Counted from the first letter of the stretch, positions 1-64,000 are shown. The stretch is 64,000 bases of DNA from Acidithiobacillus sp. AMEEHan (GCF_030996345.1 NZ_CP118747.1:1858001-1922000), one strand, 5' to 3'. A program made the numbers and translations. The notes: a model not told the origin generated them from the sequence alone.

Positions 1-1041
1 TACCCAGATCTGATACCAGTTGTACATGATCATGATCGGCACGAATCCAGTCATGAACAGGGTAAAGACCGCCAGAGAATCGGCGGGATTTGCTGCGGCT
101 TGCACGGTCCAAGTGTTGGGTACGACGTAGGGAAACATGGTCGCCCACATAGCAAACCACATCAGCGCGACGACACCTTCACCCCAGAGCAGGGCGGCGA
201 AGTCGTGTTGATTCGAGTGCGCCACCATCGACTTGTAGGCGAAGCCAAGAATAACGACAATCCAGACCAGCCAGATCCACCAATTGGCACCTGTCCACTT
301 CGCAGCCGCCCATGGGAAAATTGCATAGGACCAGATCAAGGTAACGACAATCGCCGCTAACGCGATCATCGAAAAAGCGTTGGTCCACTTCTTTGCACGC
401 TCATGAATCACATCTCCCGGAACAAAGCGGGCGCAGAGGTACAGGCCACCCGCAAGGCTTGCGGCGATCACCGCACCAATGCCGGTCCAGATGCTAAACG
501 GAGACAGAAAGGTGAATGCAGCGCCGGAGTAGTGTGGCACCACATTGAAAAGAAGAGCATGTGCGCCTGTCACCCCCTCTGCGGCAATGTGATGCGACAT
601 AGGGAATCCCTGCAGTGCTGCACCGAGGGCAATGCCTGCACCAAATGGTGCAAAGAGACTGCCTAGGGCAAACATCCAACCCCAAAAGCGCTTCGAGCCA
701 ATCGCATGCACGTGAAACTCAAAGGCCACGGCGCGCGAAATGATACCCCAGAGCGCGATCATCAGCGGAATCATTAGGTAATTGAATGCAGACCCATAGA
801 CTAGCGGAAAGGCGCCAAACAGGATGCCACCAGCCACCACCAGCCAAGTTTCATTACCATCCCAGAAACCAGCCATGGACGCCATGATGGCGCCGCGCTC
901 TTCTTCGTCTTTGGAGAATAGCGCAAAGATTCCAGCCCCCAAATCGAAGCCATCGAGGCCGACGTAGAGTAAAAACATCAAACACAAAACGAGCCACCAC
1001 CAGGTAGATAAGGAGCTCGCAATTCTGGCGATATCAAACAT
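1..1041 (-). CDS. cydB: Cytochrome bd-type quinol oxidase subunit II (partial, C-terminus outside window)
   Basis: Reading the minus strand from an ATG at 1039-1041 gives an open frame of 347 codons that runs off the left edge. The translation is strongly hydrophobic, opens MFDIARIASSL and contains the family-typical GLDGFDLGAG and WDGNETWLV segments of CydB/CioB. With subunit I it forms a cytoplasmic-membrane quinol oxidase reducing oxygen to water. It follows cydA with a gap of about 70 bp in the same direction, so the two are likely one operon. No stop codon is visible, so the full length is unknown. Confidence 0.93.
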   Translation of the reverse strand, partial: MFDIARIASSLSTWWWLVLCLMFLLYVGLDGFDLGAGIFALFSKDEEERGAIMASMAGFWDGNETWLVVAGGILFGAFPLVYGSAFNYLMIPLMIALWGIISRAVAFEFHVHAIGSKRFWGWMFALGSLFAPFGAGIALGAALQGFPMSHHIAAEGVTGAHALLFNVVPHYSGAAFTFLSPFSIWTGIGAVIAASLAGGLYLCARFVPGDVIHERAKKWTNAFSMIALAAIVVTLIWSYAIFPWAAAKWTGANWWIWLVWIVVILGFAYKSMVAHSNQHDFAALLWGEGVVALMWFAMWATMFPYVVPNTWTVQAAANPADSLAVFTLFMTGFVPIMIMYNWYQIWV

Positions 1042-1109
1042 TTTTTACTTCTCCAATCTTGTGAAGGGCAGCGTTTCCGCCGCCCTATTGCTATCGCGAC
1101 AGGATAGCC

Positions 1110-2579
1110 TTACCGAGACTTCTCCAGTGCGGGCTTACTGGCAAAGGTAGGTTTGGCAAAGCCACCCCCGGCATGACCCTCATCACTGGAATCCTCTTCG
1201 CTGTGATGGAAGAGCGTATCGGAGTGCGGGATGTTGTCCACACCCTTGGCAATGACACGACTGAAGAAGTACCAGGCGCCGGACCAAACCATCAGTTCGA
1301 AGGCGATGTAGCCGACGAACCAGAAGATTTCCTGGCCAACGGTCATATGGCTAACGCCCTGATAGGTCCGCATAAGGTCGTAGACGACCCAAGGCTGACG
1401 ACCGATCTCTCGAGTCCACCAGCCGCACCAAATGGCGAGGTAGGGAAGGAATCCAGAGAAAACTACAGCGCGCAGGAACCAGGGGTGCTTACGCAATGCC
1501 TGAGCATTGAGCTGCCCACGCAAGCGCAGCCAATTCCCCCAGAGAGCGACGAAGAAGAGGAAGAAACCAATCGCCACCATCACGCGGAAGGCATAGAACG
1601 GCACCCAAACATCGGGACGATCCTTGGCCGGGAAACTATCCATGCCCGTCACCTTACCATTTAGGGTGTGAGTTTCGAGCAGGCTTAGGACGTGTGGAAT
1701 AGTAATGGCGAAACTGTTGCCATCATTCTTGGCGTTGGGAAAGGCGATTAGATGCCAGCCCGTATTCACCTTACCGTCCGGCAGATAGGTATGGTAGTGC
1801 CCTTCCATAGCCGCCAGGGAGGTGGGTTGCGTCATTGCCACATCGCGACCCAAGGTGTCGCCAATGTAGATCTGAATGGGCGTAACGATGAGCAGTGCCA
1901 GAAGCGTTGGCTTGAGAAGCTTGGTAAAAAGATCCGCATTGCGGTTTTTGAGAATGAACCAAGCACTCACGCTGGCAAAGACGAACAGCGCCAGCTCCAC
2001 CGTCGCTACCCACATATGCGGGAAGCCCCAGACGAAGTTGTCGTTGAGGATGGCATGCCACCAATTGGTTACTTGAAACAAACCATCTTTTAACACGATC
2101 CCATTCGGGGTCTGCATCCAGGAGTTGGCGACCAGAATCCACATGGCCGAAAGGCTGGACGACAGACCGACGTTGAACGTGGCAAAGAGATGCATGCCCT
2201 TGCTGACCTTGCCCCAACCGAAGACCATGAGGCCGATGAAGCCGGCTTCATACATGAAGGCAGTGATGGTTTCAAAGCCGAGGATGTTGCCGAAGAAGGG
2301 ACCAACCGCCTGAGAAAAGGGCCCGTAGAGGATGCCGAAGGCCATCTCCATGGTCACGCCGGTGGCCACACCGGCCCCAAAGTTGATGATAAGGATTTTT
2401 TCAAAGAAGCGATTGAGTTTGTACCATCGCTCGTCGCCCGTGCGCAGCCAAGCGACTTCGAGGATGAAAAGTAACCACGACATCCCAATGGTCATTGGCG
2501 TCCAAAGGATGTGCATGGAAGTGATCCAAGCGAAGTCCAGACGGCTGAGGAGCACGGGCAAAGTATTTTCTAAAACCAT
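1110..2579 (-). CDS. cydA: Cytochrome bd-type quinol oxidase subunit I (CioA-like)
   Basis: 489 residues, with about nine hydrophobic helices. The N-terminal RLDFAWITSMHILW segment carries the first haem-ligand His of the family, and the conserved GRQPW motif follows the quinol-binding loop region. The length is that of short-Q-loop (CioA-type) oxidases rather than the longer E. coli form. This subunit binds haems b558, b595 and d, and oxidises quinol. The ATG at 2577-2579 follows a GGAGTGAG-like ribosome site on the minus strand. It heads a cydAB operon and is divergent from the thioredoxin-like gene. The acidic Gly/Ser-rich C-terminal tail (after about residue 455) is not part of the catalytic core. 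Confidence 0.95.
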   Translation of the reverse strand: MVLENTLPVLLSRLDFAWITSMHILWTPMTIGMSWLLFILEVAWLRTGDERWYKLNRFFEKILIINFGAGVATGVTMEMAFGILYGPFSQAVGPFFGNILGFETITAFMYEAGFIGLMVFGWGKVSKGMHLFATFNVGLSSSLSAMWILVANSWMQTPNGIVLKDGLFQVTNWWHAILNDNFVWGFPHMWVATVELALFVFASVSAWFILKNRNADLFTKLLKPTLLALLIVTPIQIYIGDTLGRDVAMTQPTSLAAMEGHYHTYLPDGKVNTGWHLIAFPNAKNDGNSFAITIPHVLSLLETHTLNGKVTGMDSFPAKDRPDVWVPFYAFRVMVAIGFFLFFVALWGNWLRLRGQLNAQALRKHPWFLRAVVFSGFLPYLAIWCGWWTREIGRQPWVVYDLMRTYQGVSHMTVGQEIFWFVGYIAFELMVWSGAWYFFSRVIAKGVDNIPHSDTLFHHSEEDSSDEGHAGGGFAKPTFASKPALEKSR

Positions 2580-2613
2580 GACTCACTCCTATCTCGGTTT
2601 TGGTAGATATAAA

Positions 2614-2629
2614 GTACACAGTAATGTAC
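2614..2629. promoter_or_regulatory. Inverted repeat in the cydA upstream region
   Basis: GTACA and TGTAC arms (2614-2618, 2625-2629) separated by six bases lie 35-50 bp upstream of the cydA start in an AT-rich stretch. The position suits an operator for cydAB. The regulator is unknown and a chance palindrome of this size is possible. Confidence 0.3.
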
Positions 2630-2861
2630 GTATTTATATAAGCAAATGCTGTACCAGCTGGAATGATCGATAACCCCTTGATAGTTGCATTTCTTTGCAG
2701 TGGTTGCGGTGGATATCCACCAATTTCCTGGGGCATATGCACAATTTTTTAATAAACATAAAAAGCTATTGTTGTATGTAAGTAGCGCGGAAATTTGCGT
2801 GCCGCGGCTTGCCCGGGGACCTGACTCGTGCGATTTTCACGGCTTCTGGCAAGGAGAAGTC

Positions 2862-3395
2862 GTGTTCCGATTTTTGCGAAAGAGACGTTTCTGGCTAGAG
2901 CTGGCAATCTGGATGGCGTTGCTCGTGGGCGTCTATTATGTCACGCAATGGCGCGGCAGCAGCTCCGCGCTGGCCGTGCCCACGCAACTGCCGCCAATCA
3001 GCGTCCGCTCCCTCTCCGGGCAGGTGCTTGCGCTGCCTAGGCCGCCGCAGCAAATGATGCTCATCAATTTTTGGTCGCCCGATTGCCCTCCCTGTTTGGC
3101 CGAAACGCCGGCCTTGGTGCAACTGCAGCAATGGTTCGGCGGTAACCGGTTCAGTGTCGTGGGGATTGCCGTGGATGGCAGCAGCACTGCTGCGGTGCGG
3201 GCGCGCATGCGGGAATTCGGCATCAATTACCCGATCTACCTGGCAAGCGGGCAGGGCGCCAGCGAGGCGGTAGGCGGGGTGCTGTTGACTCCCACGAGCC
3301 TGCTGGTAAACGACAGGGGACGGATCATCGGGCGCTATGTCGGCGCCGTTGCAGTGCCAGTGGTTGTGTGGAAGATCATATGGACTTGGATCTGA
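2862..3395 (+). CDS. TlpA/ResA-like membrane-anchored thioredoxin
   Basis: 177 residues from a GTG at 2862, chosen because AAGGAG sits at 2851-2856 with five bases of spacing; an upstream in-frame ATG at 2685 has no such signal and would add non-conserved sequence. A single N-terminal helix (about residues 10-27) anchors a periplasmic thioredoxin fold with the redox motif CPPC (C75, C78) in FWSPDCPPC, followed by the cis-Pro region LLTPTSLLV. Proteins of this kind reduce or isomerise disulfides in exported proteins, often during cytochrome maturation. The next gene, a histidine kinase, starts 14 bp downstream, so the two are probably cotranscribed. Confidence 0.82.
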   Translation: MFRFLRKRRFWLELAIWMALLVGVYYVTQWRGSSSALAVPTQLPPISVRSLSGQVLALPRPPQQMMLINFWSPDCPPCLAETPALVQLQQWFGGNRFSVVGIAVDGSSTAAVRARMREFGINYPIYLASGQGASEAVGGVLLTPTSLLVNDRGRIIGRYVGAVAVPVVVWKIIWTWI

Positions 3396-3409
3396 GACGG
3401 ATGATTTGA

Positions 3410-4723
3410 ATGAAGCGCAACAGCCTCTTTCGCCAAACTGCCGGTACCCTAGCCTTGGGTATCGTCGCGTTGCAGATTTTTTCCGTGCTCTCCATCATTC
3501 TTACCGTCCTGTTGCCTCTGGCCCAGCGCTCTGCGGAAGATCTGGCCGGCCTGTTGATCATGACCGCCCAGACCTATCGTCAATTGCCAGCGGAGCAACG
3601 CGCGAGCTTCCTGCAGCGCGTCGCGCACGACAACGGCATCTATATCGGCGCCCCACCGCCCGATTTCGATATTGGCAGCAGCCGCAGCCACCTCTACGGA
3701 AAAATTTTGTCCGAGGTGTTGCGGGAACGCCTAGGAAAGACCGTACCCGTATTTTCCGCGCACAATCCGCAGGGCACCCTGTGGGTTGCCGTCCCCACTC
3801 GCGGACAAGCCGTCTGGATGCATTTTGCGCGCCGCCGCCTTACCGCCACACTGCCCTTTGGTCTGCTGGCGATCCTGGGAATCTCGACCCTGTCTCTGCT
3901 GGTGTTGACGACCATTCTGGTGCGCCGTGTACTGCGACCCTTGGCAGTCCTGGCGGATGCCTTGCGCCGCAAGTGGAATGCCCCCCTGCCGCCGCTGCCG
4001 GCCAATGGTGCCAAAGAATTCTACGATCTTCTGGATGCCTTCGAGCGCATGCGCACCCGCCTGCAAGCGATGATCGATCACCAGTCCTTACTGTTGGTGG
4101 GCATTTCCCATGATCTACGTTCACCCTTGACCCGTATCCAGATGGCGCTGGAATTTTTGCCGGAAGACACGCCGCAGGAGCTGCGCGAGGGGCTGGCAGA
4201 GGATACCCAGCGCATGACCGAGCTGCTGGCGCAGTCCCTCGCCATCGGTCGGGGGAGTTCCGCGCGCATTGCCGATCTCGATCTGGTTGCACTCCTGCAG
4301 GTGACGGGCGAGGCGTTTACTCGGGCCGGCGGTGTATGGCAGGCAAGTTTGCCGCGCCGTTTTCCATTCCGAGGGGATTATGAGGCATTGCGCCGTTTGT
4401 TCGACAATCTGCTGGACAATGTTCGCCGCTATGCCGGCGACCGGGTAGAGGTGACCCTGCGTAAGCGGGACGGACGTGGGGTATTGCTGTTCTGTGATGA
4501 CGGTCCTGGGATACCGGAGGATCGTCTGGAGGCATTACTGGAGCCGTTTAGTCGGGGGGACAGCGCGCGCGGGCACAGCGAAGGGAGCGGTCTGGGCCTG
4601 GCAATCGCACGGCAGATTGCCGAGGCGCAGGGGTTGCAGTTACGTCTCTACAACCGCACTGGCAGAAGCGGGCTTTGCGCGGAACTCTCTTGGGAGCTAC
4701 GCGCAGAGCCAAAGCTGCGCTGA
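3410..4723 (+). CDS. Two-component sensor histidine kinase (EnvZ-like architecture)
   Basis: 437 residues. Order: transmembrane helix about 12-36, periplasmic sensor region about 37-145, second helix about 146-171, HAMP about 172-225, HisKA with the phosphoacceptor His234 in GISHDLRSPLTR, then HATPase_c with N-box NLLDN, G1 box DDGPGIPEDR and G2 box GSGLGLAIA. It autophosphorylates and would signal to an OmpR-type response regulator. No response regulator lies next to it, which is unusual for this kinase class. It follows a TlpA-like thioredoxin gene, so the stimulus could be a redox or envelope signal (inference only). Confidence 0.9.
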   Translation: MKRNSLFRQTAGTLALGIVALQIFSVLSIILTVLLPLAQRSAEDLAGLLIMTAQTYRQLPAEQRASFLQRVAHDNGIYIGAPPPDFDIGSSRSHLYGKILSEVLRERLGKTVPVFSAHNPQGTLWVAVPTRGQAVWMHFARRRLTATLPFGLLAILGISTLSLLVLTTILVRRVLRPLAVLADALRRKWNAPLPPLPANGAKEFYDLLDAFERMRTRLQAMIDHQSLLLVGISHDLRSPLTRIQMALEFLPEDTPQELREGLAEDTQRMTELLAQSLAIGRGSSARIADLDLVALLQVTGEAFTRAGGVWQASLPRRFPFRGDYEALRRLFDNLLDNVRRYAGDRVEVTLRKRDGRGVLLFCDDGPGIPEDRLEALLEPFSRGDSARGHSEGSGLGLAIARQIAEAQGLQLRLYNRTGRSGLCAELSWELRAEPKLR

Positions 4724-4731
4724 CGCTCTGT

Positions 4732-5025
4732 TTACGCCAGCACCTGACGGCTTCTGGCAAGTAGATCGAGGGTACGCCGATCCGCGATCCGGTAATACAC
4801 CCGAGTTGCTGCCTTGCGCATCATTACCAGACCCTGCGCCTGAAGCAGGGCAAGGTGCTGGGCGGCGTTGCTGTGGCTGGTGTGTACTGCGCGCGCGAGG
4901 TGCTGCAGGTTCATCTCCCCGCGGCTGAGCAGACAAAGCATGCGGTAGCGCATAGGATGGGCAAGCGCGCGCAGGGCGCCTGCCAAACGGTACATTTCTG
5001 TTTCGTTAAGAACGCTTTCGGTCAT
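4732..5025 (-). CDS. ArsR/SmtB-family transcriptional regulator
   Basis: 97 residues with the winged helix-turn-helix pattern of the ArsR family: an ALAHPMRYRMLCLL helix, recognition helix around HTSHSNAAQHLALL, and a wing at MMRKAATRVYYRIAD. The classical ELCVCDL metal site is absent and only one Cys (in RMLCLL) is visible, so metal sensing by the alpha-3 site is unlikely; redox or sulfide sensing cannot be judged from sequence alone. It is convergent with the histidine kinase gene and has no obvious operon partner, so its target is unknown. Confidence 0.85.
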   Translation of the reverse strand: MTESVLNETEMYRLAGALRALAHPMRYRMLCLLSRGEMNLQHLARAVHTSHSNAAQHLALLQAQGLVMMRKAATRVYYRIADRRTLDLLARSRQVLA

Positions 5026-5109
5026 AGCGATAGCCTCATGTGGAGATGGGTACCAAGACCTCTAGCAATACCTGTTCCGGCCGCCGATTTCTTGGTAACG
5101 ATTTGATTT

Positions 5110-5155
5110 TTAATAAAAGAAGAAATTCTCCGGCGATCCGCCTGTCGATCACCGG
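5110..5155 (-). terminator. Candidate intrinsic terminator of the gnd-zwf operon
   Basis: On the minus strand the arms at 5155-5147 and 5138-5130 form a nine-base-pair stem with one G-U pair and an eight-base loop, followed by a T-rich run. It lies about 75 bp beyond the zwf stop codon. Confidence 0.5.
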
Positions 5156-5228
5156 CTACACTTCCACGCCTCGATGCTGTTTTTCCCGTAGAGGGTAGGT
5201 GCTAATCCTGTCGTGGGTCGGCGACAGA

Positions 5229-6695
5229 TCACAGCTGGTTGCGCCAGAATTGATCTTCCTTGTCCATGATCCGGGTGGCTTCTTCCGGACCCCAAGTTCC
5301 CGCGGGATAGGTAATGATGTAATCCATTTCCCGTGACCAACGCTTGATGAACGGATCGACGGCGCGCCATGCCCATTCGACCTCGTCAAAACGAATAAAC
5401 AGCGCCTTGTCTCCTTCCAACACGTCGAGCAGCAGCGCCTCATAGGCATCCAGTTCTTTCTCTCCGTCGCGGCGATAACTGGCATTGAGCTGGGTGGGAC
5501 GGATGCGCATTTCCAAACCCGGTTCCTTGACGTGTAGCTCAATTTTCAGACTCTCGGGCTCCAGCGACAGGAGAATCCAGTTAGGCTCGATGCGGTCGAT
5601 GGGGGTTTCGCGGAAGAGCTGCTGCGGGGTATGGCGAAAACGGATGGCGACGCTGGAGCTCTTTGCGGGCATGCGCTTGCCGGTGCGCAGATAGAAAGGG
5701 ACGCCACGCCAGCGCCAATTATCGATGTAGAATTTGGCGGCTACAAAAGTCTCGGTAATGGAATTGGGCGCCACTCCTGGCTCGTCGGCATAGCCGGGCA
5801 CATGCTGATGGTCGATGACCCCCGGTCCGTACTGGGCGCGGATTGCATGGGCATGAATGGCCGTCTTGGGAATTGGACGAATGGAGCGCAGGACCTTCAC
5901 TTTTTCGTCGCGCAAGGCATCGGCTGCGAGAGAGGGCGGAGGTTCCATGGCCACCAAAGTAAGAATCTGCATCAGGTGGTTCTGTACCATATCGCGCAGA
6001 GCCCCCGCCTGATCGTAATAGCCAGCACGGTTTTCTACGCCCAATTCCTCGGCTACGGTAATCTGCACGTGATCGATAAAGTTACGATTCCAAACGGCCT
6101 CGATGGGAAGGTTGGCGAAGCGGAAGACCAGCAGATTTTGTACGATCTCCTTGCCCAGGTAATGATCGATGCGGTAGATCTGTTCCTCCCGAAAATGGCG
6201 ATGGATTTGTTCGTTCAGTTGTACAGCGCTTTCCAAGTCATTGCCGAAGGGTTTTTCGATCACGATGCGATAGTCGCCATCACGGTGAAAGCCTGCCGCC
6301 GAAAGGTTTTGCAGCACGATAAAGAAATCCTGTGGGCGGATGGCGAGATAAAAGATGCTGCGTTCGGGCTGTTGTGCGCCATCCTTGGTCAATTGTTTGG
6401 CAAGAGACTGGTAGAGGTCTGCCTCGTGCAGTTCCCCGCGCAAGTAATGAAAGCGGGCGGCAAAATTTTTGTAGTGTTCCTCGTGGAAATCGCCGGCAAA
6501 GGATTCCAATTGCTCGCGCAAGAATTCCAACCAGCCGGAATCGTCCCAGGGACGCCTGCCAACGGCATGGATCTGCAGCTCCTCGGGAAGCAGTCCGGCG
6601 CATTGCAGGTGATAGAGAGAAGGTAGAAGCTTGCGCGAGGCGAGATCGCCGGTAGCGCCGAAAATGACGAACTGACAGATGCAATCCTCGCTCAT
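5229..6695 (-). CDS. zwf: Glucose-6-phosphate 1-dehydrogenase
   Basis: 488 residues, normal family length. The nucleotide-binding GATGDLA motif is at 13-19, EKPFG at 147-151, and the substrate-site signature RIDHYLGKE at 175-183 with its catalytic His. It oxidises glucose-6-phosphate to 6-phosphogluconolactone and generates NAD(P)H for the oxidative pentose phosphate pathway. Its start overlaps the gnd stop by four bases (ATGA), so the two genes are translationally coupled. The lactonase step is not encoded here. In an autotroph the pathway would supply reducing power and precursors when glycogen is mobilised (inference). Confidence 0.97.
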   Translation of the reverse strand: MSEDCICQFVIFGATGDLASRKLLPSLYHLQCAGLLPEELQIHAVGRRPWDDSGWLEFLREQLESFAGDFHEEHYKNFAARFHYLRGELHEADLYQSLAKQLTKDGAQQPERSIFYLAIRPQDFFIVLQNLSAAGFHRDGDYRIVIEKPFGNDLESAVQLNEQIHRHFREEQIYRIDHYLGKEIVQNLLVFRFANLPIEAVWNRNFIDHVQITVAEELGVENRAGYYDQAGALRDMVQNHLMQILTLVAMEPPPSLAADALRDEKVKVLRSIRPIPKTAIHAHAIRAQYGPGVIDHQHVPGYADEPGVAPNSITETFVAAKFYIDNWRWRGVPFYLRTGKRMPAKSSSVAIRFRHTPQQLFRETPIDRIEPNWILLSLEPESLKIELHVKEPGLEMRIRPTQLNASYRRDGEKELDAYEALLLDVLEGDKALFIRFDEVEWAWRAVDPFIKRWSREMDYIITYPAGTWGPEEATRIMDKEDQFWRNQL

Positions 6696-7615
6696 TTTGC
6701 CTCCTGTACTACGGCGTGACCACCAAACTGATTGCGCATCATGGCCAGCAGCTTGGCGGCATAGTCATCCTTACCCTGACTGGCCCAGCGCATTTGCAGG
6801 GCGAGGGTGATCACCGGGGCGGGAACCTTTTGCGCCAATGCCGCCTGTGCGGTCCATAGCCCTTCTCCGGAATCCGCAACGATGGGAGCAATATCCGCCA
6901 AGACCTGATCCTTGTGCAGGGTATCGGCAGTGAGATCCAGTAACCAGGAGCGCACCACGCTGCCATAGCGCCACATCTCGGCCACTGCGGCCAGATCCAG
7001 GTGGAATTCCGCCTTGCCCTGGAGGATGGCAAAGCCTTCGGCGAGGGCCTGCATCATGCCGTACTCGATGCCGTTGTGAACCATCTTGACGAAATGTCCG
7101 CTGCCGACTGGACCGCAGTGCAGCCAGCCTTTGTCAGCCCCTGGTGCAAGAATTTTCAGAAAGGGCTCGACTTTGGCCACTGCTTCCGGTTTGCCCCCCA
7201 CCATCAGGGCATAGCCCTCCTGCAGGCCCCAAACACCGCCGGATACGCCAGCATCCACATATTCTACGCCATGCGCCTCGACTTCCTTGGCCTGCGCCAT
7301 GGAGTCACCATAAAAGGCATTAGCGCCGTTGACGAGGACGTCGCCCGTGGCGAGGAGCGGCAGGATTTCTCGGATGTGCTCGGCGGTCGGAGCGCCTGCT
7401 GGCAGCATCAGCCACACGACGCGCGGGGCGGGCAGCTGTCCGACCAGTTCTTGCAAGGTGGTGGCGGCCTGCATTCCCGTCTCCTTCGCCAACTCCTGCG
7501 CCTTTTCGATATGGCGGTTGTAGGCGACCACCTCGGCACCATCGCGCTGCAGACGGCGTGCCATATTGCCGCCCATGCGTCCTAAACCCACCATTCCGAT
7601 TTTGCCTACTGCCAT
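6692..7615 (-). CDS. gnd: 6-phosphogluconate dehydrogenase, decarboxylating (short, GndA/YqeC type)
   Basis: 307 residues, matching the short bacterial class rather than the 470-residue E. coli Gnd. It opens with the Rossmann motif GLGRMGGNMA, includes the conserved GAGSG-like substrate loop as GVSGGVWGL, and has the catalytic Lys/Asn segment HFVKMVHNGIEYG. It converts 6-phosphogluconate to ribulose-5-phosphate with CO2 release. Short-class enzymes are often NAD-dependent; this cannot be settled from sequence alone. First gene of the gnd-zwf pair. The ATG at 7613-7615 is preceded by GGAGGTGG on the minus strand, a strong ribosome site. Confidence 0.94.
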   Translation of the reverse strand: MAVGKIGMVGLGRMGGNMARRLQRDGAEVVAYNRHIEKAQELAKETGMQAATTLQELVGQLPAPRVVWLMLPAGAPTAEHIREILPLLATGDVLVNGANAFYGDSMAQAKEVEAHGVEYVDAGVSGGVWGLQEGYALMVGGKPEAVAKVEPFLKILAPGADKGWLHCGPVGSGHFVKMVHNGIEYGMMQALAEGFAILQGKAEFHLDLAAVAEMWRYGSVVRSWLLDLTADTLHKDQVLADIAPIVADSGEGLWTAQAALAQKVPAPVITLALQMRWASQGKDDYAAKLLAMMRNQFGGHAVVQEAK

Positions 7616-7688
7616 GTTCCACCTCCTGACGATCCCCGGCTGACACTGCTATGCTCTCAGTATAGTCAGCTCATAAGGATCAGGACGG

Positions 7689-8882
7689 ATGGCGATGGAA
7701 TTTTCTTTGGGTACGCCGCTGGCAGCAGGGGCAACGCGGATTCTGCTGCTGGGCGCTGGTGAATTGGGCAAGGAGTTCATCATCGCCGCGCAGCGTCTGG
7801 GGGTGGAGACTATCGCCGTCGACCGCTACGCCCATGCGCCTGCCATGCAGGTCGCGCATCGTAGCGAGGTCATCGATATGACCGATGCCGACGCGATTCT
7901 GGCCCTGGTGGCGCGTGAACGGCCAGATTTTGTGGTACCGGAAATCGAGGCCATCGCCACCCACGCCTTGGCGCAAATTGAAGAAAGAGGCCTGGCCACG
8001 GTCATTCCCACGGCCCGAGCGGTGCGCCTGACCATGGATCGCGAAGGCATCCGCCGCCTTGCCGCCGAGGAGCTCTCCCTGCGAACCTCTCCCTATGCCT
8101 TTGCTGGTTCTTTGGTGGAGCTGCAGAAAGCCAGCGCGAAGATCGGTTTCCCCTGCGTCGTCAAGCCGGTGATGTCTTCCAGCGGCAAGGGGCAGTCGGT
8201 GCTGCACTCCTTCGACGAAGTCGGCGCCGCTTGGGAGGAAGCGCAGAGCGCCGGGCGGGTGCGTGGCCAGCGAGTCATTATCGAGGGTTTTGTCGATTTC
8301 GATTTTGAAATCACCCTGCTGACGGTGCGGGGCGCGACCGAAACGGTCTTTTGTGAACCCATTGGCCATCGCCAGGAGGCGGGCGATTACGTCGAATCCT
8401 GGCAACCGCAGCCCATGTCCGCCAAGGCACTGACCGCGGCGCAGGAAATGGCGCGGCAGGTGACCGAGGCCTTGGGCGGACGCGGTATCTTTGGGGTGGA
8501 ATTCTTTGTGCGCGGCGAGGAGGTCTATTTCAGCGAATTATCCCCTCGCCCTCACGACACCGGTATGGTGACGCTGATCAGCCAGCGCCAGAACGAATTT
8601 GAGCTGCACCTGCGCGCGATCCTCGGTTTGCCGGTGGATCCGGGATTTCGGCGCGCCTCGGCTTCGGCAGTGATTCGCGCCGGCGACGTCGGCTGGGGGC
8701 CGGTATACAGCGGCGTAGCTGCTGCCCTAGCCGTCCCCGAAAGCGATCTGCACCTGTTTGGTAAACCGCAGGCGCAGAAGCTGCGTCGCCTCGGGGTAGC
8801 ATTGGCCAGCGCGGACACGATCGACCTCGCCCGCCAGCGGGCGAAACAGGCGGCCGCAGAAATCCAAGTCGCCCGTGGTTGA
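7689..8882 (+). CDS. purT: Formate-dependent phosphoribosylglycinamide formyltransferase
   Basis: 397 residues of ATP-grasp type. The N-terminal GAGELGKE motif and the ATP-grasp segments [14 protein letters not shown] and the metal-binding stretch [17 protein letters not shown] match PurT closely. It makes formyl-GAR from GAR, formate and ATP in purine synthesis, without folate. Two in-frame starts (7689 and 7695) each have a plausible upstream purine-rich site; 7689 is kept. Convergent with the small exported-protein gene downstream, with only 15 bp between the stops. Confidence 0.96.
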
Positions 8883-8897
8883 GCGTAAGCCGCCCTT

Positions 8898-9146
8898 TTA
8901 CTTCGTGTTGCTGGGGGGAGCCGTCTTCACGGTGACGCTGTTTTGTTCTTGCTCCTGTGTTGTTAACGATGCGCCTGATTTCCTGTTCTCGGAGCCGAAG
9001 TGCCACGCTTGCGGCGCCGGTTGTGTGAACAAAGGGTCTGCCGTATCTTCTGGAGCGGTGACGGTGATATCGGCCACCGCCATTTGTTTTAGTGCCGCCA
9101 GGATGATTAGCGCCATAAGAGAATGTTTTAGTATCCTGCGTTTCAC
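8898..9146 (-). CDS. Small exported protein, no recognised family
   Basis: 82 residues from a GTG at 9146, chosen because GGAGGTGA lies just upstream on the minus strand; the longer frame (to 9227) lacks a ribosome site. Residues 1-27 form a clear signal peptide (VKRRILKH, hydrophobic core, cleavage after AVA). The mature part is short, Pro/Thr/Gln-rich and has no cysteine, suggesting a flexible periplasmic or secreted peptide. No family is recognised. Convergent with purT and downstream of an OprD-like porin whose terminator separates them. Confidence 0.55.
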   Translation of the reverse strand: MKRRILKHSLMALIILAALKQMAVADITVTAPEDTADPLFTQPAPQAWHFGSENRKSGASLTTQEQEQNSVTVKTAPPSNTK

Positions 9147-9295
9147 GATGATCACCTCCATGGATATTGGGTGAAATAATTTTGGCTTCATTCTCTTGTT
9201 AGCACAAAGAAAATTATTTGTTGCCATATTTTATTTTATAAATAATAATTACAAATGATTTTCTTGATAAGGCTGTGTAATCATATGTGGCAGAT

Positions 9296-9321
9296 AAAAA
9301 AGGCAGCAATACTCTGCTGCC
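9296..9321 (-). terminator. Intrinsic terminator of the first OprD-like porin gene
   Basis: On the minus strand a perfect seven-base-pair stem (9321-9315 with 9308-9302, six-base loop) is followed by a run of six T. It lies 40 bp beyond the porin stop codon. Confidence 0.8.
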
Positions 9322-9360
9322 ATTAACCCCACGCCACCATGGGGAGGAGGAAAATTGCTC

Positions 9361-10638
9361 TTAAAAACTGTATTGCAACATCAATCGATCATCGACGAAG
9401 GTGCCATGATAATTCGCAAACGGATTGCTGTGATCAATGGCCAGGCGATTACGTAGAGATAGCCCTTTCCAGAACCCTCCTGGGGTATACGTCACATCAA
9501 TGTAGTTGGCTTCTACATTCGGGTAAAAAGGGGCGGTGTGATACCAGCTATAGGAATATTTGAAACGAAGATTGGGTAAGGGAAAAAACACGAAGCCGGC
9601 CTTCCAGGCATGGCCAGAGGCAGACGCCGATACAAGCCCATAATTCATGATGCTGGTGTAGAGGGGGTCAGCACTATACTGTTGCGAGAAGGGCGAAATG
9701 AAGCCGCCGTTCATCAAGGTCTCGCCACTGGGCAGGGTCGTGGCACGTTGCGGGATATGGTTGTAGGCTGCAAAAATGCTGCCACGCATACCCCAAAGCC
9801 GCGCCTTGATGCCTAGCATGCCGCCAAACACCGTGGCATTCACTGGCCCTGCCAATTGGGCGCCGTCGGCCCATTCCCGAGCGTACTGAAAATCTGCAAA
9901 TGGCTGAAAATAATGAAAAAGTTCTGGCGTGGTATAACCTAGAGTGCCATAGAACAGATTGGTCAGGTCATAGAAACGGTAGAACCACGCGCTGGCCTTG
10001 ATGCCCAGTTCCTGGGCCTTGAGGCCAAAGGCAAGGGTCCCATTGCTATCGTCTGGGAGGTAGCTGTAGTGGGCATTGTAATTGAGCAGCGTTTGCCGAT
10101 GGTAATCCGCCTGAATGCGATTTTTATAGCGAAATTCGCGAATCGCGATGATGCTCAGGTTGGGTAGGGGATGGAGCGTTGCGGTGACCGCTTGATAGGT
10201 GTTGGGAATCATGAAAGCGTCGGCAGGTCCCATCCACGGAGTATTGAGTAGCAAATTGCCAACGTCCACCTGCAACCAGGGATTTTGGTATTGCAGATAT
10301 GCTTGGCCAAGTACATTCAAAGATGTTCTGGAGCCCATCAGCAAAGGGTCCAAGCGTTTCTGGGCGCCGCTTGTGTCATTGACCCCAAGATCGTTGGCCG
10401 TGTAAAAAGCGACGCCGGCGCTTACGCCGAAAAGGGGCGCCGTCTGTACCTTGATCATGCCGCCAAGAGAATACGCATAGCGATTCTCCACGGCGTCACC
10501 GCCAAACATCTGGTTGTAATAATACGAGCGAATATCGCCCGTGACCGTAGACTTCTCCAAAAAGTCCTGAAGCGTCTGACCCTGGCTGATGGTTGGTAGG
10601 GCAATTAATCCGACTATGAATAATGGTATTTTTTTCAT
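9361..10638 (-). CDS. OprD-like outer-membrane porin
   Basis: 425 residues with a signal peptide (MKKIPLFIVGLIALPTISQG), then an alternating amphipathic beta pattern to the end and a C-terminal aromatic residue (LMLQYSF), the usual outer-membrane assembly signal. The opening TLQDFLEKSTVTGDIRSYYY is typical of the OprD family of substrate-selective porins. The substrate is not predictable. A paralogue with the same opening lies at 11041-12373 next to a molybdate-type binding protein gene. Ribosome site GGAGTAA on the minus strand precedes the ATG. It ends at a good terminator and is divergent from the Mop gene. Confidence 0.85.
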   Translation of the reverse strand: MKKIPLFIVGLIALPTISQGQTLQDFLEKSTVTGDIRSYYYNQMFGGDAVENRYAYSLGGMIKVQTAPLFGVSAGVAFYTANDLGVNDTSGAQKRLDPLLMGSRTSLNVLGQAYLQYQNPWLQVDVGNLLLNTPWMGPADAFMIPNTYQAVTATLHPLPNLSIIAIREFRYKNRIQADYHRQTLLNYNAHYSYLPDDSNGTLAFGLKAQELGIKASAWFYRFYDLTNLFYGTLGYTTPELFHYFQPFADFQYAREWADGAQLAGPVNATVFGGMLGIKARLWGMRGSIFAAYNHIPQRATTLPSGETLMNGGFISPFSQQYSADPLYTSIMNYGLVSASASGHAWKAGFVFFPLPNLRFKYSYSWYHTAPFYPNVEANYIDVTYTPGGFWKGLSLRNRLAIDHSNPFANYHGTFVDDRLMLQYSF

Positions 10639-10835
10639 TGATTACTCCTCTTTTCTTCTCGCTGCATGAAAACACATTCTGTCTTCTTGCGAGTAGAGAA
10701 TAGGTGGTCCAAAATCTGGACGCCAATGCTTATTTATTATTACTGAAATTACTTCCGGTAATTACTATGCCCTTGTCGTTGGCTCAGAGCTGCTCTATGC
10801 TGAACGCCTGTGTGTCATGAAGGGAGCTTGTGAGG

Positions 10836-11039
10836 ATGCAAACGAGTATTCGCAATCAACTCAGTGGAAAGGTGCTGGAGATCATGGAAGACAAGGTGCT
10901 GACGGAGGTGGTCATGGAAACCGCGGCAGGCAAGATCGCTGCAGTGATTACCACCCGCAGTGCCCGGGAGATGAACCTGCAGGTGGGGGACAAGGTGGCC
11001 GCTATCATCAAGGCCACCAACGTTTCTATTGGTAAATGA
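10836..11039 (+). CDS. Mop-like molybdopterin/molybdate-binding protein (TOBE domain)
   Basis: 67 residues, a single TOBE/Mop domain: the opening SIRNQLSGKVLEI, the repeat-like AAVITTRSA and the closing VAAIIKATNVSIGK are family-typical. Mop proteins assemble into rings that bind molybdate or tungstate and buffer it in the cytoplasm. The ATG at 10836 is nine bases from AGGGAG (10821-10826); a GTG at 10830 would be only three bases away. The stop is next to that of the convergent porin gene. The molybdate-type binding protein upstream of that porin supports a shared oxyanion role. Confidence 0.85.
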   Translation: MQTSIRNQLSGKVLEIMEDKVLTEVVMETAAGKIAAVITTRSAREMNLQVGDKVAAIIKATNVSIGK

Positions 11040-11040
11040 G

Positions 11041-12373
11041 TTAAAACTTGTAGGTGAACATCACTCGGTTGTAGACAAAGGAGTGCTGACCCGAGCCTGG
11101 GTATAGTCCGGGCGCGCCACCATTTCCCACCTCGACCTGATCCCGTAGGCAGAGGCCCTGGAACATGCCCCCCGGGAAATAACTCACGTTGAAGTGGGTC
11201 CAGTTGCTGTCCCCGGAAAAGTACGTATTGAACTGTGAGAAACCGGCGGTAAATTGCAGTTGCTTGGGAATCGGCCAATAGGCGGCACGTACCCGCCAGC
11301 CATGCCCCGGTCCCACGCCCACCAAGCCCTGGATCATGGCGTCTACATAGAGAGGGTCTGCGGTGTAGCCGACGGTGTAGGGCGAGATGATGGCGCCGCC
11401 ACCCAAAGCGTTGGCGTGCAGCTCAGTGCTGTCGTAGGCATACCAGAGACTGCCATGGGGAAATTGAATACCTGCCTTCACTCCCCAACTTGTCGCATTG
11501 ACGCCCTGACCGGGCTGTCCGAACAAAGTCGTGCCGGTGCTTGCGAAGGCCTCGCCAGCGCCCCATTCGCGGGTAAACTGGGCGGCAACAAATGGCTGTG
11601 CAGGAGCAGAAACCGGCAAACGGTAACTGCCGTCCCAATAGAGCATATTGGCAAACTGATCAAACTGGTAAAACCAAGCCTGAGTCTTGGCAGTGTGCCA
11701 ATGATACTGGGCGCCGAAGGCCAAGGCGCCGTTGCTCGGGTGCTCCATGGAGTAACTTTGCGGCAGGACGTTGGGGCCACCATAGAGGTAATCGCCGTAG
11801 CTCGGGCCATAATAGTAGAGGTTGGTGCGGGTGAATTGGTCGTTGGTGCGATCTTTCCAACGGAAAATGCGCAGTGCATCCAGCGTCAAACCGGATACCG
11901 GGTGCACCGCCAGGGTGACGCCCTGATAGGTGACCGGGATGACCCGACCACCCACACGATTGAGCCAGGGGGTATCGACGAGCTGGTTACCGACCTTGGC
12001 GGTGAGCCAGTGGTCCTGGTACTCCAAATAGGCCTGACCCAGGGCGTTGACGGAGTTTTGATCCCCCATCAGGGTTTTGTCGACCCGCGCCGGGTTACTC
12101 GCCAGAGTGCCCAGGGCGTTCGCGGTGTAGAAGCTCACCCCGACTCGAAAACCGCTCAAAAATGGCGCCGTGAGGATGTTGATGCGGCCGGCGAGAGAAT
12201 ACGCGTACGCGTTGATGGTGTTGGGAGTGCCATAGAGGCGGGTGAAATAATAGGAGCGAATCTGCCCGTCGATCTTGCTCTTGGCGAAGAACTGGCTCAG
12301 GGTCTCGCCATGGGCAACGCCACCCAGGGCGCAAGCGGCCAACACGATTGCATGGAGAGTTTTTGCGTTTCAT
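11041..12373 (-). pseudogene. Second OprD-like porin, frameshifted in the signal peptide
   Basis: The long frame (434 residues, 11041-12345) is a second OprD-like porin, opening TLSQFFAKSKIDGQIRSYY and ending in an aromatic residue (MFTYKF). That frame has no good start. The ATG at 12373, with AGGA seven bases upstream, is one base out of phase. Dropping one A from the run of five (plus-strand T, 12360-12364) restores MKRKTLHAIVLAACALGG running into the porin, a proper signal peptide. The rest of the frame is clean, so the lesion is recent, phase-variable or a sequencing error. It follows the binding-protein gene and is probably cotranscribed with it. Confidence 0.8.
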
Positions 12374-12420
12374 CGGTCATTCCTGTTGGTAGTACTTAAT
12401 CATATATAACGAAAGCTAGA

Positions 12421-12448
12421 ACGATCTGCTCACTTGCGAACAGATCGT
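12421..12448 (-). terminator. Hairpin between binding-protein and porin genes
   Basis: Eleven-base arms at 12421-12431 and 12438-12448 pair with one G-U, with a six-base loop. On the minus strand it is followed by a weak T-containing stretch. It lies just after the stop of the upstream gene and before the porin start, so it could terminate or attenuate transcription between them. Confidence 0.5.
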
Positions 12449-12470
12449 CAGTTGCTCACGACTTGCGCGA

Positions 12471-13379
12471 TCAGCTTAGGGGCGCGCCTTTGGGTGCGCT
12501 GTAGCCGTCGTCGCGGAACATCTTCTGACCCTCAGGACTCTGCATGAACTTGATGAAGGCCTCGCCCAGTTTTGGGTCGGGCGCCGTACTCGGCACCGCG
12601 GCGTAGAAGACCAAAGGCTGTGGAGTGACGGTCTTTTCCTTGCCATCCACATCAAGTTTGAAACCCGCCTTATCGTACCAGGATTGCTTGTATTGCGGGT
12701 CACTCAGGTTGATCTGCACCGGCAACTTGATATACGGCAGGTGCAAGGACTTGACGGCACTCAGGTAGCCTGAGGATGCCGCAATCTGCCCTGCCTTGAG
12801 TCGCGCCAGCAGAGACATTTCGGTGAAGATCTGCTTGGGATTTTCTATCGGCCCGAGAATTTTCTGCACCAGACCGGGCTGGTGATAATATTTTTCCGCA
12901 AGCTGCATGGTGAACACGATGTTCTGCCCCTGGGGGTCGGTCTTGGGGTCGGTGCGACCGAAGGTGGCGCCAGGCAACTGCAGAATCTTGTACCAAGGCA
13001 TCTTGCCACTAGCAAAATCCTTCGCAAAGGGACCGTTGGGACTGTAGGCGATACACATCTGGGTACTGGCGACCGGATAGGCGGTCTTGACCAGCCCTGC
13101 CTTTTGCAGCACCTCGATGGGGCCGGGCGTAATGGATATGAACACGTCAGGGGTGATCTGGTGTCCAACGATTAGGTGGGCCAGGGCATAAGCTCCTTGA
13201 CCCTCGCCGCGAAATTCGACGTGATGGCTCTTGGCGAAGGCCGGGCCCAGGTGCAGGTTCATGACGTTACCCATGGAACCGGCAAACGCGGCGAGCATGG
13301 TTTCGGCATTCGCCGCTACGGGCAGGATAAGGCCCAAGGCGAAAGCGACGGCAAGAGGGGTTTTGCGAAGAGATTTCAT
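12471..13379 (-). CDS. Molybdate/tungstate-type periplasmic substrate-binding protein (ModA/WtpA-like)
   Basis: 302 residues with a signal peptide cleaved after ANA. The mature part begins MLAAFAGSMGNVMN, a typical oxyanion-binding Ser loop, followed by the second lobe segment TDPKTDPQGQNIVFTM and a C-terminal FIKFMQSPEGQKMF repeat common to bacterial solute-binding proteins. It most resembles WtpA/ModA-type proteins that deliver molybdate, tungstate or a similar anion to an ABC importer. No permease or ATPase gene is adjacent. The pairing with an outer-membrane porin downstream and a cytoplasmic Mop protein nearby supports an oxyanion route, though sulfate or another anion remains possible. 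Confidence 0.75.
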   Translation of the reverse strand: MKSLRKTPLAVAFALGLILPVAANAETMLAAFAGSMGNVMNLHLGPAFAKSHHVEFRGEGQGAYALAHLIVGHQITPDVFISITPGPIEVLQKAGLVKTAYPVASTQMCIAYSPNGPFAKDFASGKMPWYKILQLPGATFGRTDPKTDPQGQNIVFTMQLAEKYYHQPGLVQKILGPIENPKQIFTEMSLLARLKAGQIAASSGYLSAVKSLHLPYIKLPVQINLSDPQYKQSWYDKAGFKLDVDGKEKTVTPQPLVFYAAVPSTAPDPKLGEAFIKFMQSPEGQKMFRDDGYSAPKGAPLS

Positions 13380-13403
13380 CGGCGTAGGCTCCAGTGCGAT
13401 ATG

Positions 13404-13417
13404 ATATTCGCGAATAT
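13404..13417. promoter_or_regulatory. Perfect 14-bp palindrome upstream of the binding-protein gene
   Basis: ATATTCGCGAATAT lies 25-38 bp upstream of the start codon, in the likely promoter. This suits an operator. It does not closely match the ModE consensus, so the regulator is unknown. Confidence 0.4.
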
Positions 13418-13828
13418 ATAAAGCCTCGATCGAAATGTAAACTAGAATATAGCGATGGGCCTATAAAATTCGGTCACCCCCGGGATCTGCGGCCCATGAT
13501 AGAGCGCAAATCTGCCCTGACCTCTTCTTGGTGGCGGTTGATCGCACCTAGCGGGTGAAGACAATCTCGTGCGCTTTGCAGGCATCTATGGTCGCAGCGA
13601 AGTACCCGCCTGATTCTGCATCCTTCGAAGGGCCTTTTTTATGCGCTGTGTTCTGGAACTGGTGGCACAACTTGAGCAAGCCGTTCACTTGGGTGGTCGT
13701 GGTGCCCACTAGCCTTGACCATCGAGGCCGGTTTGTCCTCTACAGCCGGGACGAGCACTTCAACGCCGCGGGCGGTCTGGCCGTCCAGATCGCAGAGTGA
13801 AGAGATTGCCACAAGCGCTTGGGATATT
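13418..13828. other. Intergenic stretch, no convincing gene
   Basis: No supported gene. A small plus-strand frame at 13555-13800 (81 codons) lacks a ribosome site and any recognisable domain. The stretch runs up to the degenerate tRNA-Thr end copy that marks island A. Confidence 0.5.
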
Positions 13829-13875
13829 TGGTGCCGTTGAGGAGAATCGGACCTCTGACCTACGGATTATGAATG
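13829..13875. repeat. Degenerate attachment-site copy (tRNA-Thr 3' end), left edge of island A
   Basis: These 47 bases match the 3' part of the tRNA-Thr gene (57191-57237) at 42 positions. The rest of a tRNA cannot be folded here, so this is an att remnant rather than a gene. Its five mismatches show it is older than the perfect copy at 18803-18853. Confidence 0.8.
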
Positions 13876-14190
13876 AAGATCCCTCGCTTCCCATGACTTC
13901 TCATTGAATCCGGATTACCTATGTAAATCAGAGGGTAGGGACTATTTTCAATGATTATTGAGGTGGTTGCAATCGGACAACACTTTGGCTCCAGGTAAGC
14001 CACAGGTAAGCCGCGGACAGATGAGCCACTGATTGTTTATCATTCGGTCATTCCGCTTCGAGCAGCTGATCACTCGTGAGCATTGTGGGCTAGGGCCATC
14101 CTTTTGCACCCGGTGGCGCTAAACGGGTTAGGAAAATCGGTCTTCTGGAGGGTCTCTATCAAGAGGGGCGGTTTGCTTGACTGGTGCTTA

Positions 14191-14240
14191 TAAACCGTGC
14201 TGGCTCATATAAACCATAGCAATTGGTTTATTTAAACCAA
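14191..14240. promoter_or_regulatory. Cluster of TAAACC half-sites and an 18-bp palindrome
   Basis: TAAACC occurs at 14191-14196 and 14210-14215, then in the palindrome TTGGTTTA-TT-TAAACCAA at 14223-14240. The cluster lies 135-185 bp upstream of the first gene of the sulfur cluster. An AT-rich run (14255-14272) follows. This looks like a multi-site operator, but no regulator gene is adjacent. Confidence 0.45.
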
Positions 14241-14376
14241 AGTTGAGAAACATCATTTATATATATAAATATAACAACATGTTTTTGTTAGATTCTTATA
14301 CGCTGGCCTTTGTGGCCCGGAAGTTGCTCCTATTAATGAGTAAGCTCCTCGATCACGGAACTGAAGGGAGGTTTCC

Positions 14377-14697
14377 ATGGATAAATGGGTACTGCAGGTA
14401 ATGACGCCCCAAGAGTGGGAACATGTAATGATCATGACAAGCCAGAACTTGGGGCATGTAGATTTGAAAGTGGTTGCTCTGGGCATGGCGGTAGTTCCGC
14501 TTTTTGCGCCGGGAAAACTTAGGAGAGCGATGGAGGAAGCGATTACGAAGGGCCTCAGCCTAGAAATCTGTTCGGTAAGTATGGGGGTTGCTGGACTAGA
14601 AAACGCAGAACCTCCCAAAGGGGCGGTTTTGCAGCCGGGTTTGAAAGCGGTCGCCGCCGCGCGTGCTGCCGGATATACCTATTTCGTTGTCGCTTGA
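14377..14697 (+). CDS. DsrE-like small protein
   Basis: 106 residues with the compact alpha/beta pattern of DsrE/DsrF-type proteins: LKVVALGMAVVPLFAPG, then a variable loop and the LEICSVSMGVAGL strand with one Cys, and the end ARAAGYTYFVVA. Relatives carry persulfide sulfur in cytoplasmic sulfur oxidation and relay; many simply carry the fold. The ATG follows GGGAGG with good spacing. It is the first gene of an operon-like row with YeeE/YedE, FadL and TauE genes, which supports a sulfur role. The family call rests on pattern only, not on a search. Confidence 0.6.
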   Translation: MDKWVLQVMTPQEWEHVMIMTSQNLGHVDLKVVALGMAVVPLFAPGKLRRAMEEAITKGLSLEICSVSMGVAGLENAEPPKGAVLQPGLKAVAAARAAGYTYFVVA

Positions 14698-14728
14698 TCA
14701 GCTAGTTCCGACTAGAAAGGATTTGATC

Positions 14729-15970
14729 ATGTCCGGGATATCGATTACTGCTCCTCAGTGGGTAGGTATACTTGTTGGATTCACCATCGGTGGTTTGGCA
14801 GAGGCATGGGGAATCGCAAACCCCGAATCAATTATTCGACTCACACGTTGGATCGACCGCCTATTTGTTACCTGTATTTCCTTAGGAGGAGCTTTTGCTG
14901 TATTGCTCTTGTATGGCCTATATGCCCTTGGCATTGATATGCACTTTGGCCTGAAACCATTGTATTTCTATGGCGTCGGGCTCGGAGGAATCCTCTTTGG
15001 TATCGGGTTGGCGATTTCCGGCTATTTTCCGGGGTCTGAGTGGATGGCATTGGGTGAGGGGCGTCGGGATGCATTGTTCGCAATTCCTGCTGGGCTTCTT
15101 GGGGCTGCATCCTGGACAGCTCTTTATCAGACCTCTGCAGGTCAATGGTTGGTCAATCAAGCAAATGTTGGTTCGGTAATCATCACCGGTCAAACCATTG
15201 CAAAAACAAGCCCGATAACTCTCTTCTTGATTGCTATACCATACGCGCTTGTGCTGCTGGCGATTGCCTATTTTTTGCCACGGTTTAGAAATACGCATCA
15301 TAGCTGCCTCCGCGCAATCATTCGCGGGGAAGATGGGCCAGCGGAAAAAACCCCTGAGGTGCAGGCCATGAGAGAAGATACCACCGCATATTTGCTCGAA
15401 GGATCTATTGCAAGAAAAGGGAGCAAAGCGGAGCATTTCGCTCGTGCGATGTCCTCTGAGCCTAACGTTTATTCACGTGCGATGTTACTAATAGCAATAC
15501 TCGTCGGTTTTGCCGTGGTTATGGGAATCATGCTGCATCAAATCTTTGGAGAGTCCACAACCTACTCCTGGATTATCGCCGTGCTCATTATGCCTACCTA
15601 CAAGTACTCCATTGGTGTTCTTAGTCATATCGGTTGGGAGCCCTTCTCTGATATTGGAACATTCCTTGGCGCTTTCTTTTCGGCTGTAATTTTTACCAAA
15701 AGGTTTACAGCATTTCGTAAGGTCATCCCTCCCTCATGGAGAAACCGGTTTGGTAATACCGAATGGAAAAGAGCTATGGGTGTATTCATCGGGAGTTACC
15801 TCATGCTCTTTGGAGCACGAATGGCGGATGGTTGTGCCTCCGGTCATATCCTTAGCGGCGTAGTGCAAATGGCTGCCAGCGGTTTGTTCTTCGGTGTCGT
15901 CGTCATGATCTCTGGTGTTATCACCGCAAAGTTCGTGTATGGCAACGTCTCTGAGAAAGTGAATCCTTGA
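14729..15970 (+). CDS. YeeE/YedE-family sulfur compound transporter
   Basis: 413 residues, about ten membrane helices in two repeats. The ATG at 14729 has AAAGG eight bases upstream. The second repeat carries the family motif GCASGH (C369), thought to be part of the thiosulfate path in YeeE/TsuA-type transporters. In the first repeat, where the family usually has a Cys-Pro-Gly motif, this protein has YFPG (residues 99-102), so the Cys is missing. That suggests an altered substrate or mechanism. Between a DsrE-like gene and a small membrane protein gene, it fits sulfur compound uptake or exchange. Confidence 0.8.
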   Translation: MSGISITAPQWVGILVGFTIGGLAEAWGIANPESIIRLTRWIDRLFVTCISLGGAFAVLLLYGLYALGIDMHFGLKPLYFYGVGLGGILFGIGLAISGYFPGSEWMALGEGRRDALFAIPAGLLGAASWTALYQTSAGQWLVNQANVGSVIITGQTIAKTSPITLFLIAIPYALVLLAIAYFLPRFRNTHHSCLRAIIRGEDGPAEKTPEVQAMREDTTAYLLEGSIARKGSKAEHFARAMSSEPNVYSRAMLLIAILVGFAVVMGIMLHQIFGESTTYSWIIAVLIMPTYKYSIGVLSHIGWEPFSDIGTFLGAFFSAVIFTKRFTAFRKVIPPSWRNRFGNTEWKRAMGVFIGSYLMLFGARMADGCASGHILSGVVQMAASGLFFGVVVMISGVITAKFVYGNVSEKVNP

Positions 15971-15982
15971 AGGAGATAGATC

Positions 15983-16183
15983 ATGAAAGACCATAGTAGT
16001 AATCCAGTGATCAACGGAATTATAGTGTTTGCGGTTGTCGCGACGGTTGTGATCGCGGCTATCGCTACTGGTGGAGCAACTAGTTATGCCCCCGATCCAT
16101 ACGCGTGGTTTTACACGTTGATTATTCCCGTGTTCGTCATGCTCATTGTGGTTGCGTATTACAATGAGAAGGATCCGTACTAA
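15983..16183 (+). CDS. Small two-helix membrane protein
   Basis: 66 residues, two predicted helices (about 11-32 and 43-60) joined by a loop rich in Gly, Ala and Pro (ATGGATSYAPDPYAW), with charged ends (MKDHSS and NEKDPY). No family is recognised. It starts 13 bp after the YeeE/YedE stop with GGAGATAG just upstream, so it is almost certainly translated with that transporter and may be a subunit of it. Confidence 0.65.
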   Translation: MKDHSSNPVINGIIVFAVVATVVIAAIATGGATSYAPDPYAWFYTLIIPVFVMLIVVAYYNEKDPY

Positions 16184-16204
16184 CGGGCAGCAGATCTGCC
16201 GCAC

Positions 16205-16229
16205 CGGGATAGTGGCAAGCGCTATCCCG
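16205..16229. other. Intercistronic hairpin
   Basis: Perfect eight-base-pair stem (16205-16212 with 16222-16229, nine-base loop) without a T run. It lies between the small membrane protein and FadL-type genes. It may stabilise or process the message. Confidence 0.45.
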
Positions 16230-16247
16230 CCTGAAAAGGATGACGTT

Positions 16248-17540
16248 ATGAAACGGCGAACTTTGATCCTGGTATTGTCTTGTCTTACAACTGTCGTACC
16301 GACTACGGTTATGGCAACTGTAGGCTATCAATTCAACGGGATAGGACAATATGAATTGGGGATGTCCGGTGCTGTAGTTGCTGCGCCTGGTGATGCCATG
16401 ACGGTGATCAGTAACCCTGCCGGTCTATCTGAAATCCGTCCGCAAGGTGACGCCTCTGCCGAGCTTTTCAATCCATCCCGCACGGCGTCCTTCGGACAAG
16501 GCAAGATAGGTAGTCATACGAATGTCTATGGTACACCCGCCTTGGGTTGGATGGTTCCCATCAGTGGAAATCGTCTGTTTCTTGGAGGAGGCTTCTTCGG
16601 TACCGCAGGCTTGGGAGTCAATTATCTTCAATCTCCCTTTTTCGTGCCCAGTCCGACCAGTCCGTCAACACTGCTCCCCGCCACGCTTAAAGCATACTCC
16701 AGCATATCTATGATGATTGCGGCGTTAGGAATAGCCTGGCGACCAACGCATCGCTTGAGTCTTGGAGTCGCCTTGGATATGGCGAATGAGAATGTGTCTT
16801 TTCAGGAGACGGAAAGTGGTTCAGAAAATGGGATGCCCTTTCAAGTGGGTGTCAACTTTGCGAGTCCAGCCAGTGCGTATGGTATTGGCGTTACGATTGG
16901 CGCGCTCTATCAGGTAAATTCATTGGTCACCTTAGGAGCCACTTATCGATCGCCATTATTCTTTACGCCATTAACCTGGCAGGAAGGTGCGGAGTCTGTA
17001 CCGAACCCTGTTACCGGAGGGATTCAGCAAACCGGTGGTCCTGGGCAATATAGTATGCAGTTAAACTATCCGCAAGAGATTGCGTTGGGTATCGCTCTGC
17101 ATCCTGGCAAACGTTTTCTGGTGAGTCTGCAGGGTCAGTGGTTTGATTGGCGCAGCACTCTCAATACCGTGACCATCAATGGACCATGGAACAATGGCGC
17201 TCCACTGGTCATGGACACAAACTGGCGTAACGTTTGGGTTGGTGCCATTGGCCTGCAGTATCACTTGTCTCACATTTTTACTGTGCGCGCAGGATATTCC
17301 CATGGGTCCAGCCCGGTTGGGCCGAGGAACTTGTATCCCAACCTTCTGGCTCCCGCCATCGTACAGAATCAAGTGAGTGTCGGTGCAACAGAAAACCTTG
17401 GTCGAGGGTGGCAATTGGTAGAGGCGTACATGCATGCCTTTCCAGCTAGCACGCAAGGAGAGATTCCTGGAACAGAGATTCCCATCAGTGCTTCTCTCGC
17501 GGAAAATGCTTTCGGGGTGCAGGTGAACTATCTTTTCTGA
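16248..17540 (+). CDS. FadL/TodX-type outer-membrane transporter for hydrophobic compounds
   Basis: 430 residues from an ATG at 16248 with AAAAGGA upstream. Residues 1-24 form a signal peptide. The mature N-terminus has the plug features of the family: YQFNGIGQYELGMSGA and SNPAGL (the NPA motif), followed by a long beta-barrel pattern ending FGVQVNYLF. FadL-type channels take up hydrophobic molecules by lateral diffusion. Here the gene sits in a sulfur-handling cluster rather than with beta-oxidation genes, so a hydrophobic sulfur species or organosulfur compound is a possible substrate (inference). Confidence 0.85.
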   Translation: MKRRTLILVLSCLTTVVPTTVMATVGYQFNGIGQYELGMSGAVVAAPGDAMTVISNPAGLSEIRPQGDASAELFNPSRTASFGQGKIGSHTNVYGTPALGWMVPISGNRLFLGGGFFGTAGLGVNYLQSPFFVPSPTSPSTLLPATLKAYSSISMMIAALGIAWRPTHRLSLGVALDMANENVSFQETESGSENGMPFQVGVNFASPASAYGIGVTIGALYQVNSLVTLGATYRSPLFFTPLTWQEGAESVPNPVTGGIQQTGGPGQYSMQLNYPQEIALGIALHPGKRFLVSLQGQWFDWRSTLNTVTINGPWNNGAPLVMDTNWRNVWVGAIGLQYHLSHIFTVRAGYSHGSSPVGPRNLYPNLLAPAIVQNQVSVGATENLGRGWQLVEAYMHAFPASTQGEIPGTEIPISASLAENAFGVQVNYLF

Positions 17541-17576
17541 GCATGTGCGATATCTTTATAATCAACGGACTATCTG

Positions 17577-18356
17577 ATGTTGCTTAGCGCTTTGCAAAAT
17601 GTGGAGTGCGTGCTGTCGGGCATGGTTGTGGGATTCTCTCTCGGTTTGATTGGTGGAGGAGGCTCCATCCTTGCCGTACCTCTACTGCTGTATTTTGTTG
17701 GTGTTTCGGATGCACACATTGTGATTGGTACAACGGCATTAGCGGTCGGCCTCAACGCGTTGATGAATTTGATCCCGCATGCGCGCGCTGGCAATGTTCT
17801 CTGGAAACCGGCAATCCATTTTGCACTGGCTGGGGTTATCGGCGCTTTGATTGGTGCAGAAATCGGAAAAATAATCAACGGTCATGTGCTATTGATCTTT
17901 TTTGCACTGCTAATGCTGGTTGTTGCTTACAGCATGTATAGACAAAAAGGACAGCCGCCACAGAACCGCGGACCTGTTTGCCAGCATCATCCTTGTGTTT
18001 ATGCCTATGGAGGTGGCGTAGGGCTGCTTTCGGGGTTTTTTGGCATTGGTGGTGGATTTTTGATCGTTCCAGCTCTTATACGTTCTGCCCGCATGACGAT
18101 TCTGCAGGCAGTTGGATCCTCTTTGCTTGCCGTTGGGGTTCTGGGTTTGGCAACGGCGTCGAGTTACGCTTGGAGCGGACTTGTTGATTGGTCAATCGCT
18201 GGAGAATATCTATTGGGTGGACTGGTTGGCGGCTGGCTAGGCGCTCGTACCGCAGAGCGTATCGGAAAAAACAAAGCACAATTGAATTTCGTTTTTGTCA
18301 CTTTGATTACGTTCGTTGCCATTTATATGATCTGGAAAGAAATTTATTCTATTTGA
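17577..18356 (+). CDS. TauE/SafE-family anion permease
   Basis: 259 residues, about eight helices in two repeats, each opening with the family glycine pattern: FSLGLIGGGGSILAVPLLLY near the N-terminus and GGGVGLLSGFFGIGGGFLIVPAL mid-protein. Members export or import sulfite, sulfoacetate and related anions across the inner membrane. It is the last gene of the island A cluster, 36 bp after the FadL-type gene. In a sulfur oxidiser, sulfite export or thiosulfate handling is plausible; the substrate cannot be read from sequence. Confidence 0.85.
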   Translation: MLLSALQNVECVLSGMVVGFSLGLIGGGGSILAVPLLLYFVGVSDAHIVIGTTALAVGLNALMNLIPHARAGNVLWKPAIHFALAGVIGALIGAEIGKIINGHVLLIFFALLMLVVAYSMYRQKGQPPQNRGPVCQHHPCVYAYGGGVGLLSGFFGIGGGFLIVPALIRSARMTILQAVGSSLLAVGVLGLATASSYAWSGLVDWSIAGEYLLGGLVGGWLGARTAERIGKNKAQLNFVFVTLITFVAIYMIWKEIYSI

Positions 18357-18802
18357 TGTAGTCATTATATCGACTGTATCTGCCTTTTGATGTTTTGTAT
18401 TTTTATTTCCATTGAATAATCATGTATCTTCGATGTCATGAATGACTGCTTTCGGTCAATTGTGGTGAATAATCCCGGTTGTGGTGGCCTTTTTGGGCAG
18501 GGTACCAGAGCCAAACGGGTCGCGCCTCGGTGAAGCCCGAACTGATGATCCGCATGCTCATCATTAGATATTGCTTCAGCGGGATCAGTGCGCACGATCG
18601 CCGGAACGCCCACTTCAGTCGGGTCAGAGATATGTCCACAGCGTTTTCTCATGTCCCAAGAGAGCTAAGCCATAATACTCATGAGAGTAGCTCATTTCTC
18701 TTCATTCGTGGGTTTACAAAACCGTGGAAGAAAGCTTCTTTGGCAGAACTGTAGCCAAGAGAAGAAAAAATATCATCAGAATTTCTGTTTAACGCTTTGT
18801 TT
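18357..18802 (+). pseudogene. Non-coding stretch with an IS5/IS1182-type transposase remnant
   Basis: Around 18520-18585 the plus strand encodes RASVKPELMIRMLIIRYCF, very like the start of IS1182/IS5-type transposases. The similarity stops abruptly and the rest is unrelated, so only an N-terminal scrap survives. A variant of the short repeat that flanks the mer operon (TGACTGCTTTCGGTC) occurs at about 18440. No intact gene is seen. Confidence 0.45.
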
Positions 18803-18853
18803 TTATTGGTGCCGTTGAGGGGAATCGAACCTCTGACCTACTGATTACGAATC
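18803..18853. repeat. Attachment site shared by islands A and B (left end of B)
   Basis: These 51 bases are identical to 57187-57237, which cover the 3' end of the tRNA-Thr gene including its encoded CCA. The identity stops in the anticodon stem. The integrase gene starts about 185 bp to the right. Confidence 0.93.
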
Positions 18854-18982
18854 GGCATATATTACTCTTCAGTAGAAATCATAATAGGGCACATGATGTC
18901 AGTATCATTAACAATATCATTGTGTTGAATAGCTATGACTAGTTATGATGATGTCAGTATGCCTCACTGAATCTCAAGCAAA

Positions 18983-19013
18983 ACTTGACCCAGACTTGAC
19001 CCAGAGCTGACCT
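18983..19013. repeat. Tandem TTGACCCAG repeats near left att
   Basis: Two tandem 11-bp copies of ACTTGACCCAG (18983-18993, 18994-19004) and a partial AGCTGACC. Similar repeats occur at 57124-57148 near the other end, so they may be integrase arm-binding sites. Confidence 0.5.
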
Positions 19014-19037
19014 CGGTTATGATCGGCATACCAGCCG

Positions 19038-20255
19038 ATGCCGAGCCAGAAGATGTTAACCGACCGCAAGATTGCCAATGCCAAAAGCCAAGCTAAACGC
19101 TACGAGATGGCAGACGAAAATGACCATGGAAGGGGCACTCTCCTGGTCCGAGTTGCTCCGACGGGCAGTAAGACTTTTGTGTTTCGTTACTACAACAACG
19201 GCAAGGTAAGGCGACTCACCCTCGGCGAATACGGAAATCTCCCTTCTCAGCTCACCCTCGCTCAGGCCAGAGCGAAAACCGCAGAGGCAGTCTCCAAGCT
19301 CGAGCAGGGCGTGGATCCGGCTAAAGAAGAAATCCAAAAGAAAAGCGAAGCTGCCAAAGCGCCCACGGTTACCAATCTTGCTCTTGAGTATCTAGAGAAA
19401 TGGGCGAAAGTCCGCAAGCGATCCTGGAGGGAGGATGAGCGCATCCTGGTAAGGGATGTGCTCCCAGTCTGGGGAGAGAAAAAGGCACGCGATGTTACCC
19501 GTCGAGATGTTGTCCTGCTGTTAGACGGTATCGTCAATCGTGGTGCCCAGATCGCTGCAAACAGGACCCTCGCGCTCATCCGAAAAATGTTCAATTTTGG
19601 CGTGAGCCGATCCATTCTGGAGTTCAACCCATGCGCAGGCGTGCAGGCGCCCTCCAAAGAGCACCAGAAGGACCGTGTGCTGAGCGATGAAGAAATCGTC
19701 CAATTTTGGCGTGGCCTCGAGACAGCGGGCATGTCGTTGGCTACGAAATTAGTGCTGCGTATGATGCTGGTAACCGGTCAAAGATTAGGAGAGATCAATC
19801 AACTGTGTAGGGAACAGATTGAGGAAGACTGGTGGACGATACCTGCCAGTATTGCCAAGAATGGAAAAGCCCACCGTGTTCCACTCTCTTCGCTTGCTCT
19901 ATCCCTCCTTGCCGAGAGTGAAAAGATTGCCGGCACCCAATACATTTTCGCTTCGCCGAAGACAGGGGCGGGCAAAGAACGACCGATGTCAACCACAGCG
20001 CTATCTCATGCCCTCCGAAAGAACCACGAACTGTTAGGCCTTCCCCCCTTTACCCCTCATGATCTGCGACGAACCGCCGCAACCCATATCGGTATGCTGG
20101 GATTCAATCGGCTGATCATCTCCAAGATACTCAATCACGTTGAAGGCGGCGTTACAGCCATCTACGATCGCCACACCTACGACAACGAGAAGCGCGAAGC
20201 ACTCCATGCATGGTCAGCAAAACTTGAGCGATTATTTTCGGATCATTTCTTGTAA
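19038..20255 (+). CDS. int: P4-type tyrosine recombinase (integrase)
   Basis: 405 residues. N-terminal DUF4102-type arm-binding domain (LTDRKIANAK onwards), core-binding domain about 110-210, catalytic domain with R249 in TGQRLGE, H341-x-x-R344, H367 and nucleophile Y376. It integrates and, with a directionality factor, excises the element at the tRNA-Thr site. An ATG at 19053 (MLTDRK) is the more usual family start; no clear ribosome site separates the two. It reads into the island from the 18803 att copy. Unusually, it lies at the end away from the intact tRNA. Confidence 0.95.
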   Translation: MPSQKMLTDRKIANAKSQAKRYEMADENDHGRGTLLVRVAPTGSKTFVFRYYNNGKVRRLTLGEYGNLPSQLTLAQARAKTAEAVSKLEQGVDPAKEEIQKKSEAAKAPTVTNLALEYLEKWAKVRKRSWREDERILVRDVLPVWGEKKARDVTRRDVVLLLDGIVNRGAQIAANRTLALIRKMFNFGVSRSILEFNPCAGVQAPSKEHQKDRVLSDEEIVQFWRGLETAGMSLATKLVLRMMLVTGQRLGEINQLCREQIEEDWWTIPASIAKNGKAHRVPLSSLALSLLAESEKIAGTQYIFASPKTGAGKERPMSTTALSHALRKNHELLGLPPFTPHDLRRTAATHIGMLGFNRLIISKILNHVEGGVTAIYDRHTYDNEKREALHAWSAKLERLFSDHFL

Positions 20256-20597
20256 TGTTGTGCGCGCATAACTATAAAACTACCATCAGTTGATTGGCTC
20301 AAAGCACTCTTATCAATAGCGCAAGCAAAACACCGTCACCCTTCCGCAAATAAAAGTCGTGTTTTCTGGATATATATTTAATTAATGATAATCCAATTAA
20401 GACGCCACTATTATCACAACACAACAACTAAATAAATAACCCAGTCTTACTTATTTGAAAAAAACAAACACAAAAAAATAAAAAACCAGTCCCCATTATT
20501 AAAATTATTTTACCATCAAATATCTTTGCACGACTCAAAAACCGAACAACATTAAATCATGATTGAGTAATATATTATTTTATAAAAAGGATATCCA
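20256..20597. other. AT-rich intergenic stretch before the replication gene
   Basis: No gene. The stretch is strikingly AT-rich with A runs (20458-20485) and lies just upstream of an HUH-type replication protein gene. It may hold that gene's promoter or an origin; no iterons or nick site could be identified by eye. Confidence 0.4.
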
Positions 20598-21647
20598 GTG
20601 ACTAGAACTAAGATTCATGACATCTTTGATCAAATGGAGAATTATGGTTTATCCTTAGACGGGATATACAATCGTCTAAGCGACGCACATGAAGTGATAT
20701 TGCTTCCTGAATCTATCAATTACTTCCAGTGTCATAAAGATAGCTTTCATGATAGGATTGTGCAGATTTACTATTTTATGCGTTACGTAGAAGCCTTACC
20801 AATCTTGCCGTATGAGATAGGGCGTCATATAGAAAATAGAGACGTGGCAATAAATAATGCCATATTAAATTTGAAGGATTGGTTACGTGACTTTACGCCA
20901 GGTGTGAGCTACTCTCCGTATGTAAGACAATTCTATCAGACGAGTATTGCATTTTCTGAAGACATAGACAGTAGGAACTTTCCTTTGACTAAATATTCGG
21001 ACAAAGAACAGGCGAAGATGGTTAATCGATACGTGCTTACGTTGAAAGAGGCGATGCAGAGCCGTGCTTTCAAGGAGACAATTCGTAAGCAAGAAAGCCA
21101 GTTTAGACGTCAGTTTGTGAGTGCATGCCAGTATGTCGATGGTCTATTTTGTAGTTGTCGAAGAATGGTAGTTCTACGGATGGATTTTTCCCTGGACCCT
21201 AAAAGTTTATATGGTCATGACGATTCCCTGAGTACTCTGCTGGAGTACTTTGTAGAGCTGAAAGGTGAAATGAAATTACGGAGTGGTGTATTTGAACATA
21301 TGGTTGGCTACATAGCGCGAGTTGAGTTTAGTGTAAGAAAACGGCACCACATTCACGCTGTCCTATTATTTAATGGAGATCGAGTCTGGAAGGCATCCAA
21401 TTTATCCAGGCTGATTGCCGAACGATGGCAGCACATCACCCAAGGAACTGGTATATATTTCAATACACATGCTAAATTTAATCAGTATGCTTGCCCTGCA
21501 ATTGGAATGATCTATCGTGATGATCGTGAAAAGCGTCAATGCTTAACGTATGTTCTATGGTACATTACCAAGCAGGATCAGTTTGTACCATACAAGCATG
21601 AAGAAAAACAACGGCTGTTCTTTCGGGGAGAGCTGCCCGTTAGATAG
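20598..21647 (+). CDS. Inovirus Gp2-like (YagK/YfjJ-type) HUH replication protein
   Basis: 349 residues. The C-terminal half matches the Inovirus Gp2/YagK-YfjJ family pattern: ARVEFSVRKRHHIHAVLLF with an HUH-like H251-I-H253, later CLTYVLWYITKQDQF with candidate catalytic Tyr. Such proteins are relatives of filamentous-phage replication initiators and are common on integrated islands. The N-terminal third is helical and unassigned. The gene is much more AT-rich than the flanking chromosome, a sign of transfer. ATG with AAAGGATA upstream. The function as a rolling-circle nickase is inferred from the motif. Confidence 0.72.
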   Translation: MTRTKIHDIFDQMENYGLSLDGIYNRLSDAHEVILLPESINYFQCHKDSFHDRIVQIYYFMRYVEALPILPYEIGRHIENRDVAINNAILNLKDWLRDFTPGVSYSPYVRQFYQTSIAFSEDIDSRNFPLTKYSDKEQAKMVNRYVLTLKEAMQSRAFKETIRKQESQFRRQFVSACQYVDGLFCSCRRMVVLRMDFSLDPKSLYGHDDSLSTLLEYFVELKGEMKLRSGVFEHMVGYIARVEFSVRKRHHIHAVLLFNGDRVWKASNLSRLIAERWQHITQGTGIYFNTHAKFNQYACPAIGMIYRDDREKRQCLTYVLWYITKQDQFVPYKHEEKQRLFFRGELPVR

Positions 21648-21753
21648 TTTTGCATTATCCAATAAACTTACCATCATAAAAATTTATTCACAACCCTATA
21701 ATTATATGGATATTTGACATATCCGTTATCTATTTATTATGAGGGTTATGAGA

Positions 21754-22047
21754 ATGAAGAAACCATTAAAAGTGTATTACTGTCGTGATTGTGGGTGTCG
21801 GATGCCGCTGTATTATAAAAAGGATGCATCCTTCCGTGATGAGCACTGGCATCGCTGTTATAGTTGCGGTAAGACGAATTTGGATGTGCAAACTGAGGAG
21901 TGGGATTATGAGCGGGAAAAGATGGCAAAATACGCGGTGACACCAGAGCAGAGGCAATATATCCGCCAGTCTGCTCGTATCTATGCGGGAGACCCATCTC
22001 AGTATGTGCCCGCTGATACGTCGAAGTCCAAGAATTGGTGGGACTAA
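21754..22047 (+). CDS. Small zinc-ribbon protein
   Basis: 97 residues from ATG 21754, with GAGGG eight bases upstream; earlier in-frame ATGs (21739, 21748) are too close to or before that site. It has two CxxC pairs, YYCRDCGC and HRCYSCGKT, 20-odd residues apart, a classic treble-clef or zinc-ribbon arrangement, followed by an acidic helix and a polar tail. Function unknown; it may bind DNA or a protein partner of the preceding replication gene. AT-rich like its neighbour. Confidence 0.65.
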   Translation: MKKPLKVYYCRDCGCRMPLYYKKDASFRDEHWHRCYSCGKTNLDVQTEEWDYEREKMAKYAVTPEQRQYIRQSARIYAGDPSQYVPADTSKSKNWWD

Positions 22048-22075
22048 TAAAGCTTCCTAGATATAAAGTGCTACG

Positions 22076-22105
22076 CTGATCTGGTAGTGCCGTACGCCAG
22101 ATCAG
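22076..22105. other. Hairpin downstream of the zinc-ribbon gene
   Basis: Perfect nine-base-pair stem (22076-22084, 22097-22105) with a 12-base loop and no T run on either side. It may end the upstream transcript or belong to the left end of the IS110-type remnant. Confidence 0.4.
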
Positions 22106-22236
22106 ATGTAATGGATGCATCTACCTATTGGATCGGCAGCGAGGAGTCTCCTGGAAGGGAGCTCTCGCTTGAATCGGACGGCATCAAGGTGCCAATGTGG
22201 AAAATTTATCCACAGTTGGGTCAAGGAGGACTCGCT

Positions 22237-22803
22237 ATGCAGAGTACAATTAATGGGCTGAATTTAGTAAAACAGGTAATGCAGTTGCACTGGGGATATT
22301 GGTAGACAGGCGAGATTCATCGCAAGCAGGTACGGCCTGGCAAGCTTCTGGAGTTTTTCGTGAACCGCGAGCCCGGGATCATTGCCATGGAAGCTTGAGC
22401 TAGTGCCCACCATTGGACGCGGGAGCTGGGCAAGCTGGGGCACGAGGTGCTATTGATTACGGCGCATTTTGTGCGTTCTTTCATCAAGACCAACAAGACC
22501 GATGCGGCAGATGCGGTGGAGATCTGGGAGACTGTTCAGCGCCCCGATATGCGTTTTGTCGCCATCAAAAGCTAAGAGCAGCAATCCGTTCTAACCTTGT
22601 ATCGCGTGCGGGAGCAGTTGATCAAGATCCGCACCATGCAGACCAATGCAATCCGGGGCTTGCTCTATGAGCTTGGCGCGGATCTTCCGCAAGGCCGGAA
22701 GCAGGGAATGAAAGGGGTCCCCGGTGCCCTGACCGAACTGGAGGGTAAGGTTTCGGCCATGGCACTGGGTACTTGGGAAAGCACCAATCGCTTGTCGTCT
22801 TGA
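22237..22803 (+). pseudogene. IS110-family transposase remnant with three in-frame stops
   Basis: Starting at ATG 22237 (AAGGAGGA upstream), one continuous frame encodes the IS110 DEDD-domain N-terminus: GLNLVKQVMQLHW, GIIAMEA, LLITAHFVRSF, KTDAADAVEI, VREQLIKIRTMQTNAIRGLL. It is broken by TAG (22303-22305), TGA (22396-22398) and TAA (22573-22575) without frameshifts, then loses similarity. The C-terminal Ser domain is absent. It is a dead insertion sequence. Confidence 0.85.
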
Positions 22804-22805
22804 AC

Positions 22806-23353
22806 TTGATATCAATACTGATGCGGTATTCAGCGGCGAAATACCGACTGAGAGCATACCAATGGTGCTAGATGAACTTATTGGACTTGGCAAAGAAATT
22901 GCCGTCTACGGTGACTTGCCTTGAGTGATAATTGCTGTGAAGCACGCACTAGACCGACTTATGCTCAGCTCATTGCAGGAAGAGCCATATTAGAAACAAA
23001 GAGCTCAAGCACGGGTCGGATACAATTGGGAAAGTTTCAAGATATCCCGTCGACGTTACAAGCAAAAACCGAGCTACGGGATGCAAACGCACTTTTAGCA
23101 CAGATTATCGAGATACCGAGCAATAGAGCTACCGATCAAATTTATTTAGATTGGCGAAAGTGCGTCAGCTTGCAAACCAAAAGAGAGACATCGATTGGCG
23201 GCCCATGCTTGACTGGGCGCAAACGAGCCGCGATAGTCTTGCTAAGAAAATGGCGTAGTTATGAATCTGATGCTCAAGAGCAACGTCAGACGCTCGACTA
23301 CTTGAAGCAGTCATTAGACCAAGACCGTTTTTCGGAGCGCAAGCTATTCTCGT
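22806..23353 (+). pseudogene. Decayed antitoxin-like region
   Basis: Fragments only. In one frame KVRQLANQKRDIDWRPMLDW (about 23157-23215) and in another EQRQTLDYLKQSLDQDRFSERKLF (about 23279-23350, split by frame) resemble the ends of small antitoxin-like proteins that precede PIN-toxin genes. Multiple frame changes separate them. The 22806-22920 part (LDELIGLGKEIAVYGDL) is unassigned. No intact gene is supported. Confidence 0.35.
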
Positions 23354-23812
23354 GAACCATGTCGTTCTACTCAATACCAGCGTTCTAATCCTGGTAACCA
23401 ATCCGAAGCACTCAAGTGAACCCATGGCATGTTCTGAGTGGTTAGAGTCCCTTCTGATGGCGAATGTTCTGTCTGTATCCCAGAGATTTGCGATTATGAA
23501 CGGCGACGAGAACTTATTCGCGTAGATAGGCGGGATGGCCTCGATAGGCTAGACGAACTTACAATACTCTCGAATGCCTTCCTATCACCACGTCAATAAT
23601 GGAATAAGCTGCTGACTTTTGGGCCAAAGCTCGAAATATGCGACATCAAACGGCAGATAACAAGGCATTGGATACCGACATGATTCTAGTGGCGCAGGCC
23701 ACGGAATCATGTCTAGGCTCAGCTACTATTGCCACAACAAACGTCAAGCACCTTTCTTTGTTCGCCACAGCAAGGCTTTGGCGCGATATCGTCACTGAGG
23801 ACAATGTCTGAT
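23354..23812 (+). pseudogene. PIN-domain (VapC-like) toxin, frameshifted
   Basis: Three frame-switched pieces read as one PIN protein: NHVVLLNTSVLILVTNP (from GTG 23354, the usual first Asp of the active site replaced by Asn), then VCIPEICDYERRRELIR, then ADFWAKARNMRHQTADNKALDTD and ATIATTNVKHLSLF, ending at TGA 23810-23812. The order and spacing match a PIN ribonuclease toxin. The frame breaks and lost Asp show it is inactive. Confidence 0.7.
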
Positions 23813-23893
23813 GAAAACTCTTAACGTGCGCTGAGACTTACTCTTTAGTGGAGTGGATGGGTAATCCATCGGAAACGATGTGACAGTTAGGTT

Positions 23894-25276
23894 TCATGAC
23901 ATCTTGCTTTTAAGCTTATAGTTCCCATTGATAATAGTGATGATCTCATCGTTGGAAAATCCTAGCTGTCTTAGAAGATAAAGCTGAAATATTGCTTCCA
24001 TCTTTTTGCAAAGCTCCCATAACTCCATCCCATGTGCTGCCTCCGCTTCAAGGCTTTCGCTATAGTGGGTCAAATAATTTCTAGTATTTACGATCGTCCT
24101 GATTAATCTGTTTCGTTGATTGCTATTTCCTATGTGCCCTTTGAATGGTTCTATTATCTTTTTGATTCTAGTTCCAAGACTTATTTCGTTCCCGTGAATT
24201 AAACGGCCATACAGCCATCTCCGGTTAACTTTCGGGCACATACGCAATAACAGCGCTAAAAGCGGCCTAAAGCGATTCTTCTCCATTAGGGTTTCATGTG
24301 AGGTTCGTCTATGGTAGGTTTCAAGGGCTTGAGCAAGCGCTAAAAACCTGCCCTCGAGATACGTGTGGGAGCTCGTGACGGCAGAAAAATATAAGCCAAG
24401 CGCTGGATCAATCACAGTGTACGCTTCAAGCCAGTTATTAATTATGCTTTCTGCGTTTTCACGAATCTGTCCATATCTAAATACCATTGTATTCAAGGAT
24501 ATCTTTGGCATCTCTCCGGAGAAAGGAACGCTCGGATAATAGATCTTAATTGGAATTGTCTCCGCTTTTTGTTCTGGAAAATTAATCATGTTAGCATCGG
24601 AAATAGCTGATATATTTCTCACAGCCACCGTTGCGTCAACCGCAAAACAAAGTAGAAAAGTAATTTTGTGAATAATATCTATAAAATCAGAAATATCTCT
24701 TTCATCTTTCGACGACAGCTTAAAATATGCTTTCTGAGTTATTCTGGCCTCGGTTATATGTGGAAAGCCAGGAAGCGTGTATTTAAAGAAAATGTGAAGC
24801 TTGAAGCCTTTCTTGAGTTCGTATAGGATTTCTGGTTGTGGCACATAGCTTATAGTCGCAGTATGATAGTCATCGTCATATCTTACATCGATTCCAGAAA
24901 TTCCAAGCCATTCATCTAAGCCTTCGATTGAGAACGATACTGCGTTAAATCGAAGCGGCTTGTCTTTGTTGTAAGTGAATCCGGACAAAACCATGTTGAC
25001 ATGTATGATAGATTTAGAAATCGCTCCAAAAGGAATGCTTTTCTTCCGGTAGAAGCAATTATCGAGCGTTACTGGTCCGTCCTTTTCGATATGACCGACT
25101 ATCCTGCCGATGTCAGCTTCTCCATTCAAGGGTCGCGTACTGTCATCAAATAGACCAATAACTTCCAGCTCTATAAGGCCGCCGTCTGATATCGTTAGAT
25201 TTCCCGGAATCACTCTTTCGGGAGCGTCAGGTAACCAGAAGTATCCAGCTCTTCGATATTCTTCATTTATCCTCAT
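23894..25276 (-). CDS. ApeA-like HEPN-domain anti-phage protein
   Basis: 460 residues from ATG 25276; a TTG at 25318 would add 14 residues. The N-terminal half matches ApeA-type beta-rich domains (YFWLPDAPERVIPGNLTI). The C-terminal HEPN domain carries the RNase motif R-x4-H as TRNYLTHY, preceded by FLALAQALETYHR. ApeA-type proteins act alone as abortive-infection RNases that cleave RNA during phage growth. It stands alone here, in minus orientation beside the type I restriction locus, and is AT-rich relative to it. The family call rests on pattern memory and should be confirmed by profile search. Confidence 0.75.
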   Translation of the reverse strand: MRINEEYRRAGYFWLPDAPERVIPGNLTISDGGLIELEVIGLFDDSTRPLNGEADIGRIVGHIEKDGPVTLDNCFYRKKSIPFGAISKSIIHVNMVLSGFTYNKDKPLRFNAVSFSIEGLDEWLGISGIDVRYDDDYHTATISYVPQPEILYELKKGFKLHIFFKYTLPGFPHITEARITQKAYFKLSSKDERDISDFIDIIHKITFLLCFAVDATVAVRNISAISDANMINFPEQKAETIPIKIYYPSVPFSGEMPKISLNTMVFRYGQIRENAESIINNWLEAYTVIDPALGLYFSAVTSSHTYLEGRFLALAQALETYHRRTSHETLMEKNRFRPLLALLLRMCPKVNRRWLYGRLIHGNEISLGTRIKKIIEPFKGHIGNSNQRNRLIRTIVNTRNYLTHYSESLEAEAAHGMELWELCKKMEAIFQLYLLRQLGFSNDEIITIINGNYKLKSKMS

Positions 25277-25662
25277 GATAGCCTCTAAAAAATCTAAGGG
25301 TAATTTTAATGGCGCCAAAGCTGCAGCATAACATCCGACATTGCCTCACAGAAGTTCTGACCTTGTTGGCCAGAGCCATCCTTACGAGTTAATTCTACGG
25401 CTATCCACACCAGGGTTGAATCACAACTTCCTCTGCATACCGCCCGTTCAACTCCCTCCATCTACCAACCCAGGCGTTTCGGGGTATCCCGTCACCCTGC
25501 CACCTGATAGAATTGGCTAATAGTAAATATGTAAGTATGTCTCTGCTAGAGGACAGGACTGAATGCATGAATCATTGAAAGTCTCCGCTGGTTCTTCCTG
25601 GACCAAGACGCGGATACTGGCTTCACCTCTGCCTCTTCCGTGCTCCAACCTGCCCATCATCC

Positions 25663-28628
25663 ATGATTGAACAAGACATCGAATCCTCCTTGATCCAAAA
25701 GCTGGGTGACCTCAAGTACACCTACCGGCCCGATATCCGGAACCGTGCCGCTCTGGAGCACAATTTCCGGCAGCACTTCGAGGCCCTCAACCACGTCCAA
25801 CTGACGGATAGCGAGTTTCACCGACTCCTGGACTCCATCGTTACCCCGGATGTTTACGGTGCCTCTCGCATGCTTCGGGAGCGCAACAGTTTCGAACGCG
25901 ACGATGGCACCCCCCTGTACTACACCCTGGTCAACATTAAGGACTGGTGCAAGAACACCTTTGAGGTCATCCACCAGCTGCGGATCAATACTGACTACAG
26001 CCACCACCGCTACGACGTGATCCTTTTGCTCAATGGCGTACCCGTGGTTCAGATCGAGCTCAAGACCCTGGCCATCAGCCCTCGCCGTGCCATCCAGCAG
26101 ATCGTCGAGTACAAGAACGATCCCGGCAACGGCTACAGCAAGACGCTGCTCTGCTTCCTGCAGATCTTCGTGGTCAGCAACCGCAGCGAAAGTTGGTACT
26201 TCGCCAATAATAACAGCCGCCACTTCGTTTTCAACGCCGACGAGCGCTTTCTGCCGCTCTACCAGTTCGCCCGAGAGGACAACAGCAAGATCACCCATCT
26301 GGACGACTTTGCCGAAGCGTTTCTGGCCAAGTGCACTCTGGGGGAGATGATCAGCCGCTACATGGTCCTGGTCGCCAGCGAACAGAAGCTCCTCATGATG
26401 CGGCCTTATCAAATCTATGCCGTCAAGGCGATTGTCGATTGTATCCACCAACACCGGGGCAATGGCTACATCTGGCACACCACGGGCAGCGGCAAGACCC
26501 TAACTTCCTTCAAGGCTTCCACGCTCCTCAAAGATAACCCGGATATCGACAAGTGCCTCTTTGTCGTGGACCGCAAAGACCTCGATCGCCAGACCCGCGA
26601 CGAGTTCAACCGGTTTCAGGAAGGTTGTGTGGAAGAGAACACCCACACTGGCGCCCTGGTCCGTCGCATGCTCTCCGAGGACTACGCCGACAAGGTCATC
26701 GTGACTACCATTCAGAAGCTAGGTTTGGCCCTGGACGGCAGCCATCGCCGCAACTACAAGGAACAACTGGAACCCTTACGGCAAAAGCGCATCGTCTTCA
26801 TCTTCGACGAATGCCACCGCTCCCAGTTTGGCGAGAACCACAAGGCCATCAAGGAGTTCTTCCCCCGCTCCCAGCTCTTTGGGTTTACCGGTACCCCCAT
26901 CTTTGAGCAAAACGCGAGTTACCAGCAGATCGAAGGGGAACAAGCCACCTTCCGGACGACCGAAGACATCTTTCAGCAGCAGCTCCACGCTTACACCATC
27001 ACCCACGCCATCGAGGATCGGAACGTCCTGCGTTTTCATGTGGATTACTACAAGCCTGAAGGCAAACATCCCCCAAGCCCGGAGAGGCGCTGGCCAAGCG
27101 CGCCATTGTCGAGGCCATCCTCACCAAACACGATGCCGCAACGGCAGGGCGCAAGTTCAACGCACTACTGGCGACTGCCTCCATCAACGACGCCATCGAG
27201 TACCATACCCTTTTTGCGACCATGCAGGCCGAGCGTCAGGAAACCGATCCTGAGTTTCGTCCCCTGAACATCGCCTGTGTTTTTTCCCCGCCTGCCGAGG
27301 GCAATCTCGACGTCCTGCAGATTCAGGAAGACCTGCCCCAGGAAAAGGCCGACAACACCCAAGACCCAGACCGCAAGAAAGCCGCACTTACTGCCATCAT
27401 TGCCGACTACAACCGACGCTATGGTGCCCACCACAGCGTCGGAGAGTTTGACCTGTACTACCAGGACGTGCAGAAGCGCATCAAGGACCAGCAGTATCCC
27501 AACAGCGATCTGCCCCACACCCAGAAGATCGACATCACCATCGTCGTCGACATGCTCCTGACGGGCTTTGACTCCCAGTACCTCAATACCCTCTACGTCG
27601 ATAAGAACCTCAAGTACCACGGTCTGATCCAAGCCTTCTCCCGAACCAACCGGGTCCTGAACGATACCAAGCCCTACGGCAACATCCTCGACTTCCGCCA
27701 GCAGCAGGCGGCAGTAGATACCGCCATCAGCCTCTTCTCCGGCCAATCGGGTGAACAGGCCAAGAAAATCTGGCTGGTGGATAAAGCCCCTGTCGTCATC
27801 GCCCGACTCCAGGAGGCAAAGACCAAGCTTGATACCTTCCTCGAATCCCAAGGGCTCACCCCAATACCGGAGGCTGTCCCGCAACTACAAGGCGATGCTG
27901 CCCGCGTCCAGTTCATACAGCTCTTCAAAGAGGTGCAGCGCTGCAAGACGCAGCTGGATCAGTACACGGACATCACCCCCAAAGAAACTCTCGTCATCAA
28001 CGAAGCCTTGCCCAAGGAGATCCTGCAAGGCTTCAAAGGGGTCTACCTAGAAACTGCGGAGCGACTAAAAGAGCAGCGGGAACGACCCAACCAGCCCAGT
28101 AACCCTGAAGTCGAACAACTAGACTTCGAGTTTGTGCTCTTTGCCTCTGCCGTCATCGACTACGACTACATCATGGGGCTGATCACCCGCTATGCGAACC
28201 CGAGCTCCGGCAAGCAGACGCTGAAGCGGGAAGAGCTCGTGGGGCTGATCGTCTCGGATGCCAAGTTCCTGGACGAACGGGAAGAGATCACCGAGTACAT
28301 TGATACCCTACAGGCTGGCAAGGGGCTAGACGAGAACGCCGTACGCGAGGGCTTTGAGCGCTTCAAAGCCGAGAAGCAAAAGCGGCAGGTTGTGGACATC
28401 GCCACCGCGCATGGACTGAAGCCCAAGGTCCTGCAAGACTTCATCGATGGGACTCTCAGCCGTATGATTTTCGATGGTGAGCAGCTGAGTGAACTCCTGG
28501 CCCCGCAGCAACTTGGCTGGAAGGCCAGAAGCCAAAAGGAGCAGGCCCTCATGCAGGATCTGATACCCTTGTTCCACAAGCTCGCCCAGGGACGGGAGAT
28601 TTCGGGGTTGGAAGCGTATGAGCAGTGA
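25663..28628 (+). pseudogene. hsdR: Type I restriction enzyme R subunit, one-base frameshift
   Basis: Two overlapping frames (25663-27267 and 27222-28628) together make one full HsdR of about 988 residues: N-terminal nuclease domain with QIELKTL, Walker A TTGSGKT, FDECHRS box, FTGTPIF motif and C-terminal helical region. The frame breaks in DYYKPEGKHPP at about 27070-27078; one extra A there would restore KPGEALAKRAIV. All motifs are intact on both sides, so the lesion is recent or a sequencing error. If real, the nuclease/motor cannot be made full-length and the locus would only methylate. Confidence 0.88.
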
Positions 28629-29808
28629 GCCAAGGAGAAGGCAAGGCCAGAAAAAGAGCGTTGGGTTAGTGCCGAGGCTCAGGTTTCCGGAGTTTCAGGA
28701 GGCGGGAGAGTGGGAAGAGCGGGAGCTAGGAGATTTGTGCGATATATGCACGGGAAGAAAAGACGCAAATGAAGGCTCCCCAAATGGGCAATATCCATTC
28801 TTCACCTGCGCAGATCAACATAGTTTTAGCGACACTTATTCCTATGACGCTGAAGCAATATTGATCGCTGGTAATGCCCATGTTGGGCAGACGAGGTACT
28901 ATAAAGGAAAGTTTGAGGCTTATCAAAGAACTTACGTTCTAACTGGTTTTCGTAATATATACACTTCATACTTGTTTGCATTTCTGGGAGCCACTCTGCA
29001 AGCTTCACTGTCAGCACAGGCGCAAACCAGCGCTATGAGCTACATAAGGCTACCGATGCTGAAGGGATATAATGTAATTTATCCGCACAATGCAAATGAG
29101 CAGAAAAAAATCGCCGACTGCCTTTCCTCGCTCGACGATCTGATCACGCTGGAGTCACGGAAGCTCGACGCGCTCAAGCAGCACAAAAGGGGATTGATGC
29201 AGCAGCTTTTCCCAGCTGAGGGAGAGACGGTGCCGAGGCTGCGGTTTCCAGAGTTTCGGGAGGCGGGGGAGTGGCATGCTAAATCGCTTGGGGAGTTGTG
29301 TAATATACTTAATAACCGCAGAAAGCCTATAACCAGCACGGAAAGGAAGGCGGGAGAGTATCCCTACTATGGTGCAAGCGGTATCGTTGACTACATTGAT
29401 GATTACATCTTTGACGAAGAACTATTGCTGATCGGTGAGGATGGCGCCAAGTGGGGGGCATATGAGGCCTCATCATTTATTGTTTATGAAAAATGTTGGG
29501 TAAATAACCACGCTCATGTGCTCAAGCCATTAGGCGTTGACATTAAGATTGTTGAGGCTTACCTCAATATGAAAGATCTCAACACCTATGTAACAGGAGC
29601 AGCACCACCAAAATTAACGTTGGGGAAGCTCAAAGAGATTCTGGTTCCTGTTCCACCATCAGTAGAGGAGCAGGTGAAAATAGCTAGTACCTTGTATATC
29701 ACGGACGGCCTTATAACGGCTCAAAGAAAAAAAATCGAATCCCTTAAAACCCATAAGAAAGGCCTTATGCAGCAGCTTTTCCCTGCCTTGGATGATGCGG
29801 TGGCATGA
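28618..29808 (+). CDS. hsdS: Type I restriction-modification specificity subunit
   Basis: 396 residues with two target-recognition domains. Each half begins with a near-identical segment, VPRLRFPEF(Q/R)EAGEW, and ends with HK(R/K)GLMQQLFPA, the conserved helices that space the two half-sites. HsdS gives DNA sequence specificity to the HsdM/HsdR complex. It overlaps the end of hsdR by 11 bp. The repeated DNA (28669-28714 and 29230-29275) could allow domain exchange by recombination. Confidence 0.93.
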   Translation: MSSEPRRRQGQKKSVGLVPRLRFPEFQEAGEWEERELGDLCDICTGRKDANEGSPNGQYPFFTCADQHSFSDTYSYDAEAILIAGNAHVGQTRYYKGKFEAYQRTYVLTGFRNIYTSYLFAFLGATLQASLSAQAQTSAMSYIRLPMLKGYNVIYPHNANEQKKIADCLSSLDDLITLESRKLDALKQHKRGLMQQLFPAEGETVPRLRFPEFREAGEWHAKSLGELCNILNNRRKPITSTERKAGEYPYYGASGIVDYIDDYIFDEELLLIGEDGAKWGAYEASSFIVYEKCWVNNHAHVLKPLGVDIKIVEAYLNMKDLNTYVTGAAPPKLTLGKLKEILVPVPPSVEEQVKIASTLYITDGLITAQRKKIESLKTHKKGLMQQLFPALDDAVA

Positions 29809-29902
29809 GTACGTCCGAGATGCTCATCATCGCCGGACCAAATGGCGCGAAGAGAACCACCTTTACCCGGTCCTTTCTGCCAGAAGAGGTAGATCGTGCA
29901 TG
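29805..29902 (+). pseudogene. Zeta-toxin-like P-loop gene remnant
   Basis: An ATG overlapping the hsdS stop opens MSTSEMLIIAGPNGAKRTTFTRSFLPEEVD and then stops. This is the start of a zeta-toxin/kinase-type P-loop protein, but the Walker A reads GPNGAKRTT instead of GPNGAGKTT and only 32 codons remain. It was probably translated with hsdS once. Confidence 0.6.
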
Positions 29903-30046
29903 ATTGAATGCGAACATAGGCAGCGGTGCTTTACCACGTCAGGTGTAGCAAGATGACCTGTCTTGCCCGTATATTTCTTTTCAAGAATCTATTGTCTTGC
30001 TTGGGATCACAATCCTCAGCATTCTGTACTATCAGGAGGTTCTGCC

Positions 30047-30277
30047 ATGTCCATCAGTGACCTGTTGCCCGTGGTGTCTCGGCTCAGTCATGCGGAGAAG
30101 TTTCGCCTGGTCCAGGTGATGCTTCAGCAGTTGGCCGAGGATGAGGGGATCTCGGTAAAGACCACTGCCGATCAGCCAGCCCCCTTCGATCCTCGCAGCT
30201 TCTACGGACGGGGTCAGGCCACTCGTGAGCGCATAGATGCCTATCTCAACGCCTCCCGCCAAGGCTGGGAGCGATGA
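30047..30277 (+). CDS. Putative antitoxin of a PIN toxin
   Basis: 76 residues from ATG 30047, chosen for AGGAGG at 30034-30039. The N-terminus is helical (ISDLLPVVSRLSHAEKFRLVQVMLQQLA) and the C-terminus is basic with FDPRSFYGRGQATRERIDAYL. The layout fits small antitoxins with an N-terminal DNA-binding or dimer region and a C-terminal toxin-binding tail. It overlaps the PIN-toxin start by four bases, the usual toxin-antitoxin coupling. It lies inside the type I restriction operon between hsdS and hsdM. Confidence 0.75.
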   Translation: MSISDLLPVVSRLSHAEKFRLVQVMLQQLAEDEGISVKTTADQPAPFDPRSFYGRGQATRERIDAYLNASRQGWER

Positions 30278-30654
30278 GCTTTCTATTCGATACCAACGTC
30301 ATTATTTATTACTTCAATGGGTTAACCGCCGACGAGTCCATCCATGATCGTCTGCGCGAGAGCTTCCGGATTTCCATCGTCACCGAGATCGAGTTTCTGG
30401 GCTGGGGGGATTTTATCTCTCAGCCGGTGCTCTACGAGCAGGCGAAGTACTTCATGAGTCAGGCTATGGTCTATCCCCTGGATCATCCTATTGCCGAGGC
30501 GACCATTCGGTTACGCCAGCAGTACAAAACCAAAACTCCTGACGCGATCATTGCCGCAACCGCCCTGGTGCATGGCCTGACTGTCATTACGCAAAACACC
30601 GACGACTTCACTCGCCTAGGTGTGCCCACCCTCACCATAACGATGAAACCATGA
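30274..30654 (+). CDS. vapC: PIN-domain ribonuclease toxin (VapC-like)
   Basis: 126 residues. The acidic PIN residues are in place: D6 in FLFDTNVI, E38 in VTEIEFLGW, D90 in KTPDAIIAATA and D110/D111 near TQNTDDF. VapC-type toxins cleave tRNA or rRNA unless bound by their antitoxin. The start overlaps the antitoxin stop by four bases, and the stop overlaps the hsdM start by four bases. Antitoxin, toxin and hsdM are thus translationally coupled, which would tie toxin control to expression of the methylase. Confidence 0.88.
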   Translation: MSFLFDTNVIIYYFNGLTADESIHDRLRESFRISIVTEIEFLGWGDFISQPVLYEQAKYFMSQAMVYPLDHPIAEATIRLRQQYKTKTPDAIIAATALVHGLTVITQNTDDFTRLGVPTLTITMKP

Positions 30655-32264
30655 CCGAAATCGACCAAAAACAACTGGGCAACACCCTTTGGGGCATTGC
30701 CGATCAACTCCGTGGCGCCATGAACGCGGACGACTTCCGCGACTACATGCTCTCTTTCCTCTTCCTGCGCTATCTGTCGGACAACTACGCCCAGGCCGCC
30801 CAGAAAGAATTGGGTCCCGACTATCCGCAACTGGCTCCCAGTGACCGCCGCACCCCGCTATCCCTCTGGTATGCCCAGAATCCCGACGATATCGAAGAAT
30901 TTGAGAAGCAGATGCGGCGGAAGATCCACTATGTGGTTCGTCCCGAATTCCTCTGGGGAAGCATATCGGAACTCGCCCGCACCCAGAACCGCGAGCTTCT
31001 CCATACCCTGCAAAAGGGTTTCGACTACATTGAGAACGAATCCTTCGCCAGCACCTTCAGCGGTCTGTTCTCTGAGATCAACCTCAACTCTGAGAAGCTC
31101 GGCAAAGACTACAGCGCCCGCAACAGCAAGCTCTGTACCATCATTCAGGCCATTGCCGAGGGTCTATCCCAGTTCTCCACCAATCAAGACGTCCTGGGTG
31201 ACGCCTACGAGTACCTCATTGGCCAGTTTGCGGCGGGTTCCGGCAAGAAAGCTGGGGAGTTCTACACGCCCCAGCAGATATCGACCATCCTCTCGGGCAT
31301 TGTTACCCTGGACAGCCAAGACCCGGCTACGGGCAAAAAGAAGCAGCTGGAGAGCGTTCTGGACTTCGCCTGCGGCTCTGGCTCTCTTTTGCTCAATGTC
31401 CGCCACCGCATGGGGCCTCACGGTATCGGCAAGATCTACGGTCAGGAAAAGAATATCACCACCTATAACCTCGCCCGGATGAACATGCTCCTGCATGGGG
31501 TCAAGGACTCCGAGTTCGAGATTTACCACGGCGACACCCTGACCAACGATTGGGACTTTCTGCGGGAGACCAACCCCGCCAAGGCTCCCAAGTTTGATGC
31601 CGTCGTCGCCAATCCTCCCTTCAGCTATCGTTGGGGACCGAGCAGCGCCCTAGCGGAGGACATGCGCTTCAAGAACTATGGCTTGGCCCCCAAGTCCGCT
31701 GCGGACTTTGCCTTCCTCCTGCACGGCTTTCATTACCTCAAGCCCGAAGGCGTCATGGCCATTATCCTGCCCCATGGCGTGCTCTTTCGGGGTGGAGCGG
31801 AAGAACGCATTCGTACCAAGCTGCTGCAGGACGGCAACATCGACACCGTCATCGGCCTGCCCGCTAATCTTTTCTTCTCCACGGGCATCCCGGTCTGCGT
31901 TCTGGTCCTCAAGAAATGCAAAAAACCCGACGATGTTCTCTTCATCAACGCCGCCGAGCATTTCGAGAAGGGCAAGCGCCAGAACCAGCTGCGACCCGAA
32001 GACATCGACAAGATCATTGATACCTACCAGTACCGCAAAGACGAAGAACGCTACTCTCGCCGCGTGAGCATGGCCGAGATCGCCGACAACGACTATAACC
32101 TCAACATCAGCCGCTATGTCAGCACGGCCCAGCCCGAGGAAGAAATCGACCTGCAGGTAGTCCACCAAGAGCTGATGGAGCTGGAAAAGAAGATCGCCGA
32201 GGCGACAGAGCGGCATAACAGTTTTTTGCAAGAGCTGGGGCTGCCGCTACTGGGGCGGTCATGA
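30651..32264 (+). CDS. hsdM: Type I restriction-modification methyltransferase subunit
   Basis: 537 residues. An N-terminal helical HsdM_N domain (LGNTLWGIADQLRGAMNADDFRDYML) is followed by the SAM-binding region GEFYTPQQI and DFACGSGSLL, and the catalytic N6-adenine motif NPPF at residues 321-324. The C-terminus is coiled (ELMELEKKIAEATERHNSFL), probably contacting HsdS. It methylates adenine in the host sites. Gene order R-S-toxin pair-M is unusual; M and S are normally adjacent. The frame is intact. Confidence 0.95.
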   Translation: MTEIDQKQLGNTLWGIADQLRGAMNADDFRDYMLSFLFLRYLSDNYAQAAQKELGPDYPQLAPSDRRTPLSLWYAQNPDDIEEFEKQMRRKIHYVVRPEFLWGSISELARTQNRELLHTLQKGFDYIENESFASTFSGLFSEINLNSEKLGKDYSARNSKLCTIIQAIAEGLSQFSTNQDVLGDAYEYLIGQFAAGSGKKAGEFYTPQQISTILSGIVTLDSQDPATGKKKQLESVLDFACGSGSLLLNVRHRMGPHGIGKIYGQEKNITTYNLARMNMLLHGVKDSEFEIYHGDTLTNDWDFLRETNPAKAPKFDAVVANPPFSYRWGPSSALAEDMRFKNYGLAPKSAADFAFLLHGFHYLKPEGVMAIILPHGVLFRGGAEERIRTKLLQDGNIDTVIGLPANLFFSTGIPVCVLVLKKCKKPDDVLFINAAEHFEKGKRQNQLRPEDIDKIIDTYQYRKDEERYSRRVSMAEIADNDYNLNISRYVSTAQPEEEIDLQVVHQELMELEKKIAEATERHNSFLQELGLPLLGRS

Positions 32265-32316
32265 TCCGGCGTGCTGAGAGCCGGATAACGCTTTACCAGA
32301 ATAGGAGAAAGCCCTC

Positions 32317-32757
32317 GTGAGCGTGTGGAAGATCTGGTGTGATGGTTCCTGTGGGCCGACGAACCCCGGTCCTTGTGCCTGGGGTGCGGTGATCGAATCG
32401 CCGTCTGGGGAGCGCAGTGAGCATTTTGGCTTTATCCTGAAGCGCGGAACCAACAACATTGCGGAACTGACCGCCGCCATCGAAGCCTTGCGCCGGGTTC
32501 CTGAGGGTGCTGAGGTGATCCTGTGCTCGGATAGCCAGTACACCTTGAAGGGTCTGGGCGAATGGCTCCCTGGCTGGATCAAAAAAGGCTGGAAAACAGC
32601 CTCAGGATCACCCGTGCTGAACCAGGAACTCTGGCAACAACTGCATCACGAGTACCTAGCCCGCAAGGTCACGTTGGAATGGGTGCGTGGACACAATGGC
32701 CATCCAGAAAATGAGCTTGCTGACCAGCTCGCCAACATCGGACTCACCCTGGGATGA
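32317..32757 (+). CDS. rnhA: Ribonuclease HI
   Basis: 146 residues from a GTG at 32317 with TAGGAG about nine bases upstream. The four acidic catalytic residues are present: D9 in WCDGSC, E50 in NNIAELTA, D72 in CSDSQYT and D136 in ENELADQLA, with the GHNGH loop before the last. It degrades RNA in RNA-DNA hybrids. It has no basic hybrid-binding domain. It follows hsdM by 52 bp and could aid plasmid-type replication of the element. The chromosome presumably has its own copy. Confidence 0.93.
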   Translation: MSVWKIWCDGSCGPTNPGPCAWGAVIESPSGERSEHFGFILKRGTNNIAELTAAIEALRRVPEGAEVILCSDSQYTLKGLGEWLPGWIKKGWKTASGSPVLNQELWQQLHHEYLARKVTLEWVRGHNGHPENELADQLANIGLTLG

Positions 32758-32827
32758 AAAACGGGTATCGCTTTCTGCGTCCAGTCACTGTCCATGGCAA
32801 TATACCTGGGACGAGCTGGGGTTGGTC

Positions 32828-33817
32828 ATGAAAAAACGCAGTTCCTACATCGAAGCACTACTGGGGGAGCTGATGCCGTTGGCACATATCGTGTCAGACA
32901 CACTCCAACCAGGCCCAGAAATGTCTCGATTACTGGACTTGCTGTATGGGGTACTTGACGATCAAGACAGTCACGCCCTTCTCGCGATATTTGAAACCCT
33001 CCGAGCCGACGGCCTGACAGCGGTTTGGGAATATCTCTGGGATCGCGCATTGGATATGGCCTGCATAAAAGGCTATGAGGATGGCTCCCAAAGCATTTTG
33101 ATTGCTGTCCCTTTCCTTGCTCCCTGGACAGGAGAATGCCGAGGTGCAGATCGCAAGGCACTGACGCAGGTACTGAAAAAACACGAGGTCATCCCCAAAC
33201 GCGGGAAGATTCATTGGGTGCAGAAGCCACAGTCCATTTATGCGCTGCGAGACACTAGTCCTTCGCTGTTGTGGATGCTGAATACCCCATACGCCACGGA
33301 CCCCTATACTTGGAACTACGGTCATACGACGGCGCCAACCATGTATCTGCTGGTGGGGAGATTGGAATATTCAGCGCAATACCGACCTTTCTGGCCGGAT
33401 CCGGATGTCCTGATTCAAGCGCAAGCCGAGGCTCTGGGTTGGCCACCGGAAGCGCTAGATGCCTGCGCACCCCTGCGATGGTTCCTAGAACGGGAAACAG
33501 ATGAGCCCGACGCAGCCGAAGGCCGCATGATGGGGATGATCCTTGCCGCTGTTTCCGCAGCGAAGAATTGGATCGAGGAGGCAAAGGTAAACGCTAAGGA
33601 CTGCCAGATCCTTGTGAAGGATGGGGCGGATGCTACCCTCCATGTCTTCATCCAGCCCAATGGACGAGGCAAGCATTTACTCTGTGGCCTAGACTACGAG
33701 GCTGCTCAAGTGTCGCGGGATCAAATTTTGGAAAAGTTTAGAGAGGTTTTCGAACAGGTTGGGTTTGCTGTGGTCATAGATAGACCTCCGGGTGAGGCTA
33801 GGGCCACATTGCATTGA
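32828..33817 (+). CDS. Hypothetical protein, no recognised family
   Basis: 329 residues from ATG 32828; the frame is open upstream to 32687, inside rnhA, but that part is rnhA read in another frame. The N-terminus is helical (LLGELMPLAHIVSDTL, LLDLLYGVLDD); the middle has repeated aromatic/Pro stretches (TDPYTWNYGHTTAPTMYLL, YRPFWPDPD), and the end alternates beta and helix (QILVKDGADATLHVFI, VGFAVVIDRPPGE). No signal peptide, membrane helix or nucleotide-binding motif is seen. It follows rnhA closely and may share its transcript. Function not predictable. Confidence 0.6.
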   Translation: MKKRSSYIEALLGELMPLAHIVSDTLQPGPEMSRLLDLLYGVLDDQDSHALLAIFETLRADGLTAVWEYLWDRALDMACIKGYEDGSQSILIAVPFLAPWTGECRGADRKALTQVLKKHEVIPKRGKIHWVQKPQSIYALRDTSPSLLWMLNTPYATDPYTWNYGHTTAPTMYLLVGRLEYSAQYRPFWPDPDVLIQAQAEALGWPPEALDACAPLRWFLERETDEPDAAEGRMMGMILAAVSAAKNWIEEAKVNAKDCQILVKDGADATLHVFIQPNGRGKHLLCGLDYEAAQVSRDQILEKFREVFEQVGFAVVIDRPPGEARATLH

Positions 33818-34536
33818 TCGAATCCCGTGGGAGAATGGGTGGTATGCAGCGAAAGCAGTCGTTCGCGAGATCCACATTATCGACTAAGGAGTACTCTATT
33901 TCTCAAGATTATTCCGCACAGAATACCATTTCCGAAAAGCCACCAGACTCCAGATATGTTAATCAGCGTGCAAAAGTGAACATCTGATCTAGCCCCAAAA
34001 GTGCGTCTTGCCCCCAATATTGGCGCAAGCACCCTGCTGTCAGGCCCTTTACCGTTCGAATTACCCCACTTTTCTGGAGAATTCTCGGATTTTTGGCACA
34101 CCACTTCCTACGCCGTCAGCAGAGATCTCCGCAGCATGTACAAGTTGGCAAAGGCAAAGAGTGTGGTGAGCTGAGCCCCGTTCTTGGCCAATCCCCGATA
34201 GCGCGTGCGCTGATTTTTTGAGATTCTGGATCAAAGGCAGCGCCTTCTTCGGCTAGATCAGATCTTCCTTAGCTCATCGGCTGCCCCCGAAATCGGCTTT
34301 TCACTAAGGTCCGCTGCCACGTCTCTGAAGGTCTCCTCCCTGTATTGCGTCAAGGCGGCACTGATCTCGAGGCGTATGTGTTTCCGAGTCCGCCAACCCA
34401 ACTGACACGGCAGACTGGCTATACCGTGGCGACCAATTTACGAGGGACGCAAGGTGTGCATCCATGGCTCGCCATTCTGCGTAATATAGACGTGGGAAGT
34501 ATAGTGAAGTTTGGCAACAGCGCGGGAGATGCAATT
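33818..34536. other. Intergenic stretch with an IS5-type transposase tail
   Basis: Mostly non-coding. On the minus strand about 34235-34105 encodes TRYRGLAKNGAQLTTLFAFANLYMLRRSLL and a stop, the C-terminus of an IS5-type transposase. Nothing else in the stretch is recognisable up to the HiPIP-like gene. Confidence 0.6.
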
Positions 34537-34814
34537 ATGGATAGACCGTTGAATCGTCGGGAATGGCCAAAAACCAGTGGAAAGGCTGCGCTGGCTTTAA
34601 CTGTCGCACCTTTGATCTTTGCGCCTTTGGCTGAGGCAGGCACGCTCGCCAGCAAGGCTTCTGAAGCTATCAGGACCATCCATCCAGTGGCGATATGTGC
34701 AGCAACTGCGCGAACTTCGTCCCGGGATCGAGTTCAGCCGCGATGGGGACGTGCAAACTGGTAGAAGGCTCCATCAGCCCACACGGCTACTGTTTCGATT
34801 ACGTCCCCCGTTAA
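34537..34814 (+). pseudogene. High-potential iron-sulfur protein (HiPIP) gene with one-base frameshift
   Basis: ATG 34537 has GGGAG about eight bases upstream and encodes a twin-arginine signal (RREWPKTSGKAALALTVA). The frame then breaks near 34667. In the shifted frame the sequence reads YQDHPSSGDMCSNCANF, GTCKLVEG and SPHGYCFDYVPR to TAA 34812-34814, giving the HiPIP cluster pattern C-x2-C-x14-C-x12-C. One missing base separates the parts. HiPIPs carry electrons in the periplasm, as Iro does in iron oxidisers. The exported ferritin-like gene follows. Confidence 0.82.
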
Positions 34815-34951
34815 TACCTGAGAAGATGCGAGGTGGAAGACCGATGTTATCCAATTTAAGTGATGCTGGAAAAGTCTGTTGTATAAGAGGATGCTGAAAA
34901 AGTTTGTCTTAGGTTGAGTCCTATCAGGTTTCAGGAACCACAAGGAGTGTA

Positions 34952-35569
34952 ATGCACATGTCTACATCGAATACTTCTCGTCGTGATTTTTTCAAAAAGA
35001 GTGCCCTTTTTACTGCTGGCATTGCTGCGGCCTCGACGGTGACGGCGCCAGGACTGGCGGAAGCTGCCGCCTGGGGCGGGGACAAGGACTGGAAGCACGA
35101 CGCGGCCCTGCTCAACGTCGCGTTGAACCTCGAGCACCAAGCCATTGCCGCCTATCAGGTTGGAGCGGAGAGCAAATTGCTCACGCCAGCTATTCTCAAG
35201 GTCGCCTTGGCGTTCCAGAAGGACCATGAGGCGCACGCTGCGGTGCTCGTGGAAACCATCAAGAAGATTGGTGGCAAGCCCGTGGCACCACGGGCGCCGC
35301 TCACGGCGCCGATGGCGGATCTGGCCAAGGCCTGGAATTTCCCGGTAGGCAAACTCAAAGACCAGGCCGATGTGCTGCACTTTGCGGCGGGTCTGGAAAT
35401 CGGGGCGGCCAAAGCCTATCTCGGCACGGTACCGGAGTTTGGGGATCGCGCCTTGGCGAAAGCCGCCGCCAACATTGAAGGGGACGAAACCATGCACTAT
35501 GCCATTCTTCGGAATGCGCTAGGTGAGTTTCCGGTTCCCGCGGCCTTTGTGTCGGCCATGCCAGACTGA
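34952..35569 (+). CDS. Twin-arginine-exported ferritin-like protein
   Basis: 205 residues with a Tat signal (R10-R11 in SRRDFFKKSALF, cleavage near AEAAA). The mature part is a four-helix bundle with ferritin-like ligands: E61-H62 in NLEHQAIAAY, D91-H92-E93 in KDHEAHAAV, E-x2-x-AKAYLG further on and GDETMHYAIL. It resembles the exported ferritin-like domain family (Ferritin_2). Export by Tat suggests it folds with metal in the cytoplasm and acts in the periplasm in iron binding or oxidation. A second start at 34958 is also possible. Confidence 0.82.
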   Translation: MHMSTSNTSRRDFFKKSALFTAGIAAASTVTAPGLAEAAAWGGDKDWKHDAALLNVALNLEHQAIAAYQVGAESKLLTPAILKVALAFQKDHEAHAAVLVETIKKIGGKPVAPRAPLTAPMADLAKAWNFPVGKLKDQADVLHFAAGLEIGAAKAYLGTVPEFGDRALAKAAANIEGDETMHYAILRNALGEFPVPAAFVSAMPD

Positions 35570-35688
35570 CCTATCGCGAGGACGGGAACCTCTGCGGGGC
35601 CATCTTTGTGTCAAGGTGGCCCTTTTGATTCATCGGTAGACGGTCGTCGTCGCTCTGGAAGCGGCAGCGGAATAGGGAGGGGATGGTC

Positions 35689-35883
35689 ATGCAAAAGAAT
35701 GCAGGGATGGTAGATCGTGCTATTCGTGTCCTGGTGGGCATGGCTCTGTTGGCTTTAGTGTTTGTTGGGCCCCACACCCCTTGGGGGTTGATTGGGATCT
35801 TGCCACTCGTCACTGGACTGGTTGGGTATTGTCCGGCGTACAGTTTGTTTGGGCTGCGAACCTGCTCTAAGAGCAAATTGTAA
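35689..35883 (+). CDS. DUF2892 small inner-membrane protein
   Basis: 64 residues from ATG 35689; an ATG at 35683 lies directly against the GGGAGGGG site. The pattern RAIRVLVGMALLAL, PWGLIGILPLVTGLVGYCPAYSLFGLRTC is that of DUF2892, two helices with a conserved Cys pair in the second half. Relatives are fused to or sit beside rhodanese (sulfur-transfer) domains. Its stop overlaps the next start by one base. Confidence 0.82.
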   Translation: MQKNAGMVDRAIRVLVGMALLALVFVGPHTPWGLIGILPLVTGLVGYCPAYSLFGLRTCSKSKL

Positions 35884-36497
35884 TGGGGAGTGATCTTCAA
35901 AGTGATATCTTAGGGCGTCCTGGCGCCCAGCCAGAAGAAGAACCCGTCTGGCCTGGGGCCGCAAGATGGATCCACCTAGGATTACTCCTGAGTGTTACCT
36001 TTCAAATGGTCACGGGTCTTGCCGGGTGGCTACTCGGAGTGTTTCCTTTCGCCTGGCATGTTCGCGTGGGGTTATTCCTGGTCACAATCCTGGGGTTGCA
36101 ATGGGGTTGGTTATGGATAACCCTGCAGGGGCGACGAACCCTGGGTTACCTTTTTCCTTGGACTCCGCGTGGCTTTTCAGCCCTTGCCAAAGATGTGGTT
36201 GGCTTATCTCGTGGTGTGCTTGCGCCTCCCGGACCGAGGCCGGGTTTACCCGGATTTATGCACGGGATTTTTCTTTTGTCCGTTACGCTCGTTGCTTTGT
36301 CTGGCCTAACCCTTCTGGGAGAATTTCGAGGGTGGTGGAGTGGAGTTCCAATGGGAACCCTGCTGACGACTTTGCGAATGGGTGCCCTCGCAGTTGCCAT
36401 ACAATGGCTCGGGCATGTAGGAATGGTCATCCTCCACGCTATCAAGGGAGATTCCATTTGGGGGATATTTAGCAGGAGAGGCAGGACATCATCATGA
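35883..36497 (+). CDS. Cytochrome b561-like membrane protein
   Basis: 204 residues, four hydrophobic helices. Candidate haem ligands are H31 (RWIHLGLLL), H59 (AWHVRVG), H127 (FMHGIF), H178 and H185 (GHVGMVILHAIKGD), fitting a di-haem b561-type fold. It probably passes electrons between the quinone pool and a periplasmic partner. The start overlaps the DUF2892 stop by one base and the stop overlaps the next start by four, so this is a tight operon with the ferritin-like and DoxX-like genes. Confidence 0.75.
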   Translation: MGSDLQSDILGRPGAQPEEEPVWPGAARWIHLGLLLSVTFQMVTGLAGWLLGVFPFAWHVRVGLFLVTILGLQWGWLWITLQGRRTLGYLFPWTPRGFSALAKDVVGLSRGVLAPPGPRPGLPGFMHGIFLLSVTLVALSGLTLLGEFRGWWSGVPMGTLLTTLRMGALAVAIQWLGHVGMVILHAIKGDSIWGIFSRRGRTSS

Positions 36498-36913
36498 CCA
36501 GCGCAAGTCGCCGGGAGATTTTCAAGCGTAGCGTGCTGGTGTTTGTATTCTTCTGGTTCTTCTTCGGAAGTTTGGCGCATTTCCTTTTCACCCGAGCAGA
36601 AGCCGGAATCGTCCCCACGTATATACCGTTTCACCGATTGGACGTATACGTGAGTGGTGTGTTGGAAATGTTGGGCGCCATTGGCGTGCTTTTCAAGAGG
36701 GCTAGATCGTGGGCCGGGATTGGGCTTTTTCTGCTTACCATCGCCGTTACCCCAGCCAATATACACATGGCCATGCACTGGAGAAGTTATCCTGAGGTAA
36801 GCCCGTGGATATTGAATGCCAGATTGGTTTTCCAAGTTATTTTCTTGGCAGGTATTTGGTGGTCTACAGGAGCTTCGAAATATTACGCACCATTTTACAA
36901 AGGGAAACACTAA
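36494..36913 (+). CDS. DoxX-like membrane protein
   Basis: 139 residues, four helices with the DoxX-type pattern YIPFHRLDVYVSGVLEMLGAIGVLF and TPANIHMAMHW. DoxX-type proteins are found with thiosulfate:quinone oxidoreductase (DoxDA) and with other respiratory or redox systems. The start overlaps the cytochrome gene by four bases, and the following gene starts directly after its stop. The role in this operon is unknown; proximity to a b-type cytochrome suggests a redox link. Confidence 0.72.
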   Translation: MTSASRREIFKRSVLVFVFFWFFFGSLAHFLFTRAEAGIVPTYIPFHRLDVYVSGVLEMLGAIGVLFKRARSWAGIGLFLLTIAVTPANIHMAMHWRSYPEVSPWILNARLVFQVIFLAGIWWSTGASKYYAPFYKGKH

Positions 36914-37849
36914 TTGGTAACGAAACGCATCACTTGTCCTCCGAGAAAATTCCGTATTTTCACACACTATTACCGATTCCTTATTGCTGGTCTTTCTGGG
37001 ATCATGTCCGGATGCTCTCCCATCCACATCATCAACAATCTTACACCAACAAGCACTTATAAGATTGATCGCGGAATCCGCTATCAAAACCAGCCCAGAG
37101 GCCATCTCGATGTCTATGTCCCTGTACCTGGAGATGGCTATCCCAGGCCATCCAAAGGCTACCCAGTGGTAATCTTCATCTATGGTGGAGCTTGGGACAG
37201 TGGTGACAGACAAGAGTATAAATTCGTGGGTGAAGCCTTGGCAGCACGAGGGATGGTCGTAGTGATCCCCAACTATCGGCTATATCCGGAGGTACGGTAC
37301 CCTGCGTTCTTGCGCGATAATGCGCGCGCTGTTGCCTGGACGTACCATCACATAGCCGCGCACGAGGGCAATCCCAAAGATCTCTTCATCATGGGTCACA
37401 GCGCAGGGGCATACAATGCAGCCATGTTAGTATTAGATCCTCGCTGGCTGCATGCAGTTGGGTTGCAGCCGAATATCTTCAGTGGTTGGATCGGCCTGGC
37501 TGGACCATACAACTTCTATCCAATCACCTATAAACCCGTCCGCCCAATCTTTTTCTATCCGAACTATCCTGCTATGAGCATGCCCATAGACTTCGCAAAT
37601 GATCCAGATGCACCAAGAACCTTTTTGGGAGCGGCGGCACACGATAATCTCGTAAATCCGAAAACAAACACAAATGTTTTAGCAAAAGATCTCAAAAAAG
37701 CTGGCGTGCCAGTGGAACTGAAAATTTACCGTGGAGTAAATCATGAAACATTGATTGGCGCATTCGCCAAGCCGCTACGCTGGATGGCTCCAGTGCTTGA
37801 TGATGTAGTAGCTTTTATCAAAGTTGGTCACGATCTCCATCAAAAATAG
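36914..37849 (+). CDS. Alpha/beta-hydrolase (esterase/lipase-type), probable lipoprotein
   Basis: 311 residues from a TTG directly after the preceding stop. The catalytic Ser163 lies in GHSAGAY, the oxyanion loop in YGGAW (90-94), and the Asp and His candidates near the C-terminus (ending GVNHETLIGAFAKPL). The N-terminus is hydrophobic with Cys34 after MSG, which could be a lipidation site. It resembles the carboxylesterase/kynurenine-formamidase-like group. It is the last gene of the operon; no substrate can be named. Confidence 0.75.
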   Translation: MVTKRITCPPRKFRIFTHYYRFLIAGLSGIMSGCSPIHIINNLTPTSTYKIDRGIRYQNQPRGHLDVYVPVPGDGYPRPSKGYPVVIFIYGGAWDSGDRQEYKFVGEALAARGMVVVIPNYRLYPEVRYPAFLRDNARAVAWTYHHIAAHEGNPKDLFIMGHSAGAYNAAMLVLDPRWLHAVGLQPNIFSGWIGLAGPYNFYPITYKPVRPIFFYPNYPAMSMPIDFANDPDAPRTFLGAAAHDNLVNPKTNTNVLAKDLKKAGVPVELKIYRGVNHETLIGAFAKPLRWMAPVLDDVVAFIKVGHDLHQK

Positions 37850-38097
37850 CAATGTCAAATCTCGTGGCTTGGCGAGGCAGTAAATCCTAACAAAAATAAT
37901 TCTGACCTCCTATACTAAACGTCCGCTTTCAGTCTCTTCCCGCCCATGGCGCAGCGCCTTGGCTGAATTTACCGCTTTCCATTGAAGGACGGCAAGCATA
38001 ATCGTCCTATGCCCGTCAGCCCCAGATCCTTGGTCTATAGCCGCCCTCGTTACACGCCATCTGATAGACTCTCCAGATCAGACGAGGAGGTTATCGA
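37850..38097. other. Intergenic stretch with a short dispersed repeat
   Basis: No gene. GTCCGCTTTCAGTCT at about 37920-37935 is one copy of the 15-base motif found around the mer operon. GAGGAGG at 38084-38090 is the ribosome site of the dinB-like gene. Confidence 0.5.
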
Positions 38098-39218
38098 TTG
38101 CCCAGCCCACCAGAGCGCAGCCTCGCTCTCAGCAAAATCATTCACGTGGATATGGACGCGTTCTTTGCGGCTGTGGAGCAACGCGATCGGCCAGAGCTCC
38201 ATGGTCGGCCGGTGATTGTCGGTGGCGACCCCAATGGCCGGGGAGTCGTTGCCACCTGCAGCTACGAAACCCGACGTTTTGGGATCCACTCGGCCATGTC
38301 GGCGGCACGGGCTCGCTCACTCTGCCCGCAGGCCATCTTTGTCCGTCCCCGCATGGAAGCCTATCGAGAGGCCTCCCGTCAGGTTATGGCTATCCTACGC
38401 AGTTACACATCACTCGTGGAGCCACTGTCGCTGGATGAGGCCTTTCTGGACGTCACTGCTGCCACCGCCGATGGTGTCCTGGCGGTCGAAATCGCCCGCG
38501 AGATTCTGGACAACATTCATCGGGAAACGGGGCTGACCGCTTCGGCAGGGGTCTCCTACAATAAGTTGCTCGCCAAGCTCACCTCCGACTGGCGCAAACC
38601 CCATGGGCTTTTCGTTATCCCGCCCGAATGTGGCCTCGACTTCCTGGCGCCGCTGCCCGTTGGCAAACTGCATGGTGTGGGTCCGGCCACTGTAAAAAAC
38701 TATCCGCCATGGGTATCGACACCGTCTCGGATTTGCGGGCGATAACGCAGGAGCGGTTAATGAGCTGTTTCGGTAAGGCTGGAGCTTGGTTTTACGAAGT
38801 GGCGCGGGGGATCGATAGGCGGCCCGTGCAGCCGACCCGCCAACGGAAATCGGTGGGTACGGAGCGGACCTTCTCGGAAAATCTGGAGGATCGAAGGACC
38901 ATGCTGGCCACGTTACAGGAGATGGCCGGGCAGGTTGCGGGCCGTCTCCAGGCACTCGCCTTGGCGGGCTACACGGTGAACATCAAGGCACGCTTTCCCG
39001 ATTTTGCCACGGTCACCCGAGCGCACACGGCGACCGAAACCATCGGGAATACGGAAACCATCGTGGCATTGCTGCCAGAATTACTGGCTCGGGCAGTTCC
39101 CCAGGGGGCGTCCGTGCGTCTGCTCGGAATCACAGTGAGTGGCCTCGTCCAAATCCAGGCGGCACGCCGCGGCGCCCGCCAGCTGAACTTGCTGAACAGA
39201 ATCCCCGATCTGCGGTAA
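38098..39218 (+). pseudogene. dinB: DNA polymerase IV-like (dinB), one-base frameshift
   Basis: Two frames (38098-38745 and the continuing one to 39218) form a single Y-family polymerase: [11 protein letters not shown] and [10 protein letters not shown] carry the catalytic acids, with YETRRFGI nearby. After HGVGPATVK the frame breaks in a run of six A (38694-38699); one extra A restores [14 protein letters not shown]. The second part holds the thumb and little-finger regions. The TTG start has GAGGAGG seven bases upstream. If real, the frameshift kills the polymerase; if a sequencing error, the gene is intact. Confidence 0.85.
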
Positions 39219-39379
39219 GAACATGGCAAGAAAATGGGCGATGATGCAGCGTTGGACTAAACCGCTGGCGCGGTAGGGTGGCTTCGTTCTGATTTTGTGG
39301 GCCATTGTGACAACGTGCCTTCCATTTCCTATGTTGAAAGCTCGGGCAATTCGCCTACTTTCAGGATAGGAGCAGCGTC

Positions 39380-40255
39380 ATGATCCCTTCGACCCAAGGC
39401 ATTACTCCCCTACGTCAACGCATGATCGATGATATGCGGATGCGCAAACTAGCCCCCAAGACACAAATCGCCTACATCCGAGCCGTGCGGAAGTTTACAG
39501 ACTATCTGGGGCGATCACCGGACACGGCGGCAGCGGAAGACCTCCGTTCTTTCCAGTTATCCCTCGCCAATCACGGCGTTTCGTCGATTACCATCAACGC
39601 TACCATCACCGGGCTGAAGTTTTTCTTTGAAGTCACGCTTGACCGTGCTGACTGTATGTCAAAGATGCAATCCGTGCCAGTCCCGCGCAGGCTTCCTGTA
39701 GTATTGAGTCGTGCGGAAGTAGCTCGACTGATCACCGCAGCCCCAAATCTCAAGTACGAAACCGTATTCTCGGTCGCCTATGGAGCAGGACTGCGCTCTC
39801 ATGAGGTAATTTCCCTCAAGGTCGGAGATGTCGATAGCCAACGCATGGTTTTGCGGGTCGAGCAGGGCAAAGGGCTACAGGATCGCTACGCCATGCTGTC
39901 GCCGGTGCTGCTGGAGCAGCTGCGCGCCTGGTGGTGGGCAGCCCACGCACAAGGGAAGATGCTCCGTGAAGGTTGGCTATTCCCAGGACGCGACCCAACG
40001 CACCCACTCAGCCCTCGGCAAATCAACCGTGCCATACACGGTGCTGCAACTGCGGCAAAGATTAACAAACGAGTTTCAATGCATACGCTGCGCCATAGTT
40101 TCGCCACCCACCTGTTAGAGCAGAGAGTGGATATCCGGATCATTCAGGTCCTACTTGGTCACCAGCGCCTGGAAACGACGGCACTCTATGCTCATGTGGC
40201 CACAGGAATTCTACGCGAAGTGGTCAGTCCACTCGAGGGTCTGCACTCCAGATAG
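39380..40255 (+). CDS. Tyrosine recombinase of an IS91-type element
   Basis: 291 residues, close to the XerC/D and integron-integrase type. Core-binding domain first, then the catalytic residues: R in GAGLRSHEVISLK, H-x2-R in MHTLRHSFATHLL, and GHQRLETTALYAHV with the nucleophile Tyr. It ends nine bases before the adjacent IS91-type transposase, an arrangement seen in elements of that family. It has AGGAGC upstream of the ATG. It is unrelated to the island integrase. Confidence 0.88.
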   Translation: MIPSTQGITPLRQRMIDDMRMRKLAPKTQIAYIRAVRKFTDYLGRSPDTAAAEDLRSFQLSLANHGVSSITINATITGLKFFFEVTLDRADCMSKMQSVPVPRRLPVVLSRAEVARLITAAPNLKYETVFSVAYGAGLRSHEVISLKVGDVDSQRMVLRVEQGKGLQDRYAMLSPVLLEQLRAWWWAAHAQGKMLREGWLFPGRDPTHPLSPRQINRAIHGAATAAKINKRVSMHTLRHSFATHLLEQRVDIRIIQVLLGHQRLETTALYAHVATGILREVVSPLEGLHSR

Positions 40256-40264
40256 GCCCGCCCC

Positions 40265-41458
40265 GTGGAACCGCCTGCCATAGAGGTCGCGGATATTTTT
40301 CGCGCCCATGGGCCAACTTGGCGACACGCTCAGCACACGCACTTGAGCCTGGCGCAGCTCAAGGTCATGTCCGCCATCGAGCAATGCCGCAGCTCAGCGC
40401 TGGGTGGACATGTGCTGCGCTGCACGGAGTGTGCGCATACGGATATTTCTTATAACTCCTGCCGCAACCGGCATTGCCCGAAGTGCCAGGCCAGCGCGGC
40501 TCGACGCTGGCTGGAAGCCCGGCAAATCGATCTGCTACCGGTAGAATATTATCATGTGGTCTTCACTTTGCCGGCGCCCATCAGCGCGATCGCTTATTCC
40601 AACAAGGCGGTGATTTATCGCCTGCTGTTTACCGTCGCTGCCGAAACACTGGAAACCATTGCGGCCGATCCCCAGCATCTGGGTGCCCGCATCGGGGCCA
40701 CCTTGGTCCTCCATACTTGGGGGTCGGCGCTGACGCACCACCCTCATGTTCATGGCATCGTCCCCGGTGGCGGCTTATCTCTTGATGGCACCCGTTGGGT
40801 CGCCTGCAAGCCGGGGTTCTTCCTACCAGTGCGGGTGCTCTCGCGTCTGTTTCGACGGCGATTTCTCGAAGAACTCCTTCAGGCGCACCACGCCGGCCAG
40901 CTGCAGTTTTTCGGGGAGTATGCTGCGCTGATCGATTCCGCCGCCTTTGCCGACTGGCTCACGCCGTTACGGAACTGCGAATGGGTGGTTTACGCCAAGC
41001 GGCCCTTTGCCGGGCCTGCAGCGGTTCTGGCCTATCTATCCCGTTATACGCATCGGGTGGCGATTTCCAACCGGCGCCTAGTGGCCTTCGACGCACATGG
41101 GGTCACGTTCCGTTGGAAAGATTATCGGGCAAAAGGCCGCACTCGTCATAAAATCATGACCCTCAGTACGGACGAATTCATGCGTCGATTTCTGATGCAT
41201 GTATTACCCAGTGGGTTCCATCGCATTCGCCACTATGGGCTGTTGGCCAACGCCAGGCGCAAGAAAAACCTAGTGTTGGTTCGTCACCTTCTGCACGCGA
41301 CACCCGATACATCGCCAGAAAACGAGGATACGTCCGCAGGAACAGCCACACAGCCCACCTTCGTCTGCCCGGATTGCGGGGCCGCGATGATCATCGTCGA
41401 GACTCTGGTGCGTGCATCCTCCATCCGTGCACCACCCCGGCATGGGGGTGCGCAATGA
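40265..41458 (+). CDS. IS91-family Y2 transposase
   Basis: 397 residues. N-terminal zinc finger (RCTECAHTDISYNSCRNRHC), HUH motif in HHPHVHGIVPGGG, the two catalytic Tyr in AYLSRYTHRVAIS, and a C-terminal basic part. These elements move by rolling-circle-like transfer of one strand. The start is GTG with weak spacing. The frame is intact. Confidence 0.92.
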   Translation: MEPPAIEVADIFRAHGPTWRHAQHTHLSLAQLKVMSAIEQCRSSALGGHVLRCTECAHTDISYNSCRNRHCPKCQASAARRWLEARQIDLLPVEYYHVVFTLPAPISAIAYSNKAVIYRLLFTVAAETLETIAADPQHLGARIGATLVLHTWGSALTHHPHVHGIVPGGGLSLDGTRWVACKPGFFLPVRVLSRLFRRRFLEELLQAHHAGQLQFFGEYAALIDSAAFADWLTPLRNCEWVVYAKRPFAGPAAVLAYLSRYTHRVAISNRRLVAFDAHGVTFRWKDYRAKGRTRHKIMTLSTDEFMRRFLMHVLPSGFHRIRHYGLLANARRKKNLVLVRHLLHATPDTSPENEDTSAGTATQPTFVCPDCGAAMIIVETLVRASSIRAPPRHGGAQ

Positions 41459-41884
41459 TTGCCAGCGCACACCGATACCTATCCCACTGTCCATCGGCGA
41501 TATATTGGCCAGAGCCAATAAGAGAGCCTTGGGCCTCGTCCAGAAAACAGCACAATTTTCGCCTGTTGAATCGTAGTGTACCGGCAGAAATCGAACCTAT
41601 CCGACCACAAGTTGCCTACTCAAGAGAACAAATCCGCCAACAGCTGTGCCAAGCTGGCCTTTCGTGCCAGGATAGGACGCTCCAAATCCCCATAGCCTGT
41701 AGCCTCATCTGAACGTCACGTTTCCCCCCGCGGTTTCCTCCTTCGTGGCTTGTCCGACGCCTGCCCGATAAGTCCCGCAGCACCAGTCGCCGCGTGGGCA
41801 GGCATCAGACAACCCTTAGCGAAAGCTGCCATTCAACTTCAAGCTGCGGACGAGTAGTATAGGTCATGAAGCTGCAGTGCGAGG
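41459..41884. other. Non-coding stretch after the IS91 transposase
   Basis: Apart from the large hairpin, nothing is recognised. A short open frame at 41374-41712 is not supported. The 1207-codon gene follows. Confidence 0.45.
41750..41812. repeat. 17-bp imperfect inverted repeat (large hairpin)
   Basis: Arms 41750-41766 and 41796-41812 pair over 17 positions with two C/T differences (both allow G-U pairing) and a 29-base loop. It fits the hairpin end of an IS91 element, but the expected GTTC-type tetramer is not obvious next to it. Confidence 0.5.
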
Positions 41885-44800
41885 ATGGAACTGCGGCAAC
41901 CTGCTTACCATTGGACTATGATCAGATTCCCGAGCTTCAAGCATGTGCCGAGCGAGACGCGGCGGATCCTGCGGGATCGATTCGATAGCAAACTCCGTGT
42001 TGTTCGACAGGACCAGGTTCTTAACCCAGATCAGAAGGTGACACCAGATCAACTCACGCTGAGGATGCTGGTAAACTTGAAAGTCTTTTCAAATGCGGAG
42101 TGGTCTCAAGCTGAAATTGCCTATGTCCAGGCCAGACCAACAGGTAACGAGCCTCCAGACCTGCAGACACTCGCCAATTTGGGGTGGCTACGCCGGGTTT
42201 GGGGCCGAGCTAGAATCAATCTGGATCTTCGCGTATCCGCATTACGTACTTCAACCGGATTGATGGATGCCTTCAAGACCGTCCTTTCCGGAATTGACGA
42301 GCAGCGGTATGAATCCATTGTTGAAGTTCGGACGGATCCTGAACTGGCAGAACTTGTTGACGCCATTCAGAAAGGATGCAGCAACCCATCCCAAATCGTT
42401 AGCCGAACACCCGGATGGATCGCTGCAAGGCTATGGGAACAGATCTTGCCGCAAGAGAGCTCTCCTGAGAGTGCGCTTCGTCGATGGGTGGATTTAACAA
42501 GCCTGCTTCAACATCCATTGATTGTTCCCGAGAAAGCCTGGAGTACATCAGACGCGAATACGTTTCGAGAGACCGCAATCAGAGTAATTGCGAAGGAGCG
42601 CTGCCTCGGCGGATGGAATGAAACTCGGGATCTATACGCCCGTCAGGCTACGCTGAAGCACCATTTATCGCGAGAGGTCGCCGACTCGCGGTTTCCGCCG
42701 CCCCCAGATACGCTGGTTGATCGGGCGCTTTGGGCGGGATCTCATCCGATAGAGGCCAGCACGTATGGTTCACTGGAAGCCTGCGGGGAGCTATTCCGCT
42801 TATTGGGGCTTCTTCTTGCCGACGCCGATGCAGTGGAGAACTCTGCGGCACCCCATCCAGTAGTGGCCCAACTTATCGATTTAGCGATTGACCGTGCCGA
42901 GCTTTTCATTGCTCTATTATTTCAGATCCGGGCACGGCCAAGATTGCTAGCGGACCTCGTCATACATCCACGGACCGCAGGGCTCGCGTGCCTCCTAATC
43001 GCGCAATGGAGTTCGCCGGCAGGTGCGTGGGATCGGGGTCTCGTCGAACATGACTTTCATATTGGCCAAGTCAAGGCATTTGCTGATGCAGTGGCAATGC
43101 TCGGAGAGCACTTACGTGCCGGACGGACTGATGCCAGCGAAGCGGCAGCATTGCTCAACTGGCTACATGATCGAACTGGCTCCGGCTTCATTGACGATGC
43201 CGACGAGGGAGATTCACTGATTGAAGCTCTTCGTCGGGAACTGACAAGTTGCTCCGACTCGATTCTGCTCGCGATGGTTCAGTCGCTTGATGGGCCCAAT
43301 TTGCGTCTAGGTGTCGGAGCATCTGAGTTTGCTACGGTTCTCGATCTCTTAGACCTCGGCAGCATTGCGGACGAGGTGGACGCTGACACCATCGTGACCG
43401 CCTATGCCCAATCCATATCGACTGGCGACTACTCACTATCGTCCCATCGAATTGGAGTCGCAGGTGCAGCTGCGCTGGCTCGAATAGCAGGACGAAACCA
43501 AATGTTGCGCAATCGGTTCCTTCATCCCTTGGACGTTCGGGCGCAGCTAGGACTGGCGACTCCTCAAGACAACGAGATCACCCTAGTAGAGACCATAGGG
43601 CGGTCGCTGCGAACACATATCCGGATTCTCTGTCGCGCCATTATCGGTGGGGAGCCAAACGTGCCCCGCGACCTGTTTGATGCTCTAGTCGACACTGTCC
43701 GGACTGGGGCGTTGCAGCACAAGGAAAAAGGGCGCGTCGCAGCGTTCGCACCGCGATTTGAGAAGCGTAGTTGGGGACCGGCCTCCGACCGCCCCTTAGC
43801 TGAGGACTTGGCGGCCGTGCTAACCTTTGTTGATTTCTCACACCAAAAGGCTCTCCTGGCAGCGATTCTTGAAACTGATGAGCCACTCATTCTCGCGCAA
43901 CTGCTGTCGAGAAGTCCGCCCAATCTCCGCACCAACATCGACCGACGCCTCACTACGCTTGCGCCGAACGACGCCGGAACAATCCACACTCTTCCGGAAA
44001 TGCAGGCTCGTATCGACGCGTTACTGACCGCTGGTGCCGCCGACGCCGCCGCAAGCTATATGACTGCCGAGGAAGGGCTTAAGACGTTGGGGAAAACTTC
44101 CGGACGTGAACTCACTCGGTTTCAGAACCAACTTCGACTTGATTTCCTTCGGGAAGACTGGGCGGCGATCGCTGCCAAGGCAGAGCCAGATTTTGCTAGT
44201 CCACAAGAAAAATCAGCGGCGGTTGAATTATTGCGCCAATTTCGTGCACTCACGGCTATTCAAGGACCGAACCAAAATACAAAATTGGCAAAGGCTGAGT
44301 TCCTATATCTCTTTGCTATAAGACCATCGTTTGGTTCCGCTGCCAATTGGTTCGCGGCTGAAGTTGCCGAACTGCTCCAGCCAAATAGCTTTTTAGTCCT
44401 GAAAGGAAATCAAGTTCACCGGGGACGGAGGGCGATTGCTGAATTTGAACGAATGAAAGCGCAGTTTCCATCAGCTGCAGTTGATGAAGGTGTGGAGTGC
44501 AATCGGGCGTTGTTGTTGCTTGCCATAGGTGAGCCTGGCCAAGCCCTTGCCACACTATCTGCTGTGACCTTCTTTCGCCTGCAGGATACCGCCGCAGCTT
44601 ATCGTGCTATAGCGCTCGCTAGGCTTGGCAGGCAACCAGAAGCGACTGCGACGCTGGATGCCGCTGAGCATACTATTGGTAATACTGCGGTTCTAGCCGC
44701 CGCGCGAAGCAACATTGCTAGCGGTGCTCCCTTCCTTTCGGCGCCAGATGTCTCAAGCTATGAAGATTTGACTGATAACGTCGCGTCGGCAATGGCCCGA

Positions 44801-45508
44801 TTCTGGACGATGAATCCCGCCGACCAAGCCCGAGTACTTCGGCGCGAGGCGAATCCATTCGAAGCGCTGCTTATCCACTATGTCCGAGCCGCTGCCGACG
44901 CCGCCGTATCTCTCGTCCCTATGATGGAAAATATTCGGATGGATGCCTGTGAAGATGATCTGAATGCTCTCATACAGTACTTGCTAGCGGCACATATTCA
45001 ATTTCTGGGGTGGTCGGTCAGCGACCAGTCTAAAGGCGGTTATAGCGCCAAGGGGAACCCAGGCGAAAGAGATCTCATCATCAAATGGGGAAGCTCGGTT
45101 TTGGCTCTGATTGAAGCGATGATCTGTGATAGACCACTTACCCAGGATGCGATGAAAGCAAATTTAGAAAGTCATTTCCAGAAGTTGCTTGGATATGGTA
45201 ACTCGAGGATCTTCTTTCATCTTACCTACGCTTATATCGAAGACAAGGTCGAGCTTAATCGATTCCTAGAGGCGATGTCAGAGACTGCAAGTCCGCCTGG
45301 TTTCAGTTTTCTCGGCAAGGATCTGATTCCTCATGAGGACTCTCGACCGCCAGGATTTGCTGCGCGATACTTGGCAGATTTCGGTGAAATAAAGGTCATC
45401 TTTCTTATATTAGATCTAGGTCAACAACGACAACGTCAGGCTGCGAAAACTGCCGGAGAGACTAGAGCACGAAGAGCACGGAAAAGTTCTCTGCCGAATG
45501 CGCCATAA
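41885..45508 (+). CDS. Large protein of unknown family with possible nuclease-like C-terminus
   Basis: 1207 residues, soluble, mostly helical; an alternative start is ATG 41918. About residues 100-1000 have the pattern of stacked helical pairs (for example LALARLGRQPEATATLDAAE, TPR-like), with no Walker motif. From about 1020 the pattern changes to EDDLNALIQYLLA, FLGWSVSDQSKGGYS, GERDLII (D1063) and LALIEAM (E1077), then LESHFQKLLGYGNSRIFF. The acidic D...E pair after a glutamate-bearing helix resembles a PD-(D/E)xK fold, but the usual Lys is replaced (EAM). A scaffold plus nuclease in a defence-rich island suggests a phage-defence effector (inference). No ribosome site stands out. Confidence 0.55.
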   Translation: MELRQPAYHWTMIRFPSFKHVPSETRRILRDRFDSKLRVVRQDQVLNPDQKVTPDQLTLRMLVNLKVFSNAEWSQAEIAYVQARPTGNEPPDLQTLANLGWLRRVWGRARINLDLRVSALRTSTGLMDAFKTVLSGIDEQRYESIVEVRTDPELAELVDAIQKGCSNPSQIVSRTPGWIAARLWEQILPQESSPESALRRWVDLTSLLQHPLIVPEKAWSTSDANTFRETAIRVIAKERCLGGWNETRDLYARQATLKHHLSREVADSRFPPPPDTLVDRALWAGSHPIEASTYGSLEACGELFRLLGLLLADADAVENSAAPHPVVAQLIDLAIDRAELFIALLFQIRARPRLLADLVIHPRTAGLACLLIAQWSSPAGAWDRGLVEHDFHIGQVKAFADAVAMLGEHLRAGRTDASEAAALLNWLHDRTGSGFIDDADEGDSLIEALRRELTSCSDSILLAMVQSLDGPNLRLGVGASEFATVLDLLDLGSIADEVDADTIVTAYAQSISTGDYSLSSHRIGVAGAAALARIAGRNQMLRNRFLHPLDVRAQLGLATPQDNEITLVETIGRSLRTHIRILCRAIIGGEPNVPRDLFDALVDTVRTGALQHKEKGRVAAFAPRFEKRSWGPASDRPLAEDLAAVLTFVDFSHQKALLAAILETDEPLILAQLLSRSPPNLRTNIDRRLTTLAPNDAGTIHTLPEMQARIDALLTAGAADAAASYMTAEEGLKTLGKTSGRELTRFQNQLRLDFLREDWAAIAAKAEPDFASPQEKSAAVELLRQFRALTAIQGPNQNTKLAKAEFLYLFAIRPSFGSAANWFAAEVAELLQPNSFLVLKGNQVHRGRRAIAEFERMKAQFPSAAVDEGVECNRALLLLAIGEPGQALATLSAVTFFRLQDTAAAYRAIALARLGRQPEATATLDAAEHTIGNTAVLAAARSNIASGAPFLSAPDVSSYEDLTDNVASAMARFWTMNPADQARVLRREANPFEALLIHYVRAAADAAVSLVPMMENIRMDACEDDLNALIQYLLAAHIQFLGWSVSDQSKGGYSAKGNPGERDLIIKWGSSVLALIEAMICDRPLTQDAMKANLESHFQKLLGYGNSRIFFHLTYAYIEDKVELNRFLEAMSETASPPGFSFLGKDLIPHEDSRPPGFAARYLADFGEIKVIFLILDLGQQRQRQAAKTAGETRARRARKSSLPNAP

Positions 45509-45700
45509 AATGCTCTTTATGGAAAGTTGTCCTTTAGATACGAATTTTTGTATACCATTAACGAACACGGCCGACTTTATCCTGGAATCTAGAGATGCCA
45601 TATATGATGCCACATCGTCATGCAGCAGCCTTAGCTCAGTCGAATATACTCTGTGCGCACATCAGCTATTTGATAACCGGAAGCCGCTAAAGGTAACAGA

Positions 45701-46141
45701 ATGTTCCATTTGCTCGTTTCATACCAAGGCTGGCCGGAAAACGCAGGGGTTATACCTACTGGAAGGATATACATCGAATCAAATCCGACGTTTCGCGAAT
45801 TTCGAGATGAGAATGGTGTTCTTAATATTGATGCTATTATGAGACTACCGGCATTACTGATGACGGAAATTGGAGGTTCTGGTTCTAGCGCCGCAAAGGT
45901 TGTACAAATTACCTCGGTATCTCAAGGCCCCAGAGATACGGCTTTACGTTACACTACCGACAGCAGTCTTCGTCCAATCTCGAATACTGATTTCGCGACA
46001 CTATCAAGGAAATACGGGCTGTCCAGATATGCGTTAAACCATTCTCACTGGGAAATAGTGGATTTTGATTTATATCGTCTCCTGCTACTGAGCCTTCAAA
46101 GCAAACAACTTTCACCGACAGTGGGCTCCTCGACACATTGA
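45701..46141 (+). CDS. Small protein of unknown family, probably truncated by an ISL3 insertion
   Basis: 146 residues opening MFHLLVSYQGWPENAGVIPTGRIY, with a middle RLPALLMTEIGGSGSSAAKVVQI and HSHWEIVDFDLYRLLLLS. I recall this pattern as an N-terminal module of larger multidomain effectors, though I cannot name the family. The last residues (SKQLSPTVGSSTH) lack similarity to the rest and the ISL3 end starts there, so the gene probably lost its C-terminal domain. The gap from the 1207-residue gene is about 190 bp in the same direction. It may be that gene's partner. Confidence 0.45.
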   Translation: MFHLLVSYQGWPENAGVIPTGRIYIESNPTFREFRDENGVLNIDAIMRLPALLMTEIGGSGSSAAKVVQITSVSQGPRDTALRYTTDSSLRPISNTDFATLSRKYGLSRYALNHSHWEIVDFDLYRLLLLSLQSKQLSPTVGSSTH

Positions 46142-47104
46142 GTGGGTAAGGCGGTATGATTGCTTTATGGGAAGGGCAGCGAGCTGAGGATAAGGATGGA
46201 CCAAGGTAATCAACTGTTCACTCTGGCGTTGGGGTTGGTTCCGCCGTGGATGGTGGACGATGTGCGGTTCACGGTGGAGGAAAAGCGCCTGGACCTGCAT
46301 GTGAACTTTCCCAAGGGCAGTCGTTTCCCGTGCCCTGTCTGTGGCCAGGATTGGCCGGTCTATGACACCCAAGAGAAGGTCTGGCGCCACCTCGACTTCT
46401 TCCAGCATGCGGCTTATCTCCATGCCCGCGTACCACGGGTCCAGTGCCCGGAACACGGCGTGCATTTGGTATTCGTCCCTTGGGCGCGGGAAGGCTCGGG
46501 ATTCACGCTACTCTTCGAGGCTTTAGTCATGGCCATGGTCCGGGAGATGCCGGTGTTGACGGTCTCCCGCCTAGTGCGGGAGACGGACCAGCGACTCTGG
46601 CGGGTGCTCGATCATTACGTCGCCAAGGCCCGCGAGGCCGTGGACATGTCAGAGGTCCATTCCGTCGGTGTCGATGAGACGAGCAGCCGGCGCGGCCATG
46701 ATTACATCACCTTGTTTGCGGACCTCGTGGCGAAGCGCCTGCTGTTTGCCACACCCGGCAAAGATGCCGAGACCTTTGAGCAGTTCGCCGAAGATCTGCA
46801 GGCCCATGGCTGCAGCGCCGAGGCCATTACGGAGGTCAGCATGGACCTCTCGCCAGCCTTCCAAAAAGGGGCCGCAGAACACCTGCCCAACGCCCAGGTC
46901 ACCTTCGATCGCTTTCACCTCATGAAGCTCGTCAATGAGGCCGTAGATGCCGTACGCAAGGGGGAAGCCCTCTCCCAACCAGACCTGAAAAAGAGCCGAT
47001 GGCTTTGGCTCAAGAACCCGGGAAATCTCTCCGCCAAGCAAAGCGCCAGGCTCCAGGAGATCCTCAAGCATCCGCCAAAACGACCGCGGCAGCTGGGAGT
47101 GTAG
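46120..47104. mobile_element. Truncated ISL3-family insertion sequence
   Basis: The left terminal region starts near GGGCTCC (about 46124) and the transposase gene is missing its last third. The right end is not found. It lies at the end of the truncated 45701-46141 gene. Confidence 0.6.
46196..47104 (+). pseudogene. ISL3-family transposase, C-terminally truncated
   Basis: 302 residues from ATG 46196. The N-terminal zinc-binding part (FPCPVCGQDWPVYD, RVQCPEHG) and two of the catalytic acids are present (GVDETSSRRG and SMDLSPAFQKG). The family is usually near 400 residues and the last catalytic Glu would lie beyond the end, so this copy is inactive. The reading frame stops at an abrupt junction after KHPPKRP. 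Confidence 0.8.
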
Positions 47105-47757
47105 GCGCGTGCAGTGCCGCATGGTGGCCGTCGAGTCAATGGGAGACGAGTGCGCCGTCTGCGCCCCAACGAGGGCGTGACGGTGCGCCGGTGACCAGGA
47201 CGTCCAGGGCCCATTTGTCCAATCGCCAGCGCAAGGCCGTTCGCGCATGGACGCGCGAAAAGGCATGCTGAGCACGGCGATTCTCCTTTTTGCCGCAACA
47301 CGCCTATTTAACGAGCTGATTTCTAGGCAAGACTTTAGCTGGCGTTAGGAAACCAGAGATTTTCAATAGTCAAGTATTACTGGGAGTGTAGCGCCAAATT
47401 CGTACCCTTCGGGCAGTGCTGACGCAGCACGCCCATTGGCAATTAGGTAAGGGGACCTCGAAAAACCCGTTTCGCCAAAATTCTGATACTGTTGAATCAA
47501 TGGCCTGCGCTGTTGTCCGCGCAGAAATATGAGGTTATTCGAGGTACCCATAGCCTCGAGTGAAATCCGCTGACTGGGGTCTTCCGGGTGCTCCATACGC
47601 AATCTCCCGACAATCTGCTCCGGTGACCAAGCGTGCTAGACAATTTGGCGCTATACAAGCTCCGCCAGGCCACTGCCGACGAGTAGCGTGCGCGGACCAT
47701 GGCGGCGATGTGAGAGCGCCCACGCCCCGTACTCTACCGCTTGTGGCATATGTTCCC
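47105..47757 (-). pseudogene. Non-coding stretch with IS30-like transposase remnants
   Basis: On the minus strand about 47625-47555 reads AWSPEQIVGRLRMEHPEDPSQRIS, very like the middle of IS30-family transposases, with stops and frame changes on both sides. The 47105-47290 part is unassigned. No intact gene. Confidence 0.5.
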
Positions 47758-47774
47758 AATGACCGCTTTCAGTC

Positions 47775-47775
<1 letters not shown>
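47758..47775. repeat. 18-bp direct repeat, left of the mer operon
   Basis: AATGACCGCTTTCAGTCT, identical to 50415-50432. It touches the merA stop codon. Together the copies frame the mer genes. Confidence 0.85.
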
Positions 47776-49878
<2,103 letters not shown>

Positions 49879-49932
49879 GGAAATCTCCTCGAGGTTGTTC
49901 ATAGCAAGTGCAAAACCAGTTCTGATGGACTA

Positions 49933-49963
49933 TTCTTACAACCGTACCTGGGTACGGAGTCAA
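49933..49963 (-). promoter_or_regulatory. mer promoter-operator
   Basis: The MerR-type palindrome CCGTAC-CTGG-GTACGG (49942-49957) sits between a -35 box (TTGACT, minus strand, 49963-49958) and a -10 (TAAGAA, 49938-49933) with a 19-bp spacer, the long spacing expected for MerR-controlled promoters that need DNA untwisting. It drives merC-merA; merR reads the other way. Confidence 0.92.
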
Positions 49964-49968
49964 CAACC

Positions 49969-50376
49969 GTGAAATCTCAAGAATCGGTACTCACGATTGG
50001 CCGCCTCGCGCAAGATGCGGGTGTCAACGTCGAAACGATCCGTTTCTATCAACGCAAGGGTTTACTACGCGAGCCCCCTCGTCCCCCTGGAGGGATTCGT
50101 CATTACACGGCAGAGGATGGAGCGCGGCTGAAATTTATCAAAACTGCGCAACGTCTGGGATTTAGTTTGGAAGAAATCCATCACTTACTTTTACTGGATG
50201 AGGGCATGCGCTGCAGCAAGGCGGCACAGATCGCTGAAGATCATTTGACAGAAGTTCGCGCGCGTCTGCAGGATCTGCAGAGAATCGAAAACATCTTGGC
50301 AAATCTACTCGAGCAATGCAGTCGAGGGGATAAGGATGTGGCATGCCCTCTCATTGCGGCATTGCAAGCGGACTGA
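49969..50376 (+). CDS. merR: Mercury-responsive regulator MerR
   Basis: 135 residues from a GTG at 49969. N-terminal winged helix (LTIGRLAQDAGVNVETIRFYQRKGLL), long dimer helix, and the three Hg-binding Cys at 82, 117 and 126, the same numbers as in Tn501 MerR. It represses and, with Hg(II), activates the divergent merC-merA promoter and represses itself. Confidence 0.96.
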   Translation: MKSQESVLTIGRLAQDAGVNVETIRFYQRKGLLREPPRPPGGIRHYTAEDGARLKFIKTAQRLGFSLEEIHHLLLLDEGMRCSKAAQIAEDHLTEVRARLQDLQRIENILANLLEQCSRGDKDVACPLIAALQAD

Positions 50377-50414
50377 ACTTAATCCCCAACAACAAGAGAA
50401 TTTTTCATCTAGCG

Positions 50415-50432
50415 AATGACCGCTTTCAGTCT
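50415..50432. repeat. 18-bp direct repeat, right of the mer operon
   Basis: Identical to 47758-47775. It lies 38 bp past the merR stop and 21 bp before the terminator hairpin. Confidence 0.85.
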
Positions 50433-50453
50433 AAACACGACACGCCTTGAAAA

Positions 50454-50485
50454 AAAGAAGCACGCCCCAGTTGGCGTGCTTCTTT
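50454..50485. terminator. Bidirectional intrinsic terminator
   Basis: Perfect 13-bp stem (50454-50466, 50473-50485) with a six-base loop. On the minus strand it is followed by a T run. It ends the phage-type module, and the weaker T stretch on the other side could stop merR transcription. Confidence 0.88.
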
Positions 50486-50507
50486 GGTCTCTTGTGAGGA
50501 AAGCACC

Positions 50508-51356
50508 TTACGCCGCTGTCTGTGGGCGGGCTCGGCCAACAAATTGCTCCGGGGTGCACTCTGCGCCAAAGAACTCCTCCAGCACGGCTTCCCGTTCCTC
50601 TTCGGTCTCTTCCAGGAGCCCATTGCTGAACCCAAGTCTGGCTGCGGCTTCCAAGGCATGATCGGCCTCTTTCTGTTCCTGTCCTTGGCTGGTAGCTTGC
50701 CGCAGAGCTTCTGCCGTGTCCACTCCCTCCCGTAGGGTAAGATCCACGTAGTAGATGGGCGCCCTGTGGCTCTGGGTGGTGCTTTTGGCCCGCAGTTTCA
50801 GGGACAGCGGCAGATACTTTGCAGACCCATGACTCAGGGCATTCCAGTAGCTGAGCCGTGCCGCTAGTGTTCGTATGCTGTTGAAGCCGGTGGTGCGGAA
50901 GATAAAGGACGCCAAGGGATCCTCTTGCCCCTCGACCTGCACGTTGAGCCGCCCATAGGGTTTACACCGTGCTTCTTGGCCAAAGGCGCAGAGACCGGGA
51001 CCCGGACAGGGCACCGTTTGGGTACCCTCCGCGGTCATTCGTCTTGCGGATTCCCCATTACCCACACAAAGCGGCCTGCCTGTGGCCTTGTCGAAGGCGC
51101 TGTAATCGGCCCGTAGGTTCAGTTCGGGATCATTGAATAGCAGGGTTACGGGAATAGAGCGCAGCCTCTGATTCCCTTGGCTCTGTTGGAGTTGCAGATG
51201 TAGAGGATGGATCATCCATTCTCCCTGCTGCTGCACCTGGGTGGTGATGGTAAAGGCGTCGTCCTTTTCGGGCAGACGCTTGCCGTTTTTCTCTACGACT
51301 TTGCCAATGGCAATCCGCCCCAATACGGGCGGGGTGATGGCGAGTCCTTTAATCAT
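50508..51356 (-). CDS. Recombination directionality factor-like protein (phage Gp3-type)
   Basis: 282 residues. The pattern PVLGRIAIGKVVEKNGKRLPEKDDAFTITT, the Cys-rich segment CPGPGLCAFGQEARCKPYGRLNV, and FIFRTTGFNSIRTLAARLSYW match the group annotated as recombination directionality factor or metal-binding hydrolase-like proteins of phages and integrated elements. The Cys positions suggest a zinc site. Its order with YqaJ and DUF932 genes is a familiar element module. It may set excision direction for the island integrase, but directionality factors for tyrosine recombinases are usually of another type, so this is uncertain. Confidence 0.7.
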   Translation of the reverse strand: MIKGLAITPPVLGRIAIGKVVEKNGKRLPEKDDAFTITTQVQQQGEWMIHPLHLQLQQSQGNQRLRSIPVTLLFNDPELNLRADYSAFDKATGRPLCVGNGESARRMTAEGTQTVPCPGPGLCAFGQEARCKPYGRLNVQVEGQEDPLASFIFRTTGFNSIRTLAARLSYWNALSHGSAKYLPLSLKLRAKSTTQSHRAPIYYVDLTLREGVDTAEALRQATSQGQEQKEADHALEAAARLGFSNGLLEETEEEREAVLEEFFGAECTPEQFVGRARPQTAA

Positions 51357-51368
51357 GATGATATCTCC

Positions 51369-52313
51369 TTACTCTGCTTGTACGGTGAACCGGCGGCTGC
51401 CGGGTTTGCTGATCCAATACGGCGCCAGCCAATCGGGGTGTTCCTCGATGAGCCGCTTGCCGTCCAGCACCCGGCTGTCTTTACTGCTTTTCCACAGCAC
51501 CTTCCCCTGTAAGAAGAGAGCGCCTTCGGCATCGCCCAACGCCTCCTTCATGCGTTGCTCCAACATGGCCTCTTGCTGCTCGATGCCCTTTCTCTGATGA
51601 CGCACCTGCACCAGCTCACGGAAAAGCTCTCCCATGGCCCGATGCTCGGTGTAGTCGATGAGGGTGGCCGTGGAGCGGGGATACAGATCCTGTAACGCCT
51701 GCCGACAGGAATCCGAGCCATCGGCAGGGGGTGGGGTGTCGGTCTCGACGTAGCGCCAAAAAGCCTGTTCCACTTCCATAAGCTGCTGGAGTTCTCTTGC
51801 TTCTGGTTCCAGGTGATAGATCCGAAGCTCCTGACCGCCAATGAGGACGGCAACTTCTGCCCACGATTTGCCGGTGACGAGAAGCTGATGCAGGACTTGG
51901 ATGCGGTAGTGGGTCGGAATGCCTTCTTCCCAGATTCCCTGACTGCGCAGGCCCGAGGTCTTGATTTCGAGGATACCGCCACCCTCGATCGCTCTATCCA
52001 GATTGGCGAGAAGAAAGGGATGCTCCGGATGTAGGAGTATGGCCTGCACCCGCCGTACCTTCTTGCCGGTCTTCTTTGCGTAGGCTTGGGCGATGAGAGG
52101 CTCCAGGACCGTTCCCCAATACACCGCTTCCTTGTCACTTAGATCCACGGGCTCTTTTCGACCGGTCTTTTCCAGCCACAACGACAAGGGCGCACGATAG
52201 GGAGACAGCCCCACCGCTGCGGCAGCGTCACTGGAGCCAATGCCCCGGTTGCGCCACTGGAGCCACTCTTCCCGAGACAGACTGCGGGTCGATACCAAAC
52301 GTAAGGCACTCAT
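51369..52313 (-). CDS. YqaJ-family viral recombinase (exonuclease)
   Basis: 314 residues from ATG 52313, chosen for GGAGGACATC upstream. YqaJ/lambda-exonuclease fold: WLQWRNRGIGSSDAAAAVGLSPYRAP, AVYWGTVLEPLI, HPFLLANLDRAI with Asp and LEIKTSG with the catalytic E-x-K. Such enzymes resect double-strand ends for single-strand annealing recombination. It lies between the DUF932 and directionality-like genes in one minus-strand operon. Confidence 0.9.
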   Translation of the reverse strand: MSALRLVSTRSLSREEWLQWRNRGIGSSDAAAAVGLSPYRAPLSLWLEKTGRKEPVDLSDKEAVYWGTVLEPLIAQAYAKKTGKKVRRVQAILLHPEHPFLLANLDRAIEGGGILEIKTSGLRSQGIWEEGIPTHYRIQVLHQLLVTGKSWAEVAVLIGGQELRIYHLEPEARELQQLMEVEQAFWRYVETDTPPPADGSDSCRQALQDLYPRSTATLIDYTEHRAMGELFRELVQVRHQRKGIEQQEAMLEQRMKEALGDAEGALFLQGKVLWKSSKDSRVLDGKRLIEEHPDWLAPYWISKPGSRRFTVQAE

Positions 52314-52408
52314 GATGTCCTCCAAAACCAAAAGCCCCCACGGACAGGACCGTAGGGGCGGATGAGACAGGATACTGTACAGATATACAGTTCTAAGGGC
52401 ACAGCAAC

Positions 52409-53368
52409 TCAGGCCACCAACTTCAGCGCCTCCGTCCAGGCTTTGGCCTTGATGCTGGCACCCTGACCGAACCAGGCAGAGTCGAGACGAGTATCCCGGC
52501 TCTTGGCTCGACGGTGATGATCCACGTATTCCGTTACAGCATTGACCAAACCCCAGGCCGTGCCGTCACTGGAAGCCAACTGGCTGCCCTTGCCTTGCCC
52601 AGCAAAGAGCTCGATGACGCCCTTCAGCGCCTTTTCGTTGGGCTGGGCCGTGATAGGAGCGTCTTTGTCTCCCAGAACATGAATCACAAACTTGGTGACA
52701 TCCAGCCGGTTGACCTTTCGATCGGCCAAGGTCTTGGCGGTCTCGGCAAAGCGCCCCCAAGCCGTAGCTCCCACACCCAAAGCGGCTTTCACGGCATCGG
52801 GATCGAAGGTGGTGGAATGGGGCACCTTGATGGGCCCCTCTTTGTCTTGCTCCACCGAGAGCTGCAGGGTGTTGTTGCAGACCACCCGAACGGAGGTGAA
52901 CTGCGCCGTGGTGGCCAAGGTGCCGTCACAGCTGGTGGCCAGCAGCAAATAGCCCTTGACCCGATCCCCGCCCCGCAACAGGAACTCGTCCCCCGTCTTG
53001 GCCAGTGCCCAGAGTTTCTTGCCGCCCTTCAAGACGCCTGCGGTTTCCAGAGCAAAACCACCGACCTCCACGAGATCCCGGTAGAACTCCAGAATCTCCC
53101 GAGGCTGCACTACCTGATAGCGGTTGGATACCACCGACAAGGGAGCGCCAGTGTCCGACCGATAGAGCACGCGGGCATCGGGATTCACCTGAATCCGACG
53201 ATCGGTCCCACTCCCAGCCGAATACAGAGCTTCTGTGTTCTCGATGGTCCAGTCCATCCCCGCCGCCTGCAGCCAGACGTCCAAAGGTTGCTTCTCTGGC
53301 AACCGGTTCCCCAGGCCATGCCAGGGGGTCTCACGTACAAAGGCCATGGTTTCTACTAGATGTGCCAT
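52409..53368 (-). CDS. DUF932 phage/plasmid-like protein
   Basis: 319 residues from ATG 53368 with AGGAGAAC upstream; the frame is open further but without a site. Pattern typical of the family: TPWHGLGNRLPE, RVLYRSDTGAPLSVVSNRYQVVQPREILEFYRDL, FTSVRVVCNNTL and the C-terminal TAWGLVNAVTEYVDH. The molecular role of the family is unclear; members accompany recombinase genes on phages and plasmids. First gene of the DUF932-YqaJ-directionality operon. Confidence 0.9.
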   Translation of the reverse strand: MAHLVETMAFVRETPWHGLGNRLPEKQPLDVWLQAAGMDWTIENTEALYSAGSGTDRRIQVNPDARVLYRSDTGAPLSVVSNRYQVVQPREILEFYRDLVEVGGFALETAGVLKGGKKLWALAKTGDEFLLRGGDRVKGYLLLATSCDGTLATTAQFTSVRVVCNNTLQLSVEQDKEGPIKVPHSTTFDPDAVKAALGVGATAWGRFAETAKTLADRKVNRLDVTKFVIHVLGDKDAPITAQPNEKALKGVIELFAGQGKGSQLASSDGTAWGLVNAVTEYVDHHRRAKSRDTRLDSAWFGQGASIKAKAWTEALKLVA

Positions 53369-53457
53369 AAGGGTTCTCCTATGAATCAACAGACAAAGAA
53401 AATCCCCGGAGGCACGATGCCACCGGGGATCAAGGGTTGATACAGAAACGCCAAAAT

Positions 53458-53790
53458 TTACTTGCAAATGGGGAGACGAAAACTGCGCCCACAGTCCTCA
53501 CAAACGAAGGGATCCAGAATCCGATCGTCCACGATGGCGCCAGCTTCTTCTCCAGCACGCCCACCCACGACGGCACCCAGCAAACCACCCAACACTACTC
53601 CGGCAAGACCTCCGGCCGCCGTACCCAGGGGACCCGCGAGAATCGAACCCAAGGCGGCGCCGGCCTCTGCTCCGGTAAGCGCCGCTGAACCTCCAGCGAC
53701 AGCACCCGCCGCTGTTCCTAAGGCACCGCCAACCCGCCGACCAACGCGTCTCTCTACCACCGACTCACTGCCACAGAACGGACACTCCAT
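53458..53790 (-). CDS. Glycine-zipper protein with split zinc ribbon
   Basis: 110 residues from ATG 53790 with GGAGG upstream. CPFCGSE near the N-terminus and CEDCGRSF near the C-terminus could form one Cys4 zinc ribbon. Between them lie about 75 residues of Gly/Ala-rich repeats (GTAAGAVAGGSAAL, LGGLLGAVVGGRAGEEAG) typical of glycine-zipper helices. Topology and function are unknown. It precedes the DUF932 gene by about 90 bp and may share its transcript. Confidence 0.7.
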   Translation of the reverse strand: MECPFCGSESVVERRVGRRVGGALGTAAGAVAGGSAALTGAEAGAALGSILAGPLGTAAGGLAGVVLGGLLGAVVGGRAGEEAGAIVDDRILDPFVCEDCGRSFRLPICK

Positions 53791-54519
53791 GATTTCCTCC
53801 ACGATGAACCAGCCATCCAAGGGGATGGACCATCGTAGTGATATATGACCATAAATATTTCGATGATCACGTCTTTTTATCGTTGGGAAATGTAATCAAG
53901 ACAAACAAAAAGATGCAGACCGGTACGATTCCGCAGAGATTGAACACAATCAGTGACTAAAATCTGGCCCAGTACTGTCGCCGTGCCAACAGATTGGGGC
54001 TTTTCATTATTTATGTAGTTAATATGCATAATAAAACATTTAATGTGATAGCCTGTGACATCTAATGCCATGTGATAAATGCAAATGCAACCATATGATT
54101 TAATTGTGTTAACCGCTGTATTCGCATACCCTGTGCCTATCGACCAATAGCATCAAGGAGATTAAAAGAGATTGCCGATTCGAATACAGAATGACGTGAC
54201 AAGCAGAATGGGAGGTGGACCAGAGGTAATAGATAGGGAGAAATTGTAGGGCATTATAGTCAGTTGAGCATGCCAGAGGAGAACTGAGATTCTACGCACT
54301 GCATTATCGTCAGCTCTTGGTTGGCGAACCTTGTAAGAGAAAGATTCTACTTGCTATGGGAGGAACTTGTTAATTTTTTTCGATTTCGAAAGCGCTTTTT
54401 CATATTCGCTATTCTGCTAATTTTAGCCAGTTTAGCTACGCACGCAGCGGCAGTTAGTTTCACCTAAGTTGAGGCTGCAGGCCTCTAAACGTCTACCATT
54501 CGTAAATTTTAGGTTTCTA
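53791..54519. other. AT-rich stretch without a supported gene
   Basis: No gene is supported. The stretch is AT-rich from about 53850 to 54140, between the divergent zinc-ribbon and DUF3987 genes. It may contain promoters or an origin; no iterons were seen. Confidence 0.4.
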
Positions 54520-55992
54520 ATGGGCATACAAAATAATTTTATCACGGTTCCGAATCTGTCGCTGCTTAGCAATGTTCCCCCGCATCAAAGATATCAAACG
54601 CCTCCAGCAGTCTCCCCCGAGGGCTTGGTTTCCGGTGAACTGTTCCCATATCGCGCTGTTCCGCCGTCCCTTAGGCGCATCGCTGCGGCATTTCAGGCCA
54701 AAACCCAAGGCCCAGGCACGATGATCTTTTTTTCGATGTTGACTGCTTGGGCTACAGCCATGGCTCCGCAATATGACCTCGAGGGGATCAACGGACGGCC
54801 GCTGCCAATATCCCTCTTCAGCATTTTCGAGTCCCCAAGTGGAACCGGAAAAACCGCAGTCGGACAGGAAATTTTCAGACCAATAATAAACTACAACCGC
54901 GAGGTCATGTTGCTCATGGCTCAGGATCACGATACGGGCATTAGAAAGCGGCCAAAACAAATGTTCGCACGGCTGATTTTTAGTGACCCAACAATCCCTG
55001 GACTTCGCAAAATGCTTGCTAAAGCATACCCTGTCGGAGTTCTGCTAAACTTTGATGCCGAACTCGTGCTGAACAAAACGCTTTTTCGCAACGACCGGGA
55101 TTTTTGTTCGATATATTCCGGCGAGGACATTGTTGTCGCTCGAGCGAACTACGAAGTAGCAATTGTGGACCCTCGACTTTCTCTTTGCTTCATGACTCAA
55201 TCAGGAACCGTGAGCAACAAATTACGTAATGATCGGGAGTTTCGCTCATCAGGGTTGATTGCACGAATGTTTCTGATCATGCCGCGAAGTGTTGTCGGTG
55301 AAAAACATATCCTGCGCGAGCCGGACACGACAGATGATCAATTTATCGAACTTTGGAACAAACGTCTAACGGAAGCCCTCGTGCACGCCTTCGGCAAAGG
55401 GCGAGATTATCCAAAAAATAGGCGAATTATTCCCCTTAGTCCAGATGCAAAATTTTACACCAAAGAAATGAGTAAGCGTATCGACGCTCAGATAAACCAA
55501 GATTATTTCATCAAATGGCCAGAAGAGGCCCTGCGCGTAGTGGAAAAGGTCCTTCGCGTTGCCTGTCTTCTTGCTCTGTGGGAAAGGCCAGGCGAAACGG
55601 TAGTCGAAATAGAAGACATAAAGCGATCCGAAGAGATTTATTGGGGCTATTTTGAGTCTCTTTTGGATTTGATGGAACGCTCGGATCATGACCCTGATTT
55701 GCTTCTCGATTCGGAAGATCTCCTACGCTTTATCGATAGAACTCTACAACAGGGAGCAGGTTCTTCGTGGTTCGACGGAAAGATCCATCACTGGTACGTT
55801 AGAAAATCCATCATTCAACAATTTGGGCCAAGTAGACTTAGAGCAAAGGCGAAGTTGGAGCGGGTGCTTTCATTCCTGGAGCTTGGGCGAAGCGTAGCCG
55901 TGTGCAAAGGATTCGTCCTAACTGCAGATGGAAGAAATGTGAAGGCGACTTTGGTTGAGCGGCTGCTGAATTCACAGCAGTTCGACTTCTAG
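54520..55992 (+). CDS. DUF3987-like P-loop protein (primase/helicase-associated)
   Basis: 490 residues from ATG 54520; an earlier start at 54469 has no ribosome site either. Pattern: FPYRAVPPSLRRIAAAFQ, a Walker A in ESPSGTGKTA, hydrophobic strand with acids VGVLLNFDAELVL, and SGLIARMFLIMPRS, typical of DUF3987 proteins. Members often join or follow replication primase domains on phages and plasmids. No primase domain is seen here. It may help replicate the excised element (inference). Confidence 0.75.
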   Translation: MGIQNNFITVPNLSLLSNVPPHQRYQTPPAVSPEGLVSGELFPYRAVPPSLRRIAAAFQAKTQGPGTMIFFSMLTAWATAMAPQYDLEGINGRPLPISLFSIFESPSGTGKTAVGQEIFRPIINYNREVMLLMAQDHDTGIRKRPKQMFARLIFSDPTIPGLRKMLAKAYPVGVLLNFDAELVLNKTLFRNDRDFCSIYSGEDIVVARANYEVAIVDPRLSLCFMTQSGTVSNKLRNDREFRSSGLIARMFLIMPRSVVGEKHILREPDTTDDQFIELWNKRLTEALVHAFGKGRDYPKNRRIIPLSPDAKFYTKEMSKRIDAQINQDYFIKWPEEALRVVEKVLRVACLLALWERPGETVVEIEDIKRSEEIYWGYFESLLDLMERSDHDPDLLLDSEDLLRFIDRTLQQGAGSSWFDGKIHHWYVRKSIIQQFGPSRLRAKAKLERVLSFLELGRSVAVCKGFVLTADGRNVKATLVERLLNSQQFDF

Positions 55993-56390
55993 CCGCTAGG
56001 AGGATGATGAAAAAGTAAGGGGCCGAAACGGCTCAATCAGAGCCCATGATCGGGAGATTTTCTCTCGGATTCGCGGATCTAGTGAAATATTTCACGACTT
56101 TTTGATTGATCTTTTTACACCCATTGCAAATTAAACCCCCCAAAGCGTTGGCTTTGGGGGGGCAGTTGCTTCTAGACTGACGATTCCAACTTTCGCCGAC
56201 CTGTGAAGCAGGATGGCATCAAAATGTAAGACTCAGGCGAGTCTGTTTGATACGTTCTAAAAAATGCCGATTTGTTTATATTCAATAATTTATAGTATAT
56301 ATTGATATTTTTGTGATTGTATGTTTTATCAGTTGTAAGCGCTAGATTAACAATTATAAAATAAATAAATAGATTTTACTTGGGCATTTG
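55993..56390. other. Intergenic stretch with a strong hairpin
   Basis: No gene. It contains the hairpin at 56136-56161 and AT-rich sequence (56265-56380) before the AlpA-like gene's end. Confidence 0.5.
56136..56161 (-). terminator. Candidate terminator after the AlpA-like gene
   Basis: Eleven-base-pair stem (56136-56146 with 56151-56161, loop GTTG). On the minus strand a T-rich stretch follows; on the plus strand none does. Confidence 0.6.
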
Positions 56391-56636
56391 TTAGACAGCA
56401 TCGACTTTTGAAACCGCTAATTTGCGTTCTGTGCAAAGTAGATCGGCGTACTGCACAATCTCATCCCTAATAAAGCGTATCGCGCGGCCAGCGTGCACTG
56501 GCGTTGGAAAGCGCTCATCGAACCCTGGTCCGTCCTTTGTATACCGCCTGCGAATGGTCGACCTTGACACTGCAAAATACTGCGCAACCTCCGCCAAGGT
56601 CATGAACCTTGACAAGGTCGTAACTTCTTCGTACAT
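56391..56636 (-). CDS. AlpA-like excisionase/regulator
   Basis: 81 residues. MTLAEVAQYFAVSRSTIRRRY is a MerR/excisionase-type helix-turn-helix, followed by PGFDERFPTPVHAGRAIRFIRDEIVQYADLL, the pattern of AlpA-type proteins. These regulate integrase and excision in P4-type islands. It lies about 550 bp inside the right att copy. Minus strand; GGTGATG upstream of the ATG. Confidence 0.88.
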   Translation of the reverse strand: MYEEVTTLSRFMTLAEVAQYFAVSRSTIRRRYTKDGPGFDERFPTPVHAGRAIRFIRDEIVQYADLLCTERKLAVSKVDAV

Positions 56637-57186
56637 GACATCACCTTGATTTTAAAGATCGCGGGCGTGACGACACCCCGCCCGCAGGGGGCGAGCCGGA
56701 TCGTTACAATCCGACCATGGGTAGTATTTCACATAAACCCCCAGTGTCAAGACCCTGGCGCAGCCTTCTTCGTTGGAAGTTTTGCTGGTCCACAAATAGG
56801 TCCGGACGATTGCCGCAAGTATAACGATTGTTCATCCAAGGGGCGAAGTGGCGCATCTTAAAAAAGCAGGCGGCTAACTAATGCTGATCCCGCCGCGAAC
56901 TCGGTGAGCAATCTTGGTAGATTATTTCGCAACTATCTGAATCGATTGTATATATTAGCTTTTACTGGAATTGGCAGCCCTCAGCCGCGCCGAGGACGAG
57001 ATCGCCTCTCTTGTCTTGGACTATCACCAAGGTAGTGCGAGCTTACTGCTAGAGCGGGCGCCCTCTATGATTGGAGCTCATAAGCCACAACTGACCATTG
57101 CGTGCCACGAAAGATCATGTTGAAACTGACCCAGAACTTGACCCAGAACAAAAATAGCGCTTTTGGTTTTTTCTAACTTACTGTTA
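56637..57186. other. Island-end stretch with TTGACCCAG repeats
   Basis: No supported gene. ACTGACCCAG at 57125-57134 and ACTTGACCCAG at 57136-57146 resemble the repeats at 18983-19004 at the other island end. A fragment at about 56970-57090 (LAALSRAEDEIASLVLDYHQ) is unassigned. Confidence 0.55.
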
Positions 57187-57266
<80 letters not shown>

Positions 57267-57317
57267 GAAGGGCGTGTTCTGCGTGCCGTGAATGGTAGCG
57301 GCATTCCCTTCATGGTG

Positions 57318-58553
57318 TCAAAAGCTCGGGTCTTCTTCATCGAGGGCATCCGGCTCTTCCTCCGGGCATTCTGGCCGCTGCAGCAGGAAGGCGTTGAGGT
57401 AACGGCTCTCCGGTACGGCGGGGGGAGCCGGGTGATCGAGATCCTGCCCGGCCTCGGTAAGGATGACACAGGGGCTGCGCACGGCGGCGTGGCTGATTTC
57501 CCGCAGCAGCATATCCCGCGACATATGGAAAGAACAGGAAGCGGTGAAAAGCAACCCGCCAGGGCGTAGCAGACGCAGGGCCAAATCATTGAGGCGGCGA
57601 TACGCTTGGGTGCCTTCTTTGACATCCTTGCGCGATTTGATGAGGGCAGGGGGGTCGAGCACGATCAGGTCAAAACTTTCCCCTTGGTCTCGCAATAGGC
57701 GCAACTTGTCGAGAACGTCGCCTTGCAAGATTCGCACTTGGTCCTGCAAAGCATTGTCCGCGGCATTGCGCTGCAATAGCTCGAGGGCGCTGGCGGATGC
57801 GTCAACGGCAGTCACTTCTGCAGCACCTGCTTGCGCCAGGGGCAGGGCGAAGGCGCCGGTGTAGCTGAACAGATCGAGCACCCGGCGTCCCGTGGCAAAG
57901 CGCTGCAAAAGGCGACGATTAGCGCGGTGATCGTAAAACCAGCCGGTCTTTTGTCCGGTGTACGGGTCAATGGTGAAATGGCAGCCATTTTCCTCGATCT
58001 CAATTGTTGCGGGTACTTCGCCGGCCAGCACTTCGACTCGCTCGGGCAATCCTTCCATCTTACGCGCGACGCCGGTCGCCTTGAACAGGATGCCCCGTTG
58101 TGGAATTTCCGCCTGCAATGCCGCGACGATCAGGGTAAGGTCACGCTCCATACCCTGGCTACCGATTTGCAAAACGAGGGTATCGCCATGGCGGTCGACA
58201 ATCAGGCCGGGCAGGCCGTCGCCCTCGCCGTGGACGAGCCGGTGGTAGGGCGTGTCGAGCAGACGCTCCCGCAAGGCCCGCGCCGCGGCAAAGCGGCGGC
58301 GATAGAAGTCGACGTCGATGGCTTCGCGTAGGTCGCGCGTCAGCAGGCGGGCACAGAGCAATGAATGCGGACTGAGATGGGCCAGCCCGAGGGCATGTCC
58401 CTGGCTATCCTCCACCTGCACCACGCTTCCCGGTTCCAGCTGGGCGAAAGGGGTTTGTGTCGCATCGACCTCGTTGCTGTAGACCCAGACGTGGCCCGCA
58501 CGCAGGCGGCGGTCTTCGTGGCGACGGAGGCGCAGGGGAGGGTAGCTGGACAT
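57318..58553 (-). CDS. Class I SAM-dependent rRNA methyltransferase, RlmI-like
   Basis: 411 residues. An N-terminal PUA domain (LRLRRHEDRRLRAGHVWVYSNEVDA) precedes a Rossmann fold: DLFSYTGAFALPLAQAG, AVDASASALELL, DLIVLDPPALIKSRKD (motif IV) and FTASCSFHMS. RlmI methylates a cytosine C5 in 23S rRNA; the motif set supports RNA m5C methylation. It starts at the island's right edge outside the tRNA and belongs to the core chromosome. Divergent from mtnA. Confidence 0.88.
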   Translation of the reverse strand: MSSYPPLRLRRHEDRRLRAGHVWVYSNEVDATQTPFAQLEPGSVVQVEDSQGHALGLAHLSPHSLLCARLLTRDLREAIDVDFYRRRFAAARALRERLLDTPYHRLVHGEGDGLPGLIVDRHGDTLVLQIGSQGMERDLTLIVAALQAEIPQRGILFKATGVARKMEGLPERVEVLAGEVPATIEIEENGCHFTIDPYTGQKTGWFYDHRANRRLLQRFATGRRVLDLFSYTGAFALPLAQAGAAEVTAVDASASALELLQRNAADNALQDQVRILQGDVLDKLRLLRDQGESFDLIVLDPPALIKSRKDVKEGTQAYRRLNDLALRLLRPGGLLFTASCSFHMSRDMLLREISHAAVRSPCVILTEAGQDLDHPAPPAVPESRYLNAFLLQRPECPEEEPDALDEEDPSF

Positions 58554-58649
58554 GGGAGAATTCCTGACTCGTTGTTGTCGGGGCGAATTTTACAGACTCC
58601 TCGCTGCTTCGTATATTGGCGCCAATCCACCGCCCAAGGAGTGTGCCTC

Positions 58650-59681
58650 ATGCGTGCCGAGATCCGTCCAATTCGTTGGCAGGACAATCAGTTGCTATTG
58701 CTCGACCAGCGGCGTCTGCCGGCCGAAGAGATCTACCTCGAGCTTGCGGACTACCGCTCTGCCGGCCAAGCGATTACCGACATGGTGGTGCGGGGTGCGC
58801 CAGCGATCGGCATCACCGCTGCGTACGCCATGGTCTTGGCGATAGACGGCGCAGCCCAGCAAGCCGATTGGCAGGCGGCGCTGGCACATGCGGCTGAAGA
58901 ATTGCGAGCGGCAAGGCCAACGGCGGTGAACCTCGCCTGGGCCATCGACCGGCAACTGGAGCTGGCCTGTGCGCAATCCAGTGCAGCGGCGGCGCGGGCC
59001 GTGCTGTTGCAAGCTGCCCATGCTCTCCTCGCCCAAGACATTGCCGACAACCAGCGCATGGGGCGTTACGGCGTGGAAGCTCTGCCCGAGCACGGCGGCA
59101 TCCTCACCCACTGCAACACCGGGAGCCTGGCGACTGGTGGCTATGGTACTGCGTTGGGGGTGATTCGTGCCGGTTTTGCTGCTGGACGCGATTGGCAGAT
59201 CTACGCCGATGAAACGCGCCCTTGGTTGCAGGGTGCGCGGCTGACGGCCTGGGAGCTGCAGAAAGAGGGGATTCCTTTCTCGCTGAATGTGGATGCTGCG
59301 GCCGGTCATTTGATGGCGACCGGCAAGATCCAGGCGGTGATCGTCGGTGCCGACCGCATCGCCGCGAATGGTGATGCAGCCAACAAGATTGGCACCTACA
59401 GCCTGGCAGTGTTGGCACACTACCACCAGATCCCCTTCTTCGTCGCCGCGCCCCTGAGTACGGTGGATTTTGCCATGCCAGAGGGTAGCGAGATCGTCAT
59501 CGAGGAGCGCGCGGCCGATGAGGTGCGTCGCTGTGGCGGTCAACAGATGTCGCCAGCCGAAGTTGCGGTGTGTAATCCCGCCTTTGACGTCACCCCGGCG
59601 AGCCTCATTGCCGGCATCATTACCGAGCGCGGTGTGGCGCGAGCGCCCTACACCCAGGCGTTGGCAAGGCTACGGCCCTGA
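58650..59681 (+). CDS. mtnA: Methylthioribose-1-phosphate isomerase
   Basis: 343 residues from ATG 58650 with AAGGAG eight bases upstream. MVVRGAPAIGITAAY near the N-terminus, catalytic Cys in THCNTGSLATGG and Asp in GADRIAANGDAANKIGTY match MtnA. It isomerises 5-methylthioribose-1-phosphate in methionine salvage. Other salvage genes are not in the window. gyrA follows 66 bp later. Confidence 0.96.
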   Translation: MRAEIRPIRWQDNQLLLLDQRRLPAEEIYLELADYRSAGQAITDMVVRGAPAIGITAAYAMVLAIDGAAQQADWQAALAHAAEELRAARPTAVNLAWAIDRQLELACAQSSAAAARAVLLQAAHALLAQDIADNQRMGRYGVEALPEHGGILTHCNTGSLATGGYGTALGVIRAGFAAGRDWQIYADETRPWLQGARLTAWELQKEGIPFSLNVDAAAGHLMATGKIQAVIVGADRIAANGDAANKIGTYSLAVLAHYHQIPFFVAAPLSTVDFAMPEGSEIVIEERAADEVRRCGGQQMSPAEVAVCNPAFDVTPASLIAGIITERGVARAPYTQALARLRP

Positions 59682-59747
59682 GCGAGTGCGCCGCCCAGCG
59701 AATGCTGGCATAATCCCTTGATGTCTCGATCGTTGGATACACAATAA

Positions 59748-62291
59748 ATGGTAGATTTCGCCAAGGAAACCTTCCCCGTCAGTCTCGAACAGGAGATGCG
59801 GCAGTCCTACTTGGACTACGCCATGAGCGTCATCGTCGGGCGCGCCCTGCCGGACGTCCGCGACGGCCTCAAGCCGGTGCATCGGCGTGTGCTTTACGCC
59901 ATGCATGAGATGAACAACGACTGGAACAAGCCCTACAAGAAGTCGGCGCGTGTGGTTGGCGATGTCATCGGGAAATACCATCCGCACGGCGACACGGCGG
60001 TCTACGACACCATCGTGCGTATGGCGCAGGATTTCTCCATGCGCTACCCGCTCATCGACGGGCAAGGTAACTTTGGTTCGGTGGATGGCGACAGCCCTGC
60101 CGCCATGCGCTACACCGAAGTACGCATGGCACGGATCGCCCACGAGATGCTCGCCGATATCGATAAGGAGACCGTCGACTTCGGGCCCAACTACGATGAG
60201 AAGGAAGTCGAGCCGCTGGTCTTGCCGGCGCGCATTCCCAACCTGCTGATCAATGGCTCAGCGGGTATTGCCGTAGGTATGGCGACCAACATCCCGCCAC
60301 ACAACCTGACCGAAGTCATGAACGCCTGTGTGGCCTTGATCGACGATCCAGAGCTGAGCGATGAAAGCTTGTTCGCGCTGGTACCGGCGCCGGATTTTCC
60401 CACTGCCGGAATCATTCTGGGGCGGGAAGGCGCCGTCGAGGCCTACCGTACCGGGCGCGGCCGGGTAGTGATGCGCGCCCGCGCGGAATTCGAAACGGAC
60501 AAGAAATCCGGGCGGCAGAGCATCATTGTCACCGAGCTGCCCTACCAGGTGAACAAGGCGAAGCTCATCGAGCGCATTGCCGAGATGGTCAAGGAGAAGC
60601 GTCTCGATGGGATCTCCGACCTGCGCGACGAATCCGATAAGTCGGGTATGCGCATTGCCATCGAGCTCAAGCGCGATGCCAATGGCGACGTGGTACTGAA
60701 CAATCTGTACCAACACAGCGCCATGCAAAGTGTCTTCAATATCAATACGGTGGCACTTCTCGACGGTGCACCGCGCACCTTGGGGCTGCGCGACCTGTTG
60801 CAGGCCTTCCTACGCCACCGCCGCGAAGTCGTCACCCGGCGCAGCATCTTCGAGCTACGCAAGGCGCGGGATCGGGCCCATATCCTTGAAGGACTCGCGG
60901 TTGCTCTCGCCAATATCGATGCCCTGATCGCCTTGATCCGTGCCGCCGCCAATCCGGCGGAGGCCAAGGCGCAGATGCTGGCGCGGGTCTGGCAACCGGG
61001 CATGGTCGAGGCTTTGTTGCGCGAGCGCGGCGAGCCATCGGCGGGACTGCAGGCGGACGGCTATCACCTCTCCGAGGCGCAGGCCCAGGCTATCCTCGAC
61101 CTGCGCCTGCACCGCTTGACCGGTCTTGAGCAGGACAAGATCCGCGATGAGTATCTCGGCCTGCTCGAACGGATCGGTGAGCTCCTCGCCATCCTCGGCT
61201 CCGAGACGCGGCTGATGGCGGTGGTACGGGAAGAGCTGGTCGCCATCCGCGACCAGTACGGCGATGCACGGCGCAGTGAGATCGTGGCGGATACCGGGAA
61301 CATCAGCAACGAAGACCTGATCGCTGAAGAAGACATGGTCGTCACCTTCACCCACGCTGGCTACATCAAGGCGCAGCCGGTAACGGCCTTCAATGCGCAG
61401 CGGCGTGGTGGGCGCGGTAAGGTCGCGACCACCACCAAGGAAGAGGATTTCGTCGAGCGGATGTTTGTCGCCTCGACGCATGCCTATGTGCTTTTTTTCA
61501 GCAACCTCGGCAAGGTGTTTTGGGAAAAGGTATATCAGCTTCCTCAGGCGGGGCGGGGCGCGCGCGGCAAGCCTATCGTCAACCTTTTGTCCCTCGCCCC
61601 TACCGAGCGGATCACCACGGTGCTGCCGGTACGGGAATTCCTCGAAGGTTACTATGTCTGTATGGTGACGGCGCACGGCGTGGTCAAAAAGACCCCGCTC
61701 ATGGAGTACTCGCGGCCTCGCAACCAAGGCATCAATGCCATCAACCTCGATCCGGGTGATCGTCTGGTAGCCGTGTGTCTCTCCGATGGTCAGCGGGAAT
61801 TCATGCTTTTCACCCGCGACGGTATGGCGGTGCGGTTCCCGGAAGACAAGGTGCGCTCCATGGGTCGTACCGCTCGAGGTGTGCGCGGTATCTCCTTGGC
61901 GGAGGAGGATCGCGTCATCTCTGCGCAACTGGTCGAGGAAAGTCAGGTGATCCTCACCGCCACCGCCAATGGCTATGGCAAGCTCACCCCGGTGGCCGAG
62001 TATCGGCGCACCAATCGTGGTGGAAAAGGGGTCATCGCCATCCAGAGCAATGCCCGCAATGGCAAGGTCGTGGGCGCCCTGGCAGTGCAGGACAGCGATG
62101 AGCTGATGCTGGTTTCCGATGGCGGCACCCTGATCCGCATGGCAGTGCGCGAAATTCGCCGCACCGGTCGCAATGCCCAGGGCGTGCGTCTGATCAATCT
62201 GGGTGAAGGTGAACATCTGGCGGGCCTGGCATTGATCGCCGATAGCGAAGACGACGAGGAGGGGCAGGGAGAACTGCCCGTAGACCTTTGA
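59748..62291 (+). CDS. gyrA: DNA gyrase subunit A
   Basis: 847 residues. The N-terminal winged-helix/cleavage domain has the catalytic Tyr122 (AMRYTEVRM); the QRDR reads [10 protein letters not shown] with T83 and D87, so position 83 is Thr rather than the E. coli Ser. The GyrA box (QRRGGRGK) and six-bladed beta-pinwheel ([13 protein letters not shown] onwards) follow. With GyrB it supercoils DNA. It overlaps serC at its stop, one operon. Confidence 0.97.
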
Positions 62292-63376
62292 TGCACCAAG
62301 AGATCTACAATTTCAGCGCCGGCCCGGCGGTATTGCCCAAGCCGGTTCTGGCGCAGGTCCAAGAAGAACTTCCGGACTGGCACGGTAGCGGGATGTCGGT
62401 GATGGAGATGAGTCATCGCGGCCCAGAGTATATGGGCATCATTGCCCAGGCTGAGGCCGATCTGCGCGCACTGCTCGCCATTCCTGAAAATTATCGTGTC
62501 CTGTTTTTGCAGGGTGGAGCCAGTCAGCAGTTTGCCATGGTGCCAATGAATCTGCTCGCGGGTGGTCGTGCCGCCTATGTCGAGACCGGCATCTGGTCGC
62601 GCAAGGCGAGCAGCGAGGCCAAGCGCTTCGGCGAGATCGATGTCATCGCCAGCAACGCGGGGGTAGCGGGCCATGCCGTACCGCGGCAGGAGAGCTGGCA
62701 ACTACGTCCAGAGCATCGCTACTGCCACATTGCCGATAACGAGACGGTCGATGGCATAGAATTTGATTTTGTCCCTGAGCTGGGCGAGGTGCCGCTGGTC
62801 AGCGATGCCTCTTCCAATATCCTGTCCAAGCCCCTGGATGTTAGTCGTTTTGCTCTGATTTACGCTGGTGCGCAGAAGAATGTCGGACCGGCGGGTCTGA
62901 CCCTGGTTATCATCCGCGACGATCTCCTTGGACAGGCGGGAGCAGACGTGCCGACCATGCTCAATTACGCCGTGCATGCGGAACACGATTCGATGTACAA
63001 CACCCCGCCCACCTTCGCCATCTACGTTGCGGGTCTGGTGTTTCGCTGGCTCCTGCAGCAGGGTGGCCTGCCGGCCATGGCCGAAATCAATGCCCGCAAG
63101 GCGGCGGCATTGTATGCTGCCATCGATGGTTCTGGTGGTTTCTACCGCAATGACGTCGCAGTCGCCAATCGCTCGCGGATGAATGTTCCCTTCTTTCTTC
63201 ATGACCCGGCCCTCGATGCCGTCTTCTTGCGGGAAGCGGGGGAGAGGGGTCTGCTGCAGCTCAAGGGGCATCGACTACTCGGCGGGATGCGCGCCTCGAT
63301 CTATAACGCCATGCCCGAGGCCGGGGTATGGGCTCTGGTCGACTTCCTCCACGATTTTGCCCGCCGCCATGGCTAA
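62291..63376 (+). CDS. serC: Phosphoserine aminotransferase
   Basis: 361 residues from ATG 62291, which overlaps the gyrA stop. PLP-binding Lys196 lies in YAGAQKNVGPAG; the phosphate and substrate sites QGGASQQFA and SHRGPEY are present. It makes 3-phosphoserine for serine synthesis and can serve pyridoxine synthesis. Its stop overlaps the pheA start by eight bases. Confidence 0.96.
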   Translation: MHQEIYNFSAGPAVLPKPVLAQVQEELPDWHGSGMSVMEMSHRGPEYMGIIAQAEADLRALLAIPENYRVLFLQGGASQQFAMVPMNLLAGGRAAYVETGIWSRKASSEAKRFGEIDVIASNAGVAGHAVPRQESWQLRPEHRYCHIADNETVDGIEFDFVPELGEVPLVSDASSNILSKPLDVSRFALIYAGAQKNVGPAGLTLVIIRDDLLGQAGADVPTMLNYAVHAEHDSMYNTPPTFAIYVAGLVFRWLLQQGGLPAMAEINARKAAALYAAIDGSGGFYRNDVAVANRSRMNVPFFLHDPALDAVFLREAGERGLLQLKGHRLLGGMRASIYNAMPEAGVWALVDFLHDFARRHG

Positions 63377-64000
63377 AACGGGGGAGGCAGAACTCCTGCA
63401 GTTGCGCCGGGAGATCGACCGCATCGATGCCGAGATCCTGCGCTTACTTGGCGAACGTGGGCGCCTGACGCAGGAAGTCGGCGCGTGCAAACAGGCAGCG
63501 GGAAGCACACAGTTTTATCATCCCGACCGTGAGGCCGAAATTCTGCGTCGGGTGGTGGAGCAGAATCCCGGTCCCTACAGCGCCGAGCAAATCGGCACTA
63601 TCTTTCGCGAAATCATCTCCGCGGGCCTGGCTCTGGAGCAGCCGCTGCAGGTGGCCTACCTCGGCCCCGTAGGAACGTTTTCGCAACTTGCCGCCGAAAA
63701 ACAGTTTGGCCATGCGGCGGCTTTCGTGCCGGTCGGTAACATCGCCGAGATCTTTCGCCTGACCGACAGTGGTGCCGCCCAATTCGGGGTGGTACCTGTC
63801 GAGAACAGCACCGAGGGAGCGGTCAATCAGACCCTCGACCTCATGCTCGATTATCCCTTGCAGATCTGCGGTGAGGTGGAATTGCGCATCGTCCACAATC
63901 TTGTCGCTGCCATTCCCCGAGAAGCTATCCGCCGCGTACATGTGCATTACCAGACCCGGGCGCAATGTCGCCAGTGGTTGGCGCAGAACCTCCCGGGTGT
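63369..64000 (+). CDS. pheA: Bifunctional chorismate mutase/prephenate dehydratase (partial)
   Basis: The frame opens at ATG 63369 and runs off the right edge (210 codons). The chorismate mutase domain (LRREIDRIDAEILRLLGERGRL) is followed by the dehydratase start VAYLGPVGTFSQLAAEKQFG and VVPVENSTEGAVNQTLDLM. It makes phenylpyruvate for phenylalanine. The regulatory ACT domain is beyond the window. Cotranscribed with serC. Confidence 0.95.
   Translation, partial: MAKTGEAELLQLRREIDRIDAEILRLLGERGRLTQEVGACKQAAGSTQFYHPDREAEILRRVVEQNPGPYSAEQIGTIFREIISAGLALEQPLQVAYLGPVGTFSQLAAEKQFGHAAAFVPVGNIAEIFRLTDSGAAQFGVVPVENSTEGAVNQTLDLMLDYPLQICGEVELRIVHNLVAAIPREAIRRVHVHYQTRAQCRQWLAQNLPG

What the first reader, a model, noticed from the sequence alone, without database searches (positions are those of the whole stretch)
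34537..37849. HiPIP, exported ferritin-like protein, DUF2892, b-type cytochrome, DoxX-like and esterase in a tight row
Overlapping starts and stops tie DUF2892, cytochrome, DoxX-like and esterase genes into one unit, preceded by the Tat-exported ferritin-like and HiPIP genes. Together they could move electrons between a periplasmic metal centre and the membrane. I know no described pathway with this set. It is cargo on a mobile island.
Basis: partly seen in the sequence, partly recalled or inferred. Interest (0 to 1): 0.62.

Follow-up and report, generated by a model that had tools for sequence, protein, structure and literature searches.

The report
Reshuffled, half-decayed acidophile redox gene set
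A mobile piece of DNA in an acid-loving bacterium carries a reassembled cluster of cell-envelope redox genes, whose relatives elsewhere sit around an exported globin; one of its electron-carrier genes is broken, so the cluster cannot be the complete electron pathway it first looks like.

Summary
DUF2892, b-type cytochrome (CYTB), DoxX-like and esterase genes overlap or abut (35683-37849), after a Tat-exported ferritin-like gene (34952-35569). They sit on a 38.4-kb island bounded by tRNA-Thr repeats with an integrase. The HiPIP gene is not intact: a frameshift near 34660-34670 separates its Tat signal from its four-cysteine domain. A terminator-like hairpin separates the ferritin-like gene from the four-gene unit.

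The exact set was found nowhere else, but its parts are not a random mix. In other Acidithiobacillaceae the same genes recur in subsets around an exported truncated globin and the outer-membrane protein DUF3034: HiPIP-globin-DUF3034 beside CYTB, globin-esterase beside DoxX, esterase-HiPIP-globin remnant. The ferritin-like gene normally follows an ECF sigma/anti-sigma pair; outside the order, one genome has it beside globin-DUF3034. The window lacks globin and DUF3034.

Best reading: an island-borne, recombined and partly decayed version of an undescribed periplasmic redox gene network. Its live part is probably a small envelope oxidant-protection unit (b561 cytochrome, exported ferritin-like metal centre, DoxX-like partner, lipoprotein esterase). 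The structure is well supported; the function is inference (about 0.35). The network is more interesting than this copy.

The parts
18805..18853 (.). left island repeat (copy of the tRNA-Thr 3' end)
   Evidence: direct repeat D1
19038..20255 (+). tyrosine integrase next to the left repeat
   Evidence: PF00589 and PF13356
34537..34665 (+). HiPIP pseudogene, N-terminal part (Tat signal, RREW)
   Evidence: 58% identity to the g2 HiPIP over residues 1-49; frame breaks near 34660-34670
34665..34814 (+). HiPIP pseudogene, C-terminal part with the four Fe-S cysteines, in another frame
   Evidence: 69% identity to the g2 HiPIP; PF01355 E 4e-4, 21.1 bits
34952..35569 (+). Tat-exported ferritin-like protein (FER)
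   Evidence: PF13668 E 1.5e-28; TIGR01409 at cut-off; about 70% to homologues that follow ECF sigma/RskA genes
35596..35623 (+). terminator-like hairpin after FER
   Evidence: weak as a class of evidence
35683..35883 (+). DUF2892 / YgaP-like two-helix membrane protein
   Evidence: PF11127 E 8e-23
35883..36497 (+). four-helix b561-type cytochrome (CYTB)
   Evidence: PF01292 over cut-off; heme-type His 31, 59, 178, 185 invariant and His 127 in 9 of 10
36494..36913 (+). DoxX-like membrane protein
   Evidence: 62-64% to g2 homologues; a more distant homologue passes DoxX_2
36914..37849 (+). esterase with lipoprotein-type signal (SGC), GHSAG motif, TTG start
   Evidence: PF20434/PF07859; 82% to same-genus G006
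57191..57266 (-). tRNA-Thr (CGT), right end of the island

Best explanation
The cluster is an island-borne, recombined and partly decayed copy of a periplasmic redox gene network of acidithiobacilli. Elsewhere the network is built around an exported truncated globin, the outer-membrane protein DUF3034 and a HiPIP, with CYTB, DoxX, the esterase and the ferritin-like gene as satellites. Shown: gene content, coupling, island, frameshifted HiPIP, absence of globin and DUF3034 from the window, recurrence of subsets in relatives. Inferred: the live part is FER alone plus the DUF2892-CYTB-DoxX-esterase operon. CYTB passes electrons between a periplasmic partner or reactive oxygen and the quinone pool, in the manner of superoxide oxidase or LcoA. 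FER holds a redox-active metal or disposes of peroxide in the periplasm. DoxX is the membrane partner, and the esterase removes damaged or foreign acyl esters at the envelope. The net effect would be protection of the envelope against oxidants in metal-rich acid. If a HiPIP or globin is still needed, the intact copies elsewhere in the genome (HiPIPs L001 and L242; globin L242) would have to supply it.
For: Junctions. Frameshift and intact relatives of the same HiPIP type. HiPIP-globin-DUF3034 divergent from CYTB in G018, G008 and G024. DoxX divergent from globin-esterase in the g2 genomes. Esterase-HiPIP-globin remnant in same-genus G006. Globin followed by esterase in g3. ECF-RskA-FER beside a CYTB copy in G018 and beside globin-DUF3034 in G136, outside the order. 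DUF3034 next to a globin in 10 of 15 loci outside the order. FER ligand candidates invariant and a weak profile match to chain RvY_06210 (E 0.006), which I recall as the tardigrade Mn-dependent peroxidase. CYTB histidines conserved, H178/H185 spaced by seven like H151/H158 of superoxide oxidase (PMC11869295). Low dN against high or saturated dS for esterase and FER. Literature on b561 and DoxX proteins in envelope oxidative stress (PMC9113575, PMC7907618).
Against: No expression or biochemical data. Most relatives keep the globin, which the window lacks. Several home loci lie next to SQR-like and TusA-like genes, which points to sulfur rather than oxidants. CYTB matched no solved structure by profile, so superoxide-oxidase activity is not indicated by sequence. 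DUF2892 next to CYTB was found in no relative. dinB and hsdR in the same island are also broken, so the island may simply be decaying.
Confidence: 0.5

Rival explanations
1. The genes serve sulfide or sulfur-compound oxidation: DoxX (named from thiosulfate:quinone oxidoreductase) and CYTB feed electrons from a periplasmic sulfur reaction to quinone, with DUF2892 as helper.
For: Several globin/HiPIP/DUF3034 home loci lie beside SQR-like genes (PF07992) and in G002 a TusA-like gene. Transcript studies cited in PMC2621215 suggest that the HiPIP Iro of A. ferrooxidans acts in sulfur oxidation.
Against: No sulfur enzyme is in the window cluster. The DoxX-like protein matches no Pfam DoxX model over cut-off. 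The TQO partner DoxD/DoxA was not recognised, though not searched for separately.
Confidence: 0.2
2. The row is an accidental recombination product without joint function: each gene was captured separately and the island is decaying.
For: HiPIP, dinB (38098-39218) and hsdR (25663-28628) are all split by frameshifts. The exact order occurs nowhere else. FER has intact paralogues in the genome. Transposase genes lie nearby.
Against: Three consecutive junctions of one-base overlap, four-base overlap and zero gap. HiPIP, CYTB, DoxX and esterase all come from one recurring set, unlikely for random capture. CYTB, DoxX, esterase and FER are all full length.
Confidence: 0.22
3. One reading: a complete path for electrons between a periplasmic metal centre, HiPIP and the membrane.
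For: The families fit such a path; HiPIP and CYTB are neighbours in three sister genomes.
Against: The HiPIP is frameshifted; FER is separated from the membrane genes by a gap with a terminator-like hairpin; FER's usual home is a sigma/anti-sigma operon.
Confidence: 0.08

Closest known systems
Superoxide oxidase CybB / b561 family (PF01292)
   Same: Four-helix b-type cytochrome with conserved heme-type histidines; two C-terminal histidines spaced by seven as in H151/H158
   Different: No profile match to solved structures; superoxide antenna residues not established; operon partners differ
LcoA-BcnA (b561 plus YceI lipocalin) of Burkholderia, PMC9113575
   Same: b561 cytochrome cotranscribed with an envelope partner, protecting against peroxidation
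   Different: No lipocalin here; partners are DoxX-like, esterase and DUF2892
DoxX operon under ECF sigma RpoE2/SigE (Haemophilus, Neisseria), PMC7907618
   Same: DoxX-like membrane protein in an operon with envelope oxidative stress control
   Different: The Hvf-type partner genes are absent; sigma/anti-sigma genes are not in the window cluster
ECF sigma-RskA-ferritin-like operon of Acidithiobacillaceae
   Same: FER is about 70% identical
   Different: The window copy lacks the sigma and anti-sigma genes and lies on an island
HiPIP-globin-DUF3034 locus of Acidithiobacillaceae (this work, e.g. L151, L242)
   Same: HiPIP of the same type; CYTB next to it in G018, G008 and G024
   Different: Globin and DUF3034 are missing from the window and the HiPIP is broken

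Membership tests
HiPIP (PF01355) | one open frame from Tat signal through the four-cysteine Fe-S domain | tested here: not met
   parts lie in two frames; break near 34660-34670
HiPIP (PF01355) | four cysteines in CxxC...C...C order | tested here: met
   MCSNC...GTC...GYC in the C-terminal part; PF01355 21.1 bits, just under the cut-off of 22
Ferritin-like (PF13668 Ferritin_2) | family profile over cut-off | tested here: met
   100.1 bits vs 24.7
Ferritin-like (PF13668 Ferritin_2) | classic ligand set E, ExxH, E, ExxH | tested here: inconclusive
   E61, E149 and E179xxH182 invariant; helix 2 reads D-H-E-A-H (HxxH with E93), no strict ExxH
Ferritin-like (PF13668 Ferritin_2) | four-helix bundle fold | tested here: inconclusive
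   single-sequence model had pLDDT 36 and cannot be used
Cytochrome b561 (PF01292) | family profile and heme histidines | tested here: met
   34.2 bits vs 30.1; His 31, 59, 178, 185 invariant
Superoxide oxidase (CybB) | superoxide oxidation and quinone reduction activity | not testable with these tools
   only histidine spacing compared; no profile match to a solved structure
DoxX / thiosulfate:quinone oxidoreductase | DoxX model over cut-off and DoxD/DoxA partner | tested here: not met
   no DoxX-type Pfam hit over cut-off for the window protein; only homologue L060 passes DoxX_2; partner not seen among the cluster's genes
YgaP | rhodanese domain fused to the membrane domain | tested here: not met
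   66-aa protein with the membrane part only
BD-FAE / hormone-sensitive-lipase-like esterase | alpha/beta hydrolase profile and GxSxG nucleophile | tested here: met
   PF20434 73.6 bits, GHSAG
Integrative genomic island at a tRNA gene | flanking direct repeats, integrase, tRNA | tested here: met

The most novel reading that the evidence does not exclude
An undescribed periplasmic system in acidophiles, in which an exported truncated globin, a HiPIP, the DUF3034 outer-membrane protein, a b561 cytochrome, a DoxX-like protein, a lipoprotein esterase and a Tat-exported ferritin-like protein work together to handle oxygen, peroxide or nitric oxide at very low pH; the window carries a mobile membrane module of it.
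Probability: 0.25. Interest if true: 0.7.

Novelty: new variant of a known kind. Interest (0 to 1): 0.42.

Why it matters
Each gene belongs to a known family, but the repeated linkage of an exported globin, DUF3034, HiPIP, b561 cytochrome, DoxX, esterase and ferritin-like protein points to a joint periplasmic job that I found no paper describing. It suggests roles for DUF3034 and for exported globins, and offers acidithiobacilli used in bioleaching as test organisms. The window shows that part of this set can travel on an island and be rebuilt into a new operon.

Tried and rejected
Single-sequence AlphaFold2 of the ferritin-like protein: mean pLDDT 36, not used, and no fold search was run. Plasmid collection: no match to 34300-38100. 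Solved-structure searches: CYTB nothing useful; FER only weak matches. Homologues of DoxX in 28 other genomes (L041-L068): none near CYTB, DUF2892 or FER; only L060 has a clear esterase homologue beside DoxX, also divergent. Globin or DUF3034 remnants at the cluster: none. DUF2892 as a linking gene: rejected, because every genome has several copies and the three other contexts looked at were unrelated. Sequencing error as the cause of the HiPIP frameshift: cannot be excluded, but the break is not in a homopolymer and long open frames in the flanking chromosomal part (for example 59748-62291 and 5229-6695) are uninterrupted.

Full report
What is there. The window lies in a 2.63-Mb genome (G000, window at C1:1858001-1922000) whose nearest relatives held are 7 genomes of the same genus and 21 others of the same family. 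Four genes on the + strand are joined: DUF2892 (35683-35883), b-type cytochrome CYTB (35883-36497), DoxX-like (36494-36913) and esterase (36914-37849). The first junction is TAATG, the second ATGA, and the third is a TAA followed at once by a TTG start preceded by AAAGGG. The esterase has a lipoprotein-like signal (IMSGC) in register with its relatives (VLSAC), and needs the TTG start for it.

Upstream, the ferritin-like gene FER (34952-35569) has a Tat signal exactly at the TIGR01409 cut-off and a strong Ferritin_2 match. A hairpin of 11 pairs followed by TTTGATT lies just after it (35596-35623), and 113 bases separate it from DUF2892. I treat FER as a separate transcription unit; this is weak evidence, since hairpin-like hits are only slightly more frequent here than in shuffles.

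The HiPIP. The cysteine part (SYQDHPSSGDMCSNCANF...GTCKLVEGSISPHGYCFDYVPR, stop at 34812-34814) is in another frame. Alignment with the intact gene of the same-genus genome G006 (L166) puts the break near 34660-34670. The remnant is of the type found next to globins elsewhere (77% and 74% to G006, 70% to L242 of the own genome over the matched part, 68% and 64% to G018) rather than the type at L001 (52%). Its surviving part still shows more silent than replacement change, so the break looks recent. HsdR (25663-28628) and DinB (38098-39218) in the same island are also split into two frames. A sequencing error is possible but less likely.

The island. A tRNA-Thr (CGT) gene at 57191-57266 and a repeat of its 3' part at 18805-18853 bound 38,384 bases that begin with an integrase (19038-20255) and carry a type I restriction system, IS91-type and ISL3-type transposases, and a mercuric-reductase-like gene.

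Relatives. The exact set is in none of the other 30 genomes of the order. The parts, however, recur together. (a) HiPIP-globin-DUF3034 lies divergent from a 60%-identical CYTB in G018 and G008, and in G024 with an insertion between them. (b) DoxX lies divergent from globin-esterase in G008, G016, G018, G023 and G024, and in G017 across contig ends. (c) Esterase-HiPIP-globin remnant is in same-genus G006. (d) Globin followed by esterase is in G025 and G026. (e) DUF3034, globin and HiPIP lie in one stretch in at least G000, G001, G002, G016, G018, G023, G024 and G025, in several with an OmpA-type lipoprotein between globin and HiPIP. (f) FER follows an ECF sigma factor and RskA-type anti-sigma in nearly every genome that has it. 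In G018 this operon lies beside a second CYTB copy with a DUF3034 remnant between. Outside the order, DUF3034 has a globin beside it in 10 of 15 loci. G385 has HiPIP-DUF3034-globin at 56-70% identity, and G136 has ECF-RskA, globin-DUF3034 and FER in one stretch. Thus HiPIP, CYTB, DoxX, esterase and FER all have links to the globin/DUF3034 set; DUF2892 has none that I saw, and it is present in several copies in every genome.

What it probably does. The network is exported or membrane-bound: Tat (HiPIP, FER), signal-bearing globin, outer membrane (DUF3034, by my reading of its sequence), lipoprotein (esterase), inner membrane (CYTB, DoxX, DUF2892). CYTB keeps His 31, 59, 178 and 185 in all ten aligned sequences. 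The last two have the spacing of the heme ligand H151 and the quinone-site H158 of superoxide oxidase (PMC11869295), but no solved structure matched by profile. FER keeps E61, H92-E93-A-H95, E149 and E179xxH182 in all twelve sequences. The best profile match, weak at E 0.006, is chain RvY_06210, which from my own knowledge is the tardigrade Mn-dependent peroxidase; I did not confirm this in a paper. Cytochrome b561 proteins protect against membrane peroxidation with an envelope partner in Burkholderia (PMC9113575), and a DoxX-like operon is under an envelope oxidative-stress sigma factor in Haemophilus (PMC7907618). On these grounds I prefer envelope oxidant/oxygen protection (about 0.35). Sulfur oxidation is the main functional rival, because several home loci adjoin SQR-like and TusA-like genes. 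I put the evolutionary statement (recombined, partly decayed island version of a recurring set) at about 0.8; the combined explanation is scored 0.5.

Limits. The 31 genomes of the order are not independent; the cross-genus cases (G006, g2, g3, G136, G385) carry the weight. No p-value was computed for the recurrence. The literature search covers open-access papers only.

Noticed in passing
38098-39218: DinB-type polymerase gene is split into two overlapping frames (IMS part and IMS_C part), apparently frameshifted.
   Followed up: partly
25663-28628: HsdR of the island's type I restriction system is split into two frames; HsdM looks intact.
   Followed up: partly
L242:4382-8121 (own genome C1, about 1463.9-1467.6 kb): Intact DUF3034, globin, acetate-transporter-like, OmpA lipoprotein and HiPIP genes in a row, followed by tandem remnants of DUF3034 and globin; a sigma-54 regulator lies downstream.
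   Followed up: partly
L279 (G136) 4464-8829: ECF-RskA, globin-DUF3034 and ferritin-like genes in one stretch in a genome outside the order: support for one gene network.
   Followed up: partly
L280 (G385) 6235-8344: HiPIP-DUF3034-globin at 56-70% identity in another family of the class, suggesting transfer or old linkage.
   Followed up: no
G000:C2:16596-17189 and G000:C1:2431984-2432577 (L080, L079): Ferritin-like gene with its sigma/anti-sigma neighbours appears with identical scores on two contigs of the own assembly; contig C2 may be a redundant or strain-variant copy.
   Followed up: no
41885-45508: 1207-aa open frame on the island with no Pfam match at 1e-5.
   Followed up: no
47775-49902: Mercuric-reductase-like gene (HMA plus pyridine nucleotide-disulphide oxidoreductase) beside a small membrane protein gene on the - strand of the island.
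   Followed up: no
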